A stretch of DNA of 64,000 bases, from positions 682,001 to 746,000 of the forward strand of contig NZ_OMOI01000002.1 of NCBI RefSeq assembly GCF_900302485.1, written 5' to 3'. The first letter of the stretch is position 1. Each line of letters opens with the position of its first letter. The stretch is from Aliiroseovarius pelagivivens. GTDB lineage: Bacteria > Pseudomonadota > Alphaproteobacteria > Rhodobacterales > Rhodobacteraceae. The position numbers and the translations under genes are program-made. This document shows, in pieces, positions 1 through 64,000 of the stretch. Below the pieces are notes generated by a model. It did no database searches and was not told where the DNA came from. It worked only from the letters and a program-made list of their open reading frames with translations.

Positions 1-2062
1 CTATGAACATCTGAACATCGATGGCGTGGTCGGTGGCGTGTGGCTGCCGAAAGACGGGCAGGGCGACCCGGCCAACATCGCGCTGGCGCTGGCCAAGGGT
101 GCGCGCCAAAAGGGTGCAATCGTCAAAGAACGCACCAAAGTTACCAGCATCAAGCGCGACGGGCGCAAGGTGACAGGGGTCGATTGGGCGTCGGATGATG
201 GCAAGGAACAGGGTCACATTGCCTGCGACATGATCGTGAACTGCGCAGGCATGTGGGGTCACGAGGTCGGCCGCATGGCCGGTGTGAACGTGCCCCTTCA
301 TGCGTGCGAACACTTCTACATCGTAACCGAGGCCATTCCAAACCTGACCCAAATGCCCGTCCTGCGCGTGCCGGACGAATGCGCGTACTATAAAGAAGAT
401 GCGGGTAAAATGCTGCTGGGTGCGTTTGAACCAAACGCGAAACCATGGGGCATGAAGGGTATCGCAGATACGTTCGAGTTCGACCAACTGCCAGAAGATT
501 TCGACCACTTTGAACCGATCTTGGAAAACGCCTGTAACCGCATGCCCATGCTGGCCGAGGCCGGTATCCACACTTTCTTCAACGGTCCCGAAAGCTTCAC
601 GCCCGACGATGCCTATCACCTTGGCCTCGCGCCCGAGATGGACAATGTCTGGGTCGCTGCGGGCTTTAACTCGATCGGCATTCAGTCGGCGGGTGGCGCA
701 GGTATGGCGCTGGCGCAATGGATGGAGGACGGCGACAAGCCCTTCGATCTGGGCGATGTGGACATCAGCCGGATGCAGCCGTTCCAAGGCAACAAACACT
801 ACCTGTTTGAACGCTCGAAAGAGACACTCGGCCTGCTTTATGCCGACCACTTCCCCTTCCGCCAGAAAGCCACCGCGCGTGGTGTGCGCCGCACGCCCTT
901 CCATCACCACCTGAAGGAACAAGGCGCCGTGTTCGGCGAGCTTGCCGGGTGGGAACGTGCCAACTGGTTCGCGAATGAAGGCCAAACAGCCGAGTATGAA
1001 TACACTTGGGGGCGCCCCAACTGGTTCGACAACGCCGCCGCTGAACACAAAGCGGTGCGCGAGAACGTGGGCATGTACGATATGACCTCTTTCGGCAAGA
1101 TTAGGGTCGAAGGCCCGGATGCCGAGGCGTTCATGAACTATGTGGGCGGCGGCGATTACTCGGTGCCCAATGGCAAGATTGTCTACACTCAGTTCCTGAA
1201 CCGTCGCGGCGGGATCGAGGCGGACGTGACCGTCACCCGCCTGACCGAGACCTCGTATCTGGTCGTCACCCCCGCTGCCACACGTCTGGCCGACCAGACA
1301 TGGATGCAGCGCCACGTGGGCGACTTCCGCGTGGTGATCACCGATGTGACCGCAGGCGAAGGCGTCTTGGCTGTGATGGGTCCGAACGCGCGCAAGCTGC
1401 TTGAAAAAGTCAGCCCGAATGACTTCACCAACGCCACCAACCCCTTCGGCACCGCCCAGGATATCGAGATCGGTATGGGTCTGGCCCGCGCCCACCGCGT
1501 GACCTATGTCGGTGAACTCGGGTGGGAGATCTATGCCTCGGCCGATATGGCGGGGCATGTCTTCGAAACCCTGTTTGATGCCGGGCAGGACATGGGTCTG
1601 AAGCTTTGCGGCATGCACATGATGGATAGCTGCCGGATCGAAAAGGGCTTCCGTCATTTCGGCCATGACATCACCTGCGAAGATCATGTGTTGGAAGCGG
1701 GGCTTGGCTTTGCGGTGAAAACCGACAAGCCAAACTTTATCGGTCGCGACGCGGTACTGGCCAAGAAGGAAAGCGGGCTGGAAAACCGCATGGTCCAGTT
1801 CAAACTGACCGATCCCGAGCCGCTGCTCTATCACAACGAACCCGTCATTCGCGACGGCGAGATCGTGGGCTACCTCAGCTCGGGCTCTTACGGGCACCAT
1901 CTGGGGGCGGCGATGGGCTTGGGTTATGTGCCTTGCAAAGGCGAATCCGCAGCGGATGTTCTGGCATCGAGCTATGAGATCGACGTGGCAGGCACACGGG
2001 TCAAAGCAGAAGCATCCTTGAAGCCGATGTATGATCCCAAGTCGGACAGGGTCAAAGTGTGA
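1..2062 (+). CDS. GcvT-family FAD-dependent oxidoreductase (dimethylglycine/sarcosine dehydrogenase-like), 5' end outside window
   Basis: The reading frame is open from base 2, so the N-terminal FAD-binding part lies before the window. What remains is the end of a DAO-type FAD oxidoreductase domain (to about base 830), a linker, and a complete glycine-cleavage T-protein-like domain plus its C-terminal barrel (about bases 920-2040, with a GELGWEIYA motif typical of GcvT folds). This order is that of dimethylglycine dehydrogenase, sarcosine dehydrogenase and related N-demethylases, which oxidise N-methyl amines and pass the one-carbon unit to tetrahydrofolate. The exact substrate cannot be read from the sequence. 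The stop codon overlaps the next gene (GTGA), so the two are probably cotranscribed. The family call is firm, the substrate is not. Confidence 0.85.
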   Translation, partial: YEHLNIDGVVGGVWLPKDGQGDPANIALALAKGARQKGAIVKERTKVTSIKRDGRKVTGVDWASDDGKEQGHIACDMIVNCAGMWGHEVGRMAGVNVPLHACEHFYIVTEAIPNLTQMPVLRVPDECAYYKEDAGKMLLGAFEPNAKPWGMKGIADTFEFDQLPEDFDHFEPILENACNRMPMLAEAGIHTFFNGPESFTPDDAYHLGLAPEMDNVWVAAGFNSIGIQSAGGAGMALAQWMEDGDKPFDLGDVDISRMQPFQGNKHYLFERSKETLGLLYADHFPFRQKATARGVRRTPFHHHLKEQGAVFGELAGWERANWFANEGQTAEYEYTWGRPNWFDNAAAEHKAVRENVGMYDMTSFGKIRVEGPDAEAFMNYVGGGDYSVPNGKIVYTQFLNRRGGIEADVTVTRLTETSYLVVTPAATRLADQTWMQRHVGDFRVVITDVTAGEGVLAVMGPNARKLLEKVSPNDFTNATNPFGTAQDIEIGMGLARAHRVTYVGELGWEIYASADMAGHVFETLFDAGQDMGLKLCGMHMMDSCRIEKGFRHFGHDITCEDHVLEAGLGFAVKTDKPNFIGRDAVLAKKESGLENRMVQFKLTDPEPLLYHNEPVIRDGEIVGYLSSGSYGHHLGAAMGLGYVPCKGESAADVLASSYEIDVAGTRVKAEASLKPMYDPKSDRVKV

Positions 2063-2610
2063 TCTTCAACGACCAGCCCGATCTGGAAGGGGACACGCTG
2101 CGCTTGCGTGGGCTTTGCGAAGACGACCGCGAAGACCTGTTTGCCGCCGCCAGTGATCCCGAGACCTGGGCTGGTCACCCCGCAAAAGACCGTTGTCAAC
2201 GGGCGGTGTTCGATCCTTATTTCGACATGCTACTGGCGGCAGGTGGCACCTTGGTCGTGTTCGACAAGGCAGAGGGCAAAGTGATCGGCTGTTCTCGCTA
2301 CTACGTCGGTCCAGATGCGCCGGGCGATATTGGCATTGGGTTTACCTTCCTGAACCACCGATTCTGGGGCGGAGAGGTGAATTTGCGCATGAAGCAATTG
2401 ATGCTGGATCATGCCTTTGTCCACTTCGACCGGGTTTGGTTTCACATTGCGCCTGACAACATCCGGTCGCAGAAAGCAACGATGAAGCTGGGGGCTGAAT
2501 TTACCAGCGATGAGGATTTGGATCTGTCTGGAAGCATCTTGCCGTGGAAGTGCTATCAGCTCGACCGGCAGGCCTGGAAGCGCGTAAAGGCTGAACGGCT
2601 AAGCAATTGA
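2059..2610 (+). CDS. GNAT-family N-acetyltransferase
   Basis: This 183-residue protein starts with GTG inside the stop codon of the preceding gene (4-base GTGA overlap). The pattern is that of RimJ/RimL-like GNAT acetyltransferases: an N-terminal LEGDTLRLRGLCEDD strand-turn, a central GDIGIGFTFLNHRFWGG stretch, and the C-terminal HIAPDNIRSQKATMKLGAE motif, in which the NxxS and the following helix contact acetyl-CoA. Such enzymes acetylate amino groups of proteins, antibiotics or small metabolites, and the substrate is not predictable here. Translational coupling to the GcvT-type oxidoreductase hints at a shared metabolic context, but that is only inference. Confidence 0.8.
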   Translation: MIFNDQPDLEGDTLRLRGLCEDDREDLFAAASDPETWAGHPAKDRCQRAVFDPYFDMLLAAGGTLVVFDKAEGKVIGCSRYYVGPDAPGDIGIGFTFLNHRFWGGEVNLRMKQLMLDHAFVHFDRVWFHIAPDNIRSQKATMKLGAEFTSDEDLDLSGSILPWKCYQLDRQAWKRVKAERLSN

Positions 2611-2704
2611 CCATTCATCACATTCAGTGATGCTGTGGTTCAACGAATTCACGCTATCCAATCCCTCGTCGTGCCTGCCATAAAGGCCGGATGAGGAGCG
2701 CACG

Positions 2705-3607
2705 ATGACGAACACGGCCAGACCTGAGAATGTGGATACGCCGCAAGGGCTTGCCTTTGCGATCACGGCCTATGTGTTGTGGGGATTTCTGCCGCTGTAC
2801 CTGAAGCTTCTGACCCATATGCCCGCAACCGAGGTGCTGGCGCATCGCGTGATCTGGTCCGTGCCCGTCGCCGGAGCAGTGCTGATCGCCATGGGCCGCA
2901 CGCGAGATCTGAAGGCCGTTCTGACCGATCGCCGCAGCCTGCTGCTGGCCTTGGTCACGGCCACTCTGATCTCGGTTAACTGGGGCATTTATATCTGGGC
3001 GATTGGTGCCGAGAAGACGGTCGAGGCCGCGTTGGGCTATTACATTAATCCGCTGTTCTCGATCCTGATGGGCGCCATGCTTCTGGGCGAACGTCTATCG
3101 CGTGCACAATGGGTTGCCGTGCTGCTGGCAGCTTTGGCGGTGATCGTTCTGACCATCGAGGCGGGCCGCCTACCCATGGTCGCGCTCAGTTTGATGCTGA
3201 CATGGGGTTTCTATGCCTATTTCAAAAAATCCCTTCCAATTGGCCCGAACCAAGGCTTCCTGCTAGAGGTCCTGATCCTGACACCCCCCGCCTTGGCTTA
3301 TGTGGTCTGGCTGGGGGCGACCGGGCAGGGGCATTTGTTTACCTCGAGCTGGGACACCGCGCTGTTGATGGGGTGCGGATTGGTAACGGCTGTGCCCCTG
3401 ATGGTCTATGCCAATGGGGCGAAGCTTCTGCGTCTGTCGACCATCGGCATCCTGCAATACATCGCGCCAACGATGATCTTCCTTGTCGCTGTCTTTGTCT
3501 TCCGCGAGCCATTCGGAGGCGCCAAACTGATCGCTTTCCCGCTGATTTGGATGGCGTTGATCGTCTATACGACCTCGATGTTTCGACAAATGCGTCGCAA
3601 GCGGTGA
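2705..3607 (+). CDS. rarD: EamA-family transporter RarD
   Basis: This is a 300-residue integral membrane protein with about ten hydrophobic segments forming two EamA (drug/metabolite transporter) repeats. The N-terminal GLAFAITAYVLWGFLPLYLK and the internal NWGIYIWAIG are characteristic of the RarD subgroup, as is ALGYYINPLFSILMGAMLLG. RarD proteins are named after a chloramphenicol-sensitivity gene in Pseudomonas, and their physiological substrate is unclear. The ATG is preceded by GAGGAGCG at a suitable distance. The gene follows a 94-base gap containing a short CATCAC...GTGATG inverted repeat (2616-2632) and appears to begin its own unit with the pseudouridine synthase downstream. Confidence 0.85.
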   Translation: MTNTARPENVDTPQGLAFAITAYVLWGFLPLYLKLLTHMPATEVLAHRVIWSVPVAGAVLIAMGRTRDLKAVLTDRRSLLLALVTATLISVNWGIYIWAIGAEKTVEAALGYYINPLFSILMGAMLLGERLSRAQWVAVLLAALAVIVLTIEAGRLPMVALSLMLTWGFYAYFKKSLPIGPNQGFLLEVLILTPPALAYVVWLGATGQGHLFTSSWDTALLMGCGLVTAVPLMVYANGAKLLRLSTIGILQYIAPTMIFLVAVFVFREPFGGAKLIAFPLIWMALIVYTTSMFRQMRRKR

Positions 3608-3643
3608 CTTGCGGCGTGTGGCCTCAGCCGCTATCCCGCGCAC

Positions 3644-4291
3644 ATGTCGTCTGAATACAACCCTCCGCAGGATCCTCTGGTCATCCTGCATCACGACCAC
3701 GAGCTTTTGTTGGTCGACAAGCCGTCGGGCCTATTGTCCGTACCAGGCAAAGGCGAACATCTGGCCGATTGCCTGATCGCACGCGTTCAGGCGGTGTTTC
3801 CCGAAGCTCTGCTGGTGCATCGGTTGGACCGCGACACGTCGGGCGTGATGGTCTTTGCGCTGACACCCCATGCGCAGCGTCATCTGGGACTTCAATTCGA
3901 GAAACGGCAGGTCAAGAAGACCTATCTGGCGCGCGTTTTTGGTCGGGTGGAAGAACGCGAAGGAACCGTGGATCTGCCCTTGCTTGTCGATTGGCCAAAC
4001 CGCCCGAAACAGCATGTCGACTTCGAGAACGGTAAGCCCGCTGTGACCGATTGGAAGGTTCTACGATACGAAGAGAACGCCACCCGGATGCGGCTTTTCC
4101 CTCAGACCGGACGAAGCCACCAGTTGCGCGTACACATGCTGGAACTGGGTCATCCCATTCTGGGCGATCCGTTTTATGCTACAGGCGAGGCGCTGAACGC
4201 TCCGCGTTTGATGCTCCACGCTGAAAGCCTGCGCTTACGTCACCCAGACGGCGGAAAAGGGCTGACCATCAAGGCAAAATGCCCGTTCTAA
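3644..4291 (+). CDS. RluA-family pseudouridine synthase
   Basis: This 215-residue protein carries the RluA catalytic motif HRLDRDTSGVMVFA, where the Asp after HRL is the nucleophile, followed by KTYLARVFG and the C-terminal TGRSHQLRVHMLELGHPILGD motif. These enzymes isomerise uridine to pseudouridine in rRNA or tRNA. The protein is short and has no S4 domain, resembling RluA/RluE-type stand-alone catalytic domains rather than RluC/D, so the target could be 23S rRNA position 746 and/or tRNA position 32, but this is not provable here. It follows rarD after 36 bases. There is no strong Shine-Dalgarno before the ATG. Confidence 0.85.
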   Translation: MSSEYNPPQDPLVILHHDHELLLVDKPSGLLSVPGKGEHLADCLIARVQAVFPEALLVHRLDRDTSGVMVFALTPHAQRHLGLQFEKRQVKKTYLARVFGRVEEREGTVDLPLLVDWPNRPKQHVDFENGKPAVTDWKVLRYEENATRMRLFPQTGRSHQLRVHMLELGHPILGDPFYATGEALNAPRLMLHAESLRLRHPDGGKGLTIKAKCPF

Positions 4292-4369
4292 TCGATTGAC
4301 CTTGGGGCAGCGACACTTGCCGCTCGTCGCGCTTCCTGCTTGACTGTCCAAAGCTGCAAGGAGGCCCTG

Positions 4370-5497
4370 ATGCATCACCCCGTCATTTCCGGTACCGGCG
4401 TTTTCACGCCTGACCAGACCATCACAAACGCTGAATTGGTGAAGGCATTCAACGCCTATGCCGACAAGTTCAACACAGCGAATGCGGATGCGATTTCAGC
4501 GGGCGATGTGGCCGCGATCGGCCACTCATCAGAAGAGTTCATCGTCTCGGCCTCGGGCATTCATCAGCGCTTTGTTATGGACAAAACAGGAGTTCTGGAT
4601 CCCGACGTGATGCATCCGATGCTGCGTGAACGCGCCGATGATGAGCCTGGTATCATGACCGAAATGGGTGTGGATGCCTGCCGCAAAGCGTTGGCACAGG
4701 CGGGACGTGATGCGGGCGACGTCGATCTGGTGATCTGTGCGGCCTCGAACCATGAACGTGCCTATCCGGCGATTGCGATCGAGATTCAACAAGCGCTGGG
4801 TGCGGGTGGGTTTGCGTTTGATATGAACGTGGCGTGCTCTTCCGCGACATTCGGCATTCAGGCGGCAGCGGACATGGTCCGGTCTGGGTCTGTGAAACGT
4901 GCGCTTGTGGTAAACCCCGAAATCTGCTCGGCCCATCTGGAGTGGCGCGACCGGGATTGCCACTTCATCTTCGGAGACGTGGCAACCGCGACCCTGATCG
5001 AGCGTAAAGAAGACGCCCAAGGCGATCATTTCGAGATCCTATCGACCCGCTGCCTGACGCAGTTTTCGAACAACATCCGCAACAATAACGGTTTCCTGCG
5101 CCGCACCCGTGAAGAGACGTCCGACCTGTCGGATCGGCGCGACATGCAGTTCATGCAGAACGGTCGCAAGGTGTTCAAAGAGGTGCTGCCAATCGTGTCG
5201 AAGCACATCTTGGGACACATCGCGGATATTGGCGTAGATCAAGACGATCTGAAACGGCTGTGGCTGCATCAAGCCAACAAGTCGATGAACGACTTCATCG
5301 GGAAGAAAGTGCTGGGTCGTACGCCTGAGGCCGATGAGCAGCCCAATATTCTTCAGGACTATGCCAACACCTCGTCCGCCGGGTCGATTATTGCCTTCTC
5401 GAAGTATTCGGACGACTTGGCGCCCGGGGATACTGGTGTGATCTGTTCCTTCGGGGCAGGATATTCGGTGGGCTCGGTCGTGGTGCGCCGCGCCTGA
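4370..5497 (+). CDS. beta-ketoacyl-ACP synthase III family protein (FabH-like)
   Basis: This is a thiolase-fold condensing enzyme of 375 residues. The Cys-His-Asn triad is visible in order: NVACSSATFG (Cys), LWLHQANKSMND (His) and YANTSSAGS (Asn). FabH-type enzymes condense an acyl-CoA primer with malonyl-ACP. This one is about 50 residues longer than the usual FabH, with extra sequence near the N-terminus (residues about 20-60), so it may serve a specialised acyl chain rather than general fatty-acid initiation. The start is the ATG 7 bases after AAGGAGG; an upstream in-frame ATG at 4340 has no ribosome binding site. The gene converges on flgI with a gap of only 15 bases. Confidence 0.85.
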   Translation: MHHPVISGTGVFTPDQTITNAELVKAFNAYADKFNTANADAISAGDVAAIGHSSEEFIVSASGIHQRFVMDKTGVLDPDVMHPMLRERADDEPGIMTEMGVDACRKALAQAGRDAGDVDLVICAASNHERAYPAIAIEIQQALGAGGFAFDMNVACSSATFGIQAAADMVRSGSVKRALVVNPEICSAHLEWRDRDCHFIFGDVATATLIERKEDAQGDHFEILSTRCLTQFSNNIRNNNGFLRRTREETSDLSDRRDMQFMQNGRKVFKEVLPIVSKHILGHIADIGVDQDDLKRLWLHQANKSMNDFIGKKVLGRTPEADEQPNILQDYANTSSAGSIIAFSKYSDDLAPGDTGVICSFGAGYSVGSVVVRRA

Positions 5498-5512
5498 CGC
5501 CGCACCTTCACA

Positions 5513-6616
5513 TCACCGGACGATGAATTCTGCATGAAGCGCCCCGGCGGCCTTGATGCTTTTCAGGATGTCGATCATGTCGCGCGGGGCCACACCCAGC
5601 GCGTTCAACCCGGCAACCAGTTCAGACAGAGACGCGCCGCCACTAACCTCGGCCAATCCAATACCGGGCTCTTCCTCGATCGTGGCATTGGTGCGTGGGA
5701 CGACAATCGCTTCGCCGTCCGAGAACGGGTTGGGTTGGACCACGATAGGTTGCTCCTGAATGCGCAAGGTCAGATTCCCCTGAGACACGGCCACCCGGCT
5801 GATCCGAACATCTTCGCCCATCACGATGGTTCCTGATCGTTGATCCACGACCACTCTGGCGCGCCGTTCGGGTTCGACACCGATATTTTCGATTGTGCCC
5901 AGGGCATGCGCTGGCGAGATTGCGCGCGTCGCCGTGATGTCCACGACAACCGTACCACTGTCCAACATGCGCGACACGACGCGTCCATATTTTCCGTTGA
6001 TGGCTCGTTCGATCCGTACGGCAGTGGTGAAGTCCGGGGTGCGCAGGGCCAGCCGGATGGATTTCAACTTGGTGAAGTCAAAGTCGATCTCGCGCTCGAC
6101 GCGTGCGCCACTGGGGATCACTCCGCTGGTCGGAACGCCCTTGGTCACGGTAGCCCCATCGCCTTCGGCGGTTGCGCCACCCGCGATCACTGTGCCTTGT
6201 CCGACAGCGTAGATCTCGCCATCTGCGGCGTTTAGCGGGGTCATGATCAATGTGCCACCCAGCAGGCTCTTCGCGTCCCCGATGGCCGAGACCGTAACGT
6301 CGATCCGTGATCCTGTGCGCGCAAAGGGAGGCAACGAAGCTGTGACGAACACGGCTGCCACGTTCTTGGGTCTGAACTGTTCACCCGTGATGTTTACGCC
6401 CAGTCGCTCCAGAATGTTTGACATGATGTCTTCTGTGAAAGGTGCATTGCGGATGCCGTCCCCGGTGCCGTTCAGCCCGACGACCAGCCCGTACCCGACA
6501 AGGTCATTGCCGCGCACCCCGTCAAATTCGACCAGATCCTTGATACGGATCGAGTTTGCATGGGCGGCGGTGGTCAGCGCAAATAACGCCAGCAGGCAGG
6601 CAAGCAGGTGTTTCAT
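5513..6616 (-). CDS. flgI: flagellar basal-body P-ring protein FlgI
   Basis: This 367-residue periplasmic protein has a cleavable signal peptide (MKHLLACLLALFALTTAAHA) followed directly by the FlgI signature RIKDLVEFDGVRGNDLVGYG. It also has VVVDQRSGTIVMGEDVRIS and the C-terminal LNALGVAPRDMIDILKSIKAAG. FlgI monomers assemble into the P ring that supports the flagellar rod in the peptidoglycan layer. Length and motifs match the family throughout. It is the last gene of the minus-strand flagellar block and overlaps flgL by 4 bases (ATGA). Confidence 0.97.
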   Translation of the reverse strand: MKHLLACLLALFALTTAAHANSIRIKDLVEFDGVRGNDLVGYGLVVGLNGTGDGIRNAPFTEDIMSNILERLGVNITGEQFRPKNVAAVFVTASLPPFARTGSRIDVTVSAIGDAKSLLGGTLIMTPLNAADGEIYAVGQGTVIAGGATAEGDGATVTKGVPTSGVIPSGARVEREIDFDFTKLKSIRLALRTPDFTTAVRIERAINGKYGRVVSRMLDSGTVVVDITATRAISPAHALGTIENIGVEPERRARVVVDQRSGTIVMGEDVRISRVAVSQGNLTLRIQEQPIVVQPNPFSDGEAIVVPRTNATIEEEPGIGLAEVSGGASLSELVAGLNALGVAPRDMIDILKSIKAAGALHAEFIVR

Positions 6617-7623
6617 CGCATGTAATCCGTGAAGCTGAGTTTCGATAGGTGCGCGGTGGTGACGTAAAGCGCCTCCATCTGACCATAGAGCTCTTCCAAT
6701 CGCGCTGCGGTGTCATAAGGGTCTGCGGCGGTCAGGTTGTTGTATGAAAGCTCCAACGCGTGTTGTTCGGCGGTGTTGTGTGCCACGGCATTTTCGATCC
6801 GGGCTTCAACAGCACCAACCCGGGCTTGCAGCATCGTTGTGTCATCCACGGCGTTCAGAAGGGCATTCGACGACATTTCGGCCAGCGATTTCTGCTGATC
6901 CAGATCCCCGGAAAGAGCGCCCTCGGCCAGCACCACCGTCTTGGCGACCGCAGACAAAAGGCTGCGTATTTCGGGGTCATTCGCGCGTACGGGCAGGGTG
7001 GCGGTTTCGCCGTTGCCCAACCGGATGGGGCCATAGCTTTCATCCGCCCCCAGATACCCAAGGGTTTCGAACCCACCGCCGGGGGTGTTGAACCAATCGT
7101 CGATTGCGGTTGAAACGCCCGCCGCCGTGACTTCGCCTGCAATGGCCGTCATAAGTTCGGAGATGATCGTGTCGGCGCCGGCCAGGGCGGGTCTGTCGGT
7201 GGCGGCCCCACCAAATAGCGACCGCCCCCCCGCATCTGCGTTCAGTTTCGAGATGATCGAAGCGAATTTCTGTTCGGCATCCAATGCGGTGGATTGCAGC
7301 AACGTCGCGTTGTTCGAACTGCGTGCCGCGATCAGCCCGTTCGACAAATCCAGCGCCTGTGCATGGATTGTGGTTAATGCCACCTGCGTGGTGTCCGCCA
7401 TCAGCCGCGCCTCGTTCGTGGCCTGCGTATAGGCGGACATGAGCTTCAGGCTGTGTTCAAGGCCTGCGACTGCGCTATAGCCACCTGTCACATTCGCCCC
7501 CAGTTCGGTTTTTCGACCTGTGGACAGCTCTGTGCTTAGCCGTGTCAATTCTTGGCGCAACTGCGTGTTTTGCCGTCGTGTCAGGAAGGTGCTGGCCATG
7601 TCGCCGAAGGTGGAAATGCTCAT
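6613..7623 (-). CDS. flgL: flagellar hook-associated protein FlgL (flagellin family)
   Basis: This 336-residue flagellin-like protein has an N-terminal coiled-coil (LTRRQNTQLRQELTRLSTEL) and a C-terminal helix (ENAVAHNTAEQHALELSYNN), as in hook-filament junction proteins. Its position between flgK and flgI supports FlgL (HAP3) rather than flagellin. The chosen start is the ATG at 7623, preceded by AAGGAGAG; a GTG codon immediately upstream is also possible and adds one residue. The gene lies 10 bases after flgK in transcription order and is probably in the same operon. Confidence 0.88.
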   Translation of the reverse strand: MSISTFGDMASTFLTRRQNTQLRQELTRLSTELSTGRKTELGANVTGGYSAVAGLEHSLKLMSAYTQATNEARLMADTTQVALTTIHAQALDLSNGLIAARSSNNATLLQSTALDAEQKFASIISKLNADAGGRSLFGGAATDRPALAGADTIISELMTAIAGEVTAAGVSTAIDDWFNTPGGGFETLGYLGADESYGPIRLGNGETATLPVRANDPEIRSLLSAVAKTVVLAEGALSGDLDQQKSLAEMSSNALLNAVDDTTMLQARVGAVEARIENAVAHNTAEQHALELSYNNLTAADPYDTAARLEELYGQMEALYVTTAHLSKLSFTDYMR

Positions 7624-7633
7624 CACGCTCTCC

Positions 7634-9091
7634 TTAAATACCTAACAAAAGTTGCAGCATCTCGTCGGCGGCGGTGACCACTTGTGCGTTGGCGGCGAAG
7701 GCCTGTTCGATGATCATCAGCTTTTGCATTTCGGCATCGGTATCCACACCTTGCGCCAGCTCCATCTGTCGTAGGCTGTCATTTTGGGCGATGTCATAGC
7801 TGAGACGCGCTTCGCTCTGATCAAGATTTACGGTGATCGTGTTCAGCAGATCTGCAGCCAAGCCTGCCGAAGATCGGGCAGCACCGGAGAACCCGCCAGA
7901 GACAGCCACCTTGGGGGCATCCAGCGCGTCGATCATGTTCCCCAGCAATGTTGCGTTGCCGACATTGCCCTGCACCATCGCCCCAAGCCCATCGCGAAGA
8001 CGCCAAAGCGCACCGCCCTGCGCAGGATCCACGGCGGGATTCAAGGAAAGACGGCTGCTGAGAGCGACTTCGTCCGCCGGATCGAATGCAGTCCCGGCAT
8101 CCGTAAACAGGCCCGGTGCACCCGGCGCGCGGGTCGTATCCAGCGCGGGATCTTGAAACCTTTCAATCAGATCGCGCGCAAAAGCATCTACTTGTTCTTG
8201 CGCGGACACTGCCAGATCGTCACGAACCTGAAAATGGGCCGCCAAAGATCCACCGGAAATCGCACTGCGCTCGGCCTCGGTATCGATCGGCTGGCCATTG
8301 ATGGTCAGGCCAGACAAGGCTCCACCGCTCTGCGTCATTTCGGGTACGATCATGTTGACGGGCGAGAACGTCAACTCCGCAGCCCGGCCATCCAGCAATA
8401 TTGCCCCACCGCTCGAGATCAAGGCGACTTGTCCGCCGTCGCGTGGAACCTGCTTGATTGGTATGATCGAGGACAGCGCGTCGATGGTTTGCTGCCGTTG
8501 ATCCATCAGCCCGGATGGATCGGCACCGCGCGCTATCGCGACCTGAATTTTGGTGTTTAGGCTCTGCACATCCTGCAAGCCTTGGTTAAGCTGTGCGACT
8601 TCTTGCGCGATCGACCCATCGGCCGATAGGCGCGCGGACTGAATGTGATCGGATGTGGCTTTCAGATGGGACACGATATTGCGCGCTGCATTCAGGCTGG
8701 CATTCAAGGCGGCTTCGCTGTCGGGGCGAGCCGCTGCCTCGGTCAGGGCGGCTTCGAACTGGGCCATGCGCCCCGAAAGCGAGCCCGGCTGATCCGGGGT
8801 GCCGAGCGTCTTTTCCAGCCCTTCAAGAAAGCCGGATCGTGTGCTTCCATGACCCATTGCCGCGTCCGACAGGCGGCGATCGCCCAACAGCCGTTCGTCC
8901 ACATGGCGGTTGACCCCATCGATTACGACGCCGGATGGCGCCCCGCCCAGCGTACGCGACGATAGTCCAAGCGACCGTGCCCCGTACCCTTCCGTCATCG
9001 CGTTGGCGACGTTGGACGATACAACATGGGCTGCACGGGCATTGGCGCTTAGACCGGATAGTGCGTTGTAAAGGGCGCTGTTGATTGTCAT
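7634..9091 (-). CDS. flgK: flagellar hook-associated protein FlgK
   Basis: This 485-residue protein begins with the rod/hook-family N-terminus ALYNALSGLSANARAAHVVS and SSNVANAMTEGYGARSLGLS. It ends with the flgK-type C-terminal helix (KLMIIEQAFAANAQVVTAAD). FlgK (HAP1) forms the first layer of the junction between hook and filament. The family usually runs 450-650 residues, so the length is normal for alphaproteobacteria. It sits 24 bases downstream of flgE and 10 bases upstream of flgL, in the usual assembly order. The Shine-Dalgarno before the ATG is weak. Confidence 0.93.
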   Translation of the reverse strand: MTINSALYNALSGLSANARAAHVVSSNVANAMTEGYGARSLGLSSRTLGGAPSGVVIDGVNRHVDERLLGDRRLSDAAMGHGSTRSGFLEGLEKTLGTPDQPGSLSGRMAQFEAALTEAAARPDSEAALNASLNAARNIVSHLKATSDHIQSARLSADGSIAQEVAQLNQGLQDVQSLNTKIQVAIARGADPSGLMDQRQQTIDALSSIIPIKQVPRDGGQVALISSGGAILLDGRAAELTFSPVNMIVPEMTQSGGALSGLTINGQPIDTEAERSAISGGSLAAHFQVRDDLAVSAQEQVDAFARDLIERFQDPALDTTRAPGAPGLFTDAGTAFDPADEVALSSRLSLNPAVDPAQGGALWRLRDGLGAMVQGNVGNATLLGNMIDALDAPKVAVSGGFSGAARSSAGLAADLLNTITVNLDQSEARLSYDIAQNDSLRQMELAQGVDTDAEMQKLMIIEQAFAANAQVVTAADEMLQLLLGI

Positions 9092-9115
9092 GGGACACTA
9101 CTTTGCGATACCGGA

Positions 9116-10423
9116 TCAGCGTTTGATGTTGGTGGTTTCTTGCAACATCTCGTCGACGGTCTGGATGACCTTCGCGTTCGAGCTGTAGGCCCGCTGGGTC
9201 TGGATCAGGTTGGTCAATTCGCCCGCGACATCGGTCGTCGACCCTTCGCGGGCAAAGCCCACGACTTCACCAGTTGGGCCGTCACCGGCATCCCACATGA
9301 AGAATGATCCGCTTTCAGGCGATACTTGATAGGCTTGGTTCGAGATCGAGGTCAGACCATTCGGATTCGACACGTCCACCAGGGGCACCTGATAGATCGT
9401 GCGAATGAACCCGGTGTCATAGGTGGCTTTCAGGAAGCCGTGTTCGTCGATTTGAACCGCGGTCAGGTTGCCCACTGGCGAGCCATTCTTGGTGATGGCC
9501 ACTGGGGCGAAGCTGTCGGACAGTTGCGTCAGGCCATTGGGGTCACTGATTCCCCCGATGGTCAATGAAAGTGGCCCGCCTGCCACGGTCAAATCCAGCG
9601 TGCCCTCGGCTGCGTTATAGGGACCTCCGGACACCACTGTGACCGAAGCCAATGTGCCGCCATCGGCGCGGCTGTCATCGAAGACCAGCGTGTATTCTCC
9701 GACCACGGCCCCGCCCGAGGCGCTGTCGGTAATTTGCATGGTCCAGGTGTTCGATGATCCGGTGCCCGGCACGGTGGGTGTAAAACTGAAATCCAGCGTT
9801 TCGGAGGTTCCGAGGTTGCCGAAATATTCGACCGACAGGGGCAGTGCTGCGCCGTCGGCGCCTGCTTCAGTTTCGACAGCGGGCAAATTGACGCCCAGCT
9901 TCATGCTGGTGGTTGGGTCACCCGCAGTTTGGTTGGCGTTAATCACAACGGGTTCCAAGCCGACACCTGTGTCGCGCGGATAGGTTGCGACATTGCCGTC
10001 TGCATCTGCAGGCCATCCCAATAGCACAAGCCCGGTTTCTGTTTTCAGAACACCCTCGGAATCAGTACGGAACGATCCGGTCGTGGTCATCATCATGGGC
10101 CGTTCGCCGGGGTTTGAATCGGCATAGACCTCTTGTGTGACGGGCAGCATGCCGCGCCCACCGACAGCGATATCCATCGGGTTCGACGTCGAGATCAGGG
10201 GGCCGTGTTCGTCGATCAAGCGCTGCGTGGTCGTGCGTACACCCCCCGCAGAATACGACCCGGAGCCCGCATCACCTCCGATTACAAGACTTTGAAAATC
10301 TGCCGTGGCTCGTTTGTATCCAAACGTCGACGAGTTCGCGATGTTGTCTGAAATCGTCGCGAGTTTCGTGGCATGTGCGTTCAGTCCGGCCACGCCGGCA
10401 CTAAGCGAAGAGGAAATCGTCAT
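9116..10423 (-). CDS. flgE: flagellar hook protein FlgE
   Basis: This 435-residue hook protein has the conserved N-terminus SLSAGVAGLNAHATKLATIS followed by DNIANSSTFGYKRA, a D1-like TSNPMDIAVGGRGMLPV segment, and the C-terminal LTNLIQTQRAYSSNAKVIQ helix with QTVDEMLQETTNIKR. The middle part (residues about 130-300) is the variable surface domain and is rich in Gly, Thr and Ser. FlgE polymerises into the flexible hook outside the cell. It is the first gene of the flgE-flgK-flgL-flgI run, with a CtrA-like half-palindrome 57 bases upstream. Confidence 0.95.
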   Translation of the reverse strand: MTISSSLSAGVAGLNAHATKLATISDNIANSSTFGYKRATADFQSLVIGGDAGSGSYSAGGVRTTTQRLIDEHGPLISTSNPMDIAVGGRGMLPVTQEVYADSNPGERPMMMTTTGSFRTDSEGVLKTETGLVLLGWPADADGNVATYPRDTGVGLEPVVINANQTAGDPTTSMKLGVNLPAVETEAGADGAALPLSVEYFGNLGTSETLDFSFTPTVPGTGSSNTWTMQITDSASGGAVVGEYTLVFDDSRADGGTLASVTVVSGGPYNAAEGTLDLTVAGGPLSLTIGGISDPNGLTQLSDSFAPVAITKNGSPVGNLTAVQIDEHGFLKATYDTGFIRTIYQVPLVDVSNPNGLTSISNQAYQVSPESGSFFMWDAGDGPTGEVVGFAREGSTTDVAGELTNLIQTQRAYSSNAKVIQTVDEMLQETTNIKR

Positions 10424-10479
10424 GGTGCGCCTTTCTGCTGCATCTACCTCTGGTCTGGATCAGAGTGGACCGGGTGCCC

Positions 10480-10494
10480 TTAACAGCCGCCTAA
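10480..10494 (-). promoter_or_regulatory. possible CtrA-type site upstream of flgE
   Basis: Read on the minus strand this is TTAG-N7-TTAA, one base away from the CtrA consensus TTAA-N7-TTAA known from Caulobacter and relatives. It lies 57-71 bases before the flgE start, a plausible promoter distance. In Rhodobacterales CtrA is known to activate flagellar genes. Short motifs like this also occur by chance, so this is suggestive only. Confidence 0.3.
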
Positions 10495-10539
10495 TGGGCG
10501 AGAGATACGGTGACGATTTCCTGTTAGTGTATGATTTTG

Positions 10540-11373
10540 CTACCTTTTAGACCTTAGGAGGATCAGCTCGATCCGATTGTTCCTTGCGGCCATCGCGGTT
10601 TCCTCGGCATGTTCACGATCCGCATGACCGGTGACGCGCTGTACTTTTCCGGGTGTCTGGTCCAGCGATTCGAACAAAGTACGCACCTTGTCCGCCCGAC
10701 CGGATGACAGTTCCCAAGCGGTATTCTCGGCGACGACGACTGGCTGTGTTGCCACATGACCTTCGATCGCGACACCGTTCTTGGCCAGGCTGAACACCTC
10801 GACAATCGTTGTCAGGATGTCTTTCAGGATCGGAGTTGGTGTCGTAGTGCCGGCATGAAACAGCGGGGCGTGTTCAAGCGCGAAGATCTCGACCAGCAGG
10901 CCTTCATCTGTCACGCGCGTCACGATATGGCGTCGAAGCTGGTCGCTTGTCATGCTTTCCCCAGAACGGCTGAGAAGCATCTCTTCGACCTCTTTCAGCT
11001 TGGCGGTTTGCTTTTCGCCGTCGTCCCCAGTGCTATCGGCACCCTTGCCGCCTTCAGTGTTTGCGGGATCGCGTGGAACGCCACCGGTGCCGGTCTGCGA
11101 CAGGCTTTCGTCACTCAGCACGCTGTCGCCGCCGAACGACCCACTGCCACCGCCTGAAACGCGGGTGATCGGAATGGTCGGACTGAAGTAATCGGCGATG
11201 CCCTTGCGCTGCTTTTCCGTCGTGGCGTTCAACAGCCACATCAGCAGGAAGAAGGCCATCATCGCGGTCACGAAGTCAGCATAGGCCACCTTCCATGCAC
11301 CGCCGTGATGGCCATCACCACTAACCTTCTTCACTTTCTTGATAATTACCGGAGCTCGCTCGTTTGAACGCAT
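10540..11373 (-). CDS. motB: flagellar motor stator protein MotB
   Basis: This 277-residue protein has one N-terminal transmembrane segment in the MotB signature WKVAYADFVTAMMAFFLLMW, whose Asp is the proton-carrying residue. A plug-like segment (KGIADYFSPTIP) and a Gly/Ser-rich linker follow. The C-terminal OmpA-like peptidoglycan-binding domain includes RVTGHADREHAEETAMAARN and ends NNRIELILL. MotB anchors the MotA/MotB ion channel to the cell wall and drives rotation. It is 116 bases upstream of flgE on the same strand and transcribed divergently from hmgA. No motA is present in the window. Confidence 0.93.
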   Translation of the reverse strand: MRSNERAPVIIKKVKKVSGDGHHGGAWKVAYADFVTAMMAFFLLMWLLNATTEKQRKGIADYFSPTIPITRVSGGGSGSFGGDSVLSDESLSQTGTGGVPRDPANTEGGKGADSTGDDGEKQTAKLKEVEEMLLSRSGESMTSDQLRRHIVTRVTDEGLLVEIFALEHAPLFHAGTTTPTPILKDILTTIVEVFSLAKNGVAIEGHVATQPVVVAENTAWELSSGRADKVRTLFESLDQTPGKVQRVTGHADREHAEETAMAARNNRIELILLRSKR

Positions 11374-11460
11374 CCCACCACCTCATTATTCACCCGAGAT
11401 CATGGATAGCAGCCGCAAGTTTCCATTGGCTTAACTCTTCAAATTGTTGCCATTTCATTA

Positions 11461-11519
11461 CTTCGCATGTGAAGTGTCCCTTTTTCTTGACTTCATTTCA
11501 CATGCAACGATATCATTGC
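11461..11519 (+). promoter_or_regulatory. probable hmgA promoter with overlapping inverted-repeat operator
   Basis: A sigma70-like promoter can be read as TTGACT (11487-11492), an 18-base spacer, then TATCAT (11511-11516). The -10 element is embedded in an imperfect palindrome, GCAACGATATCATTGC (11504-11519, 14 of 16 positions symmetric). A second imperfect palindrome, CTTCGCATGTGAAG, lies at 11461-11474. A dyad over the -10 box is typical of a repressor operator. Catabolic hmg operons are commonly controlled by IclR- or MarR-type repressors, but no regulator gene is adjacent here. Confidence 0.4.
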
Positions 11520-11563
11520 GGCGCAACAGGACGGCCCATCTGGGCATTGAAACGGATCGAATT

Positions 11564-12916
11564 ATGAACAAGCACAGCCCCTCGCGCGAGATGACGCGCG
11601 CGGTGTCAGTCGTTGGCACCGAGACCCATTACATGCCCGGTTGGGCGAATGATTTCGAAACCGAGGCGCTGCCCGGTGCGCTGCCGCAAGGCATGAACAG
11701 CCCGCAGAAATGCGAATATGGCCTGTATGGCGAGCAGCTGTCCGGCACTGCCTTCACAGCCAATCCGCCCGAGCGCACATGGTGCTATCGCATCCGCCCG
11801 TCGGTGAAGCACTCGGCGCGTTACACGAAGATTGACGTCCCTTACTGGAAATCTGCGCCCTGCGTGGATCCGGATGTGATTTCGCTGGGCCAGTATCGCT
11901 GGGATCCCGTGCCCACCGCCGAAGGTCTGAACTGGATCACCGGCATGCGGACCATGACCACGGCGGGCGACGTGAACACCCAAGTCGGCATGGCAACCCA
12001 CGTCTACTTGGTCACCGAGTCTATGGTGGATGATTATTTCTTCTCGGCCGACAGCGAGCTGCTGGTCGTGCCGCAGGAAGGTAAGCTGCGCTTCTATACG
12101 GAACTGGGTGTCATCGACCTTGCGCCGCAGGAAATCGGCATCATCCCCCGTGGCCTTGTCTATCGCGTTGAGCTTCTGGAAGGCCCCGCGCGCGGCTTCG
12201 TCTGTGAAAACTACGGCCAGAAATTCGAGCTTCCGGGCCGCGGGCCGATTGGCGCGAACTGCATGGCCAATCCGCGTGACTTCAAAGCCCCTGTTGCTGC
12301 GTTTGAAGACCGCGAAGTGCCGTCGACCATCACCATCAAATGGTGTGGCCAGTTCCACAAGACCGAGATCGGCCAGTCGCCCTTGGACGTCGTCGCATGG
12401 CACGGCAATTACGCGCCGTACAAATACGACCTGACAACTTATTGCCCGGTTGGTGCGATCCTGTTTGACCACCCGGACCCCTCGATCTTCACCGTGCTGA
12501 CGGCGCCTTCGGGCCAGCCGGGCACCGCGAATATCGACTTCGTTCTGTTCCGCGAGCGTTGGATGGTGGCCGAAAACACCTTCCGCCCGCCGTGGTATCA
12601 CAAGAACATCATGTCCGAGCTGATGGGCAACATCTATGGCCAGTATGACGCCAAGCCGCAGGGCTTTGTCCCCGGTGGTGTGTCCTTGCACAACATGATG
12701 CTGCCGCACGGTCCGGATCGTGATGCCTTCGAGGGTGCCTCGAACTCGAACCTTGGGCCCGAGAAGTTGGACAACACCATGTCCTTCATGTTCGAGACCC
12801 GCTTCCCGCAGCACCTGACCGCGTTTGCGGCGAATGAAGCGCCGCTTCAGGACGAGTATATCGACTGCTGGGAGAGCCTTGAGAAGAAGTTCGACGGGAC
12901 GCCGGGTAAAAAGTGA
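11564..12916 (+). CDS. hmgA: homogentisate 1,2-dioxygenase
   Basis: This cupin-type non-haem iron dioxygenase of 450 residues opens the ring of homogentisate to maleylacetoacetate, the key step of tyrosine and phenylalanine degradation. Family hallmarks include [20 protein letters not shown] near the N-terminus, [17 protein letters not shown] in the middle and the C-terminal [20 protein letters not shown] with [18 protein letters not shown], which carry His/Glu iron ligands. The length equals that of characterised enzymes. The chosen ATG has only a weak Shine-Dalgarno; the frame is open further upstream, but no residues there resemble the family. It is the first gene of a long plus-strand operon. 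Confidence 0.97.
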
Positions 12917-13554
12917 TGACGCTTTACGGATACTGGCGGTCCACTGCGGCCTATCGCGTGCGCATTACGTTGAACCTCAAGGGGCTCAACGCAGAGCATG
13001 TGTCTGTCCATCTTGTGAAAGATGGCGGACAGCAGCACGCGGCGGATTATGTGGCCAAGAACCCGACCCATCTGGTGCCCTCGCTGGAATTGGAGGATGG
13101 CACCGTCCTGACCCAGTCGCTGGCGATCATCGACTATCTTGAGGCCGTGCAGCCCGAGCCTGCCTTGCTGCCCGCAGATCCAGTCAAACGTGCTAAGGTG
13201 ATGGCCGCCGCGCATGTCATCGCGATGGATATTCATCCGGTGAACAACCTGCGCGTGGCCAAGCATCTGGGCGACACGTTCGGTGCGGATGCCGAGGCGA
13301 AGCGCCAATGGATGGTCCACTGGATGGACACGGGCTTTGCCGCCCTTGAACAGATGGTCGACAAGGGCACCAAGTTTGCCTTTGGCGACACGCCGACGCT
13401 GGCAGACATTTGCCTTGTCGCACAGTACTATAACGCACGGCGCTGGGGGGTGGATCTGACCGCCTATCCGCGTCTGACCGAAATCGAAGAAACCTGTCTG
13501 GCCCTGCCCGCCTTCGCCGATGCGCGACCCGAGGCACAGGCCGACGCCGAGTGA
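12916..13554 (+). CDS. maiA: maleylacetoacetate isomerase (zeta-class GST)
   Basis: This 212-residue glutathione S-transferase carries the zeta-class signature YGYWRSTAAYRVRITLNLKG, where the SSxxxR-like Ser/Arg region binds glutathione, followed by NPTHLVPSLELEDG and TQSLAIIDYLE. It isomerises maleylacetoacetate, the product of HmgA, to fumarylacetoacetate. The ATG overlaps the hmgA stop codon (TGATG); a GTG one codon earlier is also possible. The order hmgA-maiA-fahA gives the complete lower homogentisate pathway. Confidence 0.94.
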   Translation: MTLYGYWRSTAAYRVRITLNLKGLNAEHVSVHLVKDGGQQHAADYVAKNPTHLVPSLELEDGTVLTQSLAIIDYLEAVQPEPALLPADPVKRAKVMAAAHVIAMDIHPVNNLRVAKHLGDTFGADAEAKRQWMVHWMDTGFAALEQMVDKGTKFAFGDTPTLADICLVAQYYNARRWGVDLTAYPRLTEIEETCLALPAFADARPEAQADAE

Positions 13555-13561
13555 GGATCAC

Positions 13562-14821
13562 ATGAGCCAACTGAAAAAGTCGTGGGTGGACAGCGCGAAC
13601 TCTGCCGAGACCCCCTTTCCCCTGAATAACCTGCCCTATGGCGTGTTCTCGACCGCCGACACCGAGCCGCGCTGTGGTGTGGCCATCGGGGACATGATCC
13701 TTGATATGCAGGCCGCTGAAGAAGCTGGCCTGATCGAGATCGGTGATGAACCCGTCTTCGACGTTCCTTTCTGGAACGAGCTGATGGAGCTGGGATCGGA
13801 CGCATGGTCCGCCCTGCGCGCCCGTCTTGGGCAACTGCTTGGCGAAGGCTCGACCGAGCGTGACGCCGTTGCGCCCCTGCTGGTCGCCCAAGCCGGTGCC
13901 GAGCTGCACATTCCGTTCCTTGTGTCGGAATACACCGACTTCTACGCCGGTCGTCAGCACGCTGCCAACATGGGCGCGATCCTGCGTGGTTCGCCCGATC
14001 TGCCGGCCAACTGGCTGCACATTCCGATCGGCTATAACGGCCGTGCGTCCTCCGTCGTGATCTCGGGCACACCGATCCACCGCCCGAACGGTCAGCGCAA
14101 AGCGCCCGACGCCGAGATGCCCAGCTTTGGTCCCTCGATGCGTCTGGATATCGAACTGGAAATGGGGGCCATCGTTGGTAAGCCTTCCGAGTTTGGCCAG
14201 CCGATCACGGTCGACGAAGCTGATGACATGATCTTTGGCTACGTGCTGCTGAACGACTGGTCTGCCCGCGACATCCAAGGTTGGGAATACCAGCCGCTTG
14301 GCCCGTTCCAAGGTAAAGCCTTCGGCACCTCGATCAGCCCGTGGATCGTGACTGCTGCTGCGCTGGAAGAGTTCCGCGCCCCGACACCGGAACGCGAGAA
14401 AGAACTGCTGCCCTATCTGGATGGCTCCAAGGACGGCCTCTATGACATCGAGCTTCAGGTTCTGATGCAGCCCGAAGGCGGTGACACGGCGAGCGTCGTT
14501 GGCGAAACCAACTACACCCGTATGTATTACTCGGCTGCTGAACAGCTGTGCCATCACGCCATTGGCGGTTGCGCGATGAATGTGGGCGACCTTTTGGGGT
14601 CCGGCACCATCTCGGGTCCGACCAAGACCGAATACGGATCGCTGATGGAGATGAGCTGGGCGGGCCGCGAGCCCTTCACGCTCGACACCGGCGAAACCCG
14701 CACCTTTATCGAGGACGGCGACACGCTGACCCTGCGCGGTGCTGCCAAGGGTGACGGTTTCCAGATCGGCTTTGGCGATTGCACAGGCCAGATCCTGCCT
14801 GCCGTCAGCTGGCCCAAGTAA
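13562..14821 (+). CDS. fahA: fumarylacetoacetase
   Basis: This 419-residue FAH-family hydrolase splits fumarylacetoacetate into fumarate and acetoacetate. Motifs visible include FLVSEYTDFYAGRQHAANMG with the first metal-binding Asp, GYNGRASSVVISGTPIHRPN, DIELEMGAIVGKPSEFG, and FGYVLLNDWSARDIQGWEYQ with the Asp/Trp metal site. The C-terminal GDLLGSGTISGP is the usual family ending. The start is the ATG preceded by GAGGATCAC, 7 bases after the maiA stop. Confidence 0.95.
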   Translation: MSQLKKSWVDSANSAETPFPLNNLPYGVFSTADTEPRCGVAIGDMILDMQAAEEAGLIEIGDEPVFDVPFWNELMELGSDAWSALRARLGQLLGEGSTERDAVAPLLVAQAGAELHIPFLVSEYTDFYAGRQHAANMGAILRGSPDLPANWLHIPIGYNGRASSVVISGTPIHRPNGQRKAPDAEMPSFGPSMRLDIELEMGAIVGKPSEFGQPITVDEADDMIFGYVLLNDWSARDIQGWEYQPLGPFQGKAFGTSISPWIVTAAALEEFRAPTPEREKELLPYLDGSKDGLYDIELQVLMQPEGGDTASVVGETNYTRMYYSAAEQLCHHAIGGCAMNVGDLLGSGTISGPTKTEYGSLMEMSWAGREPFTLDTGETRTFIEDGDTLTLRGAAKGDGFQIGFGDCTGQILPAVSWPK

Positions 14822-14833
14822 GGTACCCCGCGC

Positions 14834-15361
14834 ATGACGCAATACGTTGGATATATCGCCATGAGCCTTGATGGCTACATCGCTACCCCAGACGGTGGCG
14901 TGGCATGGCTTGATCCGTTCAACGAGGCGATGGGTGCCGACGGAAACGACGGCGGATATGGCGCGTTCATCTCAGAGGTGGACGCGCTGATCACCGGGCG
15001 CGAAACGCACCAGCAGGTGCTTGGTTGGGGGTGGCCCTACGAGGATCGCGCCAGCTATGTCCTGACCCATCAGGCCGACTATTCCGCAGATCACGTCACC
15101 GCTGCCGGAGACATCGAGACCCTTCGCAAAGCCATCGAAAAGGCTGGGCACAAGAAGGTCTGGGTCATGGGGGGCGGAGCAGCCCAGCGCGCAGCACTTG
15201 ACGCGGGCTTGTTCGATACTCTGCGCGTCTTCGTGATGCCGACCATTCTTGGTGGCGGGCGCAAACTGTTCACCGACGGACCACAACACAACCTCTCATT
15301 CGCCTCCAGCCAGACCCATGGCGGCGGCGTGATTCAAATCGACTATCTCATCAAGGACTGA
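14834..15361 (+). CDS. dihydrofolate reductase / RibD C-terminal-like protein
   Basis: This 175-residue protein has a DHFR-fold pattern of the RibD C-terminal type: GYIAMSLDGYIATPDGGVAW at the N-terminus, ALITGRETHQQVLGWG in the middle, and KKVWVMGGGAAQRAALDAG with MPTILGGGRKLF at the end. The GGG loop probably binds NADPH. These proteins occur in many bacteria without defined substrates. It follows fahA by 12 bases and precedes the metallo-beta-lactamase-fold gene by 5, so it belongs to the homogentisate operon, where a role as a reductase is possible but unproven. Confidence 0.8.
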   Translation: MTQYVGYIAMSLDGYIATPDGGVAWLDPFNEAMGADGNDGGYGAFISEVDALITGRETHQQVLGWGWPYEDRASYVLTHQADYSADHVTAAGDIETLRKAIEKAGHKKVWVMGGGAAQRAALDAGLFDTLRVFVMPTILGGGRKLFTDGPQHNLSFASSQTHGGGVIQIDYLIKD

Positions 15362-15366
15362 CAACC

Positions 15367-16317
15367 ATGGCAAAGGCATTCGCGTCGCAAGGCGACATGA
15401 CCGAAAAGAAAATTACCTTCGACCAGATCGGCGAGGGGCTCTATGCCTTCACCGCCGAGGGCGACCCGAACTCGGGCGTGATCATTGGCGATGACAGCGT
15501 CATGATCGTTGAAGCTCAGGCGACCCCGCGTCTGGCCAACAAAGTGATCGAATGCGTGCGTTCGGTGACCGACAAGCCGATCAGCCACGTGGTTCTGACC
15601 CACTATCACGCCGTGCGCGTGCTGGGTGCGTCGGCCTATGGTGCGGATCAGATCATCATGGGCGACCAAGCCCGTGCGATGGTTGTGGAACGCGGTCAGG
15701 AAGACTGGGACAGCGAATTCCAGCGCTTCCCGCGCCTGTTCGAAGGCCACGAGTCGATCCCCGGTCTGACCTATCCGACGACCACATTCTCGGATGATAT
15801 GACTGTCTATCTGGGCAACCGCCGCATCGACCTGATGCATCTGGGCCGCGCTCACACCTCGGGCGACATCGTGATTCACGTGCCGGACCAGAACGTCATG
15901 TTCACCGGCGACATCGTAGAAGATCACTCGGCCTGCTATTGTGGCGACGGTCACTTCTCGGATTGGGGTGACACGCTGGACAACATCGCGTCCTTCGACG
16001 TGGACGCCATCGCACCCGGTCGTGGCGGAGCCCTGATCGGCAAAAAAGCCGTTGAACGCGCCATCGAAAGCACCCGTGACTTCGTTTACAGCACCTACGC
16101 CCCGGCCGCCAAAGTGGCTGCACGCGGTGGTTCGCTGAAAGAAGCATGGGACGCCGTGCGCGCCGAATGTGACCCGAAATTCGCAGACTATGCCATCTAC
16201 GAGCACTGCCTGCCCTTCAACGTCGCCCGCGCCTATGACGAGGCCCGCGGCATCGACACCCCCCGTATCTGGACCGCACAGCGCGATCTGGACATGTGGG
16301 CCGCCCTGCAGGGCTAA
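15367..16317 (+). CDS. metallo-beta-lactamase-fold protein with degenerate metal site
   Basis: This is a 316-residue MBL-fold protein. The usual HxHxDH motif reads THYHAVRVLG, so the Asp and third His are replaced by Val and Arg. The later PGHG-type motif reads APGRGG, losing another His. The HxH pair, the GRAHTSGD His and the MFTGDIV Asp remain. In canonical members the missing residues bind the second metal, so the protein may bind one metal, or act as something other than a classical hydrolase. Its place between fahA and the FAD monooxygenase suggests a role in aromatic catabolism. No signal peptide is visible, so it should be cytoplasmic. Confidence 0.8.
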   Translation: MAKAFASQGDMTEKKITFDQIGEGLYAFTAEGDPNSGVIIGDDSVMIVEAQATPRLANKVIECVRSVTDKPISHVVLTHYHAVRVLGASAYGADQIIMGDQARAMVVERGQEDWDSEFQRFPRLFEGHESIPGLTYPTTTFSDDMTVYLGNRRIDLMHLGRAHTSGDIVIHVPDQNVMFTGDIVEDHSACYCGDGHFSDWGDTLDNIASFDVDAIAPGRGGALIGKKAVERAIESTRDFVYSTYAPAAKVAARGGSLKEAWDAVRAECDPKFADYAIYEHCLPFNVARAYDEARGIDTPRIWTAQRDLDMWAALQG

Positions 16318-16324
16318 GACCTTC

Positions 16325-16351
16325 GGGGTTCGGCCATGAGGGCCGGACCCC
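16325..16351 (+). other. intercistronic RNA hairpin
   Basis: An 11-base-pair stem (GGGGTTCGGCC pairing with GGCCGGACCCC, one G-U pair) closes a 5-base loop. It lies in the 66-base gap between the MBL-fold gene and the FAD monooxygenase. No run of T follows, so it is not a classic terminator. It may protect or process the operon mRNA. It also covers an upstream in-frame ATG of the monooxygenase, arguing against that start. Confidence 0.5.
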
Positions 16352-16383
16352 ACCCGAAACGCGCGCAGCCGGAGGAGAACCCG

Positions 16384-18006
16384 ATGTTCGACGATAGATA
16401 CACGCTTGCCTACAAGCGCTATCCCTACAAGAAATCTGCCGATCAGGATGCGGCGTCGCCCGTACGTCATCCGGTCGTTGTCATGGGTGGAGGACCCATC
16501 GGCATCGCGACCGCGCTGGACCTTGGTCGCCAAGGCATTCCAACGCTGGTTCTGGACGACCACGAAGGCGTCGGCATGGGCTCGCGCGCGATTTGTTTCG
16601 CCAAGCGCTGCCTTGAAGTTGCAGGCCGTTATGGCTGCGGCAAGCCGATGGTCGATAAAGGCGTCGTGTGGAACATTGGCAAAGTGTTCAACAAGGACGA
16701 CCAGGTCTTTGAATTCAACCTTCTGCCCGAAGAAGGTCACGAATACCCCGCCTTCATCAACATGCAGCAGCCCTATTACGAAAGCTTCCAGCTGGATCGC
16801 TTTGAAGAGCTGCAAAAGGACGGGGCGCCGATCGAGATCCGCGGCAAGAACCGCGTGGATTCGGTCGAAGAACATGACGGTTATGTCACCGTGAACATCA
16901 TGACGCCCGACGGCCCTTATCAGATCGAAGCTGAATGGCTGGTCGGCTGTGACGGGGCCTCGTCTCCACTGCGCACCATGCTGGATCTGGACTTTACCGG
17001 GAAGGTTTTCCAGGACAGCTTCCTGATCGCCGACATCAAGATGAAGAACGACGACTTCCCGACCGAGCGTTGGTTCTGGTTTGAACCGACCCACGGTGGC
17101 GGCGCGTCGACCCTTCTGCATAAACAGCCCGATGATGTCTGGCGCGTTGACTTCCAGATCGGCTGGGACGTCGACCGTAAGGAAGAGATGAAAGAGGAAA
17201 ACATCCGTCGTCGTCTGGACGCCTTCCTTGGTGAAGGTGTGGAATATGACATGGTCTGGTCCTCGATCTACACCTTCCAGTGCAAGCGCATGGACAGCTT
17301 CCGCCACGGTCGCATCTTCTTTGCAGGTGACGCCGCACACCAAGTGTCGCCCTTTGGCGCACGCGGTGCGAACTCGGGCATGCAGGACGTCGACAACCTG
17401 GGTTGGAAACTGGGCATGGTCATGCGCGGTGAAGCGCCTGAAAGCCTGCTGGACAGCTATGATTTTGAACGGGTGCACGGTGCGGACGAGAACATCATGA
17501 ACTCGACCCGCTCGACCGATTTCATCACTCCGAAATCGGAGATGAGCCGTGTCCTGCGCGATGCCGTTCTGGACCTGTCGGAAAAGCACGAGTTTGCACG
17601 ACCGATGGTGAACTCGGGCCGTTTGTCGGTGCCCTGCACCTATGATGGCTCGCCTCTGAACTCGGCCGATGCGCTAGACGGCCCCGCCCGTTCGCGTCCC
17701 GGTTCAGTTTGCCCCGATGCGCCGCTGGGGGATGAGTTCCTTCTGTCCAAGCTGGGCGACAAGTTCATTCTGCTGACCATCGACGCCGACGCCCCCGATG
17801 TGATCGAGGAAGCTGGCATTCAGGTCGAACGTTTGGCCCTGTCGACTGCAGACGACAAGACCGGTGCCCTGCGTGAACGCTATCTGGGTGACAACGAAAA
17901 AGCCGTCTATCTGATCCGTCCAGATCAGCACGTCGCGGCCCGTCGCCCCAGCTATGATGAAAACCAGATCCGCGCCGCGATCCGTCGCGCCATCGGTAAG
18001 GAGTAA
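16384..18006 (+). CDS. FAD-dependent aromatic monooxygenase (MhpA/MhaA-like)
   Basis: This class A flavoprotein monooxygenase has 540 residues. The Rossmann motif VVVMGGGPIGIATALDLG, the DG motif LVGCDGASSPLR, and the FAD-ribityl motif FFAGDAAHQVSPFGARGANS are all intact. Relatives such as MhpA hydroxylate the ring of 3-hydroxyphenylpropionate, and MhaA from Pseudomonas putida U converts 3-hydroxyphenylacetate to homogentisate together with a small partner protein. Location in an hmgA operon and the tiny gene directly downstream make the second possibility attractive. The start is the ATG after CGGAGGAGAACCCG. The substrate assignment is inference. Confidence 0.82.
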   Translation: MFDDRYTLAYKRYPYKKSADQDAASPVRHPVVVMGGGPIGIATALDLGRQGIPTLVLDDHEGVGMGSRAICFAKRCLEVAGRYGCGKPMVDKGVVWNIGKVFNKDDQVFEFNLLPEEGHEYPAFINMQQPYYESFQLDRFEELQKDGAPIEIRGKNRVDSVEEHDGYVTVNIMTPDGPYQIEAEWLVGCDGASSPLRTMLDLDFTGKVFQDSFLIADIKMKNDDFPTERWFWFEPTHGGGASTLLHKQPDDVWRVDFQIGWDVDRKEEMKEENIRRRLDAFLGEGVEYDMVWSSIYTFQCKRMDSFRHGRIFFAGDAAHQVSPFGARGANSGMQDVDNLGWKLGMVMRGEAPESLLDSYDFERVHGADENIMNSTRSTDFITPKSEMSRVLRDAVLDLSEKHEFARPMVNSGRLSVPCTYDGSPLNSADALDGPARSRPGSVCPDAPLGDEFLLSKLGDKFILLTIDADAPDVIEEAGIQVERLALSTADDKTGALRERYLGDNEKAVYLIRPDQHVAARRPSYDENQIRAAIRRAIGKE

Positions 18007-18011
18007 GCCCC

Positions 18012-18200
18012 ATGACTGATCTGATCCTGACCCCGAACATCGACGGTGTGGATGATTTCTATGCCGAGCTTTTGGCCGCGCATGAAGGTCTGAGCAAAGA
18101 AGACAGCGACGCGCTGAACGCCCGCCTTGTGCTGGTTCTGGCCAACCATGTTGGTGATCGCGAAGCGTTGAGCCAAGCGCTGAAAGCCGCCGAGAAATAA
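18012..18200 (+). CDS. DUF2783 small protein
   Basis: This 62-residue acidic, largely helical protein begins MTDLILTPNIDGVDDFYAEL and has no signal peptide, membrane segment or cysteine. It resembles the DUF2783 family, whose members I associate with aromatic FAD monooxygenase genes. It lies 5 bases downstream of the monooxygenase with its own AAGGAG ribosome binding site. The size matches the small coupling protein (MhaB) described for the two-component 3-hydroxyphenylacetate hydroxylase of P. putida U, so a partner role is a reasonable guess. It is the last gene of the operon. Confidence 0.75.
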   Translation: MTDLILTPNIDGVDDFYAELLAAHEGLSKEDSDALNARLVLVLANHVGDREALSQALKAAEK

Positions 18201-18230
18201 GGCTGTTCCTACAGTCTTGCGAAACGAAAA

Positions 18231-18258
18231 AGGGCCCGCGCTGATCAGCGCGGGCCCT
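18231..18258. terminator. strong bidirectional terminator hairpin
   Basis: A perfect 28-base palindrome centred on TGATCA, with arms rich in G and C (AGGGCCCGCGC), is flanked by A-rich sequence on the left and TTTCGTTT on the right. It separates the homogentisate operon from the convergent peroxiredoxin gene and should stop transcription from both sides. Confidence 0.85.
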
Positions 18259-18267
18259 TTCGTTTGG

Positions 18268-18936
18268 TTATTCAGCCGCCGCTAGGCTGGGGTCAGCCGT
18301 TGTGCGCAGGTAAGGCAGCTTGATGTCGATCTCGCCAAACTTTTCCTTCGCCGCATCATCGGTCAGCGACAGGGCAACGATGACGTCCTGACCCTTGACC
18401 CAGTTTGCCGGGGTGGCGATGGGTGTGTTGAACGTGGCTTGCAGGCCGTCCAGCGCGCGCAGCACCTCGGCGAAGTTGCGACCCACCGACATGGGATAGG
18501 TCATGATCAACTGAACCTTTTTGTCGGGCGAGATGATGAAGACCGAGCGCACGGATGCACTGTCGGCTGCGGTACGGCCATCGGGAAGATAGGCCTCGGC
18601 GGGCAGCATATCGAACAGCTTGGACACGGCCAGATCTTCGTCCGCGATGATTGGGAAGCCGGCCTTTGCACCCGAGAAGCCTTCGATGTCGGCTTTCCAC
18701 GATACGTGCTCTTGCGCGCTGTCGACCGACAGGCCGATCACCTTGGTGCCGCGTTTGGCCCATTCATCGGCAAGCTGTGCAACAGCGCCGAATTCGGTCG
18801 TGCAAACGGGGGTATAGTCCTTCGGGTGCGAGAAAAGGATGGCCCAGCTGTCACCAATCCAGTCATGGAAGCTGATTGTGCCTTGATCTGTTTCTGCCGT
18901 GAAATTTGGCACGATGTCGTTAATGCGCAGTCCCAT
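18268..18936 (-). CDS. 1-Cys peroxiredoxin (Prx6 type)
   Basis: This 222-residue thioredoxin-fold peroxidase has the peroxidatic motif HPKDYTPVCTTEFGAVAQL, with the catalytic Cys after PV. No second resolving Cys is present, and the long C-terminal arm (TADPSLAAAE at the end) is as in Prx6-type enzymes. It reduces hydrogen peroxide and organic peroxides in the cytoplasm. The start ATG follows AAGGAGAG. The gene is transcribed divergently from the aldehyde dehydrogenase; an 18-base palindrome in the shared intergenic region could control one or both. Confidence 0.92.
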   Translation of the reverse strand: MGLRINDIVPNFTAETDQGTISFHDWIGDSWAILFSHPKDYTPVCTTEFGAVAQLADEWAKRGTKVIGLSVDSAQEHVSWKADIEGFSGAKAGFPIIADEDLAVSKLFDMLPAEAYLPDGRTAADSASVRSVFIISPDKKVQLIMTYPMSVGRNFAEVLRALDGLQATFNTPIATPANWVKGQDVIVALSLTDDAAKEKFGEIDIKLPYLRTTADPSLAAAE

Positions 18937-19034
18937 GAGGGGCTCTCCTTTTGGATGACAATTCGTTTCATGGTGTAGCTAAGTATTCGGCGAAGATTTG
19001 AAAGTAAGGTGCGTCAATTTATCAGGTCTTGCGC

Positions 19035-19063
19035 TTTGTAAAATAATTTGATCAAATTATGAT
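19035..19063 (+). promoter_or_regulatory. perfect palindrome overlapping a candidate aldehyde dehydrogenase promoter
   Basis: ATAATTTGATCAAATTAT at 19043-19060 is a perfect 18-base inverted repeat. It fills the spacer of a possible promoter formed by TTTGTA (19035-19040), 17 bases, and TATGAT (19058-19063), 67 bases before the aldehyde dehydrogenase start. Such a dyad would fit a TetR- or MarR-type repressor. It could equally serve the divergent peroxiredoxin gene, whose start is 107 bases away. Confidence 0.45.
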
Positions 19064-19130
19064 TCCACGGGTTGCGCTACCAGCCCCACGGTGCCACAGT
19101 GCCCGCAAACCCGTCCAAGGAGTCAGGAAT

Positions 19131-20570
19131 ATGATCGAGAAACGCGACTTTTACATCAATGGCAAATGGGTCGCCCCAGCTGCCGCCAACGATTGCAATG
19201 TGATTGACCCCTCGACCGAAGAGGTCTGCGCGGTCATCTCGCTTGGTGATCAGGCCGACACCGACGCCGCCGTTGCGGCCGCCAAGGAAGCTTTCAAGAC
19301 CTGGGGCTTTTCGTCCAAGGCCGAGCGTCTGGAACTGATCGAGAGCATTCTCGAGATCTACAACCGCCGCGCCGAAGACTTGGCCCAGGCGATGAGCATT
19401 GAAATGGGCGCACCGATTGATCTGTCGCGCAGCTCGCAAGTGGGTGCTGGCAGCTGGCACATCAAGAATTTCATCCGCGCCTTCAAAGATTTCGAGTTCG
19501 AGAAGACGCTGGGCAAACACGCCCCGAATGACCGTCTTCTGTACGAACCCGTGGGTGTGACCGCGCTGATCACGCCTTGGAACTGGCCGATGAACCAAGT
19601 GACGCTGAAGGTTGTGGCTGCGGCTGCGGCTGGCTGCACCATGGTTCTGAAGCCGTCCGAGGTCGCACCGCTGTCGTCGATCGTTTGGTCCGAAATCATG
19701 GACGAAGCCGGCACCCCGGCCGGCGTCTACAACATGGTGAATGGTGATGGCGTGGGCGTTGGCAGCCAGCTGACCTCGCATCCCGACGTGGACATGGTCA
19801 GCTTCACCGGCTCGACCCGTGCGGGCATCGCGATCTCGAAAGCGGCCGCCGACACGATCAAGCGCGTGGCGCTGGAACTGGGCGGCAAGGGTGCCAACAT
19901 CCTGTTTGAAGATGCGGACGAGAAAGCTGTGAAGCGTGGCGTGCTGCACATGATGCAGAACACCGGCCAAAGCTGTAACGCGCCCTCGCGTATGCTGGTC
20001 CAAAGCTCGATCTATGATCGCGTGGTGGAAGAAGCTGCCGAAGTGGCTGGCAAAGTGCAGGTTGGCCCCGCATCCGAGGAAGGCCGCCACGTTGGTCCCG
20101 TTGTGAACGAGCTTCAGTGGAACAAGATCCAAGATCTGATCCAGAAGGGCGTCGACGAAGGCGCACGCCTTGTCGCGGGTGGAACCGGGCGCCCTGACGG
20201 CCTGAATAAAGGCTATTACGTGAAGCCCACTGTCTTTGCCGACGTAACCAATGACATGACCATCGGTCGCGAAGAAATCTTCGGCCCGGTCCTGTCGATC
20301 ATGAAGTTCGACACCGAAGAAGAGGCCGTCGAGATCGCCAATGACACCGTCTATGGTCTGACCAACTATATCCAGACTCAGGACGGCGCGCGCGCCAACC
20401 GCGTGGCCCGCCAGATGCGTTCGGGTATGGTCGAGATGAACGGCACCTCGCGCGCTGCAGGCTCGCCCTTTGGTGGCTATAAGCAGTCCGGCAACGGGCG
20501 CGAAGGCGGCATTCTGGGGATCGAGGACTTCCTTGAGGTCAAAGCCGTTTCGGGCTGGTCGAACGACTGA
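19131..20570 (+). CDS. NAD(P)-dependent aldehyde dehydrogenase
   Basis: This 479-residue aldehyde dehydrogenase has TPWNWPMNQVTLKVVAAAAA, the FTGSTRAGIAISKAAADTIK cofactor segment, the catalytic Glu in LELGGKGANILF, and the catalytic Cys in NTGQSCNAPSRMLV. It oxidises an aldehyde to an acid. The substrate cannot be told from sequence; close relatives are annotated broadly as family aldehyde dehydrogenases. The ATG at 19131 is preceded by AAGGAGTCAGGAAT. The gene stands alone, with a terminator just after it. Confidence 0.92.
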   Translation: MIEKRDFYINGKWVAPAAANDCNVIDPSTEEVCAVISLGDQADTDAAVAAAKEAFKTWGFSSKAERLELIESILEIYNRRAEDLAQAMSIEMGAPIDLSRSSQVGAGSWHIKNFIRAFKDFEFEKTLGKHAPNDRLLYEPVGVTALITPWNWPMNQVTLKVVAAAAAGCTMVLKPSEVAPLSSIVWSEIMDEAGTPAGVYNMVNGDGVGVGSQLTSHPDVDMVSFTGSTRAGIAISKAAADTIKRVALELGGKGANILFEDADEKAVKRGVLHMMQNTGQSCNAPSRMLVQSSIYDRVVEEAAEVAGKVQVGPASEEGRHVGPVVNELQWNKIQDLIQKGVDEGARLVAGGTGRPDGLNKGYYVKPTVFADVTNDMTIGREEIFGPVLSIMKFDTEEEAVEIANDTVYGLTNYIQTQDGARANRVARQMRSGMVEMNGTSRAAGSPFGGYKQSGNGREGGILGIEDFLEVKAVSGWSND

Positions 20571-20594
20571 TCCGAACCACAGACTGAACACATG

Positions 20595-20624
20595 CACCCC
20601 CGGCCTGTCCGGGGGTGTTTTTTT
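20595..20624 (+). terminator. rho-independent terminator after aldehyde dehydrogenase
   Basis: CACCCCCGG and CCGGGGGTG form a 9-base-pair GC-rich stem with a 5-base loop, followed by seven T residues. It is 24 bases after the stop codon, a textbook intrinsic terminator. Confidence 0.9.
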
Positions 20625-20673
20625 GCCATTTTGGTTTGATTTCAATCATGGCTCGCACCGCCGCCACGTGGCT

Positions 20674-20712
20674 GTTACATCATTGGTATGAACACGAAAC
20701 TCGTGATGTAAC
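20674..20712 (+). promoter_or_regulatory. inverted repeat upstream of DUF1538 operon
   Basis: GTTACATCA (20674-20682) and TGATGTAAC (20704-20712) are perfect 9-base inverted repeats with centres 30 bases apart, about three helical turns. The second arm lies 14 bases before the start codon of the first DUF1538 gene. It could be a pair of operator half-sites or a leader RNA stem with a 21-base loop close to the ribosome binding site. Confidence 0.4.
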
Positions 20713-20726
20713 GCAGGAAGGGGCAT

Positions 20727-21467
20727 ATGACCGATACGCTTGGAAAGCTATTCGGCTATTTGGGCGGCACCGCCCGCGACCTCGCCCCGATCCTTTTGAT
20801 CGTGGGCTTCTTCCAGCTTGTTGTGTTGCAGCAACCCATCGACAATCTGGGACAGTTCGCGCTGGGCTTTCTGTTTGTCCTACTGGGCCTGACGGTGTTT
20901 ATCCGAGGCCTCGATATGGCGCTGTTTCCTCTGGGCGAGGCGCTGGCGAACGCGCTGGCCTTGCGTGGCTCACTTCCCTTGCTTGTCCTGTTTGCCTTTA
21001 GCCTTGGCTTTGGCACCACCGTTGCCGAACCCGCCTTGATCGCCGTCGGGGCCGAGGCCGCGACCGTGATGTCCGAGGCCGGTGTGATCGGCCAAAGTGA
21101 GGCCGAGATGAACTTCATGGCGACCGCCCTGCGTTATACCGTGGCCGCGTCCGTCGGCGCGTCCTTGGTGTTGGGCGTCTTCCGCATCCTGATGGGCTGG
21201 CCGATCCAATGGCTGATCATTGGCGGCTACATCATGGTGGTCGCCCTGACCCCCATCGCCCCGCGCGAGATCATCGGCATCGCCTATGACAGCGGGGGTG
21301 TCACGACCTCGACCATCACGGTACCTCTAGTGACGGCGCTGGGCGTTGGTCTGGCCTCGGTCATCAAGGGGCGGAACCCGATGATTGACGGGTTCGGACT
21401 GATCGCCTTTGCATCCCTGATGCCGATCATCTTCGTGCTTCTGTTCGGATTGGTGGTGGCGACATGA
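20727..21467 (+). CDS. DUF1538 membrane protein, first paralogue
   Basis: This 246-residue integral membrane protein has about six to seven hydrophobic segments. It carries [19 protein letters not shown] and [20 protein letters not shown], motifs repeated almost exactly in the next gene. I recognise this as the DUF1538 family, probable transporters or channels of unknown substrate. The ATG has the strong ribosome binding site AGGAAGGGGCAT and the stop overlaps the second paralogue by 4 bases (ATGA). The two products may form a heteromeric membrane complex, regulated by the PII-like and CBS proteins encoded just downstream. Confidence 0.85.
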
Positions 21468-22261
21468 TCACGATCCTGACCGACCTTCTGTGGACCTTCC
21501 TCAGCGTTGTGCGCGACGTGCTGCCGATCGCGGCGGTGCTGCTGCTGTTCCAGCTTGTGATCCTGCGCAAACCCATTCCCCACCCGAAAAAGGTGGCCGT
21601 GGGCATGTTCTATGTGCTGTTGGGCCTTGCGCTGTTCCTGTCGGGACTGGAAATTGCCCTGTTCCCTCTGGGCCGCGAGATGGCCGCCCAGCTGACCGAT
21701 CCCGCCTTCCTGGGGATCGAGCCCGGCGCGGCGGTCGAATGGCTGGATTACTACTGGGTCTATATCTTCGCCTTCGCCATCGGCTTTGCGACCACCATCG
21801 CCGAGCCGTCCCTGATCGCCGTCGCCTTGAAGGCGCAGGAAGCATCGGGGGGCGGGGTGAAGGCCAATGGGCTGCGCATCGCCGTGGCCTTTGGGGTGGC
21901 GATCAGCCTTGCGGTGGGGACGTTCCGCATCGTGACGGGCACGCCGCTCTATCAATACATGATCGTGGGCTATGTGATCGTCGTGATCCAGACGCTTATG
22001 GCGCCGCGCATGATCATTCCGCTGGCCTATGACAGCGGCGGGGTGACGACCTCGACCGTAACTGTGCCTTTGGTGGCGGCCCTTGGGTTGGGCCTTGCCA
22101 GCACCGTGCCGGGGCGCAGCCCCCTTCTGGACGGGTTTGGCCTGATCGCTCTGGCCAGCCTATTTCCCATGATTACCGTGATGGGCTATGCCCAAATCAG
22201 CAACTGGCTGTCGCGCCGAAGGGCCGACAAAGACAGCCAAGGAGAGAACCATGAAGTTTAA
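21464..22261 (+). CDS. DUF1538 membrane protein, second paralogue
   Basis: This 265-residue membrane protein is homologous to the preceding gene: [19 protein letters not shown] and [20 protein letters not shown] match its motifs nearly residue for residue. The conserved Ser-Gly-Gly-Val-Thr-Thr-Ser-Thr stretch, lying between membrane segments, may form part of a substrate or ion path. Translation is coupled to the first paralogue (ATGA), and the downstream PII-like gene starts 11 bases before this gene ends, so the proteins are probably made in fixed ratio. The function is unknown. Confidence 0.85.
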
Positions 22262-22604
22262 ACTGATCATTGTGATGACACAGGATGAACTGACGGACAC
22301 CGCCATCGAGGCCGCCCGCGAAAAGGGCGCAACCGGGTGTACCGTCATCACCTCGGCGCGAGGCGAAGGGTTGACCCCTGCCAAGACGTTTCTTGGCCTG
22401 ACCGTGGACGGGCAGCGGGACGTGATCCTGTTTCTGGTCGAGGAACACCACAGCCGCCTGATTCTGGAAGGGATCGGCGCGGCCTGTCGATTTGATGAAG
22501 ACCCCGGAACCGGGGTAGCATTCCAGTTGGACATTGAAGACGCCATTGGGCTGTCCGGTCAGATTGCCACGATCCAGCAGGAAATCAGCAAGGAGGACTT
22601 GTGA
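22251..22604 (+). CDS. PII-like signal protein
   Basis: This 117-residue protein has the ferredoxin-like PII fold pattern: an initial [20 protein letters not shown] strand-helix, GATGCTVITSARGEG where the T-loop starts, and VEEHHSRLILEGIGAAC. The usual uridylylated Tyr of GlnB/GlnK T-loops is absent and the loop differs, so this is a PII-like sensor rather than GlnB. Such proteins bind nucleotides or small metabolites and gate membrane partners, as GlnK does with AmtB. The start ATG follows AAGGAGAGAACC and lies within the second DUF1538 gene. Confidence 0.82.
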   Translation: MKFKLIIVMTQDELTDTAIEAAREKGATGCTVITSARGEGLTPAKTFLGLTVDGQRDVILFLVEEHHSRLILEGIGAACRFDEDPGTGVAFQLDIEDAIGLSGQIATIQQEISKEDL

Positions 22605-23008
22605 TGGAAGACAACACGATGAAAGTGCGCGACGTGATGCAGGGTCAGATCTATATGATCAGTGGTCTTGCGACGGTGCGCGAAGCTGTCAGCGAAATGA
22701 AAGCCAAGGGCGTGACGGCGCTGGTGATCGAACGCCGTCACGAGGATGACGAATACGGCATCATCTCGATCGACATGATCGCCGAGCGGGCGATTGCGAT
22801 GAACAAGTCTCTGGACCGCATGAATGTCTACGAGGTGATGGACAAGCCCGCCCTGACGGTGGCCGATCACATGGCGGTCAAATACGCGGTGCGTCTTTTG
22901 TCACGGCTGGATCACCGCCGCGCATTGGTGATCGAAGACGGCACCGCCTGCGGGCTGGTCACGTTGCGTGACATGGTGCTGAGCTATGCCGCCGAGCCTC
23001 AGGGATAG
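22604..23008 (+). CDS. CBS-domain pair protein
   Basis: This 134-residue protein consists essentially of two CBS motifs (KVRDVMQGQIYMISGLATVR and MNVYEVMDKPALTVADHMAV), the second followed by DHRRALVIEDGTACGLVTLR. CBS pairs bind adenine nucleotides and act as regulatory modules. The start is the ATG 7 bases after AAGGAGG, overlapping the PII-like stop; a GTG one codon earlier is also possible. As the last gene of the DUF1538 operon it is probably a second energy or nucleotide sensor for the same membrane complex. Confidence 0.85.
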   Translation: MEDNTMKVRDVMQGQIYMISGLATVREAVSEMKAKGVTALVIERRHEDDEYGIISIDMIAERAIAMNKSLDRMNVYEVMDKPALTVADHMAVKYAVRLLSRLDHRRALVIEDGTACGLVTLRDMVLSYAAEPQG

Positions 23009-23058
23009 GACATTCGGCCTTCCGGGGATCCTAGGGTCCTGAGATACCCCAGAAACGA

Positions 23059-23086
23059 AAATGGCCGACGTATTCGCCGGCCATTT
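23059..23086. terminator. bidirectional terminator hairpin
   Basis: AAATGGCCG and CGGCCATTT pair around a short loop, with A-rich sequence to the left and T-containing sequence to the right. It lies between the convergent CBS gene and the last gene of the GTPase/kinase locus. Confidence 0.6.
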
Positions 23087-23112
23087 CTATATTCCATCTA
23101 AGCTGTATCGGC

Positions 23113-24213
23113 TTAGTTCGCGTTCATGCGGTCGTTATGCTCGCGCAGGGTGTCCGAGATGATGGCGTACCATTCACCCGATTCACGCATCTCGTTCAGA
23201 CCTTTGTTCATCATTGCGACGTACTGGCGGCCAAACGGGTTGGTGCGGTGTACAAGGAATGCAAGCGACGACAGGGTGGAAACGAAGGGGTTTTCAACCA
23301 GATCGTTCTGGGTCAGGCCCATTTCGCTCATCGTGTCAGCGGCAAGCTGAACTTCGAACGACGCGGCGTCGGCGGTGCCGTTCAACACAGCATCCAGACA
23401 TTCACGTGCGGTTTTGGGGCGAAGTACAGTCACGTTCGAAACGTTGATGCCTTGTTCCTCAAGGTCGATCATGCTCCAGCCATCCATACGGCAGACCGTT
23501 GCACCTTCGAATTCCGCGAAGGTGGTCGCGTTGACATACGAGCTTTCCGGCAGGGTGTAGAAGCCACGAACCGTGTCATAGACGGGGACAGTCGCGTAGA
23601 ACTGCGTGCAGCGCGTGGTTGTCTCTTCCGACCACTCGTACGAGCGGTTGGTACAGTCAGGCATGGTCCATGCAATGGATACGTCGAACGCGCCAAGCGG
23701 CAGCAGCGTGCTGAGGTGTGCACCCCAGTCATCCACAAAGCTGACCGAGTAGTCGCGCGAGTTGCCAGCACGGTGAAGGCTGGTGGTGGCAATACGGGTC
23801 ATGAAACCACCGCCATTCAGCGATTCGTCGGTGAAGGGCGCCCAGCCGTTGCCGGTAACCAGGCGGATGGGGGGCTCATAGGCGTTCGAACGACGGGTGG
23901 ATTCAAAGCGGCTTTCTTCGGCTGCGATCACTTCCTGTGCGGAACGTCCGTCGGGCAGGCTGCCATCCTCACACGGAAGGGCCAGCACAAGACCCGGGTC
24001 AAGGTCGTTGGGGTTGGTCACGATGTTACGGTTCGCGTTGAAGATCGGCTGATAGTTCGAGGTGCCATAAGCCGTGATTGCGATCGTCGCCAGCGTGTCG
24101 CCGTCAGATACGGTATAGTTGGTACAGGCCTGCTGAGCGCTTGCCATACCAGCTGACAAAGCGACGGTGGCGGTCGTCGCGATTGCGAGCTTCTTCGCAG
24201 TTTGTTTAAACAT
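23113..24213 (-). CDS. secreted LysM plus solute-binding-type protein (short form)
   Basis: This 366-residue protein has a signal peptide ending ASA (residue 26). A LysM domain (about residues 30-80, NYTVSDGDTLATIAITAYG) precedes a family 3 solute-binding-type domain (about 115-350, starting RLVTGNGWAPFTDE). Six cysteines (30, 81, 187, 202, 241, 272) match those of the neighbouring paralogue in order and spacing; the first pair brackets the LysM. LysM domains bind peptidoglycan, and family 3 binding domains bind amino acids or similar ligands. No ABC transporter genes are nearby, so a sensory rather than uptake role is likely. It is the last gene of the twelve-gene locus, 39 bases after its paralogue. 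Confidence 0.82.
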   Translation of the reverse strand: MFKQTAKKLAIATTATVALSAGMASAQQACTNYTVSDGDTLATIAITAYGTSNYQPIFNANRNIVTNPNDLDPGLVLALPCEDGSLPDGRSAQEVIAAEESRFESTRRSNAYEPPIRLVTGNGWAPFTDESLNGGGFMTRIATTSLHRAGNSRDYSVSFVDDWGAHLSTLLPLGAFDVSIAWTMPDCTNRSYEWSEETTTRCTQFYATVPVYDTVRGFYTLPESSYVNATTFAEFEGATVCRMDGWSMIDLEEQGINVSNVTVLRPKTARECLDAVLNGTADAASFEVQLAADTMSEMGLTQNDLVENPFVSTLSSLAFLVHRTNPFGRQYVAMMNKGLNEMRESGEWYAIISDTLREHNDRMNAN

Positions 24214-24252
24214 TTCCTATCCTCCAGGTAGTCTTATCGGCCTGGAACGGCC

Positions 24253-25482
24253 TTAACTGTTGTCCATTTGGTGGCGCAGAGCGGTGGACACGATGTCCCG
24301 CCATTCGCCGGATTGTTGCATAATTTCCAGACCCCGATTCAGGATCTCAAGTACAGCTTCCCCATCGGGGTTGTTCACATGGGTCATCACGTTCAGACCC
24401 TTGATTGCCGCAAGGTTGGGGTTTTCGATAATCTCGTCCTGATAGCCAAGGCGGCTGATGGCCTCGACGGCAAGGTGCGCTTCGATCGCGACAATATCGA
24501 CGGTGCCGTTGGCAACGGCATCGAAGCAGGCATCGGGATCGATGGGACGGACCAAAGTGATGGCCGGTTCGTACAGGCCAACGGCGTCCATATGTGTCAG
24601 CGACCAGCCTTCAGGACGGCAGAATGTGGCCCCGGCAAAGTCTGCGTGACTCATCGCGACTTCATAGCCCGATCCGTTCTTTGCAAAGTAAGTGTCGACT
24701 ACCTCGTAGAACGGGTTCGAGAAGTTATAGGTTTCGCAGCGGGCGCGGTCATTCTCTGACAAGGCCTCGGCTTCTTCGCAATTGGGGCGTGACCAAGGGA
24801 ACGTTCCGTCGAAGGCCAGCGTGGGCATCAACAGATCCAGATGCGAATTCCAGTCGTTCACGAACTGGATCTTATAGGCCTGTTCGGGGGCGGCGCGCAG
24901 AAATGCGGTTTCCACCAGCTTGGTATAGAGGCCGCGATTGGGCAGATCTTCGTCGGTGAAGGGGGCGTAGTTGCCGCCTGTGATCAGCAGGATCTGACGT
25001 TCATCCACCGCTGACGTGCCCGGTTGTGCGGCCTTGCGGATCAACGCGGCCCCTTCGGCGCGGGCGGCTTCGATGGCAACAGCTGCTTGAGCATTTGCGG
25101 CGGCCACGGCCTCGGCGCTGGCTTTCTGGGCTTCAGTGATGGCAGCGATGGCGCGGGCCTCGGCTTCGGCGATCAGACCGGCGGACATTTCACGGGCCAT
25201 TTTTTCGGCCTCGGTGGTTGCTGCAGAGGTTTGACCGGCAGACGTGTCGCGGCAGGGGATCTCTAGGGTCATGCCCAAGCGAATGATGTTGGGGTCTTTC
25301 CCGATGGCGTCTTTGTTCGCGTTATAAATCAGCCGGAAATCCGTACTGCCGAATGCGCGCAAGGCAATCTCGCGTAGGCTATCGCCGCGTTCGACCACGT
25401 ATTTCGAGCAAGCCTCTTGAGCGAAGGCGGAACCAGTCATTGCAGTCAGTGCCAGACCGGATGCGAAGAAGAGGTTTCTCAT
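24253..25482 (-). CDS. secreted LysM plus solute-binding-type protein (long form)
   Basis: This 409-residue paralogue of the next gene has a signal peptide (to about residue 21) and a LysM domain (25-77, KYVVERGDSLREIALRAFG) closed by Cys25 and Cys77. An Ala/Glu-rich probable coiled coil follows (about 86-155, absent from the short form), then a family 3 solute-binding-type domain (about 163-405, LLITGGNYAPFTDEDLPNRG). Cys 235/249 and 288/319 match the paralogue. The coiled coil may hold the ligand-binding part away from the cell wall or mediate pairing. It is 33 bases downstream of the PP2C gene and on the same strand, so it is likely the periplasmic arm of the kinase/phosphatase system. Confidence 0.82.
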   Translation of the reverse strand: MRNLFFASGLALTAMTGSAFAQEACSKYVVERGDSLREIALRAFGSTDFRLIYNANKDAIGKDPNIIRLGMTLEIPCRDTSAGQTSAATTEAEKMAREMSAGLIAEAEARAIAAITEAQKASAEAVAAANAQAAVAIEAARAEGAALIRKAAQPGTSAVDERQILLITGGNYAPFTDEDLPNRGLYTKLVETAFLRAAPEQAYKIQFVNDWNSHLDLLMPTLAFDGTFPWSRPNCEEAEALSENDRARCETYNFSNPFYEVVDTYFAKNGSGYEVAMSHADFAGATFCRPEGWSLTHMDAVGLYEPAITLVRPIDPDACFDAVANGTVDIVAIEAHLAVEAISRLGYQDEIIENPNLAAIKGLNVMTHVNNPDGEAVLEILNRGLEIMQQSGEWRDIVSTALRHQMDNS

Positions 25483-25515
25483 GTTTCCTGTGGGTCCTCA
25501 GTTAGAAGCGTGGTT

Positions 25516-26301
25516 TTAGATATTCAGGGGTTTGATCACGGCGATCGTGATGTTGTCCTGATCAGGATGAGCTTTGGCCCGCAAGGCCTGCACAAGGGCA
25601 ACGGCAAGGTCGCGGGCGGGATGGTCTTTGTGGGCGTTGGCAAGGGCTTGGATCTGGTCATTGTCCAGATACTGAAGGCCGTCACTGGCCGCCAAAATCA
25701 CATCGCCCTTGGCCAGCTCGACCGCCGCTTCTGGGCAGTCCAGCTTGGGCACAGGTGCGCCCATGATCACCGAGGTCAGCTGATTGCGGTCGGGATGGGT
25801 GCGGGCCTCTTCCTCGGAGAGGGTTCCATCGGAGACCTGCGCATCGATCATCGGGGCCATGGAGTGGTCCTCGTTGATCTGCATCATGAAGCCACTGCGG
25901 CACAGATAAAGCGGCGAGTCACCGACCGATACCCAGTTCAACAGCTTCCCGCGCAACAGAACACCCAACAGGGTCGACCCCATTCGAAGCTCGGATCCGT
26001 TCTCTTCGAGATACGCCGCGACGGCATCATTGGTGCGCAGTGCGACCTGAGTCAGGCGTTCAGTGACCTGTTCATCGCTGCACCCACCGTCTTCCAGAAG
26101 ACCATCAAGTTCCGTCTGCCACGTGGCTTTTACCAGCCCCGAGGCGACGTCCCCGGCATCATGTCCACCCATGCCGTCTGCCACGACGACATATCCTGCA
26201 TCCAGAGCATCGAAGAAGCGCGCTGCAATAGCGTCTTCCTGCGCGTCCCGCTTGCCCTGATCAGCCACAAGGGCGATGTCATATGCAGGATTGGCCAACA
26301 T
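25516..26301 (-). CDS. PP2C-family protein phosphatase
   Basis: This 261-residue PPM/PP2C Ser/Thr phosphatase has all metal-site motifs: QGKRDAQEDA (Asp/Glu near residue 23), VVADGMGGHDAGDVAS (Asp42, Gly43), LAASDGLQYLDN (Asp207) and HPDQDNITIAVI (Asp249). No membrane segment is present, so it is cytoplasmic. It begins 2 bases after the FHA gene stop, and the Ser/Thr kinase lies just upstream in transcription order. Kinase, FHA and PP2C side by side is the typical signalling trio known from type VI secretion loci (PpkA, Fha, PppA), but no type VI structural gene is present here. It probably reverses the neighbouring kinase's phosphorylations. Confidence 0.93.
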   Translation of the reverse strand: MLANPAYDIALVADQGKRDAQEDAIAARFFDALDAGYVVVADGMGGHDAGDVASGLVKATWQTELDGLLEDGGCSDEQVTERLTQVALRTNDAVAAYLEENGSELRMGSTLLGVLLRGKLLNWVSVGDSPLYLCRSGFMMQINEDHSMAPMIDAQVSDGTLSEEEARTHPDRNQLTSVIMGAPVPKLDCPEAAVELAKGDVILAASDGLQYLDNDQIQALANAHKDHPARDLAVALVQALRAKAHPDQDNITIAVIKPLNI

Positions 26302-26303
26302 GC

Positions 26304-27230
26304 TTAGCGGTCCTGCCAGTCAAAGCTGTCGTCGCAGAACGCCACAAACCGCAAGGTGGTATCGCTGATGCGGATCATATCGCCGTTGGACAGGGGAACA
26401 GTGCTAAGTACCGGGCCACCATTCAGGCGTACCAAGTTGGCTTTGCCGCCGTGACCCAAATAACAGTTCCGATCTTCGGAGTTGTAAGCCACTACCGCGT
26501 GTCCGGCGCGCGAAATGCCGTTGTCGCCAAAGTCCAGCTGAACCGCTTGATCATCGTTGCGGCCAATCTGAGCCAATCCCTCGATCAGCGAGAAGCTGGT
26601 GCCACGACCCGGTCCATCTGTGATGACCAGCCACCCCACGGGGAAGATATTTTGGTCTGCCACCTGTTTGGAAACCGGAGCGGCCTCCATGCTGTCTTGC
26701 ACATGTGCGTCAGGACGCTCAAAGCCTAGGAACGTAGTTTTCACACGCTCGCTGCGGTCGGCTTTGGGGGCAGGGGCGGCCACTGGCGCAGGTTCAGGCG
26801 CGGCTTCTGCCACCTTCTCGACCTGCGGGACCTCGACAACTTCCGGCGCTTCCGTCAGCGCGATGTCTGGGGTCTTCCCAGGCAGATCTTCGGCCAGAAT
26901 TGTATTCAAAATCGCATCGGCGGCCTCATCCTCTGCCGAGAGGGCTTCCTCTTCAACAGGAAGCTCTTCGACTTCGAGCGGCGCGATTTCTTCGACGCGG
27001 ATTTCTTCGACTTGAACGTCTTCTACAACCAGCTCTTCCGCGGGTTCTTCAATCTCGGGTTCCGCTTCAGTGGTCTGATTGCCACCGGCCAGAACTTGAC
27101 GAAGGGCGTTTAGGTCCGCAATCGGTTCTTCCGCGGCCTCGTCGCGCTCTTCCTCGTGAGATTGGTCCTTATTCGCGTGTTTAGCGCTACCTTCAAGCAG
27201 CCGGCTTAGCGGGCTTTTGTATTTGAACAT
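26304..27230 (-). CDS. FHA-domain protein with acidic N-terminal tail
   Basis: This 308-residue protein consists of a long Glu/Val/Pro-rich, probably disordered region (about residues 15-165) and a C-terminal FHA domain (about 199-300). The phosphothreonine-binding signature is visible: IGRN (Gly223, Arg224) and ISRAGHAVV (Ser240, Arg241, His244). FHA domains bind phosphothreonine peptides, so it is the natural reader of the adjacent kinase. The chosen start is the ATG with AAAGGTGA upstream; a start ten codons earlier is possible. No enzyme domain is seen, so it probably acts as an adaptor. Confidence 0.88.
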   Translation of the reverse strand: MFKYKSPLSRLLEGSAKHANKDQSHEEERDEAAEEPIADLNALRQVLAGGNQTTEAEPEIEEPAEELVVEDVQVEEIRVEEIAPLEVEELPVEEEALSAEDEAADAILNTILAEDLPGKTPDIALTEAPEVVEVPQVEKVAEAAPEPAPVAAPAPKADRSERVKTTFLGFERPDAHVQDSMEAAPVSKQVADQNIFPVGWLVITDGPGRGTSFSLIEGLAQIGRNDDQAVQLDFGDNGISRAGHAVVAYNSEDRNCYLGHGGKANLVRLNGGPVLSTVPLSNGDMIRISDTTLRFVAFCDDSFDWQDR

Positions 27231-27427
27231 GGCAACTTCACCTTTCACTCTCTTCGCCAAGACGATGGCCTTGGTTCATGACGTATCATTCCAGCCGGGC
27301 AGAACGCCCTGACAGAGTTTGATGTGGATACTCGGTAACTTGCTAATTTCTGCGGCGGATCCAACTTCCGCCCGAGCCACTTTGGCCCACAGAGAACACT
27401 ATCTGGCAGTCAGTTCGATGGTTGGTG

Positions 27428-29485
27428 TCAGGATCCCCCTGCAAGCTGCATGGTGACCTGAACCTCGCCGCCTTCGCGCAAGGCGGTCAGGCGTGCTTGG
27501 GACACGCCGTCAGCAACAAGGGTTTCAAGAATACGATCAAGGTCCTCGGGCGCGCCGATGGATTGGCCGGTTGTTGTCTCAGTCAACAGGATGTCGCCTG
27601 GACGCAGCCCCTCGGCATAGTCAGCCGGGACACGTGTGACGCGAACAGCCCAATTGCCATTGTCGGCATTGCTGGCGGTCAGGCTGACGCCGTTCTCAAG
27701 TCCGAAGGTCCGCACTGCGGGCAAGGCCAGCAGACCGTTCAACGGGCGGGCGCTGCTGTTCGGGCGATACCGCGCGGCGGCGCGGATATACCCATCCGGG
27801 TCGACCTTCACATTATCCAGAATGCGCGCTGCGAAGCTGCTGTTGTCGGTGACGGGGTTGCCATTGATCGTATAGATCACGGCCCCACGGGCGACCCAAT
27901 CGCCAATGATCGACGTGTCTTGGTTGGGATCGACACGGGTGATCGCAACGGCACTGCCCGTAGACAGGCGGCGCGTGCTGGTGACGAAGGGAATCTCGAC
28001 GTCCCAGTGGCCGAAAGCGATTTGCTGTTTCAGCAGATCTTCAGCCGCGACGGGAGCAGGTGCCGGCACTGTTTCCACAGGTGCAGGCGTTGCGTCAACC
28101 ACTGCGATCGGTGCCGCGGTGTCTTCCACTGCGACGGGCGCGGCTTCAACAACGGGTTCGGGTTCAGCAACGGGTTCGGCTTCCGGTTCGGGCGCGGATA
28201 CAGCTGCGACCGGTGCCGGGGTGACCGCGGCCACTTGGACGGCCTCACCACCTTCGGGCGCGTCCGAACCGCTAAGGGCAAAGTATCCACCAGCCCCAAG
28301 CACCAGAAGCGCAATCACGCCAGCAATGGCCTTGCCGCCTCCGCCAGAGCTGCTTTTGACAACCGTGACAGAAGGGTCGTCTTTCGGCGCGGATTGCGTA
28401 AGCCCTTCCGACTGAGCGGTCGTTGCAACGTCATCGTCGCTGGACAGAAGCGCGGTAACGATCGCCTCGGCATTCTCGGAATCAGCCTTGGGCTCATCCG
28501 GGCGTTCGAGCGCCACAATGACCGAGCTGGGGCGATAGCCGAATTCCTCGAATACAACGGCGGGGCCACGGAACATGCGCAGCCATTCCAGCGCCGATTG
28601 AGGGCGGTTTACGATGTGTACTTCCATCGCCATGTCCAACGCCTTGAGGAAACCGTTGGGGTATCCTTCGAACCGGCCGGAAAGCGGGACATAGGGGTCC
28701 GCGCTACCTGCATTGAACGCATCCAAACGTGACTTGCCATCGACAGGGCGTTCGCCGCTGATGGCGTGATACAGCGTGGCCGCCAGTACATACAGATCGC
28801 TGGTCGCATCCTGATCCGCACCGCGTGCGTAAAACTCGTGAGGCGAATAACCGTCCTTGATCACCCGCAGCGTCAACAGAGCAGCCGAGCGATTCGCCGC
28901 CCGCTCTCGTGCTGCGCCAAAGTCGATCAGTACCGGTTGACCGTTTTCGTCGATCAGGATGTTGTCGGGCGAGATGTCGCGGTGGAGCATCCCGTTGTCA
29001 TGGATGAACGACACCGCCGACAGCATCTTTTCGGTGACCTTCACGATGAAGTCCGGTGTCACCGTATTGCGTTCATCCTGAACGTAATCCAGCAGGTCGC
29101 CGCCGTTGATCAGATCCATCGCGATATAGGCGGTCTGGTTGTCTTCAAACACCTGATGCACATTCACGATGTTCGGATGTACCAGACGTGCGTGATTCCG
29201 GGCTTCCTGAATGAACAGCCCGATAATTGATCTTAGATCTTCTTCATATGCAGGATCTGATGCCTCGACCTGGCTGCCGACACGACGGCACAGGGCGCCT
29301 GGGAAGCACTCTTTGATAACGACTTCCCGCTCCAGGCTGTCGCGCGCCAGGTAGGTGATGCCAAAACCACCATTGTTCAGGAAACGAAGGATCTCGTATT
29401 GGTCGCGCAGCAGCTTTTCGCCGGGCTGCAACGCTGCAATCTGGGGGTTTTCTACTTCCTGCCCCGATGCATGATTCTGGCTCAT
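27428..29485 (-). CDS. transmembrane Ser/Thr protein kinase with extracytoplasmic PDZ-like domains
   Basis: This 685-residue protein has an N-terminal Hanks-type kinase domain (about 28-310): glycine loop LNNGGFGITYLA, Lys58 in VVIKECFPG, Glu94 in the C-helix, catalytic loop MLHRDISPDNILID (Asp170), and DFG 188-190. The Lys usual in HRDxKxxN is Ser. One membrane segment (about 385-405) is followed by a Pro/Ala/Glu-rich spacer, then two PDZ-like domains (about 505-590 and 595-680; the second contains GLRPGDILLTETTTG). The topology puts the kinase inside and the PDZ part in the periplasm. It is 197 bases upstream of the FHA gene; with FHA and PP2C it forms a phospho-signalling unit, probably reading an envelope signal. 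Confidence 0.9.
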   Translation of the reverse strand: MSQNHASGQEVENPQIAALQPGEKLLRDQYEILRFLNNGGFGITYLARDSLEREVVIKECFPGALCRRVGSQVEASDPAYEEDLRSIIGLFIQEARNHARLVHPNIVNVHQVFEDNQTAYIAMDLINGGDLLDYVQDERNTVTPDFIVKVTEKMLSAVSFIHDNGMLHRDISPDNILIDENGQPVLIDFGAARERAANRSAALLTLRVIKDGYSPHEFYARGADQDATSDLYVLAATLYHAISGERPVDGKSRLDAFNAGSADPYVPLSGRFEGYPNGFLKALDMAMEVHIVNRPQSALEWLRMFRGPAVVFEEFGYRPSSVIVALERPDEPKADSENAEAIVTALLSSDDDVATTAQSEGLTQSAPKDDPSVTVVKSSSGGGGKAIAGVIALLVLGAGGYFALSGSDAPEGGEAVQVAAVTPAPVAAVSAPEPEAEPVAEPEPVVEAAPVAVEDTAAPIAVVDATPAPVETVPAPAPVAAEDLLKQQIAFGHWDVEIPFVTSTRRLSTGSAVAITRVDPNQDTSIIGDWVARGAVIYTINGNPVTDNSSFAARILDNVKVDPDGYIRAAARYRPNSSARPLNGLLALPAVRTFGLENGVSLTASNADNGNWAVRVTRVPADYAEGLRPGDILLTETTTGQSIGAPEDLDRILETLVADGVSQARLTALREGGEVQVTMQLAGGS

Positions 29486-29821
29486 TTGGTCTTACCTGCG
29501 TCTCTCGTTTTGGCAGAGGGAGTTCCCAACCGGTGGCGCAATTCAGCAAGGTAAATTCAACCATCGATGCCTCCGAAGTTAGACTTAGGAATTGAGACCA
29601 AACTGTGGCGGCCACATGGCTTCGCTATGACTCGAGGGGACAAAATAACCGATATAACTTCTTTGTTGCTGAAACGAAGAAGATACATTGATCACGGGTC
29701 CGATGACGGTCGCGGAATCCACATAAATCGAAGCCGCTTGCCAAGGTTTTATGGCGTGGCGGATAAGGTGATTCTGCTTGTAGTTGTTGCGCTACTGCAG
29801 GCAAGCCGCCGACTGCAGCGT
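29486..29821. other. intergenic gap between kinase and second small GTPase
   Basis: These 336 bases separate the small GTPase stop codon from the kinase start. Short open frames exist on both strands, but none has a ribosome binding site or recognisable motif. No terminator hairpin with a T run was found. The kinase probably has its own promoter here, making the locus two transcription units, though no clear -35/-10 pair stands out. Confidence 0.4.
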
Positions 29822-31162
29822 TTACCGATCCGACGACTGCGTTCCCGCCCAAGACAGATTGTCACTGAGCTGGGTCAGTACATTCAAAACAGTCTTGGTT
29901 GCTTGTGGAGTGTCTTCGTACTGCATCAGTGTCAGCAGGTCCGAGGCATTCTCGAACTCACCCACGATCCAATCAGCTGATGAATCAATGTTGCGGCCCG
30001 GCTCCAGTTTTTCGGTAAACTCTTCGACCAGTTCCTGACACCGGCTCAGCAGCTCTGCAGGCTCAAGGTCCGGCGTTTCGCGCAGCTCAAAGAGCAATGC
30101 ACGCATCGCAGCTTTCCAATCGTCAAGAACAGGGTTCTCTAGATCGGCTTCATCGGTGTTGAGTTCTGGTTCGGAAGCAGGAGCGTCGGCTGCCTCTGCC
30201 TCTGCCTCTGCCTCTGCTTCGGCTGCCGCCGCTGCCACTGCCGCTGCTGCTGCTTTCAAATCGGACTCGGCAGGCTCCTCGGCCATTCCCAGAGCTTCCA
30301 GTGCAGGGGTCAGTGTCGTCGCAAGATCCTTCTTGGCTTTCTCAAGGTCCCGCGATTTGCGATTGGCTGCCAAACCCAATACCCGGCGCGCCAGATCTTC
30401 GCCGCCACAAGAGGACCAGAGTTCGAAATCCGGTTCGGGCTCTTGCGCCATCGCCTCTACGGCGACAGGCGTGCCAATGGGAACAACGGCTTGAAACATG
30501 CCGTCGCTGTCGCGTTCCAGATGGGGCACCAGTCGTGGCAGGGATTCCCGCACCACCGGTAGGTCCGTATGGGTCACCGCAAGCAAGCTGTTTTCCTGAA
30601 GCTCTTGGGCAACATGCGACCACAGGAACCGTTCGGTTTCACGCCAAGCGTTGGTGCCGTTGGTGCACCAGATCGCGCAATCGACGAACTTCAACAGTTC
30701 TAGAGTCTGCTTATAGCTTTCATCCAGCGCGCCTGCGCCGGGAAGATCGAACAACACCAATTCCTGCAGTGCTTCCGAAGGCAATCCAACCGAGATGAAA
30801 TCAGGCTCTTGCGCGGCTGCTTTTTCCAGGTCGATCCCTGCAAAGCTTTCAGAAGTCTTGTTCCACCAGCCAGCCGTGGTCTCGGGGTCAGCGGCGTATT
30901 TCACGATCACCAAGGGAAGTTTCAGGTGCTGCGGACCCGTGGGCAGGATGTCGACACCTGCCAGCATATTCGCCAGACTGGACTTGCCCGCTCCGAATTC
31001 GCCGGCGAAGCCGATGGTTACGGCACTGGTCAGTTGGTCGATATGACCCCGAGCCGTTGCCCGCATGGATTCCAACGGGGCTGAGCTTGGTGCAGCCTCG
31101 GTTTTCGAGAGAAACGTTTTCAGTTGCCCAAGAACTGAGTCTGTTTCTGGAAAGTTGATCAC
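29822..31162 (-). CDS. small dynamin-superfamily-like GTPase, second copy
   Basis: This 446-residue protein has P-loop GEFGAGKS (54-61), switch II DLPG (139-142) and a G4-like THTD (197-200). It shares with the other small GTPase of the locus the unusual motif WCTxxTxAWRETER (residues 165-178). After the G domain comes a long Ala/Glu stretch (about 300-340) encoded by a hexanucleotide repeat, then a helical C-terminus. No long stalk or membrane-binding region typical of full dynamins is visible, so it may be a regulatory or partner GTPase for the large one. It overlaps the large GTPase gene by 4 bases (ATGA), suggesting they are made together. Confidence 0.82.
   Translation of the reverse strand: MINFPETDSVLGQLKTFLSKTEAAPSSAPLESMRATARGHIDQLTSAVTIGFAGEFGAGKSSLANMLAGVDILPTGPQHLKLPLVIVKYAADPETTAGWWNKTSESFAGIDLEKAAAQEPDFISVGLPSEALQELVLFDLPGAGALDESYKQTLELLKFVDCAIWCTNGTNAWRETERFLWSHVAQELQENSLLAVTHTDLPVVRESLPRLVPHLERDSDGMFQAVVPIGTPVAVEAMAQEPEPDFELWSSCGGEDLARRVLGLAANRKSRDLEKAKKDLATTLTPALEALGMAEEPAESDLKAAAAAVAAAAAEAEAEAEAEAADAPASEPELNTDEADLENPVLDDWKAAMRALLFELRETPDLEPAELLSRCQELVEEFTEKLEPGRNIDSSADWIVGEFENASDLLTLMQYEDTPQATKTVLNVLTQLSDNLSWAGTQSSDR
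30190..30219. repeat. in-frame hexanucleotide repeat
   Basis: Four copies of CTGCCT plus a fifth with one change lie inside the small GTPase gene, encoding alternating Ala and Glu residues. The unit is a multiple of three, so copy-number changes would alter linker length without shifting the frame. Confidence 0.8.
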
Positions 31163-33195
31163 GTTACCGCCTCGAGTCGCTGTTCAGGTTCGATACCCTC
31201 TTCGAACAACTCTTCCAACTCAATTGCAAGCCTCTTGGCATTTTCCAGTGCTGCATGCGCATCGGGCCTCGATGCGGGTTGGGCTTTGTCCAGCTCTTCG
31301 AACCGGGTCGCAAGAACCGCCAAGTGATGCTCCATAACCGTGTTCAGCCGCCCTGTCAGGTCAGACTGGAACTGATCAACCAGATCGGTCGCAATGGATT
31401 GGAACTCGCGCGTGATCATCTGTTCGGCGCGCGTGACGACGGATTGCTGTTTCAGCAGACGGGCCAACCAAGAGACACGCAGCTCGACCGTGATGCCACG
31501 GGTCAGGATGCCGGTGTCGGGGCGATACCAACGAAGCGCGCTGGCATCCACGTTCAACGGATTGTCCGCGTCACCCACACCACGTTCCGCCAGTGCCGCG
31601 TTCGACTGCATGTCCAATGCATATAGCTCGTTCAGCATTTTTTGGCGTTGGGCATGGGCAGAATCCAGCAACCGGTCGCGCATGATCTGGCGCAGATCGC
31701 TGAAGTCCAATTCCGTATTGCTCCCGGTGGACAGCAGCGGGGATACGCCATCGCGCCCTTGCACGACGTTCGAGACCATCGACTGGGCGATGTCATCAAG
31801 TTCCTGTCGTAGCGTGGCCATGTTCTGCCCGGAATCTTCGGTCAGGCGTTCTCGGGTTTCGTTCACAAGCTGGCTCAGCTGCGCACGCGTTTTATCTTCG
31901 GTCTGTGCGAAATGGGTTTCCGCGGTATCGTCATCCACGATTTTCAGATGGACGCGGCGGCGTTCCAGTTCGCTTGCGGCGAAGTTGCGCAGATGCTGAG
32001 CCGCAATGTGAATGCGTTCGCTGCGTGGGCCGTCCGACATTTCTCGGACCACGTGGCTGCGCAGATCCGGCAGGCCAGACGCAATCATTGCTGCCAACCG
32101 CAGCGCACTTTCGGCGGCCCCTTCCTTTTGCGTTCTCTTCAGCTGCTCGATCCCCTCAAGGAACCGCTGCATCTTCTGAGGATGTGCCTTCAACCAAGCC
32201 AGTATCTGGTCGTGGTCAATGCCGGTTGCGTCCCCGGTCAAAGCATAATGCGCCCATTGCGCGCTTCCCATGATCACCGTCATTTGGGCGCTGTCCAGCG
32301 CATGCTCAAGCCCGGCACGCACATCGGCATGGACGCTGGCGGCATCTTCGACACCACGGTTCAGTTCGTCCACCCGGTTCACAAAGACCACCATCTGCCC
32401 AAGCTCAAGCGCCTGCATCAAGCGAAACAGCTTCAGATCGGCCTGAGACAGCGCTTGGTGGGCGGATAGAACCACGACGAAGAAGTCAGAGTTGCGCAGG
32501 TACTGGTGCGAGATCTCTTCCCGGATGAGCAGCGGATCGTTGATGCCCGGCGTGTCCGTAACCGTAATTGGGAAGGGGAAATGACCTTGCCTGAAGAAGA
32601 CCTCGGCTTTGCGGGTCAGATCACTGTAGTAAGGCGCGGATACGGTATCCGTCTGCGCGGGCTGATCATCAGGGTCGGCGCCTGCGCTGACATAGCGGGC
32701 CAGATCTTCTTGCGTCAGTTCTTCCAGATCATGTGAAGTGCCCAGCAAATTCTCATAGCGTGCACCAAGTCGCGCCTTTGCGCGGGTTTTCATCGCCTCG
32801 ATCTGTTCTTCGATGATCTGCCGCTTATAGTTATCTTCCCCATCAGGAAGCAGGTCGCGGATTTCGTCCCCCTCGGACAAAAGCGCCTGCCATTGGTCGT
32901 TGTCGAAGAAGTGGAAAACGCCACCGCTGGTGCGGTTGGATGGGTGCCCGAAATGCATATCGGTCACAACCGTGGTCCAAGGGTTTACATCGGAGGGAAG
33001 GAAGTTAGCTTGCCCCGTGAAACCATTGATCAGGCGCGACTTGCCCGCCTTGATCTGGCCAACAAAGGCGACGCCGGGTTTCAGAGCTTTCAAGTCGGTT
33101 GAGATGCGCGAAATGAACGGCTGCGCTTCATCGCTGGCCGTCTGTTCCATTTGCTCGGCTATCCGAATTAATTCCTGTCGGCGAACCTCATCCAT
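31159..33195 (-). CDS. large dynamin-like GTPase, second copy
   Basis: This 678-residue protein has G1 GQIKAGKS (46-53), a G2-region LPSDVNPWTTVVTD, G3 DTPG (214-217) and G4 NRVD (273-276). A long helical region (about 350-678) follows, as in bacterial dynamin-like proteins. Near residues 566-582 there is a short hydrophobic/basic segment (VELRVSWLARLLKQQ) at the place where its paralogue has a Trp/Arg patch, a possible membrane-contact site. Bacterial dynamins bind and remodel membranes in a GTP-dependent way and often act as heterologous pairs encoded in tandem. The neighbour overlapping its stop is the small GTPase. A 76-base gap separates it from the upstream orphan gene. Confidence 0.88.
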   Translation of the reverse strand: MDEVRRQELIRIAEQMEQTASDEAQPFISRISTDLKALKPGVAFVGQIKAGKSRLINGFTGQANFLPSDVNPWTTVVTDMHFGHPSNRTSGGVFHFFDNDQWQALLSEGDEIRDLLPDGEDNYKRQIIEEQIEAMKTRAKARLGARYENLLGTSHDLEELTQEDLARYVSAGADPDDQPAQTDTVSAPYYSDLTRKAEVFFRQGHFPFPITVTDTPGINDPLLIREEISHQYLRNSDFFVVVLSAHQALSQADLKLFRLMQALELGQMVVFVNRVDELNRGVEDAASVHADVRAGLEHALDSAQMTVIMGSAQWAHYALTGDATGIDHDQILAWLKAHPQKMQRFLEGIEQLKRTQKEGAAESALRLAAMIASGLPDLRSHVVREMSDGPRSERIHIAAQHLRNFAASELERRRVHLKIVDDDTAETHFAQTEDKTRAQLSQLVNETRERLTEDSGQNMATLRQELDDIAQSMVSNVVQGRDGVSPLLSTGSNTELDFSDLRQIMRDRLLDSAHAQRQKMLNELYALDMQSNAALAERGVGDADNPLNVDASALRWYRPDTGILTRGITVELRVSWLARLLKQQSVVTRAEQMITREFQSIATDLVDQFQSDLTGRLNTVMEHHLAVLATRFEELDKAQPASRPDAHAALENAKRLAIELEELFEEGIEPEQRLEAVT

Positions 33196-33271
33196 AATCT
33201 GACTTCCAACTCGTTATAAAAATTAAATTACTGACCTGGCATCCAACGTGAACGCCAAGTTGTTACTGTAT

Positions 33272-34171
33272 TCAGCTTAAATTTTCGTGCGCCGTCAATG
33301 ATTTCCATAATTGTACGACCGAACCCAACCTACGCGTGTGGTGAGCGGCCATTGCTGTCGCATTAGTGTCGCGGCAGATGGTCAAGCTTGGCATATCCTG
33401 ACCCTGAGATCGCAAGATTATCAGCTGAGGACCCACGTCCTGTTGATCGCTGTCGGCGTCCCACGCCGACAAGTCGTCCATCAGCTGCTGCACGGCATCA
33501 ATGTTCTGCGTCAAAACCCCGTCAGGACCGGCAACCGTGGCGTCTGCATGATTAACCAAAATCCGTTGATCGCTGGCCTTCTTCGAGTTTGCGTAAAACT
33601 GTGCGGCGATGCCGTCGCCAATATCGTCATTGGCGGCTGGTTCTTCTGCTGGCGGGATTGCTGCCGGGGCCTGAACGGCAGGTGTGTCGTCGGCAGGCTC
33701 GGCCTCGACCGAAACTGGTGGCTCGGTTTGAGCAGGGGTCGGGGTCACAGGTTCGAGCGCGTAGATGGCGGCTTCGATCTTGGATATCTGCAAGCCCGTC
33801 GCGGCGATGTCGTCTTCGTTCTCGGGCGGGGTGCTGAAGATCTGGATGCCCGAGCCAGAGCAAACCATGTTCAGCATCTGGGCCACATGCTCGGCGGTGG
33901 TGTCGCGAAGGTTTGCTGGCTCCCCATCCATCATCGCTTCTGTCATGTCGGCCACACGGCCATTGTTGACGGTCAAGGTTACAGCGTCGTCCTGATCATT
34001 GGTGAACAGAATGATGCGGGGCAGGACCGTCGCACGCAACGTGCCGAGAGCCGCCTTGCTGCGGGCTTCGACCGTGGTTTGTGCCAAGTAAATGCTCTGA
34101 TCGCGTCGAGGTCTTGCGTCCTCTACGATGCGTTCGAGCTGATCAAGGATATCTGATTGGATCACAGCCAT
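33272..34171 (-). CDS. two-domain protein of unknown function in GTPase locus
   Basis: I do not recognise this 299-residue protein. It has two small globular parts (about residues 1-135 and 200-299) joined by a Pro/Ala/Glu-rich linker. The pattern PRIILFTNDQDDAVTLTV (from residue 51) recurs as PQLIILRSQGQDMPSLTI (from 248), so the two parts may be duplicated copies of one fold. No signal peptide, membrane segment or catalytic motif is seen. It lies 7 bases after the Roadblock-like gene and upstream of the second large GTPase, so it is probably a cytoplasmic adaptor or regulator. Confidence 0.6.
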   Translation of the reverse strand: MAVIQSDILDQLERIVEDARPRRDQSIYLAQTTVEARSKAALGTLRATVLPRIILFTNDQDDAVTLTVNNGRVADMTEAMMDGEPANLRDTTAEHVAQMLNMVCSGSGIQIFSTPPENEDDIAATGLQISKIEAAIYALEPVTPTPAQTEPPVSVEAEPADDTPAVQAPAAIPPAEEPAANDDIGDGIAAQFYANSKKASDQRILVNHADATVAGPDGVLTQNIDAVQQLMDDLSAWDADSDQQDVGPQLIILRSQGQDMPSLTICRDTNATAMAAHHTRRLGSVVQLWKSLTAHENLS

Positions 34172-34178
34172 CTCCTGC

Positions 34179-34607
34179 CTAAACCGCAGCCGAAATCATG
34201 TTCATGTTCGCTGCGGATTTGGCCAGCGCCAGCCCGACATTTGCGTGATCATCCGAGACAAAGCAGACCACATGATCCGGCTGGTCCGGTCGTCTGACAA
34301 GCAGATACAGGCGTTTGCCCGAGTAGATCGCGATCTCTCCGAAACCGGCGTCCTGTGCGTTGCCGCCATCTGCCAACAACTGTTCAATGGCGTGCACACC
34401 GCGTCCCAGAATTAGGTTGGCGATCGATGTCGACATGGCTTCAAGTGCGGCGATGCTTTCGGCATCGCGCCCCTGAATGCCCAGAAGAAACCCAGTTTGC
34501 ATATCGAGATAGCCCGCCGCCACGCAGTTCGGAACGGTCTGCATGCCAGCAGAAAGTGCATCGTCCAGCGATAGGGTTGCATCAGCCAAAGTGTTGGTTT
34601 GCATCAT
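34179..34607 (-). CDS. Roadblock/LC7-like protein
   Basis: This 142-residue protein has the alternating helix/strand pattern of the Roadblock/LC7 fold: an N-terminal helix (LDDALSAGMQTVPNCVAAG), strands around YLDMQTGFLLGIQGRD and GFGEIAIYSGKRLYLLVRRP, and a last helix (ANVGLALAKSAANMNM). In bacteria such proteins (for example MglB) control small GTPases. It lies between the two GTPase pairs, 5 bases downstream of the first small GTPase, so a GTPase-activating or docking role is plausible. The fold call rests on pattern only and not on a search. Confidence 0.55.
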   Translation of the reverse strand: MMQTNTLADATLSLDDALSAGMQTVPNCVAAGYLDMQTGFLLGIQGRDAESIAALEAMSTSIANLILGRGVHAIEQLLADGGNAQDAGFGEIAIYSGKRLYLLVRRPDQPDHVVCFVSDDHANVGLALAKSAANMNMISAAV

Positions 34608-34612
34608 GTATA

Positions 34613-36253
34613 CTACAGCACGTGCCAGACAGTGTCGCTGTCAGTTGCCGTGTCGCTTAGGGATTGCAGAGCGCCTTCGGACTGTTGCGCATGGTGATCA
34701 CGTGCACGGTCGTCGAAAAGCTTCAGGAATTTATCAAACTCATCGTGCAACGCAGCGGGATCGTCGATGTCTCCAAGGGTCGACAGGTGTTCGGCCCAAG
34801 CTTCGGATGCGCTTAGCGGTTTGGAATCCAGCAAGCTATAGACCGGCTGGTTCGAGGCCAAGCTGATCGGCTCGGCCGCAAGCGGTTGGTCGGCGTCATC
34901 GGCATTCACCGCATCGCTTTGACCACGGTCAGAGACCAGCTCAGCCACAGACGAGACCAGATGACTGGCATCCTCGTCTTCAACGTCTTGAGTCGGCTCC
35001 GGGGTTTCGTCGGCAGCCAGATCGCTCTGGGCTTCTACGTGTTCTTCCTCGATCTGGGCCGCTTCGATCTCGTCCCATTCGGAAGAGGTGTCGGCGTCAG
35101 TATCACCCTGCAATTCGGAGGCCTTGTCTACCAGAACAAGTGCTTCTGGCATTTCGTCATCCGCATCCGCGTCGGGTTCTTCCGAAACATGGAAGACGGA
35201 TTTCAGGTCTTGCATGTCCTGTTCTTTGTGGGCGTCACTTTGCACCCGAGCGCGCAACATTTCCGCTTCGTCCGCATCGATGCGCTGACGGGTCTCGGAC
35301 ACATCGCTTGCCCGAACGCCGCGACGAGGTCGGGCAGGGCGAATGCTTACAACATTGCCAGCACCCCCAGCCGTCGGTTCAGTTCCGGCGTCGTCTGAGA
35401 GGGACATGACGGGCGGGCTCCAGATGCGGGTTGAGGTCTCTTCCCCCAACTGAAGCGCATCGGTGCCTGTTTCCGCGCTTGTGCCGTCTTTTTGGTACCG
35501 TGCCAGCATATCTGCGCGCGCTGACATGATATCGGCGGTGATGGTCAGGAAGTTATCCACCAGCTTGCCGCCGCCGCTTCCAGCCCAAAGGTCTGAATGT
35601 TCTTCGCTGTCGCGCGCAAGGATCGCGTCGCGGGCAGAAATCATGATCGTACGGCGGAACATCTCGCCCGCCTCGCGGTTGATCCGGCGCAGAACTTTAG
35701 CCTGATCCGTTTCGTTCAGCGCATCTGCACGCGTCACCAGCAGAAGCGAGTTCTGCCGCAGACGTTTCGGCAACGATGCCCACGTAGCGCGCTCAGTTTC
35801 GCGCCAGGCTTGCGTCGAGTGAGTACACCACAAAACGCCGTTGGCCTGACCCACCGCGCGTTGCCACACGTCGGACGAGATCTTCGGGTCTGAAATGCCG
35901 GGCGTGTCGATCAGGTCCACGGCTTCAAGGATGTCCGCCTCCAGATAGACCCGCACGAAATGCGCGCCCTGTACACCGACCTCACCAATCTTGCTCAGTT
36001 CAATCGTTTCGCGGCTGCCGTCCAGATTCTGAACATAGGAAGGCTTGTTGCCCCAAGAGAACCAGATCGGAGGCAGTTGCGTTGCCGTGACCTGTGTGGG
36101 CAATGTTTCCTTTTTCAAAAGGAAGTTCAGAAGCGTCGACTTGCCTGCGCTGAATTCACCCATCAGGGCGAAGACCGGTTTACGGTGCGACCAGCGCTTC
36201 AGGCGCTTCCATTGTTCTGCTGTAACGATGCGGGGGGGAATGGATACTGTCAT
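34613..36253 (-). CDS. small dynamin-superfamily-like GTPase with long acidic tail, first copy
   Basis: This 546-residue protein has P-loop GEFSAGKS (32-39), G3 DTPG (116-119) and G4-like TRAD (174-177). The motif WCTxxTxAWRETER (142-155) is shared with the other small GTPase. The G domain ends near residue 250. Residues about 260-480 are very acidic and low in complexity, with several Thr/Ser followed by acidic residues (for example ETPEPTQDVEDEDAS). The last 60 residues look helical. The tail could be a substrate of the locus kinase and a docking site for the FHA protein. The start is only 5 bases downstream of the first large GTPase, so the two are surely cotranscribed. Confidence 0.82.
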   Translation of the reverse strand: MTVSIPPRIVTAEQWKRLKRWSHRKPVFALMGEFSAGKSTLLNFLLKKETLPTQVTATQLPPIWFSWGNKPSYVQNLDGSRETIELSKIGEVGVQGAHFVRVYLEADILEAVDLIDTPGISDPKISSDVWQRAVGQANGVLWCTHSTQAWRETERATWASLPKRLRQNSLLLVTRADALNETDQAKVLRRINREAGEMFRRTIMISARDAILARDSEEHSDLWAGSGGGKLVDNFLTITADIMSARADMLARYQKDGTSAETGTDALQLGEETSTRIWSPPVMSLSDDAGTEPTAGGAGNVVSIRPARPRRGVRASDVSETRQRIDADEAEMLRARVQSDAHKEQDMQDLKSVFHVSEEPDADADDEMPEALVLVDKASELQGDTDADTSSEWDEIEAAQIEEEHVEAQSDLAADETPEPTQDVEDEDASHLVSSVAELVSDRGQSDAVNADDADQPLAAEPISLASNQPVYSLLDSKPLSASEAWAEHLSTLGDIDDPAALHDEFDKFLKLFDDRARDHHAQQSEGALQSLSDTATDSDTVWHVL

Positions 36254-36258
36254 ACTTT

Positions 36259-38271
36259 TCAGGCCGCCTCGGTGCCAAGGTCTTTCAGGATATCACCCAA
36301 AAGCTCGTCCGGGGTTTTCGCAGGTTGAATGCCAGCCGCCTTCAAGGCTTCCTCGTCCAATTGCGCCTGTGCCGACTGCGAAATTCCCAGAAGTGTTTCT
36401 TGTTGCTCGATCATAAATTCTGCCAGCATGGCGCGGACATTCTCCAACACCGCCGCGATCTGGTTTTCCTCGATATCTTTGGTGATCGAGCTGGCTTCGG
36501 ATGCCACCAACCGTGTGTAATCGGCAGCGTACGAGGCCACGCCCTTGCGTCGTTGCCACCAACGGCGCCACCACGTGCTTTGCAGGTCCAGCGCAATGGT
36601 GCGGCCAATGGCAAGGGGGGGCGGAACGTTGGGAACGATTGGCGGTTCGATAGCAAATTCGCCCAGATGCTGCCCCAGCAGTTTGCGATACACAGACTCG
36701 ACGTCATGGGCAGCGGATTCGTACAGCGCGCCCACTTCCTTGCGCATTGCGCGGGCAAAATTGAAATAGGCTGATTTCTGAAGCGCGCGGAACCCGGCGG
36801 GGTCGTATTGCCACGTGCCGTCTTCGCCATTCTTCTCAAGATGCTCGATCAGTGATGCGGTGGCGCGTTTGATGAAGTTCTCTTCCGTGCGGGCCAGTCG
36901 CTGCATCACCGTATCGCGCAGTTTGGCTGTCAGCTCGGCCGCGCGAATCTCATAGTCGGAGGCCACAGTACGGATGGCTTCTTCTGGCGTCTTGCCGTCC
37001 AGATCGTAAACCATCGTGCCTGTGTCGGTCAGCGTCTTTGCAACTGATGTTGCGCGGATCTGGCTGGCCATGTTGCGGGCGCGGTTGCGCACTTTGTTGC
37101 ACAGGCGCGCGCCTGCGCCTTCTGCGATCCGTTCGTTGATGGACAGCAGCAGATCCGGCAAACCCGACAGGGCCCAGATATGGTCGAGCGACACACTATC
37201 GCTGTCGAACCCAGCCGCTGCATAGAGTTTGTTCAAGGACGACGCCGCGTGGTCAGTCAGCAGGTCTGAATTTCCGGTCAGGGCGGCTTCGGCCCAGATG
37301 GCGCTGCCGAAGATGACGCCGGCATCGGCGTTGATGCTGCTTTGCTTCAGCATTTCGTTCACGCGGTCGCGGATCTCGGGTACTTCTCGTACTGGGTCGT
37401 GAAGTTCGTCAATGCGGTTGATGAACAGGATAATCTGGCGGTTTTCAAACTGCGAAATCATGCGCATCAGCGCCAGGTCCATCGTGGTCAGGGCTTGGCT
37501 GGCCGCCATCACCACCACACAGACTTCGGATCCACGCAGGCTGCGCAGGGTGATCTGCTCGCGCACCATGAACGTGTCGTTCACGCCCGGTGTGTCGCTC
37601 AGATTGATCGCCATCGGATACTGCGGGATGTCCAGATACAGCTCGGCTGTTTTGGTCACATCCGCGAAGCGCCCGCTTTCGGCGCTGATGTCCGGATCGT
37701 CCTCATCCCCCATGCAGACATAGCGCTGAACAAGGTCATCGTCGAAATAGTCATACGAGTGGCTTTGACCCATGATCAGGTCGAAATGCTTGCCCAAACG
37801 TTCCTCGGAACGGGCTTTCATGTCTTCAACCTGACGACGGATGTCGTCCATTTCATCATCCGCTCCGGCGCGATGGGCCAGTTCACCCAGACGCCCGCCA
37901 CCGGCCGTCAGGTTCTGCCATTCATCATGATCGAAGAAGGTAAATTTTGCTTTGGTGTCACCCGGCGTGCGCGTGTTCACATGCAGGGTCGTTGCAACCG
38001 AGGTCCACGGGTTCACATCCGACGGCAACAGCCCCGGGCGCCCTGCCATGATATTCACAAGCGAGGATTTACCCGCCTTTACCTGACCAACAAAGGTCAC
38101 ATTTGCGGTGAATTCGTCCATCCGCGACTTCAGCTTGGCCAGCCGTGCCGAACTGCGCGCATCCGCAATAGCCGTCAGCTGGTCAATGGTCGCGTTTAAC
38201 CCGCCAAACGCTTCGTTTAGCGGGTCCAAGGCCTCATTCCCTGTGGCCAGTAGATGTATGTTTCGCGTCAT
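36259..38271 (-). CDS. large dynamin-like GTPase, first copy
   Basis: This 670-residue protein has G1 GQVKAGKS (62-69), LPSDVNPWTSVATT (82-95), G3 DTPG (226-229) and G4 NRID (285-288). A mostly helical region follows to the C-terminus. A striking WWRRWWQRR patch at 567-575 sits in the helical part and could insert into a lipid bilayer, as the paddle of bacterial dynamin-like proteins does. It is paralogous to the other large GTPase across its full length. It starts 2 bases after the first gene of the locus and ends 5 bases before the small GTPase. Confidence 0.88.
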   Translation of the reverse strand: MTRNIHLLATGNEALDPLNEAFGGLNATIDQLTAIADARSSARLAKLKSRMDEFTANVTFVGQVKAGKSSLVNIMAGRPGLLPSDVNPWTSVATTLHVNTRTPGDTKAKFTFFDHDEWQNLTAGGGRLGELAHRAGADDEMDDIRRQVEDMKARSEERLGKHFDLIMGQSHSYDYFDDDLVQRYVCMGDEDDPDISAESGRFADVTKTAELYLDIPQYPMAINLSDTPGVNDTFMVREQITLRSLRGSEVCVVVMAASQALTTMDLALMRMISQFENRQIILFINRIDELHDPVREVPEIRDRVNEMLKQSSINADAGVIFGSAIWAEAALTGNSDLLTDHAASSLNKLYAAAGFDSDSVSLDHIWALSGLPDLLLSINERIAEGAGARLCNKVRNRARNMASQIRATSVAKTLTDTGTMVYDLDGKTPEEAIRTVASDYEIRAAELTAKLRDTVMQRLARTEENFIKRATASLIEHLEKNGEDGTWQYDPAGFRALQKSAYFNFARAMRKEVGALYESAAHDVESVYRKLLGQHLGEFAIEPPIVPNVPPPLAIGRTIALDLQSTWWRRWWQRRKGVASYAADYTRLVASEASSITKDIEENQIAAVLENVRAMLAEFMIEQQETLLGISQSAQAQLDEEALKAAGIQPAKTPDELLGDILKDLGTEAA

Positions 38272-38273
38272 GT

Positions 38274-38702
38274 TTAACCCTCGGTACCGTTTAAAACATT
38301 CCTCAGACCAGTTTCCGTTTGCAGTTGTCCTGCGGGCAGAGCTGAAGGTGCGTCGATCAGCTCTACAAGATCAATGACATCCATGACCAGCTTCATTTCG
38401 GGCAAATCCTGCCGGATAGGTCCGTCTGGAATGTCCGCAAAGACACGAATGGTCTGAAACCGTTGACCGCTTTCAAGTTTGGCGATCTGCTCGCCTTTCG
38501 GAAAGCCATCCGACTTGTTGGCAGGAAGTGCCATCTTGGGATTGGCCAACATGTAATGGTCCCCTTGCAAGGTCACCAGCGACACACCAAAGCCGACCTG
38601 TGGGTACTCCGCGCTTAGATACTGCAACCTATCGCTGAGCCCTCGGCGCATGACGAAAGCTGCATTGGTCTGAATATCAACAACATTAGACGTAGCGTGC
38701 AC
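38274..38702 (-). CDS. small protein of unknown function, first gene of GTPase locus
   Basis: I do not recognise this 142-residue protein. It starts with GTG, 8 bases after GAGG. It has no signal peptide or membrane segment and reads as an alpha/beta protein, with strands around VGFGVSLVTLQGDHYMLANP and RFQTIRVFADIP, and a C-terminal helix/strand MKLVMDVIDLVELID. Being first in the operon and 2 bases from the first large GTPase, it is likely to act with that GTPase. It is not obviously similar to the Roadblock-like protein. Confidence 0.6.
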   Translation of the reverse strand: MHATSNVVDIQTNAAFVMRRGLSDRLQYLSAEYPQVGFGVSLVTLQGDHYMLANPKMALPANKSDGFPKGEQIAKLESGQRFQTIRVFADIPDGPIRQDLPEMKLVMDVIDLVELIDAPSALPAGQLQTETGLRNVLNGTEG

Positions 38703-38811
38703 GGTGTAGTCCTCGGTTTTTGGTAGAGTTGGTAACCAGGCAGACCTCGTAAACGGGAGGTCGAGAACTCTTTAATATACGTCTTATCGAGTGTGGCCCA
38801 GAACGGGGCGT

Positions 38812-38860
38812 AAATGAGACGCAATTAAGGGTTGTTTATGCCTCAAATGGGGCGCAATTA
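38812..38860 (-). promoter_or_regulatory. paired direct repeats upstream of GTPase locus
   Basis: AAATGAGACGCAATTA (38812-38827) and AAATGGGGCGCAATTA (38845-38860) match at 14 of 16 positions and are 33 bases apart, about three turns of the helix, so a protein could bind both on one face. They lie 110-160 bases before the first gene of the GTPase locus. Between them is TTAA-N7-TTAT (38825-38839), one base from a CtrA consensus. I recognise no specific regulator. Confidence 0.4.
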
Positions 38861-39234
38861 TGACGTCAGGAAAATGCTTACATTTCCACCGTTAAGGGAG
38901 TTTGCGAGAGTTGGATGGGGCTAAAAACAGCCGCGCATGGTGTCTCAGCAGGTCTAAATTTGAAGGAATCACAACCAATTAAGGCAAAATCAGAAGTAGA
39001 TTTGCCCCTTACCAACGATTCGCATGTGCGTGACACCGAGCATTGGCATGGCGGAAACGGGTTTGACCGCCAAGCAGGACCCATGGCCTTGGCTGTTTTG
39101 GCCTGAAATATGACGGGTGGACAGGCGTCAAAAACAGCAATCCGAGGCGCTGGCGGCGCTGTCACAGCGGGTGTGATTGGCTGTGCGAATGGATGTGATC
39201 ATTAACAACCCTGCGGTGAAAAAATTACCATCGT

Positions 39235-39248
39235 TTGATTTGTGACAA
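39235..39248 (+). promoter_or_regulatory. possible FnrL-type site upstream of cytochrome c
   Basis: TTGATTTGTGACAA differs from the FNR/FnrL core TTGA-N6-TCAA at one position and lies 59-72 bases before the start of the cytochrome c gene. FnrL controls oxygen-responsive cytochrome genes in Rhodobacterales, so the context fits, but the match is imperfect. Confidence 0.25.
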
Positions 39249-39306
39249 ATTAGGTTTCCGTTTCGTCAGCTAGGTAACCAGAGAATCCATCACACGAGGC
39301 TATCAA

Positions 39307-39750
39307 ATGACCAAGTTGTATCCCGCACTGGCAGCGCTGCTTCTCTTCCCCGGATTGGCAAGTGCAGAAGGTGATCCTGCCAAGGGCGAGAAGATGTACA
39401 ATCGCTGTTCGGCCTGTCACGCCATCATCAACCCAGAAGGCGAGGTGCTGGTCAAAGGTGGCATCACCGGACCGAACCTGTATGGCGTGGTCGGACGTTT
39501 GGCCGGCACAGAAAACGATTATCGCTATGGAAGCGAGCGGCTTCCGGTTGGGATGTTCACAGACGACATGATCCGCGCGGGTGATGAAGGTCTGGTCTGG
39601 ACCATCGAAAACCTGATCGAATACACGAAAGACCCCATCGGGTTCATCCGTACCTTTTTGGACGATCCCAAAGCGCGTCCGAACATGGGTGTGAAGCTGC
39701 GCAAGGGTGCCGACGATATCGTCGCCTATGTCGCGACCTTCTCGGAGTAA
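39307..39750 (+). CDS. periplasmic class I cytochrome c
   Basis: This 147-residue protein has a signal peptide (KLYPALAALLLFPGLASA) and a single haem-binding motif CSACH shortly after the N-terminus of the mature protein, within GEKMYNRCSACHAII. The likely sixth ligand Met is in RPNMGVKL near the C-terminus. These features match cytochrome c2/c552-type electron carriers. It sits alone between the GTPase locus and tRNA-Pro. The ribosome binding site is CGAGG before the ATG. Its redox partners are not in the window. Confidence 0.88.
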   Translation: MTKLYPALAALLLFPGLASAEGDPAKGEKMYNRCSACHAIINPEGEVLVKGGITGPNLYGVVGRLAGTENDYRYGSERLPVGMFTDDMIRAGDEGLVWTIENLIEYTKDPIGFIRTFLDDPKARPNMGVKLRKGADDIVAYVATFSE

Positions 39751-39793
39751 CATCAGGGCGGGGCGGCGCTTCGCTTGTTGTGCGCAAAAAACA

Positions 39794-39815
39794 AAAGGCC
39801 CCGAGAGGGGCCTTT
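39794..39815. terminator. intrinsic terminator between cytochrome c and tRNA-Pro
   Basis: AAAGGCCCC and GGGGCCTTT form a perfect 9-base-pair stem with a GAGA loop. It is flanked by A-rich and T-containing sequence and can serve both the cytochrome c gene and the tRNA on the opposite strand. Confidence 0.85.
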
Positions 39816-39820
39816 GTCAT

Positions 39821-39897
39821 TGGTCGGGCTGAGAGGATTCGAACCTCCGACCCCCTGCTCCCGAAGCAGGTGCGCTACCAGGCTGCGCTACAGCCCG
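39821..39897 (-). tRNA. tRNA-Pro (anticodon CGG)
   Basis: Read on the minus strand, the acceptor arms CGGGCTG and CAGCCCG pair perfectly. The D arm is closed by GCGC/GCGC, the anticodon stem is CCTGC/GCAGG with loop TTCGGGA (anticodon CGG), and the T arm contains TTCGAAT. The discriminator is A and the CCA end is encoded. The total is 77 bases. It decodes CCG, a common proline codon in this GC-rich genome. Confidence 0.96.
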
Positions 39898-40029
39898 ACC
39901 GTGGCGGGTGAATTATACCCCGTTGGGCTGATTTGCAAGCGCCTTTTCCTGACGGAAAGCGCTTTCACAGCTTCTTGTGGACCCCGGCCGATTGCGCCAG
40001 ACTGAACACGAGCAAAAAGGGGTGAGCCC

Positions 40030-41625
40030 TTGCAGGTTTATTACGCCATCGGTGGTGTGGGAATGTTTCTGGTCGGGATGGAAATTCTGACCAATGCACT
40101 GCGTGATGCGGCGGGATCTAATCTGCGACGTTTGCTTGGGCGGTTTACCACGACCCCGTTGCGCGGGGTGCTGACCGGGGCTTTGGGCACAGCAGTCATC
40201 CAGTCCTCAAGCGCGACAACCGTGCTGACCGTGGGTTTCGTCGGGGCTGGGCTTCTGACGATGGTGCAGGCGCTGGGCATCATTTACGGCGCCAATATCG
40301 GCACGACGGCGACCGGCTGGTTGGTGTCTTTGGTCGGGTTCAAGCTTGATCTGGATATCGCCGCAATGGCGCTGCTTTTGCCCGCCAGCCTGCTGGATCT
40401 TCTTGGCAAGGGCATGTGGAAGCGGATCGGGCGCGGCTTTGCGGGGCTTTGCCTGCTGATCATCGGGCTTGAGATGATGCAGACCGGGCTTGGGGGGTTT
40501 AAGGACACGGTGACGCCCGAAATCCTGCCTGGCAGCGGGATCGGAGGGCTGTTGTTCTTGGTCGGCATCGGGCTTGTCATGACCATCGTCATGCAATCCT
40601 CCAGCGCCGCGATGGCCTTGGCCTTGGTCCTTTTGCAGGGTGGCGCGATCGAGTTGGTGCAGGCCGCTGCCCTTGTGATCGGAATGAATATCGGGACGAC
40701 CTTCACGGCCATTCTGGCGTCAGTCGGGGGATCGCTGCCGATGCGGCAAACCGCGATTGCCAACCTGATCTTTAATTGCGTGACCGCCGGGTTCGCCTTT
40801 CCCTTGCTTTTACTTGTCATCCCGATGCTTAGCGGGTTGGCGCAAAGCTTTGACGACCTCACGGCGCTTTTGGTGTTCCACACTGGGTTCAACTTGATCG
40901 GCGCGGCGGCCTTCCTGCCCGTGACGTCCAAATTTGCGGCGATGGTTGCGCGGTTGGTGCCTGAGAAAGAAGAAGGCAAGTTGATCTCGTTGGATCGCAG
41001 CCTGTTGAAGGACACGGACGCGGCGCTGGTTGCAGCGCAGGGCGCATGTGAAAAGATCGCCAACCGGCTGTTTGGCGCATTGGGTCAGGCGATGAACACC
41101 CCTCCGGACTATCGCGGAATCTCGGCCCTTGCGCCATTTCAGGGCGCGCTCGAAGATCTGTCTGAATTCTTGTCACACATCCATCCGGAACGGGACAATC
41201 GCGTCGAAGAGGAAACCTATTCCGCGCTATTGCACCAGACCGACCACATGTCGCGCCTAATCAACCGGGCCAGCAAGACCACACACGTAAACGAGCTGTT
41301 AGAAGACCATGTTCTGCGCCGCCCAACCTTGGCGCTTGGCGCCACCTTGCGGCGGTTTGCCGAAGCCGAATTCAGTTCGCGTGAGGCAGCACGTCTGTCC
41401 CGACTTCACGACATCATCAAGCATCGCAAGAACAAGCATCGCCGCGGGCTTTTGCTGGGCGAGCATGCGGGGATCTATGATCTTCAGGAAGTGTTTGCGC
41501 ATACGGATGCGATGCGCTGGCTAGACCGAAGCCTTCATCACGCCGAGCGTGTCGCCCATTATCAGGCCATCGCGCAGCGGGGGTTCCCCTCGGCCCCGAT
41601 TGAGGCCGAAGGGAAAGATACTTAG
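40030..41625 (+). CDS. Na/Pi cotransporter family protein with PhoU-like tail
   Basis: This 531-residue protein has two inverted Na/Pi-cotransporter repeats in its N-terminal membrane part, marked by [20 protein letters not shown] and [20 protein letters not shown], both with the QSSS signature of the family. The last 180 residues are soluble, helical and PhoU-like. It probably imports phosphate with sodium. The best start is TTG, preceded by AAAGGGGTG; an ATG 33 bases later is possible but would cut the first membrane helix. Its stop overlaps the convergent leuB stop by 4 bases. Confidence 0.85.
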
Positions 41626-42725
41626 AGGCTGGCGTCCAGCGCGGCGATGACTGCATCGCCCATTTCGCTGGTCGACACCGGCTTCACGCCTTCTTCGTTC
41701 AGCAGGTCGCCGGTGCGTACACCATCGGCCAGAACTTTCTCGACTGCGGTTTCCAGACGTGTCGCTTCTTCGCCCATGTCAAAGCTGTAACGCAGCGCCA
41801 TCGCGAAGCTGAGGATACAAGCACAGGGGTTAGCTTTGCCTTGGCCCATGATATCCGGGGCCGAGCCGTGGACGGGTTCGTACATGGCTTTCGGGCGGCC
41901 GTTCTCCATCGGTGCACCAAGGCTGGCCGAGGGCAGCATGCCCAGCGAACCGGTCAGCATCGCGGCGCAATCCGACAGGATGTCGCCGAACAGGTTGTCG
42001 GTGTAGATCACGTCAAACTGCTTGGGTGCGCGGACCAGCTGCATGGCACCGTTGTCGGCATACATGTGGCTCAGCTCGACCTCGGGATAATCTTTCGACA
42101 CTTCGGTCACCACGTCACGCCACAGGATACCCGATTCCATCACGTTGGCTTTTTCCATCGAGCAGAGCTTCTTGTCCCGCTTCATGGCCAGCTCGAATGC
42201 AGCACGCGCGCCGCGTTCGATCTCGGCTTCGGTGTAACGCTGGGTGTTTACGCCCACACGCTGGCCGTCGACTTCCGAGATGCCGCGCGGCTCGCCGAAG
42301 TATACGCCCGAGGTCAGCTCGCGTACGATCATGATGTCCAGACCCGATACAAGGTCCTTTTTCAGGGACGAGAAATCGGCCAGCGCGTCAAAGCACTGCG
42401 CGGGGCGCAGGTTGGCGAACAGGTCCATCTCTTTGCGCAGACGCAGAAGGCCACGCTCGGGCTTCACCGAGAAGTCCAGATCGTCATAGGCCGGGCCACC
42501 CACGGCACCCAGCAGAACGGCGTCAACTTCTTGCGCCTTCGCCATGGTTTCGTCGGCCAGCGGCACGCCATGTTTGTCATAGGCGGCACCACCCACCAGA
42601 TCCTCGCTGACGTCGAAGGTCGCGCCGCGTTTCGCGCCGATCCAGTCGATCACTTTGCGTACTTCGGCCATCACTTCCTGACCAATGCCATCACCGGGCA
42701 GAATAAGCAGAGAGGGGTTCGTCAT
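41622..42725 (-). CDS. leuB: 3-isopropylmalate dehydrogenase
   Basis: This 367-residue NAD-dependent decarboxylating dehydrogenase belongs to leucine biosynthesis. The N-terminal [20 protein letters not shown], the GVYFGEPRG loop specific to Leu[12 protein letters not shown], and the metal/substrate motif [20 protein letters not shown] are present. It oxidises 3-isopropylmalate to 2-oxoisocaproate. The start is the ATG preceded by AAGGAA. It is on the same strand as leuC and leuD but separated from them by two other genes. Confidence 0.96.
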
Positions 42726-42800
42726 GGGGGCATTCCTTGCACTGAATTCGTCGCAGACGGGCCTAGCCTGCCCGGCACTCAGGGTCAAGAAAACAACGGC

Positions 42801-43877
42801 TCAAAACGCAATATCGACCCAGACAAGCCGGTGACGGGACGCGGTTTCGACCGTTTGCGCAAACGGATCATCAGGTAGGGGCCAGACCACGCCGCTGCCC
42901 TCTACACGCAGGCGCGTATCGGGCAAGACATAGCTGACCCGCAAGTTGCCGGGCTTCTGATCTGGCCAGTCCGCGGTATCAAACGCCGGGTCTGCCCTAT
43001 GATCTGCATCTGCGGCGGCTGCACCCCCGGCGCTTTGCGGGCGTGGGTCTTGCAGCTGCGGGTGGGTTAGAAGGGTGTTGATTGCTTCGTGTCGGCCATC
43101 CCCGTCCATCGCATCCAGATTGGCGTTTCCGGCAATCACCACGGGGGCGTCCGGCGTCGGGAAGAGCAGGGCGCCGTCCAGATACTTGGCCCAGAACGTC
43201 ACCTCGTCGTGGTTGCGTCGTCCGTTGCGGTCTTCGGGGCCGTCGAAGACGGGTGTGTTGGCGTGGAATGTCAGCAAGTGGAACGCGGGGCCGCTTTGTG
43301 GTTCCAGCGTGATGTCCCAATGCGCCACGCTGCTGAGGCGCTGGATCGACAGAGCCTCGGGCGTGGGAAAAGGGATCTCATCCGGGCCGGGCAGAAGTGC
43401 GCTGGGCAGGTCTTTCCATAGAAGATCCGAGAAACTGCGTACCTCGCCAATCGGCACACGCGACAGCACCGCCATCCCGCCTTCGCCGGCATAGCGCCCA
43501 AAGCTTTGCGCGTCTTCTGGTTCGGCCAAGCGTCCGTCGCCATCCAGATCAAACCCGGTGTCGACCCCGGTGTTCGGCGCGGCGGTGAAATTGTAGGGCA
43601 TCTCGTGGCCGACCTGCGCAAGATACGCTTGAAATGCCGCCAACGCGTGACCCTCAAGGTCATGGTCAAATCCCTGAAGCGCCAGAACATCCGGTTTTGC
43701 ATGGGCAATTACCTGCGCCAATGCAGCGATCTGCGGGTCTTCTTTCAGGATGTCCCGCAGCAACAGTCCGGGCCCCTTTTTGCGAATATCTGTGTGATAG
43801 GTCGCAATGCGCAACGTCTCGGCCAAAGCTGTGCAGGGAACAAGCGCCAGACATAGCGCCAGAAGGGGTCGTATCAT
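42801..43877 (-). CDS. secreted endonuclease/exonuclease/phosphatase-family protein
   Basis: This 358-residue protein has a signal peptide ([18 protein letters not shown]) and an EEP-type fold pattern: RIATYHTDI at the start of the mature part, DVLALQGFDHD (the usual Glu of the family is Gly here), VVIAGNANLDAMDGDGRHEA with the Asp/Asn catalytic pair, and a C-terminal SRHRLVWVDIAF. Such enzymes cleave phosphodiester bonds in nucleic acids or lipids. It may be a periplasmic nuclease or phosphatase. It overlaps the upstream membrane protein gene by 4 bases. Confidence 0.78.
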   Translation of the reverse strand: MIRPLLALCLALVPCTALAETLRIATYHTDIRKKGPGLLLRDILKEDPQIAALAQVIAHAKPDVLALQGFDHDLEGHALAAFQAYLAQVGHEMPYNFTAAPNTGVDTGFDLDGDGRLAEPEDAQSFGRYAGEGGMAVLSRVPIGEVRSFSDLLWKDLPSALLPGPDEIPFPTPEALSIQRLSSVAHWDITLEPQSGPAFHLLTFHANTPVFDGPEDRNGRRNHDEVTFWAKYLDGALLFPTPDAPVVIAGNANLDAMDGDGRHEAINTLLTHPQLQDPRPQSAGGAAAADADHRADPAFDTADWPDQKPGNLRVSYVLPDTRLRVEGSGVVWPLPDDPFAQTVETASRHRLVWVDIAF

Positions 43878-44716
43878 GCGGTTACAGGTTGTCCATTGCG
43901 GGCCGGAGCCCCGTTCCGCTTGCGATCATCGCTGATCATGACAGCAACCCGTTGCATGGCGATCCCGCGCATGAATAGGCTGGCGGGCAGGAAGGCCCAA
44001 GCGGTGACGGTCCAGATGATTGTCTGGGTTTCAATCACTTCGAATGAGTCAAATAGGGCCGCTGTTTCGACGACAATCATCGGTGTCAGGAAAGGCAGCA
44101 AGAACCCAAGAGCAATGTTCCAGCGCGCGTCCCGTTTCAGGCGGCGTACGATGTCGCCATTGCGGGCGGGGCTGAACGTGGGCAGGTTGACCCACAGGTT
44201 GAAGCTTTCTTGCCGATAAAAAGGCCAGTTGGTCAGGCGCAACGCGATCAAAAACACCGCGATGGAGAGAAGTGAGATCAGATAGCTCATCCCGGCAAAG
44301 GCGCGCAGCTGTACCAGATCCGCGAACGGGGCATCCGCCGGTAGGATCGACACCACCGCGTGAACGGGGCTGTATGGAAAATCAATGGCCTGCCCGATCA
44401 GGATACCGATCGAGGTCAAAAACTCGACCGTGATCGAGGGATCTACCTGCGAACGGGCGATGATTGACAGGCTTAGGACCGATGCAAACAGCGACAGAAA
44501 CCTGATACGGTTGAAGGGGCGGGCGTCCCGAAACTCGACAATGCTGGGGTAGGTGGACGCATATTCGAACGTGGTCAAAGCGGCCGCTGCCAAGGCAAGA
44601 ATTGCCACAACCTGACCGCCCTCGGCGCTGACTCCTGGAACCAGGACCGAAGGTGTTGCGATTAACATCACCATTAGACCAGCGCGCACAATGGCGCCAA
44701 TCAGTCGTCTTACCAT
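43874..44716 (-). CDS. multi-pass membrane protein of unknown function
   Basis: This 280-residue protein has about six hydrophobic segments (for example AGLMVMLIATPSVLVPGV and SYLISLLSIAVFLIALRL). No family is recognised. The start is the ATG 7 bases after GGAGG; longer in-frame starts upstream lack a ribosome binding site and would add a non-hydrophobic Arg/Pro-rich stretch. It is translationally coupled to the EEP-family gene (ATGA), so the two may work together at the inner membrane or in the periplasm. Confidence 0.75.
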   Translation of the reverse strand: MVRRLIGAIVRAGLMVMLIATPSVLVPGVSAEGGQVVAILALAAAALTTFEYASTYPSIVEFRDARPFNRIRFLSLFASVLSLSIIARSQVDPSITVEFLTSIGILIGQAIDFPYSPVHAVVSILPADAPFADLVQLRAFAGMSYLISLLSIAVFLIALRLTNWPFYRQESFNLWVNLPTFSPARNGDIVRRLKRDARWNIALGFLLPFLTPMIVVETAALFDSFEVIETQTIIWTVTAWAFLPASLFMRGIAMQRVAVMISDDRKRNGAPARNGQPVTA

Positions 44717-44916
44717 GCCTCTTCCTCCGCAATACGGACGGTGCGATTCATGCCGCATCCTTGTTCCGCGCTTGCCCCTCGCTAGGGTCAAACCAGGGTG
44801 GTTGGGAATAGACTGCGCAGGAAAAGGGGGTGCTGCAAGGCTAGGAGCGATATTCGCGGTAAGATTGCCCCAAAAACGCCACAAATGATGCCGGAATGCA
44901 CCAAATTGACACCAAA

Positions 44917-44945
44917 AAGGGGTCGACCATGATAGTCGACCCCTT
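44917..44945 (-). terminator. terminator downstream of leuD
   Basis: AAGGGGTCGAC and GTCGACCCCTT form an 11-base-pair stem with a 7-base loop. On the minus strand it is followed by a run of T, as expected for the end of the leuCD transcript, 22 bases after the leuD stop. Confidence 0.85.
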
Positions 44946-44966
44946 CCTGTGGTTGTATTTTAAAAG

Positions 44967-45572
44967 TCAGACCCAGGGACGAGCCGCTGCTGCCTTGGCT
45001 TCAAAAGCGTCGATTGACGCTTTCTTTGCCATCGTCAGGCCGATGTCATCAAGACCTTCCAGCAGGCAGTGTTTCTTGAACGCATCGACTTCGAAAGCAA
45101 TGGTTTCACCGTCCGAAGTGGTGATTTCCTGCGCTTCCAGATCCACGGTCATCCGGGCATTTGCACCCTTTTCCGCGTCCGCCATCAGCGTGTCGACTTG
45201 CTCTTGCGGCAGGACGATCGGCAGGATGCCGTTCTTGAAGCAGTTGTTGAAGAAGATGTCAGCGAACGAGGTCGAGACCACGCATTTGATGCCGAAATCT
45301 GCAATCGCCCAAGGAGCGTGCTCGCGCGACGAGCCACAGCCGAAGTTGTCACCGGCGATCAGGATCTGGGTGTCGCGGTATTGCGGCTTGTTCAGCACGA
45401 AATCTTCGATCTCGGTGCCGTCGCGGTTATAGCGCATCTCGTCAAACAGGTTCTTGCCGAAGCCTGTGCGTGCGATCGATTTCAGGAACACTTTCGGGAT
45501 GATCATATCCGTGTCGATGTTCACCAGCGGCATAGGGGCCGCGATACCTTGGAGTTTTTCAAACTTTTCCAT
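44967..45572 (-). CDS. leuD: 3-isopropylmalate dehydratase small subunit
   Basis: This 201-residue swivel-domain subunit has [16 protein letters not shown], the substrate-specificity stretch [20 protein letters not shown], and the C-terminal region found in LeuD1-type proteins. With LeuC it isomerises 2-isopropylmalate to 3-isopropylmalate. It begins 12 bases after leuC and ends before a strong terminator, so leuCD is a two-gene unit. Confidence 0.96.
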
Positions 45573-45584
45573 GTTGCGGTCCTC

Positions 45585-46994
45585 TTAGATCAGTTCACGA
45601 ACGTCGGTCAGCCGACCGGTCAGCGCGGCAGCGGCGGCCATGGCGGGCGACACCAGGTGGGTTCGGCCTTTATAGCCCTGACGACCTTCGAAGTTGCGGT
45701 TCGAGGTCGAGGCACAGCGCTCGTTCTCGGACAGTTGGTCGGGGTTCATTGCCAGACACATCGAGCAGCCAGCCAGACGCCATTCAAAGCCAGCGTCCTT
45801 GAAGATGTCAGCCAGTCCTTCTTCTTCAGCCTGAGCGCGGACCAGACCCGAACCGGGTACGATCATGGCACGCATGCCGTCTTTGATCTTCTTGCCTTTC
45901 ACGATCTCGGCCACAGCGCGCATGTCTTCGATGCGGCCGTTGGTGCAGGACCCGATGAATACGGTGTCGATCTCGATGTCGGTCAGTTTCTGACCCGGTG
46001 TCAGACCCATATAGTCAAGCGAGCGTGCAGCCGCGTCGACTTTGCCGCCTTCGAAATCAGACGGGCTGGGAACGACAGCCGAAATCGGCAGAACATCCTC
46101 GGGCGAGGTGCCCCAGGTCACAACCGGCTCGATCTCTTCGCCTTTCAGCGTGACGACTTTGTCGAAATGCGCGCCTTCGTCGGTGAAGAGCGTTTTCCAA
46201 TAGTCCAAAGCCTGCTCGAACTGGCCACCTTTCGGGGCGTGCGGGCGGCCTTTAACGTATTCAAAGGTGGTTTCGTCCGGGGCGATCAGGCCAGCGCGGG
46301 CGCCGCCTTCGATGGCCATGTTACAGACGGTCATACGGCCTTCCATCGACAGATCGCGGATCGCTTCACCGCAGTATTCGATGACATAGCCGGTGCCGCC
46401 GCCGGTGCCGGTCTCGCCGATCACGGCCAGCGTGATGTCCTTGGCGGTCACGCCCGGCTTCAGCTTGCCGGTGATCTCGACCTTCATGTTCTTGGACTTT
46501 TTCTGGATCAGCGTTTGCGTCGCCAGAACGTGCTCAACTTCCGAGGTGCCGATGCCGTGGGCCAGTGCGCCGAACGCACCGTGGGTCGCGGTGTGGCTGT
46601 CGCCGCACACAACGGTCATGCCGGGCAGGGTCCAGCCCTGTTCCGGGCCAACGATGTGCACGATGCCCTGACGGACGTCCGAAACCGGATAGTAATGCAC
46701 ACCAAATTCCTTGGCGTTCTTGTCCAGTGCAGCCACCTGAATGCGGCTTTCCTCGGTCATCTGCGAGGGGTCTTCACGGCCAGCGGTGGTCGGAACGTTG
46801 TGGTCCGGCACGGCGATAGTCTTGTCCGGTGCGTGAACCTGACGGCCAGCCATGCGCAGGCCTTCGAACGCCTGCGGGCTGGTCACTTCGTGGACCAGAT
46901 GGCGGTCGATATACAAAAGGCAGGTGCCGTCTTCAGCTTCGTGGGCTACGTGGGCATCCCAGATTTTATCATAGAGTGTCTTCGGGGCGGTCAT
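45585..46994 (-). CDS. leuC: 3-isopropylmalate dehydratase large subunit
   Basis: This 469-residue aconitase-family protein binds a [4Fe-4S] cluster. Cluster cysteines are in [20 protein letters not shown] and in [26 protein letters not shown] and [20 protein letters not shown] are also diagnostic. The start is the ATG after GGAGAGCGAT; the frame extends upstream without family resemblance. A short leucine-containing leader frame and a hairpin precede it on the same strand. Confidence 0.97.
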
Positions 46995-47049
46995 ATCGCT
47001 CTCCGTGGATATCGTGTGGATTGTGATTGGGTAGGGTGACAGGGATTGC

Positions 47050-47069
47050 TCGCCCGCGGAAACGGGCGA
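47050..47069 (-). other. hairpin in leuC leader
   Basis: TCGCCCG and CGGGCGA form a 7-base-pair stem with a 6-base loop, 7 bases after the stop of a short leader frame and 55 bases before leuC. No T run follows, so it is not a simple terminator. It could act in translation-coupled control. Confidence 0.4.
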
Positions 47070-47076
47070 CAAAGTC

Positions 47077-47163
47077 TTATAGGCAGGCAAGCACCGCGTT
47101 CTGGGCGCCGAAGAAGCGCCACGGCAAGAACGCGTGGTCATCCATGTCAAAAATCCGAGTCAT
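47077..47163 (-). CDS. possible 28-codon leader peptide upstream of leuC
   Basis: A short frame on the leuC strand encodes 28 residues, beginning [20 protein letters not shown] and ending in VLACL, with three Leu codons of three kinds (TTG, CTT, CTA), two of them in the last five codons. It stops 7 bases before a hairpin, the layout of attenuator leaders. The ribosome binding site is poor, and two other Met codons could start it. It may be a leucine-sensing leader or chance. Confidence 0.3.
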
Positions 47164-47258
47164 GCTGGTCAGATAACCGTTCCCGCCCTTCAGGGCAAGG
47201 GGCGAGGCTCTGGACCTTCTATATGGGACCATGCCATGCTGCCAAAAAAGGAGGGGGA

Positions 47259-48617
47259 ATGGAGCAGGATCCCGCAGCCGAAGTCAAACCGGACGTGTCC
47301 ACAGAGCCGTCCGGACCGTCCCTGACCGAACAGCTTTGGTCGCTTTGGGAGGACGGTGGCGACTTTGTTGTCAGCCTTAGTCAGACATGGCGGCTGTATC
47401 AGGTTCTCATCATGCTGGGACTTGCGGCGACTGCGTTTATCATTTCTCGACTTCTGGTTCCAAAGATCGAAGCATGGCTGCGTACCCGCGAGGGGTGGTC
47501 CAAACGCAAGTTGCGCTTTGCCATTCATCTGCGCAATCGGATCGCGATGATGGCTTATATCGTGCTGTCATGGGGCACGGTGTCCGTGATGCGCGAAGTC
47601 ACATGGCCCTCCCGCAGCTATCTGATCGCGCTCGTTGCTACGATGGTCACGGCGTGGCTGTTGGTGGGGCTTGCTGCCTTCGCGATCGAAAACCGCCCCC
47701 TGCGCCGCATGGCCACGTGGGGCATGTGGATTTATGTCACGCTCTATTTCCTTGGCATCACCGAAGAGACTGCGAGCGTTCTTGATAACCTCGCGCTCGA
47801 GGTCGGGGACTTCCGGATTTCACTTTGGACCATCCTGCGTGTCTTGGTGATCCTTGGCATCCTATTTGCATTGGCACGAATGCTCAGTCGAGGATCCGCC
47901 GCGCGTATTCAAGAGAACGAGGATATCTCGCCATCCATGAAGGTGTTGGCGGTGAAGTTCCTTCAGATGGGCCTGTATGGCGCAGCTTTCTTTATCGCGC
48001 TGAAGGCGGTCGGAGTGGACCTGACCGGATTGGCCTTCCTGTCTGGCGCCATTGGTCTGGGCCTTGGTTTTGGTCTGCAAAAGGTCGTGTCGAACCTTGT
48101 GTCAGGCGTGATCATCTTGCTGGACAAGTCAATCAAACCCGGAGACGTGATCAGCCTTGGCGACACATTCGGCTGGATCGAACAATTGGGCGCGCGCTAT
48201 GTGTCCGTGGTGACGCGGGACGGGCGCGAATACCTTATCCCGAACGAAGACCTGATCACCGGACAGGTGGTGAACTGGTCGCATACCAACGCCTTCGTGC
48301 GCTTGGATATCTTTTTCGGTACCGCCTATGGCGATGATCCCCATCGAGTACGCAAAATCGCAATCGATGCCGCTCGCAGTGTCGACCGTGTGCTCAGCTT
48401 CCGCCCGCCCGTTTGCCATATCGTCGGATTTGGTGACAGCTCGGTCGACTATATCCTGCGCTTCTGGATCGATGATCCGTCTGGCGGGCTGACCAATATT
48501 CGCGGCAATGTCTATCTGGCGCTTTGGGATGCGTTCCACGAGCATGGCATCTCGATCCCATTCCCGCAGCGCGAGGTTCGGATGCTGGAAGATGCCGGCC
48601 CCAAAATCGACCCGTGA
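47259..48617 (+). CDS. MscS-family mechanosensitive channel
   Basis: This 452-residue protein has four or five N-terminal membrane segments followed by the MscS core: GAIGLGLGFGLQKVVSNLVS is the pore helix, then IILLDKSIKPGDVISLGDTF and the beta domain with RDGREYLIPNEDLITGQVVN. MscS channels release solutes on osmotic downshock. The start ATG follows AAGGAGGGGGA. It is divergent from leuC with 264 bases between the starts. Confidence 0.92.
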   Translation: MEQDPAAEVKPDVSTEPSGPSLTEQLWSLWEDGGDFVVSLSQTWRLYQVLIMLGLAATAFIISRLLVPKIEAWLRTREGWSKRKLRFAIHLRNRIAMMAYIVLSWGTVSVMREVTWPSRSYLIALVATMVTAWLLVGLAAFAIENRPLRRMATWGMWIYVTLYFLGITEETASVLDNLALEVGDFRISLWTILRVLVILGILFALARMLSRGSAARIQENEDISPSMKVLAVKFLQMGLYGAAFFIALKAVGVDLTGLAFLSGAIGLGLGFGLQKVVSNLVSGVIILLDKSIKPGDVISLGDTFGWIEQLGARYVSVVTRDGREYLIPNEDLITGQVVNWSHTNAFVRLDIFFGTAYGDDPHRVRKIAIDAARSVDRVLSFRPPVCHIVGFGDSSVDYILRFWIDDPSGGLTNIRGNVYLALWDAFHEHGISIPFPQREVRMLEDAGPKIDP

Positions 48618-48658
48618 CCTGTTTACATACCCTTCACGCTGGCTTGATAAACGGTGGA

Positions 48659-48687
48659 TTGAGCTTATGTGCTGGCGGTGTTACGAT
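48659..48687 (+). promoter_or_regulatory. candidate promoter for rsfS operon
   Basis: TTGAGC (48659-48664), 17 bases, then TACGAT (48682-48687) resembles a sigma70 promoter 107 bases upstream of the chosen rsfS start. The hexamers are moderate matches, so this is tentative. Confidence 0.3.
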
Positions 48688-48793
48688 TCTTACATGCCCA
48701 GCACCGGGGCGGAACGGTGTGTAATGTTAGGAGGACAATGTCCTGTCTTTGCAAACAGAGGCTGCATCAGGCGCAGCCGCAGGGGATCCCGAA

Positions 48794-49159
48794 ATGACGG
48801 CTAACCCCGGAAATACCGCCAGCGAGCAGATGCTGGCCCTTGTCCTGAAGACCCTTGAAGAAGACAAAGCCGAAGACGTTGTGGTGATCAGCCTCAACGG
48901 CAAGTCGCAGATTGCCGACAACATGGTCGTGTGCTCTGGTCGTTCGACTCGTCAGGTATCTGCCATTTCTGAAAAGCTTGCAGATAAGCTGAAGCAGGAA
49001 ATGGGCGTCTTCTCGAAGATTGAAGGGAAGGGTCAGGGCGACTGGGTGCTGATCGACGGGGGCGACGTGATCGTCCACGTGTTCCGCCCGGAAGTGCGTG
49101 AGTTCTATCAGCTTGAAAAGATGTGGATGGAACCCGGCGCGGCCGACGCCGCGACCTGA
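48794..49159 (+). CDS. rsfS: ribosome silencing factor
   Basis: This 121-residue RsfS/Iojap protein has MLALVLKTLEEDKAEDVVVI, DNMVVCSGRSTRQVSAISEK and GDWVLIDGGDVIVHVFRPEV. It binds ribosomal protein L14 and blocks subunit joining under starvation. The start is uncertain: the ATG at 48794 follows AGGGGA, while an upstream TTG (48749) is 14 bases from a strong GGAGG. It precedes rlmH by 15 bases, a common pairing. Confidence 0.9.
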   Translation: MTANPGNTASEQMLALVLKTLEEDKAEDVVVISLNGKSQIADNMVVCSGRSTRQVSAISEKLADKLKQEMGVFSKIEGKGQGDWVLIDGGDVIVHVFRPEVREFYQLEKMWMEPGAADAAT

Positions 49160-49174
49160 TCAGGGGGCGATAGG

Positions 49175-49645
49175 ATGCGCGTGCATGTCTGCGCGGTCGG
49201 ACGGCTGCGCAAATCGCCCGAACTTGAGCTGATCACCGACTATTCCACCCGGTTCGACCGGACCGGGCGGGCGCTGGGCCTTGGTCCGCTCTCTCTCCAT
49301 GAAGTCGAAGACAAGAAGGGCGGCGGCATGTCTGCTGAAGCGCCCTTGTTGGAACGTGCCATTCCCAAAGGTGCGCTGATCTGCACGATGGATGAGCGCG
49401 GCAAGGTCATGTCCTCGCCCGAGTTTGCCAACCTTTTGGGCCGTTGGCGTGATGAAGGTCGCGGAGATGTGGCCTTTGTCATTGGTGGTGCAGACGGGAT
49501 CGATCCGTCCCTGCGCGCCAAGGCGGATGCCAGCCTGTCCTTTGGTAAAATGGTCTGGCCCCACATGCTTGTCCGCGTGATGTTGTCCGAACAGCTTTAT
49601 CGCGCGGCGAGTATTCTGGCAGGAAGCCCGTATCACCGGGTCTAG
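49175..49645 (+). CDS. rlmH: 23S rRNA pseudouridine-1915 N3-methyltransferase
   Basis: This 156-residue SPOUT methyltransferase has an RlmH-specific pattern: VGRLRKSPELELITDYSTRF at the N-terminus, FVIGGADGIDPSLRAKADAS in the knot, and the C-terminal KMVWPHMLVRVMLSEQLYRA followed by SPYHRV, the family ending. It methylates pseudouridine 1915 of 23S rRNA. The start ATG follows AGGGGGCGATAGG. Confidence 0.96.
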   Translation: MRVHVCAVGRLRKSPELELITDYSTRFDRTGRALGLGPLSLHEVEDKKGGGMSAEAPLLERAIPKGALICTMDERGKVMSSPEFANLLGRWRDEGRGDVAFVIGGADGIDPSLRAKADASLSFGKMVWPHMLVRVMLSEQLYRAASILAGSPYHRV

Positions 49646-49717
49646 AACCACGCCTCAACCGTTGCACACGCCCCCCTGACCCCATAGATAGAAGGCGAGC
49701 AGCCAGAGGACCCCGAC

Positions 49718-51238
49718 ATGACTATCCCGAAACCCGTTGTTTTGTGCATTCTGGATGGATGGGGTCTGCGCGAGGACACCGCCTATAACGCGCCAGCACT
49801 GGCAAACACGCCGAACTTTGAGCGGCTGATGGCGACCTGCCCCAACAATACACTGATCACCCACGGTCCCGATGTTGGCCTGCCAACCGGCCAGATGGGG
49901 AATTCCGAGGTCGGCCACACCAACATCGGTGCAGGCCGTGTGGTGGCGATGGATCTGGGTCAGATTGATCTGGCGATCGAGGATGGTAGCTTTTTCAAGA
50001 ACAAGGCCCTTCTGGATTTTGCCGCCAAGGTCAAGGCCGCTGGCGGTACCGCCCATATCGCGGGTCTTGTCAGTCCCGGTGGAGTTCACAGCCACCAAAA
50101 CCACCTTGTGGCCGCAGCAAAGGCACTGACCGATGCTGGGCTGACCGTGGCGATCCACGCGATCACCGATGGGCGCGACGTGGCCCCGCAATCCGCCCGC
50201 GAACAGCTGGCTGCGTTTCAGGCGGACCTGCCCGAAGGCGCGCGCATTGTGACCCTGTCTGGCCGTTACTTTGCAATGGACCGCGATAACCGGTGGGAGC
50301 GTGTCTCGCTTGCTTACAAGGCCATTGCGCAGGGCGACGGCAAGGTGTTCAGCTCGGTCGATGCGGCGATTTCTTCGGCCTATAACAACGAAACCACCGA
50401 CGAGTTCATCCGCCCGGTGATCATCGACGAACATGCGGGTCTGCAAGATGGTGACGGGTTGTTCTTCATCAACTTCCGCGCCGACCGCACCCGCGAAATC
50501 CTGCGCGCCATTGGCGAGCCGGGCTTTGACGAATTTGCTGTGGGTGCGCGCCCAACCCTGTCGGCGCTTCTGGGCATGGTCGAGTATTCCGACGCCCATA
50601 ACGCCTATATGACCACTTGTTTCCCCAAGCGTGACATCGTGAACACGCTGGCAGAATGGGTTGCCAAGCATGGCAAGACCCAGTTCCACACCGCCGAGAC
50701 CGAGAAATATCCCCATGTCACCTTCTTCCTGAACGGTGGCAAGGAAGCCCCCGTCGAGGGCGAGACGCGCTATATGGCCGCCAGCCCCAAGGTTGCGACC
50801 TATGACCTGCAACCCGAGATGTCGGCGCCCGACGTGACTGAACATTTCGTGCAAGCGATCCATGACGGGTTTGACCTGATCGTCACCAACTTCGCCAATC
50901 CCGACATGGTCGGCCATACTGGTGACTTGGATGCGGCCATCGCGGCCTGCGAAGCTGTGGATCAAGGTCTGGGCAAGGTGATTGCAGCTTTGGAAGAGGT
51001 CGGCGGCGCGATGATCGTCACTGCGGATCACGGCAATTGCGAAACCATGTGGGATGACGCGACGAACGGCCCTCACACTGCCCACACCACCAACCTGGTT
51101 CCCGTGGTTTTGATGGGTGCGCCGGACGGGAGCTCTTTGGCACATGGGCGGTTGGCCGATCTGGCCCCCACGGTATTAGAGCTGATGGATCTTCCGAAAC
51201 CTGCCGAGATGACCGGCGAAAGCCTGATCCGTCCGTGA
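49718..51238 (+). CDS. gpmI: 2,3-bisphosphoglycerate-independent phosphoglycerate mutase
   Basis: This 506-residue alkaline-phosphatase-superfamily enzyme has the N-terminal CILDGWGLRE Asp, the catalytic Ser in TGQMGNSEVGHTNIGAGR, HAITDGRDVAPQSAREQL, and the metal-site ANPDMVGHTGDLDAAIAACE and ITADHGN (here VTADHGNCETMW). It interconverts 3- and 2-phosphoglycerate in glycolysis. The stop overlaps the next gene by 4 bases (GTGA). Confidence 0.97.
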   Translation: MTIPKPVVLCILDGWGLREDTAYNAPALANTPNFERLMATCPNNTLITHGPDVGLPTGQMGNSEVGHTNIGAGRVVAMDLGQIDLAIEDGSFFKNKALLDFAAKVKAAGGTAHIAGLVSPGGVHSHQNHLVAAAKALTDAGLTVAIHAITDGRDVAPQSAREQLAAFQADLPEGARIVTLSGRYFAMDRDNRWERVSLAYKAIAQGDGKVFSSVDAAISSAYNNETTDEFIRPVIIDEHAGLQDGDGLFFINFRADRTREILRAIGEPGFDEFAVGARPTLSALLGMVEYSDAHNAYMTTCFPKRDIVNTLAEWVAKHGKTQFHTAETEKYPHVTFFLNGGKEAPVEGETRYMAASPKVATYDLQPEMSAPDVTEHFVQAIHDGFDLIVTNFANPDMVGHTGDLDAAIAACEAVDQGLGKVIAALEEVGGAMIVTADHGNCETMWDDATNGPHTAHTTNLVPVVLMGAPDGSSLAHGRLADLAPTVLELMDLPKPAEMTGESLIRP

Positions 51239-52401
51239 TCTTGCGCCACGCCCTCCAGCCCCTTCTGGCGGGCCTTGCCTTGGTCCTGGCGACCGGGCCT
51301 TTGTCTGCGCAATCCGACCCCACGCAAACAGCCCGGGCAGCAATGGGCCAGCTTGAGGCCGCAACACAAGCCCTGCAAGAGGCGCAGAAATCCGGCGACC
51401 GAATCGCGGCGCTGACGCAGACCGTGCAAGCCTACGAGGAAGGCCTGTCTTCCCTGCGCGACGGGTTGCGTCGGATCAACCTGCGTGAAGCCACTCTGCA
51501 AGCCGCCTTTAATGCGGAAAGTGATCGTCTGGGCCAGCTTCTTGGCGTGCTGCAAGCCATCGGAAAAGCACCCGAGCCCGCGCTTTTGGTCCATCCGTCC
51601 GGCCCATTGGGCACTGCGCGGTCAGGTATGATTCTGTCTGAAGTGACCCCCGCCCTGCAAGCTCAGGCCGAAGATCTGCGTCTCAGACTGGAAGAGCAGC
51701 GCACCCTGCGCGCGCTTCAGGAAAACGCCGTGGACACGTTGCAAGCGGGCTTGGCCGGCGTGCAGGAAGCACGGTTTGAGCTTAGCCTTGCTATCGCGCG
51801 CCGCACCCAATTGCCTCGTCGCTTTGTTGCGGACGAAGCGCGGATGAAAACCCTTGTGGAAAGTGCGGACACGCTGGCCAGCTTTGCCGAAGGTCTGATG
51901 TCGGACCCGAAAGCCAATGCCAGCGCCACGGCTCTGCCGGACTTCGCGTCCGTGCGTGGGCGCCTGGCCATGCCGGTTCTGGGCCGCGTACTGCGCGGAT
52001 ATGGCGAGCGTGATGCCGCGGGCATTCAGCGCCCCGGCCTGATTGTCGTGACGCGCCCCTTGTCCATTGTCACAACCCCGTGGCCCGCCACGATCCGCTA
52101 TCTCGGCCCGCTTCTGGACTATGGAAACGTGGCCATTCTGGAACCCGGTGACGGCTATCTTTTGGTGCTAGCCGGGTTGGGTCAATTGTATGGAGACGTG
52201 GGCGAAGTGTTGGCCCAAGGCGCGCCCGTAGGTCTGATGGGCGGGGCCGATCCGGCTGTCAGCTCCGGCGATGATCAAGCGTTTTTGATCGCTGCGGAGG
52301 AAGGAACTGGCGCAGAACGCTCGGAAACGCTTTATATAGAGCTTAGAAAAGACGGAAAACCCGTGGATCCCACGAACTGGTTCGCGGCAGGCAAGGATTG
52401 A
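51235..52401 (+). CDS. EnvC-like murein hydrolase activator (degenerate LytM domain)
   Basis: This 388-residue protein has a signal peptide (to about residue 25, ending LSAQ), a long coiled-coil region (about 35-200) and a C-terminal LytM/M23-like fold (about 260-375, LLDYGNVAILEPGDGYLLVL). The HxxxD and HxH zinc motifs of active M23 peptidases are absent, as in EnvC, which activates amidases for daughter-cell separation rather than cutting murein itself. It starts with GTG in the gpmI stop. The gene order with a downstream S41 peptidase is common in alphaproteobacteria. Confidence 0.85.
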   Translation: MILRHALQPLLAGLALVLATGPLSAQSDPTQTARAAMGQLEAATQALQEAQKSGDRIAALTQTVQAYEEGLSSLRDGLRRINLREATLQAAFNAESDRLGQLLGVLQAIGKAPEPALLVHPSGPLGTARSGMILSEVTPALQAQAEDLRLRLEEQRTLRALQENAVDTLQAGLAGVQEARFELSLAIARRTQLPRRFVADEARMKTLVESADTLASFAEGLMSDPKANASATALPDFASVRGRLAMPVLGRVLRGYGERDAAGIQRPGLIVVTRPLSIVTTPWPATIRYLGPLLDYGNVAILEPGDGYLLVLAGLGQLYGDVGEVLAQGAPVGLMGGADPAVSSGDDQAFLIAAEEGTGAERSETLYIELRKDGKPVDPTNWFAAGKD

Positions 52402-52405
52402 TGGA

Positions 52406-53740
52406 ATGAAGAAACTCGTAATGGCCGCGCTGGGCGGAACCTTGGCAGGCGTCATTCTGACCACGCAGATTGCCGGACCCTTGGTCGCGCAAGACGCCAG
52501 CGATAACGCGACGGTGTACGAGCAGCTTGACCTGTTTGGCGACATTTTCGAACGAATCCGCGCGCAATATGTCGAAGAGGTCGAACCCGGCGATCTGATC
52601 GAGGCCGCCATTGACGGCATGTTGTCCTCGCTCGATCCGCATTCCAGCTATCTGTCGCCCAAGGATGCCGCTGACATGCGCGTGCAGACCCGTGGGTCGT
52701 TCGGCGGGCTGGGCATCGAGGTGACGCAGGAAGAAGGCTTCGTGCGCGTTGTCTCGCCGATGGATGGTACACCTGCCGATGATGCGGGCATGGCCACTGG
52801 CGATTATATCACCCATGTGGATGGCGAAAGCCTGCTGGGTCTGACGCTGGACGAGGCTGTGAACAAGCTGCGCGGTCCGGTCGGCTCGGAAATCATTATT
52901 ACGGTTGTGCGCGAAGGTGTGGACGAGCCCTTTGACGTCTCGATCATCCGCGACACGATCAAGCTGACCGCCGCCACCGCGCGCAGCGTGGGCAACACAG
53001 TTGTGCTGCGTGTCACCACCTTCAACGACCAGACCTATCCTAACATGGCCGACGGTCTGGCCCGCGAGGTTGAAGCCCTTGGTGGGTTCGAGAACGTGGA
53101 CGGTGTGGTGCTGGATCTGCGCAACAACCCCGGCGGCCTGTTGTCTCAGGCCATCGCTGTATCCAACGCCTTCCTCAACAGCGGCGAAATCGTGTCGACC
53201 CGTGGCCGCAATCCGGAAGAAAGCGAGCGTGTGAACGCCCAAGCTGGCGATCTGGCCGAAGGAAAACCCATTGTGGTGCTGATCAACGGCGGCTCGGCCT
53301 CGGCGTCCGAGATTGTCGCAGGTGCCCTTCAGGATCACCGCCGCGCCATCGTCGTGGGCACGAAAAGCTTCGGCAAAGGCTCGGTCCAGACAGTAATGCC
53401 CGTTGCGTCCGAAGGTGCGATGCGCCTGACCACCGCGCGCTATTACACACCGTCGGGCCGCTCTATTCAGGCGCTGGGCGTCTCGCCCGATATCGTGGTG
53501 GAACAGCCCCCGCGTCAGCCGGAAAGCGAAGACGAAGATCAGGACAATGGCCGTCAGCGCAGCGAAGCCGATCTTCGCGGCAGTCTGAACAATGACAGCC
53601 TGTCCGATGACGAACGCCGTCAGATCGAGGAAGAACGCGAAGCCGCCGAAGAGGCCGCCAAGCTGCGCGACGATGACTTCCAGCTGTCCTACGCCGTCGA
53701 TCTGATCAAGGGTCTTTCGACGATCAAGGCAGCCGAGTGA
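52406..53740 (+). CDS. ctpA: S41-family carboxy-terminal processing peptidase
   Basis: This 444-residue protein has an N-terminal membrane/signal segment (LVMAALGGTLAGVILTTQIA), a PDZ domain (about 90-170, VVSPMDGTPADDAGMATGDY), and the catalytic core with GGSASASEIVAGALQDHRRA (Ser) and VVGTKSFGKGSVQTVMPV (Lys), the Ser-Lys dyad. It processes periplasmic proteins at their C-terminus, often murein-related. It follows the EnvC-like gene by 4 bases. The C-terminus is charged and Glu-rich. Confidence 0.93.
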   Translation: MKKLVMAALGGTLAGVILTTQIAGPLVAQDASDNATVYEQLDLFGDIFERIRAQYVEEVEPGDLIEAAIDGMLSSLDPHSSYLSPKDAADMRVQTRGSFGGLGIEVTQEEGFVRVVSPMDGTPADDAGMATGDYITHVDGESLLGLTLDEAVNKLRGPVGSEIIITVVREGVDEPFDVSIIRDTIKLTAATARSVGNTVVLRVTTFNDQTYPNMADGLAREVEALGGFENVDGVVLDLRNNPGGLLSQAIAVSNAFLNSGEIVSTRGRNPEESERVNAQAGDLAEGKPIVVLINGGSASASEIVAGALQDHRRAIVVGTKSFGKGSVQTVMPVASEGAMRLTTARYYTPSGRSIQALGVSPDIVVEQPPRQPESEDEDQDNGRQRSEADLRGSLNNDSLSDDERRQIEEEREAAEEAAKLRDDDFQLSYAVDLIKGLSTIKAAE

Positions 53741-53759
53741 TCTCTGTCGATTGAACAAT

Positions 53760-53785
53760 AAGGGCCGCCCTCGGGTGGCCCTTTT
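53760..53785 (+). terminator. intrinsic terminator after ctpA
   Basis: AAGGGCC-G-CCC pairs with GGG-T-GGCCCTT around a two-base loop and ends in TTTT, 20 bases after the ctpA stop. Confidence 0.8.
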
Positions 53786-53832
53786 CCTTTGGCGCTCTGC
53801 CGCCTAGTGTGACGGAAAAAGACGAGGCCCAC

Positions 53833-54327
53833 ATGACCCCCGAACAAATTTCCAAACTTCCCTATCGCCCTTGCGTGGGCATCATGATCCTGAACGCCGA
53901 CGGCAAAGCCTTTGTCGGTCAGCGTCTGGATGCGCCCAAGCTGGGGACACAGACTGCCTGGCAGATGCCGCAGGGTGGGGTGGATGATGGCGAAGACCCC
54001 CGCGACGCCGCTCTGCGCGAGTTGTGGGAAGAAACCGGCATCACTTCGGACCTTGTGACGATCGAGGCCGAGCTGCCCGATTGGTTGCCCTATGACCTTC
54101 CCCATGACGTTGTGCCCAAGATTTGGAAAGGGCGCTATCGCGGCCAGAAGCAGCGCTGGTTCCTACTGCGCTTTCTCGGAGATGACGCGCAGGTGAATAT
54201 CGAAACCGACCACCCTGAATTCAGCCGTTGGCAATGGATGGCCACAAACGAAGTCGTGGAAAATATCGTGCCGTTCAAACGCGAACTCTATGCCAAAGTG
54301 ATGGAAGGATTTCAGGAGTATCTGTAA
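53833..54327 (+). CDS. rppH: RNA pyrophosphohydrolase
   Basis: This 164-residue Nudix hydrolase has the complete Nudix box [20 protein letters not shown] followed by TGI. The N-terminal [20 protein letters not shown] and the [16 protein letters not shown] segment are typical of RppH. It removes pyrophosphate from the 5' end of mRNA to start decay, and may act on dinucleoside polyphosphates. The start is the ATG with GAGG five bases upstream. The stop overlaps the following gene by one base (TAATG). Confidence 0.94.
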
Positions 54328-54818
54328 TGCGCAATCTGTTTGCTGCCCTGTTTCTGGCGCTTCCCGGCCCGGCGCTCGCCCTGTCTTGCATGCCGTACAA
54401 TGCCATCGCCGCCTTTCAAGACGCCGCCAAGTCGGACGATTCCTATGTGGTGGTCCACGGCACACTCAGCTTTGATGAAAGCAAGCTGCCCAAAGTGGAT
54501 TGGCAAAACCAAGAGGACGTCAAACCGGACAATTTCCTGTCAGGACGGATCGACGGCCAAAGCCTGACCCGCGCCGGGTTCACCGCGCAGTTTGTGCATG
54601 ACATTGACATCAATGTGCAGTGCGCTGGGCCGTGGTGCTCGGGGCTGACCAATGGGGCGAAGTATCTGGTCTATCTCAAGCGCGACGATGGCAACTATCT
54701 TCTGGAAACCAACCCCTGCGGCGGCTTTGCCTTCCAAGACCCCGACGCGGCCACCCTGTCGAAGGTTACAGCATGCCTTCAGGGCAAACGCTGCGACCCG
54801 GATTTGCCAAGAAGATAA
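54327..54818 (+). CDS. exported protein of unknown function, first of tandem pair
   Basis: This 163-residue protein has a signal peptide (RNLFAALFLALPGPALA) and five Cys in the mature part. It is paralogous to the next gene: VVHGTLSFDESKLP matches FIVHGKLSIDPA, and the C-terminal LVYLKRDDGNYLLETNPCGG matches VLVYIYRVRGRFHIFNDFAC. Both end in a Cys-rich segment with an ACLQGKRC / SCLRGEGC pair. The function is unknown and the protein is probably periplasmic with disulfides. The start ATG overlaps the rppH stop. Confidence 0.78.
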   Translation: MRNLFAALFLALPGPALALSCMPYNAIAAFQDAAKSDDSYVVVHGTLSFDESKLPKVDWQNQEDVKPDNFLSGRIDGQSLTRAGFTAQFVHDIDINVQCAGPWCSGLTNGAKYLVYLKRDDGNYLLETNPCGGFAFQDPDAATLSKVTACLQGKRCDPDLPRR

Positions 54819-54821
54819 TTT

Positions 54822-55370
54822 ATGATGCAAAAGATCATGCCTGCCATCAAGCGGGCGCTCTGCTCTGGTTTCTTGATTCTGGGCGCTCTGTTGACGACTG
54901 CCTCTGTGGCGCAAGCACGCTATTGCCCCATTCATGATCCGATCGCATTACTCCATGCCATTATCAACAGCCCAGCACATCAAAACACCGACGCCCCTGA
55001 GCGATTCATCGTGCATGGAAAGTTGAGCATAGATCCCGCACGCACCGTTGAAAGTAAAAACAGGGATGGGATCTACTATCTGAAGGGCTATCTGAACGGG
55101 AAAAGCCTGACCGAGGATGGTTACGTCAACAGGTTCGAGGCACCGGTCCTCATGAAATCATACTGCGATACAGTGTCGTGTGAATTCCTATCGGACGAGG
55201 TGCTGGTCTACATCTACCGCGTTCGTGGACGCTTCCATATCTTCAATGACTTTGCCTGCAACTTAGGCGTCTATCGAAAGCCGGATCAGGAAACTCTGGA
55301 CGGAATGGTTTCGTGTTTGCGCGGGGAAGGATGCTCGGTGACAGATGACTGGTACGGCGTTGGTAACTGA
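54822..55370 (+). CDS. exported protein of unknown function, second of tandem pair
   Basis: This 182-residue paralogue of the preceding gene starts 3 bases after it. The signal peptide is longer (about 33 residues, ending VAQA). Conserved positions include HGKLSID, YLNGKSLTEDGYV (SGRIDGQSLTRAGFT in the partner) and the C-terminal Cys pair. The overall similarity is low, so the duplication is old. Codon use is slightly less GC-rich than its neighbours. The function is unknown. Confidence 0.75.
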   Translation: MMQKIMPAIKRALCSGFLILGALLTTASVAQARYCPIHDPIALLHAIINSPAHQNTDAPERFIVHGKLSIDPARTVESKNRDGIYYLKGYLNGKSLTEDGYVNRFEAPVLMKSYCDTVSCEFLSDEVLVYIYRVRGRFHIFNDFACNLGVYRKPDQETLDGMVSCLRGEGCSVTDDWYGVGN

Positions 55371-55472
55371 CCCACTCTGCGTTTTGACCGAAAGGACGCG
55401 ACGCTTTCACCCTTCGCAATCGCGCGAAACTCTCTATAAGGGCGGCAAATCCATGCTGCCCGGAGAACTGCC

Positions 55473-56165
55473 ATGTCCTTTGATCGTTCTATCAAGATCG
55501 CCCCGTCGATCCTGTCCGCTGATTTCGCCAACTTCGGCCAAGAAATCCAAGCCATTGAAGCGCAAGGTGCCGACTGGGTGCATGTGGATGTGATGGACGG
55601 CCATTTCGTGCCGAACCTGACCTTCGGTCCGCCCGCCGTGAAAGCTTTCCGTCCGCATGTGAAAACCTTCATGGACGTGCACCTGATGATCGCGCCGGTT
55701 GACCCCTATATCGAAGCCTATGCCGAGGCTGGCGCCGACATGATCGTCGCCCATTACGAGGCTGGCCCTCACCCCCACCGCACGCTTCAAGCCATCAAGG
55801 CGACAGGTGCCAAGGCAGGCATCAGCCTGAACCCCGGCACGCCCGCTTCGGTGATCGAGCACCTGCTGCCGCTTTGTGACATGGTGCTGGTGATGAGCGT
55901 AAACCCCGGCTTTGGCGGACAAAAGTTCATCCCGTCCTCGGTCGACAAGGTGCGTCAGGTACGCGAAATGATCGGTGATCGCGAGATTCACATTCAGGTG
56001 GATGGCGGCGTTGATCCCACCACCATCGGCCCGTTGGTCGAAGCCGGTGCTGACTGCTTCGTCGCAGGCTCGGCCGTGTTCAAAGGTGGCACGGTCGACA
56101 CGCCCGAGGTCTATGGCGACAACATCCGCGCCCTGCGCACCGCTGCTGACGCCGTGCAAGGCTGA
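55473..56165 (+). CDS. rpe: ribulose-phosphate 3-epimerase
   Basis: This 230-residue TIM-barrel enzyme has the N-terminal [40 protein letters not shown] with metal-binding His/Asp, the [15 protein letters not shown] loop, and [12 protein letters not shown]. It interconverts ribulose 5-phosphate and xylulose 5-phosphate in the pentose phosphate pathway. The ribosome binding site is CGGAGAA. It is complete and of standard length. Confidence 0.97.
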
Positions 56166-56190
56166 CCTTATTTCCTTGCCGAAAATATCC

Positions 56191-56218
56191 CCGCCGGAGG
56201 CCTAGACTCTCCCGGCGG
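56191..56218 (+). terminator. possible terminator after rpe
   Basis: CCGCCGG and CCGGCGG form a 7-base-pair stem with a 14-base loop, 26 bases after the rpe stop. No clear T run follows, so it is a weak candidate. Confidence 0.35.
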
Positions 56219-56292
56219 AAAGCGTTCTCTTTCTACTAGAACAACACATGCGAATGTGACAATCTATCCGGAACTGATTTCCGGAGGATCCC

Positions 56293-57240
56293 ATGTTTCG
56301 TATCACCACCGCCATCCTGACCTGTCTCGCCCTGCCTGCACTTGCGGATGAGGATATTGCCGACCAGTACCCGGACTCTGTCCTTTACGAAAAACCGGTC
56401 GAGGTGATTCCGGATGTTTGGTCCGCAATTGGTGCCACCGCGCCTCCGACCTATGAAAACACTGGTCACAACAACAACCTTTCATTCATCGTGACAGGTG
56501 ACGGTGTGATCGTGGTGAACGCGGGTGCGAACTACAAACTGGCCGAGGCGCTCCACACCGAGATCAAGGCAGTCACTGACCAGCCTGTGAAACTTGTGAT
56601 CAATGAGAACGGTCAGGGCCACGCGATGCTGGGCAACAACTATTGGATCAGCCAAGGCGTCGAGGTTCTGGCCCACGTGGACGCCGCCCATGAGTTTGAA
56701 GAATACGCCGGTCAGCTTTTCGAAGGCATGAAGCGGTATGCGCAGGAGAACTGGGAAGGCACCGAGCCGATGGGCCCAACCCGCACGTTCGAGGAAAAAG
56801 AGGTCATCACGATGGGCGGTAAGACCATCGAGGTGCTGTACTCTGGCCTCGCTCACAGCCCGGGTGATATCCAAGTCTGGCTGCCCGAAGACGGTCTGAT
56901 GATCGCCGGAGACATGGCGTTCCACAATCGCATCCCGCCCATTTTTGAAGACACCTGCACAAGCTGCTGGATCGAGACCTGGGAAACTGTCTTTGCGCCC
57001 ATTGGCGCGACCTATGTGATCCCCGGTCACGGCTATCCAACCAACATGGCGCAGGTCGAAGAGCACACGATCGGTTATCTCAAGCATCTACGTGGTGAGG
57101 TCGGTAAACTTTTGGAAGATGGCGGCACGCTGGACGAGGCCTATTACGTCGACCAGTCCCCCTTCGCTCATCACGACACGTTTGAAGAGCTGGCCACGAA
57201 GAACGCGGGTCAGGTCTATGCCGAGATGGAGTTCGAATAA
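56293..57240 (+). CDS. periplasmic metallo-beta-lactamase-fold protein with altered HxHxDH motif
   Basis: This 315-residue protein has a signal peptide (RITTAILTCLALPALA). The MBL fold is visible (NNNLSFIVTGDGVIVVNAGA, HSPGDIQVWLPEDGLMIAGD, YVIPGHGYPTN), but the first metal motif reads INENGQGHAMLGN where active relatives have THxHxDHxxGN. The His, His, Asp and His are all replaced, while the later His, Asp and GHG His are kept. It may bind one metal, or none. The start has the strong CGGAGG site. It stands alone downstream of rpe. Confidence 0.8.
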   Translation: MFRITTAILTCLALPALADEDIADQYPDSVLYEKPVEVIPDVWSAIGATAPPTYENTGHNNNLSFIVTGDGVIVVNAGANYKLAEALHTEIKAVTDQPVKLVINENGQGHAMLGNNYWISQGVEVLAHVDAAHEFEEYAGQLFEGMKRYAQENWEGTEPMGPTRTFEEKEVITMGGKTIEVLYSGLAHSPGDIQVWLPEDGLMIAGDMAFHNRIPPIFEDTCTSCWIETWETVFAPIGATYVIPGHGYPTNMAQVEEHTIGYLKHLRGEVGKLLEDGGTLDEAYYVDQSPFAHHDTFEELATKNAGQVYAEMEFE

Positions 57241-57259
57241 CCCAAGCTGAACACGTGGC

Positions 57260-58411
57260 TCAGGCGTTCTGGAGCAGTCCGTCCAACAGCGCCCGTGTCG
57301 CGAACCCGTCGGGGATCAAGCCAACCTCGTTCTGATAGGCGCGCAGGGCTGTGCGGGTATTGGGTCCGGTGAACCCATCGGCCCCCTGCGTGTCAAATCC
57401 GACCTTGGTCAGGCGGGTCTGAAGCTCGGCCATCTGGCTGCGCGTCAGCGGGGTTAGATCCTCTGGGCAAGGGGTGATCTTAGCCCGCGATCCGGCCAGA
57501 CGATCCGATAGATGCCCGACTGCGATGCCGTAAGCCTCGGCCCGGTTATAGGTCAGGATTACGTGAAAGTTGTGATTGACCACGAAGGCCGGACCGGTGG
57601 CGCCTGACGGACACAGAACCGATGCATCGCCATAGTCCGGTAGGGTGGTTTCATCCATGGTGCGCACGCCCATACCGTTCAATTCGGCAATCGGCAGGCG
57701 GTGTTCTGGACCCGTCAGGGTGAAATCAAACCCATCCGGCAATAGGACTTCGATCCCCCAAGGCTGGCTTTCATGCCAGTCGTGCCGGGCCAGATAGTTG
57801 GCAATGGACGCCAACCCGTCTGTCGGATCCTTAGACCAGATGTCACATTTCCCATCCTTGTCATGATCCACAGCAAAACTCAGGAAGCTCGAGGGCATGA
57901 ACTGCCCATGCCCCATAGCGCCGGCCCAAGAGCCTTCCATCGTCGCGGCATCCGCGTGGCCCTGCTCTACGATCGACAGTGCGCTGGTCAGTTCGCTTTC
58001 AAAGAAGGCGGCGCGGTGCCCGTCATGCGCCAGATTGGCCAGAGCCGTCAGAACCGAATGCTCGCCACGGATCCTGCCATAGTCAGTCTCGACCCCCCAG
58101 ATTGCCAGAATGACCTGAGGATCAACGTGATAGGTTTCGGCGATATCATTCAGGATCTGGCGCTGGTTTCGGAACGTGGCGCGTCCCTTGCTGACCCGCT
58201 CGACTGTGACAACGCGGTCAAGGTATTGAGAGATATTCAGGGCAAATTCGGATTGATTGGATTGTCGCTCGTGAATGCCGGGATCCAAAATCAGATATGG
58301 CATCGCATGTTGAAGGGTCTCTTGCGAGATCCCTGACTGCGTTGCCTCTGCGATGTAGCCGTCTAGCCACTGATCAAAGCTTTTCTTTGCGTCCCCAAGT
58401 GCTTCCGTCAC
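57260..58411 (-). CDS. lytic murein transglycosylase (MltB type) without visible signal peptide
   Basis: This 383-residue protein consists of an MltB-like SLT domain (about 1-300) and a C-terminal peptidoglycan-binding domain (about 315-380, TRLTKVGFDTQGADGFTGPN). The catalytic Glu is in IWGVETDYGRIRG, and AGAMGHGQFMPSSFLSFAVD is diagnostic. The only start with a ribosome binding site is the GTG at 58411; the frame upstream is open for 55 bases to a stop codon within the end of rnr and contains no start. The first residues, TEALGDAKKSFDQWLDGYIA, are hydrophilic. Family members are normally exported, so the missing signal is odd. Confidence 0.85.
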   Translation of the reverse strand: MTEALGDAKKSFDQWLDGYIAEATQSGISQETLQHAMPYLILDPGIHERQSNQSEFALNISQYLDRVVTVERVSKGRATFRNQRQILNDIAETYHVDPQVILAIWGVETDYGRIRGEHSVLTALANLAHDGHRAAFFESELTSALSIVEQGHADAATMEGSWAGAMGHGQFMPSSFLSFAVDHDKDGKCDIWSKDPTDGLASIANYLARHDWHESQPWGIEVLLPDGFDFTLTGPEHRLPIAELNGMGVRTMDETTLPDYGDASVLCPSGATGPAFVVNHNFHVILTYNRAEAYGIAVGHLSDRLAGSRAKITPCPEDLTPLTRSQMAELQTRLTKVGFDTQGADGFTGPNTRTALRAYQNEVGLIPDGFATRALLDGLLQNA

Positions 58412-58437
58412 GATTGACCTTGCCTCCCCATCCGGCG

Positions 58438-60693
58438 TTACCGCCGGGATCGTTTCACCTTCCTCTTAATTTTGGCTTTATGTTTGGCATTGGTCATGGG
58501 TTTTCTACGGCCAGATTTCCCCCCACTACGCGCCGAGCTGCGCGGCAGCTTGCGGCCTTCGACCTCAAGCATCTCTAACGCCAGCCCGCCTGTGGTGGGG
58601 ATGGCCTCGGTCAGGCGCACGACAACGCGTTGACCCAAGCCAAGCGTGAAGTTCGACCGTTCGCCTGTTAGGGTCTGTTCATCGGCGTTGAAGCGGAAAT
58701 ACTCGTTGCCCAGCGTGCTTAGCGGCACCAGACCGTCTGCGCCGCTTTCATCCAGCTTCACAAACAACCCGAAGCGCGCGATGCCGGATACACGGCCGGT
58801 GAACTCGCCACCCACGCGTTCGGACAGATAGGCCGCCAGATAGCGGTCGGTCGTGTCACGTTCCGCCAGCATCGAGCGGCGTTCGGTTTCCGAGATGTGC
58901 TTCGCGGTCGCTTCCAGCGTTTCCACATCCTGCGGCGACAGCCCGTCATCACCCCAACCATGTCCGGACACCAGTGCGCGGTGCACGATCAGGTCGGAAT
59001 AGCGCCGGATGGGTGATGTGAAATGCGCGTAGGATTTCAGCGACAACCCAAAATGCCCGAAGTTTTCCGGGAAGTAATAGGCCTGCGTCATCGACCGCAG
59101 GGTCGAGATGTTGATCAGTTCGTCAAATTCGCTGCCCTCGGCCTGCGCCAGCAGGTTGTTCAGGTGGCGGGTTTGTAGAACCTGCCCCTTGGCCAGCGTA
59201 AAGCCGGATGCCTGCGCAACCTCGCGCAGGGCCTCCAGCTTTTCGGGGCTTGGCTCTTCGTGGACACGGAACAGAAGCGGGCGCTTCAGGCGCATCAGCT
59301 CTTCCGCGGCCGAGACATTGGCGAGGATCATGAATTCTTCGATCAGCTTATGCGCATCAAACCGTTCAGCAAAATCGATCGAGGCGACTTTGCCATCCTC
59401 GTCCAGCACGATCTTGCGTTCGGGCAGGTCCAGATCCAGCGGTTGCCGCGCCTCGCGGCCCAGTCTGGCGGACCGATAGGCGGCATAAAGCGGCGCAATG
59501 ACCTCGTCCATCAGGGGCGCGCATTTCTCGTTCGGCTGGCCATCCTGCGCGGCCTGAACCTCGGCATAGTTCAGCGAGGCGTGGGATTGCATCAGCCCAC
59601 GAATGAAGCTGTGGCTTTTCTTGTTGCCCTGCGCGTCCAACACCATGCGGACCGCCAGACAGGCGCGCGGGACGCCTTCGTGCAGGCTGCACAGATCACC
59701 CGACAGGCGGTCGGGCAGCATCGGCACCACGCGGTCGGGGAAGTAGCTGGAGTTGCCACGCTTGCGTGCCTCGTTATCCAGTGCAGATCCGGGCGTCACG
59801 TAATGCGCCACGTCGGCAATCGCGACCCAGACCACATGACCACCGGGGTTTCCGGGGGTGTCATCGGCATGTGCATAGACCGCGTCATCGTGGTCGCGCG
59901 CATCGGATGGGTCGATGGTGATCAGCGGCAGGTGCCGCAGGTCTTCGCGGTTCTTTAGGCCCGCGGGTTTATGGGCGTCGGCTTCCACGATCACGCGGTC
60001 GGGGAAGGCGTCGGGGATGCCGTGCTGGTGAATGGCGATCAGGCTAACCGCCCTAGGCGCGGTCGGGTCGCCCAAACGGGCCACGACGCGCGCACGGGGC
60101 AGACCCATGCGGGACTTGGGGCCCGAGCGCTGTGCCTCGACCAGTTCACCGTCCTTGGCGCCGTCATCTGCGCCGGGCTCGACGCGCCATTCCTTGTCGG
60201 CACCTTTATCAATCGGCACAATCCGACCGCCTTCCGAGCCCTTGCGGAAGATGCCCAGAATGCGTTGTGGGTTGGTGCCAATGCGCCGGATCAGGCGGCC
60301 TTCATAGGCGTGGGCTTCGTCCTTCACCTCGGTCAGGCGGGCCAGAATGCGTTCGCCCTCTGCCAGTGCGGGGTCACCGTCTTTCGCCACCAGAAGTACG
60401 CGGGGTGCAGCGCCTTCGCCGGTCCATTCGGTCGGATAGGCAAACAGATCGCCATCCGCATCCGGGCCTTTGACGCTTAGAACAGAGACCGGGGGCAGCT
60501 TATCCGAGTCACGATAGGTCTTCTTGCGTTTCTGCAGATGGCCGTCGGCCTCAAGCTCTTTCAGGATGCGTTTCAGATCGATCCGTGCGGCACCGCGAAT
60601 GCCAAAGGCGCGCGCGATGTCGCGCTTTGCGGTCTGGGTCGGGTTCTCGGAAATCCAATTCAGGATGTCCTTCTTGGTGGGCAGTTTGCTCAT
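58438..60693 (-). CDS. rnr: ribonuclease R
   Basis: This 751-residue RNB-family 3'-5' exoribonuclease has an N-terminal helix-turn-helix and cold-shock region, the RNB core with [20 protein letters not shown] (the conserved Asp residues), and a C-terminal S1 domain ([20 protein letters not shown]). It ends in a Lys/Arg-rich tail that helps degrade structured RNA. Length and order match RNase R rather than RNase II. The start codon overlaps the dapE stop (ATGA). Confidence 0.95.
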
Positions 60694-61847
60694 GCGAAGT
60701 AATCCTGAATGATGCGGGTGTAGATGGATTTGAGCTGCGGGATCAGGGCGACTTCAACCCGTTCATCCACCGCATGCATAGTTTTCCCGACCAGGCCGAA
60801 TTCGACCACCGGGCAATGGTGCTGTACGAAACGCGCGTCTGATGTGCCGCCGGATGTGGACGCTTCTGGCACCAGACCCGTTTCCGCCTGAACAGCGTCC
60901 GAAATAAGCTGAGACAGCGGGCCGGGGGGCGTTACGAAGCTTTCGCCCGAGACGGTCACGACCATCTCGATGTCCACGCCGGTATCCTTGCCAACCCGCT
61001 CGGCCTCGGACTGCAACCACTTGGTCAGGCTGTCCGAGCTGTGGGCGTCGTTGAAGCGGATGTTCACCGTCGCGCGGCTTTCGGCGGGGATCACGTTGGT
61101 CGCCGGGTTGCCGGTGTCGATCGTGGTCACGGCCAGCGTCGAGGCGTCAAAGTGATCGGTGCCCTGATCCAGTTCATGCGCTGCCAGATCAGCCATCAGG
61201 CGGGCCAGCGCAGGCACTGGGTTCAGCGCGCGATGCGGGTATGCCGCGTGGCCTTGCACGCCGCGCGCGGTGAAATAGGCGGTCATTGATCCGCGCCGCC
61301 CGATTTTCATCATTTCGCCCATGTCATTGGGGCAGGTGGGTTCGCCGACGACGCAATCGGTCATCTTTTCACCCTGCGCTTCCATCCAGTCCAGAATGGC
61401 GACGGTGCCATCCGTGGCCGGGCCTTCCTCGTCACCCGTAATGGTGATGACAAGCGACGCATCCTCGGGCGCATTTCGGGTGAAGTCCACCGCAGCGGCG
61501 ACCCATGCGGCCACGCCTGATTTCATGTCGGTCGCGCCGCGGCCATAGAGGTATCCGTCGCGGATTTCCGCGCCGAAGGGATCGACGCTCCAAGCATCTA
61601 CATCACCGACCGGCACCACATCCGTGTGGCCGTTAAAGCCCAACGTACGAGCATTCTTGGACCCCCAGCGGGCAAACAGGTTTGACACTTCGCCGCGATC
61701 CACACGGGTACAGGTGAACCCGGCCCCGGTCAGGATGCCCTCAAGCAGCGTCAGCGCACCGCCTTCGTCCGGCGTAACCGACGCGCAGCGCACAAGTCGT
61801 TGGGTCAGGTCCACGGGGTCCATCGGGGCAGGTTGGGTGTTGGTCAT
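60690..61847 (-). CDS. dapE: succinyl-diaminopimelate desuccinylase
   Basis: This 385-residue M20-family metallohydrolase has [13 protein letters not shown] with metal-binding His and Asp, [20 protein letters not shown], the catalytic [13 protein letters not shown], and the C-terminal [20 protein letters not shown]. It releases succinate in the lysine/diaminopimelate pathway. The start is the ATG preceded by GGAGA; longer starts at 61859 and 61868 lack a site. It lies upstream of rnr on the same strand. Confidence 0.94.
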
Positions 61848-62012
61848 CGAGTTCTCCATTCCCGCCATTCATAGCAGGTGCTGTGACCGGTGAAAACGTC
61901 CCATCCCCGCGAAACCCTGCCCGTGATACCCCGTTGTGCCGTGTCATGCTGGACCACGCGCCACGCTGCCGTTACCCTGCCTATATATTGCAACCCCAGT
62001 TCGGAGCGCCCG

Positions 62013-62585
62013 ATGCGTAAACTCCTGTTCCTTCTATTCCTTTTGCCCCTTGCCGCCTGTGTCGACATGGATTTGACCCTTAAGATCGACGGCGATAATG
62101 CCACCGTTTCGTCGACGGTGACGATGGGGCCAGAGGGCTATCAGATGATGGCCTCGAGCGGAGAGGACACGTGCAAGGACGGTGTCGCGACAACGCTTGA
62201 TAACGGGGATTATCAATGCACGACCGAGATGACCGGAACGATCGACGAAATGATCGCCGAGCTGGAAGCCTCAAAAGAAGGTATGGACCCGGACCAGACG
62301 GCCAAGATCGAACGGTTGGAGGACGGCAACCTGCGCGTCTCCTTCGATCTGGCCGAGATGAAAGCCAGCGTGGCCGAAGGTGGCATGGATCCCGGGATGC
62401 TTGTGATGATGCAGCAGATGTTGGTGGGGCGCAGTCTGACCTTCACGATCGAGGGTCAGATCGTCGAAACCAATGGGCAGCTGTCCGACAGCGGAGATAT
62501 GGCGGTTCTGAGCATTCCTCTGGACAAGTTCGCGATGCAGGATCCATCGGTGCCCGACAGCTTCGTCACGATCGTGACGCCTTGA
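62013..62585 (+). CDS. lipoprotein of unknown function
   Basis: This 190-residue protein has a lipoprotein signal peptide MRKLLFLLFLLPLAAC, with the lipobox LAAC (Cys17). The mature part, starting VDMDLTLKIDGDNATVSSTV, is rich in acidic residues and predicted beta strands. No catalytic motif is seen. The start is the ATG with GGAG; upstream in-frame codons are not hydrophobic. The function is unknown. Confidence 0.75.
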   Translation: MRKLLFLLFLLPLAACVDMDLTLKIDGDNATVSSTVTMGPEGYQMMASSGEDTCKDGVATTLDNGDYQCTTEMTGTIDEMIAELEASKEGMDPDQTAKIERLEDGNLRVSFDLAEMKASVAEGGMDPGMLVMMQQMLVGRSLTFTIEGQIVETNGQLSDSGDMAVLSIPLDKFAMQDPSVPDSFVTIVTP

Positions 62586-62589
62586 CGCG

Positions 62590-63216
62590 TTACCCGATCA
62601 GAGACCCGATGACGCCCGGCAATTCGTCGGGCGTTTTTACATGGGCATCCGCGTCTGACAGATCGTCCTGCCCGCCATAGCCCCAGCCCACTGCGATGAA
62701 CGCCATATTGTTGGCGCGCGCCGCTTTCAGGTCGTAATGCCGATCCCCGATCATCACACAGCGTGCGGGATCAACCCCGGTGACGGACAGGGCGTGGGCC
62801 AACAGCTCGGCCTTGTCGTTGCGGGTGCCGTCCAGCTCGGGTCCGAATTCGTGGATCATGTGTTGGGACAGACCGAAATGCGCGGTGATCTTGCGGGCAT
62901 AAGTATGGGGCTTCGCGGTTGCGATGCTCATCTTATGCTGCGCTGCCAGATCTTCCAGCACGCGTGGAATCCCGTCATAGACAGAGCAGTCATACATGCC
63001 GCCGCCGGTGTAATGCCTGCGATAAGCATCCAATGCAGCTTCCGGATCGGGGGCGCCAAGCCTTTCGAAGCTCCAGAGCAGAGCAGGGCCGATCACCCAT
63101 TCCAGATCATCTGCGCTGGGGGCGGGCAGCCCAAGATCGTTCAGCGCCTTGATCACGCTGCCAGTGATGCCCGGCTTGGGATCGGCCAGCGTGCCGTCCA
63201 GATCCCAAAAGATCAT
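62590..63216 (-). CDS. HAD-family hydrolase (phosphoglycolate phosphatase-like)
   Basis: This 208-residue HAD hydrolase has motif I IFWDLDGTLADPKPGITGSV with the nucleophilic Asp, motif II in SIATAKPHTYA, and motif III/IV MIGDRHYDLKAARANNMAFI with the acidic pair. It resembles Gph-type phosphatases acting on phosphoglycolate or similar small phosphates. The substrate is not proven. It overlaps the upstream gene by 4 bases. Confidence 0.85.
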   Translation of the reverse strand: MIFWDLDGTLADPKPGITGSVIKALNDLGLPAPSADDLEWVIGPALLWSFERLGAPDPEAALDAYRRHYTGGGMYDCSVYDGIPRVLEDLAAQHKMSIATAKPHTYARKITAHFGLSQHMIHEFGPELDGTRNDKAELLAHALSVTGVDPARCVMIGDRHYDLKAARANNMAFIAVGWGYGGQDDLSDADAHVKTPDELPGVIGSLIG

Positions 63217-63566
63217 TGCAGAGGTCTTTTCTCGTCATCAAAGAACGGGGTCATCTGGGCGACGATCACGCTGTTTTCGGCCAAAGCGCGGCCCATCAGC
63301 TTGCGTTCCTCGGCGGGGATGTCGTGGCCTTCGGCCAGACGGTCATCCAGCGATCCGTATCCGCTGACGTCTAGGGGCGCCAAATCAGCCTGCTTCAAAA
63401 TCGCAACTGTTTCGCGCACGGCTTCGGCTTCGTCGACGCCGGATGCATAGCACACCAACGCGGCACCGGTGGCGCCATCAGGCAGCCCGTCATCGTCTTT
63501 CCGCCCCACCTCAACCAGAAGTGTATATACTTTGTGAGGTTTTTTGGTCTTGGTTGTCTTGGTCAT
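63213..63566 (-). CDS. small cytoplasmic protein of unknown function
   Basis: This 117-residue protein starts MTKTTKTKKPHKVYTLLVEV and contains VRETVAILKQADLAPLDVSG and a Gly-Tyr-Gly motif. No signal peptide or membrane segment is seen. It is translationally coupled to the HAD gene (ATGA), so it may act with it. The ribosome binding site is weak and an upstream start would add a hydrophobic stretch. Family not recognised. Confidence 0.65.
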   Translation of the reverse strand: MTKTTKTKKPHKVYTLLVEVGRKDDDGLPDGATGAALVCYASGVDEAEAVRETVAILKQADLAPLDVSGYGSLDDRLAEGHDIPAEERKLMGRALAENSVIVAQMTPFFDDEKRPLQ

Positions 63567-63673
63567 GAAAAAGGCGTGGCAGATCGTCCCGAAAAGCGCA
63601 AGGGACAAACGCAAACAGTTGGCAGCCACTGCCTGCCGGGGTATGTGAATAGAACAGTTTTGGGGAAAACACG

Positions 63674-64000
63674 ATGATTACACAAAGGCTCCGCCACTTG
63701 GCCGCTGTGTGTCTGGCAGTGATTTGTATGACCACCGTGTCATATGCTCAGGCATCTGATTTGGAATTTGTAACGGTCGAGCGACCGCCATTTGCGATGT
63801 CCGATGGGGACGCGCCAACGGGCTTTTCCGTTGATCTGATGACCGCCATCGCCACCGAGATGGGGCAGACCGTCAGTTTCGAGATTGTTGACAGCTTCCC
63901 TGATATGCTGGATCGCGTCGAAAGCATCACCGCAGACGGAGCGATTGCGAACATTTCCATCACCCGCGATCGCGAAGCGCGCATGGATTTCTCGCAACCC
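63674..64000 (+). CDS. periplasmic substrate-binding domain protein, 3' end outside window
   Basis: The first 109 codons are visible. A signal peptide (to about residue 26, ending SYAQA) is followed by a family 3 substrate-binding N-lobe: FVTVERPPFAM, GFSVDLMTAIATEMGQTVSF and IANISITRDREARMDFSQP. Such proteins bind amino acids or other small ligands, alone or fused to a channel or enzyme. The rest lies beyond the window, so the full function is open. Confidence 0.8.
   Translation, partial: MITQRLRHLAAVCLAVICMTTVSYAQASDLEFVTVERPPFAMSDGDAPTGFSVDLMTAIATEMGQTVSFEIVDSFPDMLDRVESITADGAIANISITRDREARMDFSQP

Follow-up and report, generated by a model that had tools for sequence, protein, structure and literature searches.

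Twelve open reading frames occupy positions 23113-38702 of the window, the 64,000-nucleotide stretch of the Aliiroseovarius pelagivivens genome analysed here, and all are encoded on one strand, as the preliminary description had it, namely the minus strand. Neighbouring genes overlap or are separated by 2-76 bp, and the earlier remark that the gaps are mostly tiny applies everywhere except between g7 and g8 (336 bp) and between g8 and g9 (167 bp). The features are as follows:

g1, 38274..38702, minus strand: 142 aa; first gene; a family of its own, no Pfam match
g2, 36259..38271, minus strand: 670 aa; large dynamin-like GTPase, family A1; Dynamin_N 44.7 bits
g3, 34613..36253, minus strand: 546 aa; Dynamin_N GTPase, 41.9 bits; acidic C-terminal tail
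g4, 34179..34607, minus strand: 142 aa; predicted Roadblock/LC7-fold protein, MglB-like fold
g5, 33272..34171, minus strand: 299 aa; two-domain protein, C-terminal half (about 180-299) probably Roadblock-like
g6, 31159..33195, minus strand: 678 aa; second large dynamin-like GTPase; Dynamin_N 50.7 bits
g7, 29822..31162, minus strand: 446 aa; Dynamin_N GTPase, 41.1 bits; acidic tail; 4 bp overlap with g6
Non-coding gap g7-g8, 29486..29821, minus strand: 336 bp; includes a block that Aliiroseovarius and Ruegeria share; probably the signalling unit's own promoter
g8, 27428..29485, minus strand: 685 aa; Ser/Thr kinase; one transmembrane stretch; periplasmic PDZ-like region
g9, 26304..27260, minus strand: FHA protein; long disordered N-terminal part
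KTTFLGF motif in g9, 26721..26741, minus strand: residues 174-180; candidate phosphothreonine switch
g10, 25516..26301, minus strand: 261 aa; PP2C phosphatase, Stp1-like
g11, 24253..25482, minus strand: 409 aa; secreted LysM and family-3 solute-binding-type protein
g12, 23113..24213, minus strand: 366 aa; secreted LysM and solute-binding-type protein; paralogue of g11

The gap between g7 and g8 has an equivalent of 327-341 bp in 15 of the 17 other loci that share the gene order (the outliers are L047 and L049), and an alignment of ten rows, of which L085 is misplaced, reveals a block inside it that is kept between Aliiroseovarius and Ruegeria. Given the gap and its conserved block, GTPase genes and signalling genes are probably transcribed separately, the latter from a probable promoter of their own in the 336 bp. 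Consensus promoters and terminators did not rise above shuffled sequences (6 vs 5.9; 17 vs 17.5), and a tRNA was the sole match of an Rfam search.

Domains and motifs of the encoded proteins

All four GTPases exceed the curated Pfam cut-off of 27 bits for Dynamin_N with the scores given above, and the G1, G3 and G4 motifs, on which the scoring was based, are present in every protein scored (g2 18/18, g6 18/18, g3 17/17 and g7 19/19; such counts here and below comprise the window protein and its relatives L033-L049 from loci with the same twelve-gene order, which we call architecture A). The intact P-loops claimed in the preliminary description are thus borne out; two of the proteins had been called small GTPases, and GTPases they are by Dynamin_N, but small they are not (546 and 446 aa). 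The family alignment of g2 displays a conserved WW/RR-rich stretch near residues 552-572, the long acidic C-terminal tail of g3 is probably disordered judging from its sequence, and hydropathy found no transmembrane stretches in g2, g3, g6 or g7. The genes lie side by side in the pairs g2-g3 and g6-g7, a pairing that recurs in relatives. Searched against the PDB, the large-GTPase profile retrieves 5owv (5.5e-12) and 2j68 (1.5e-8), which supports the previously proposed kinship with Campylobacter DLP1/2 and Nostoc BDLP1 at the level of sequence; by extension these GTPases would remodel membranes. While structures and membrane activities of bacterial dynamins are known, the switch that activates them in the cell is, to our knowledge, largely open. 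The GTPases also match the LeoBC models of PADLOC weakly and partially (E 4e-11 to 5e-4, with no PADLOC cut-off given), as do g2, g3 and g7 the LeoA model.

The Roadblock-like character ascribed to g4 finds its support in structure rather than in sequence profiles. The AlphaFold2 model (pLDDT 88.7) has the alpha-beta-beta-alpha-beta-beta-beta-alpha order of the Roadblock fold, and Foldseek matched it to 108 chains at E<=0.001, including 3kye (3.6e-7) and MglB (6hjm, 3.4e-6); MglB and a Streptomyces Roadblock both rank near the top structurally. Sequence profiles identified no Roadblock in Pfam and returned one irrelevant match in the PDB (E 0.94), while an hhalign comparison with the rbC family, five of whose nine members match Robl_LC7 (best 4.5e-4), gave an E value of 0.0019 yet a probability of 14%. 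Model and fold search together support a Roadblock/LC7 fold for g4. Two genes, g1 and g5, had been described as orphans. This stands for g1, which sits at the same place in A-type loci, forms its own family without a Pfam match and shows no relationship to g4 when profiles are compared: the hhalign probability against the g4 family is 0.4%, and the idea that g1 might be another Roadblock protein was rejected. It does not stand for g5, a conserved core protein and no orphan, in which the C-terminal half is probably a newly recognised Roadblock-like domain.

The kinase, FHA and PP2C assignments hold as well, each passing its Pfam cut-off with intact motifs. The g8 kinase scores 105.6 bits against Pkinase, has its K, HRD and DFG motifs in 18/18 proteins, and is predicted to cross the membrane once, at about residues 386-404. 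It is not a PknB-type PASTA kinase: Pfam matched no PASTA repeats in g8, PknB_PASTA_kin scores 136.6 bits against a cut-off of 450, and the periplasmic part resembles PDZ instead. This resemblance, claimed before, is seen in six of eight family members (best match to PDZ_6 5e-5), the window protein itself reaching 0.0089. A weak PADLOC match relates g8 to PD-T4-6-type kinases. The g10 phosphatase scores 35.6 bits against PP2C_2 (cut-off 24) and 132.7 bits against the Stp1 model, below the cut-off of 230 for the latter; ADGMGG is present in 17/17 proteins, and the window protein reads DQDNITIAV.

The FHA domain of g9 scores 28.6 bits (cut-off 20.7), with GR and SxxH in 18/18 proteins; the gene may start at an ATG located 10 codons inside the TTG-initiated reading frame. 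Ahead of this domain, in an otherwise variable linker, g9 carries K-T-T-F-L-G-F at residues 174-180, and the pattern [KRQ]T[TR]x[LIV]G[FY] with an invariant threonine occurs in all 89 evaluable unique FHA proteins from A- and B-type loci, a count to be read with the pattern having been written after the alignment was viewed and with many of the sequences being close relatives. A further 8 of the 11 unevaluable FHA proteins contain it. Its median distance is 59 residues before the FHA G-R, apart from a single value of -11 that arises from a G-R matched earlier in the protein. The remaining protein families of the loci, GTPases, Roadblocks and kinases included, had no such motif. By analogy, this newly noted motif resembles the OdhI/GarA switch and its threonine is a candidate phosphorylation site. 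The OdhI/GarA motif is ETTSVF, unlike the K-T-[T/R]-x-L-G-F found here; some FHA domains accept leucine or isoleucine at +3.

The products of g11 and g12 belong to one family. Their LysM and family-3 solute-binding domains fall below the Pfam cut-offs in the window proteins, and the earlier assignment is upheld by a PDB search with the family profile, whose matches include LysM proteins (1.4e-11) and amino-acid binding proteins (2.9e-5). Of 44 transmembrane kinases, 24 have LysM solute-binding genes nearby, against none of 17 soluble ones. These 61 kinases are the evaluable part of 88 distinct complete ones; a kinase counted if LysM was seen or if at least 5 kb of sequence followed downstream, a rule that slightly favours LysM detection. 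Without the 16 Ruegeria loci the figures are 8/28 and 0/17 (p 0.017, relatedness ignored). This distribution supports a putative periplasmic partnership of the LysM proteins with the transmembrane kinase, and gene content presents them as an optional add-on tied to such kinases. In L172 the order is kinase-LysM-LysM, with FHA, PP2C and large GTPase absent from the 20-kb stretch read, while L173 has the kinase followed by three LysM genes, FHA, PP2C, smB and bigB.

Conservation, arrangement and loss of the locus

The conserved-order set comprised every other genome in the order sample whose g6 match exceeded 820 bits, 17 in total: one Aliiroseovarius and sixteen Ruegeria. According to tblastn, the twelve genes follow one another in the same order on one strand in 16 of these 17 loci; L045 has no match for g5 only, and since a profile recovered this gene the order is found in 17/17. 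(The codon-scored ORF caller misses some genes that tblastn sees, such as g4 in L035, L039, L043 and L046.) L036 and L042 possess an extra copy of g12. All 54 Ruegeria genomes encode full-length g6, with 56-60% protein identity to the window g6, and in each a further match, of g2 type, lies some 5 kb from it (counted by eye); among Aliiroseovarius genomes, 7 of 21 have full-length g6. The preliminary description had asked whether the order is conserved in other Rhodobacterales, and the homologues are not scattered without a common neighbourhood, given the order in 17/17 loci and the Ruegeria pair in 54/54 genomes. The recurrence of the gene order in all 17 other loci makes the locus more than a chance assembly.

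On a wider scale, the large-GTPase (A1) profile matches 98 of 292 Rhodobacterales genomes at E <= 1e-40, with best scores of at least 732 bits in each, and the kinase-domain profile matches 96 of the same genomes at E <= 1e-50. Both are present in 90 genomes, the GTPase alone in 8, the kinase alone in 6 and neither in 188 (Fisher p 1e-57, a value that ignores relatedness). In at least 78 of the 98 genomes the two lie less than 12 kb apart, and four more (G013, G041, G097 and G148) have the kinase in the sequence stretches read. Matches elsewhere are rare: 2/385 in a class-wide sample (E <= 1e-20) and 4/299 in a phylum-wide sample (E <= 1e-15), all in Rhodobacteraceae.

The twelve-gene unit is conserved, but it is only one, and the largest, of several arrangements with a smaller core and optional LysM genes. 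Besides the 17, the order BIG2-sm3-(Rb4)-orf5-BIG6-sm7-kinase occurs in 38 of 80 named loci, which end 10 kb past g2, short of the LysM genes, and come from partly repeated genomes. In a variant, A-prime, a GTPase block without BIG6 sits beside a kinase-FHA-PP2C-LysM block in other orders or orientations (Actibacterium L111; Defluviimonas L112, L113 and L117; Frigidibacter L114 and L115; Roseovarius aestuarii L125). Architecture B runs kinase-FHA-PP2C-smB-bigB-sm3B-rbB-orfB without LysM genes, with all eight in order at 16 loci in one set and two in another; architecture C is large-small-large-small, usually with a Roadblock gene and without the kinase (L054-L060); and architecture D combines large GTPase and Roadblock genes (L127-L130, L134). 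It follows from architectures A-D that two blocks shuffle as units and that the GTPase block can exist without the kinase. In terms of gene content, the window locus thus appears as the largest form of a modular family, its modules being kinase-FHA-PP2C and large GTPase-small GTPase-Roadblock-orf5.

The locus can also be lost. Aliiroseovarius genome G673 matches the window on both flanks; in between, the match breaks off near 24432 and resumes near 39546. What survives around the gap is g12 (94% identity), the C-terminal 61 residues of g11 and a cytochrome c gene that is now truncated, and these remnants indicate that about 15.1 kb was deleted. For G673 they also rule out the alternative of a recent insertion at the window site. 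Its genome sequence indicates that the locus is dispensable in G673, and it is probably ancestral to the G673 subclade.

A candidate control circuit and its alternatives

We see roughly even chances that the locus encodes one envelope-to-cytoplasm control circuit. The LysM/solute-binding proteins, held at the peptidoglycan, would sense a small ligand or the state of the wall and act on the periplasmic part of the kinase, which would phosphorylate the threonine of the conserved motif in the FHA protein. The phosphorylated motif would dock on its own or a neighbour's FHA domain in an OdhI/GarA-like fashion, docking would change what the FHA protein holds, and the PP2C phosphatase would reset the switch. 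The least certain step is the output, which may be the GTP cycle or the placement of the paired dynamin-like GTPases; the Roadblock proteins could be their regulators or scaffold, and the GTPases would remodel, tether or repair the inner membrane. We consider dynamins the likeliest output, since the large GTPase accompanies the kinase family more constantly than any other gene. As a gene set the control circuit is well supported by genome comparison, as a switch it is plausible, and the link from kinase to GTPases we infer. The fuller proposal, in which dynamins are under a reversible phosphothreonine switch and wall-bound sensors, transmembrane kinase, FHA protein and PP2C time Roadblock-set membrane remodelling, is tentative, and we rate it somewhat short of an even bet.

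The amino-acid-type solute-binding proteins, the kinase and the FHA motif fit the GlnH-PknG-OdhI design, and the locus could be an OdhI/GarA-type metabolic or transport switch with the GTPases as scaffolds or unrelated passengers. In its favour, no large GTPase was seen in the stretches read of the kinase loci L157, L158, L166-L169, L171 and L172; we nevertheless hold it unlikely, for the large GTPase is the most consistent partner, in 90 of 96 kinase genomes, and no metabolic enzyme recurs within the conserved order. Patchy presence (98/292 genomes), loss by deletion and the weak PADLOC matches of the GTPases to LeoBC/LeoA and of the kinase to the PD-T4-6 type would suit an anti-phage or conflict system, in which the kinase circuit would call on the dynamins to protect or mend the membrane once phages attack. 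This reading is rather improbable, since defence genes typically exchange rapidly, whereas g6 is present in all 54 Ruegeria genomes at the identity given above; none of the twelve proteins was found to have a nuclease or another killing domain, and no defence genes were recognised beside the window locus.

The structural resemblance of g4 to MglB and a Streptomyces Roadblock raises the prospect of a polarity or spatial scaffold akin to MglA/MglB or the conservons, which would place envelope machinery without bending membranes; the GTPases, however, match Dynamin_N and not the small MglA/Ras class, and they come as large and smaller pairs as in bacterial dynamins, and we consider a scaffold quite improbable. 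The preliminary description had also drawn a comparison with type VI secretion, whose threonine-phosphorylation pathway features the same three domain types, and the trio might be a secretion regulator that has drifted beside dynamin genes. Membership in a type VI system is ruled out, as TssB (PF05591) has no match in the bacterium's own genome, and TssB occurs in 33/98 genomes with the GTPase vs 46/194 others (Fisher p 0.094, relatedness ignored); even a drifted regulator is thus exceedingly improbable. Dynamin control remains our preferred reading. The conserved genetic tie between dynamins, kinase, phosphatase, phospho-reader and envelope sensors makes dynamin switching testable in marine bacteria that are culturable and non-pathogenic and, if the circuit is true, a membrane-shaping output would be added to the OdhI/GarA style of signalling.

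Relation to known systems

The system is real, conserved and built of known parts, and it is apparently undescribed: in keeping with the preliminary description, we found no account of it in the open-access full-text literature, a scope that leaves aside most subscription papers and bioRxiv. The PpkA-Fha1-PppA pathway of type VI secretion consists of a transmembrane Ser/Thr kinase, an FHA protein and a PP2C phosphatase; here the trio has other partners, in a genome lacking TssB. MglA/MglB of Myxococcus and Thermus (by fold match) and the Streptomyces conservons likewise have Roadblock/LC7 proteins encoded together with GTPases, but the partner GTPases here are dynamin-type rather than small and Ras-like, and the kinase is a Ser/Thr and not a histidine kinase. 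LeoBC/LeoA share dynamin-type GTPases in adjacent genes, as weak and partial profile matches indicate; we know of no kinase, FHA or Roadblock protein there. Campylobacter Cj-DLP1/DLP2 and Nostoc BDLP1 are alike in their dynamin GTPase domains and operon gene pairs (accessible portions of PMC6104087; PDB 5owv, 2j68), whereas our locus has two pairs, each of a large and a smaller protein with an acidic tail, in addition to Roadblock proteins and a phospho-signalling unit. Dynamin is not mentioned in the accessible portion of PMC11237479.

The nearest signalling analogue is GlnH-GlnX-PknG-OdhI, with dynamins as the probable output here. According to the portions of the sources available to us, the N-terminal threonines of OdhI are phosphorylated by PknG and then bound by its own FHA domain (PMC2784874), and PknG itself is under the control of GlnH, a binding protein, and the membrane protein GlnX (PMC9769921). 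By analogy, the actinobacterial GlnH-GlnX-PknG-OdhI/GarA system shares a secreted amino-acid-type solute-binding protein, membrane signalling, a Ser/Thr kinase, and an FHA protein whose FHA domain is preceded by a motif of the double-threonine type (same portions of PMC9769921 and PMC2784874). At our locus, in contrast, it is the kinase that spans the membrane, with PDZ-like regions in its periplasmic part; the binding proteins carry LysM, the set includes a PP2C phosphatase of its own, and it extends to dynamin-like GTPases and Roadblock proteins. Taken singly, the two halves look like systems of known kinds; the joined circuit would, if true, be categorically new.

Features within the locus

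The large dynamin-like GTPase g2 (36259-38271, minus strand) carries a stretch rich in tryptophan and arginine at residues 552-572, in which P552, D562, W567 and W568 are invariant (15/15); this stretch could be a membrane-touching tip. Upstream of the kinase gene g8, a non-coding block at 29486-29821 is conserved across two genera, Aliiroseovarius and Ruegeria, and is possibly a shared promoter or operator.

Related genes elsewhere

The window's genome encodes a further member of the g8 kinase family (C1:1117832-1118797; 516 bits), and no GTPase, FHA or PP2C gene of the locus families was recognised in the 20-kb stretch read there. In D-like GTPase loci, type D being a large GTPase with Roadblock genes, a protein of 405-415 aa is encoded between, or close to, orf5 and the large GTPase (L050, 12060-13307; L051; L122), and the L050 copy is matched by ABC/AAA ATPase models.

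Neighbourhood and loss of the locus

Convergent to the twelve-gene locus lies a plus-strand group (20727-23008) in which two side-by-side genes for DUF1538 membrane proteins precede one PII-like gene and one CBS-domain gene; DUF1538 was matched in 19 of the 21 genomes of the genus. In the Aliiroseovarius relative G673 (L153), the locus has been lost through a deletion of about 15 kb. One of the two LysM genes, g12, survives intact, whereas the deletion also cuts into the adjoining cytochrome c gene, which is truncated.
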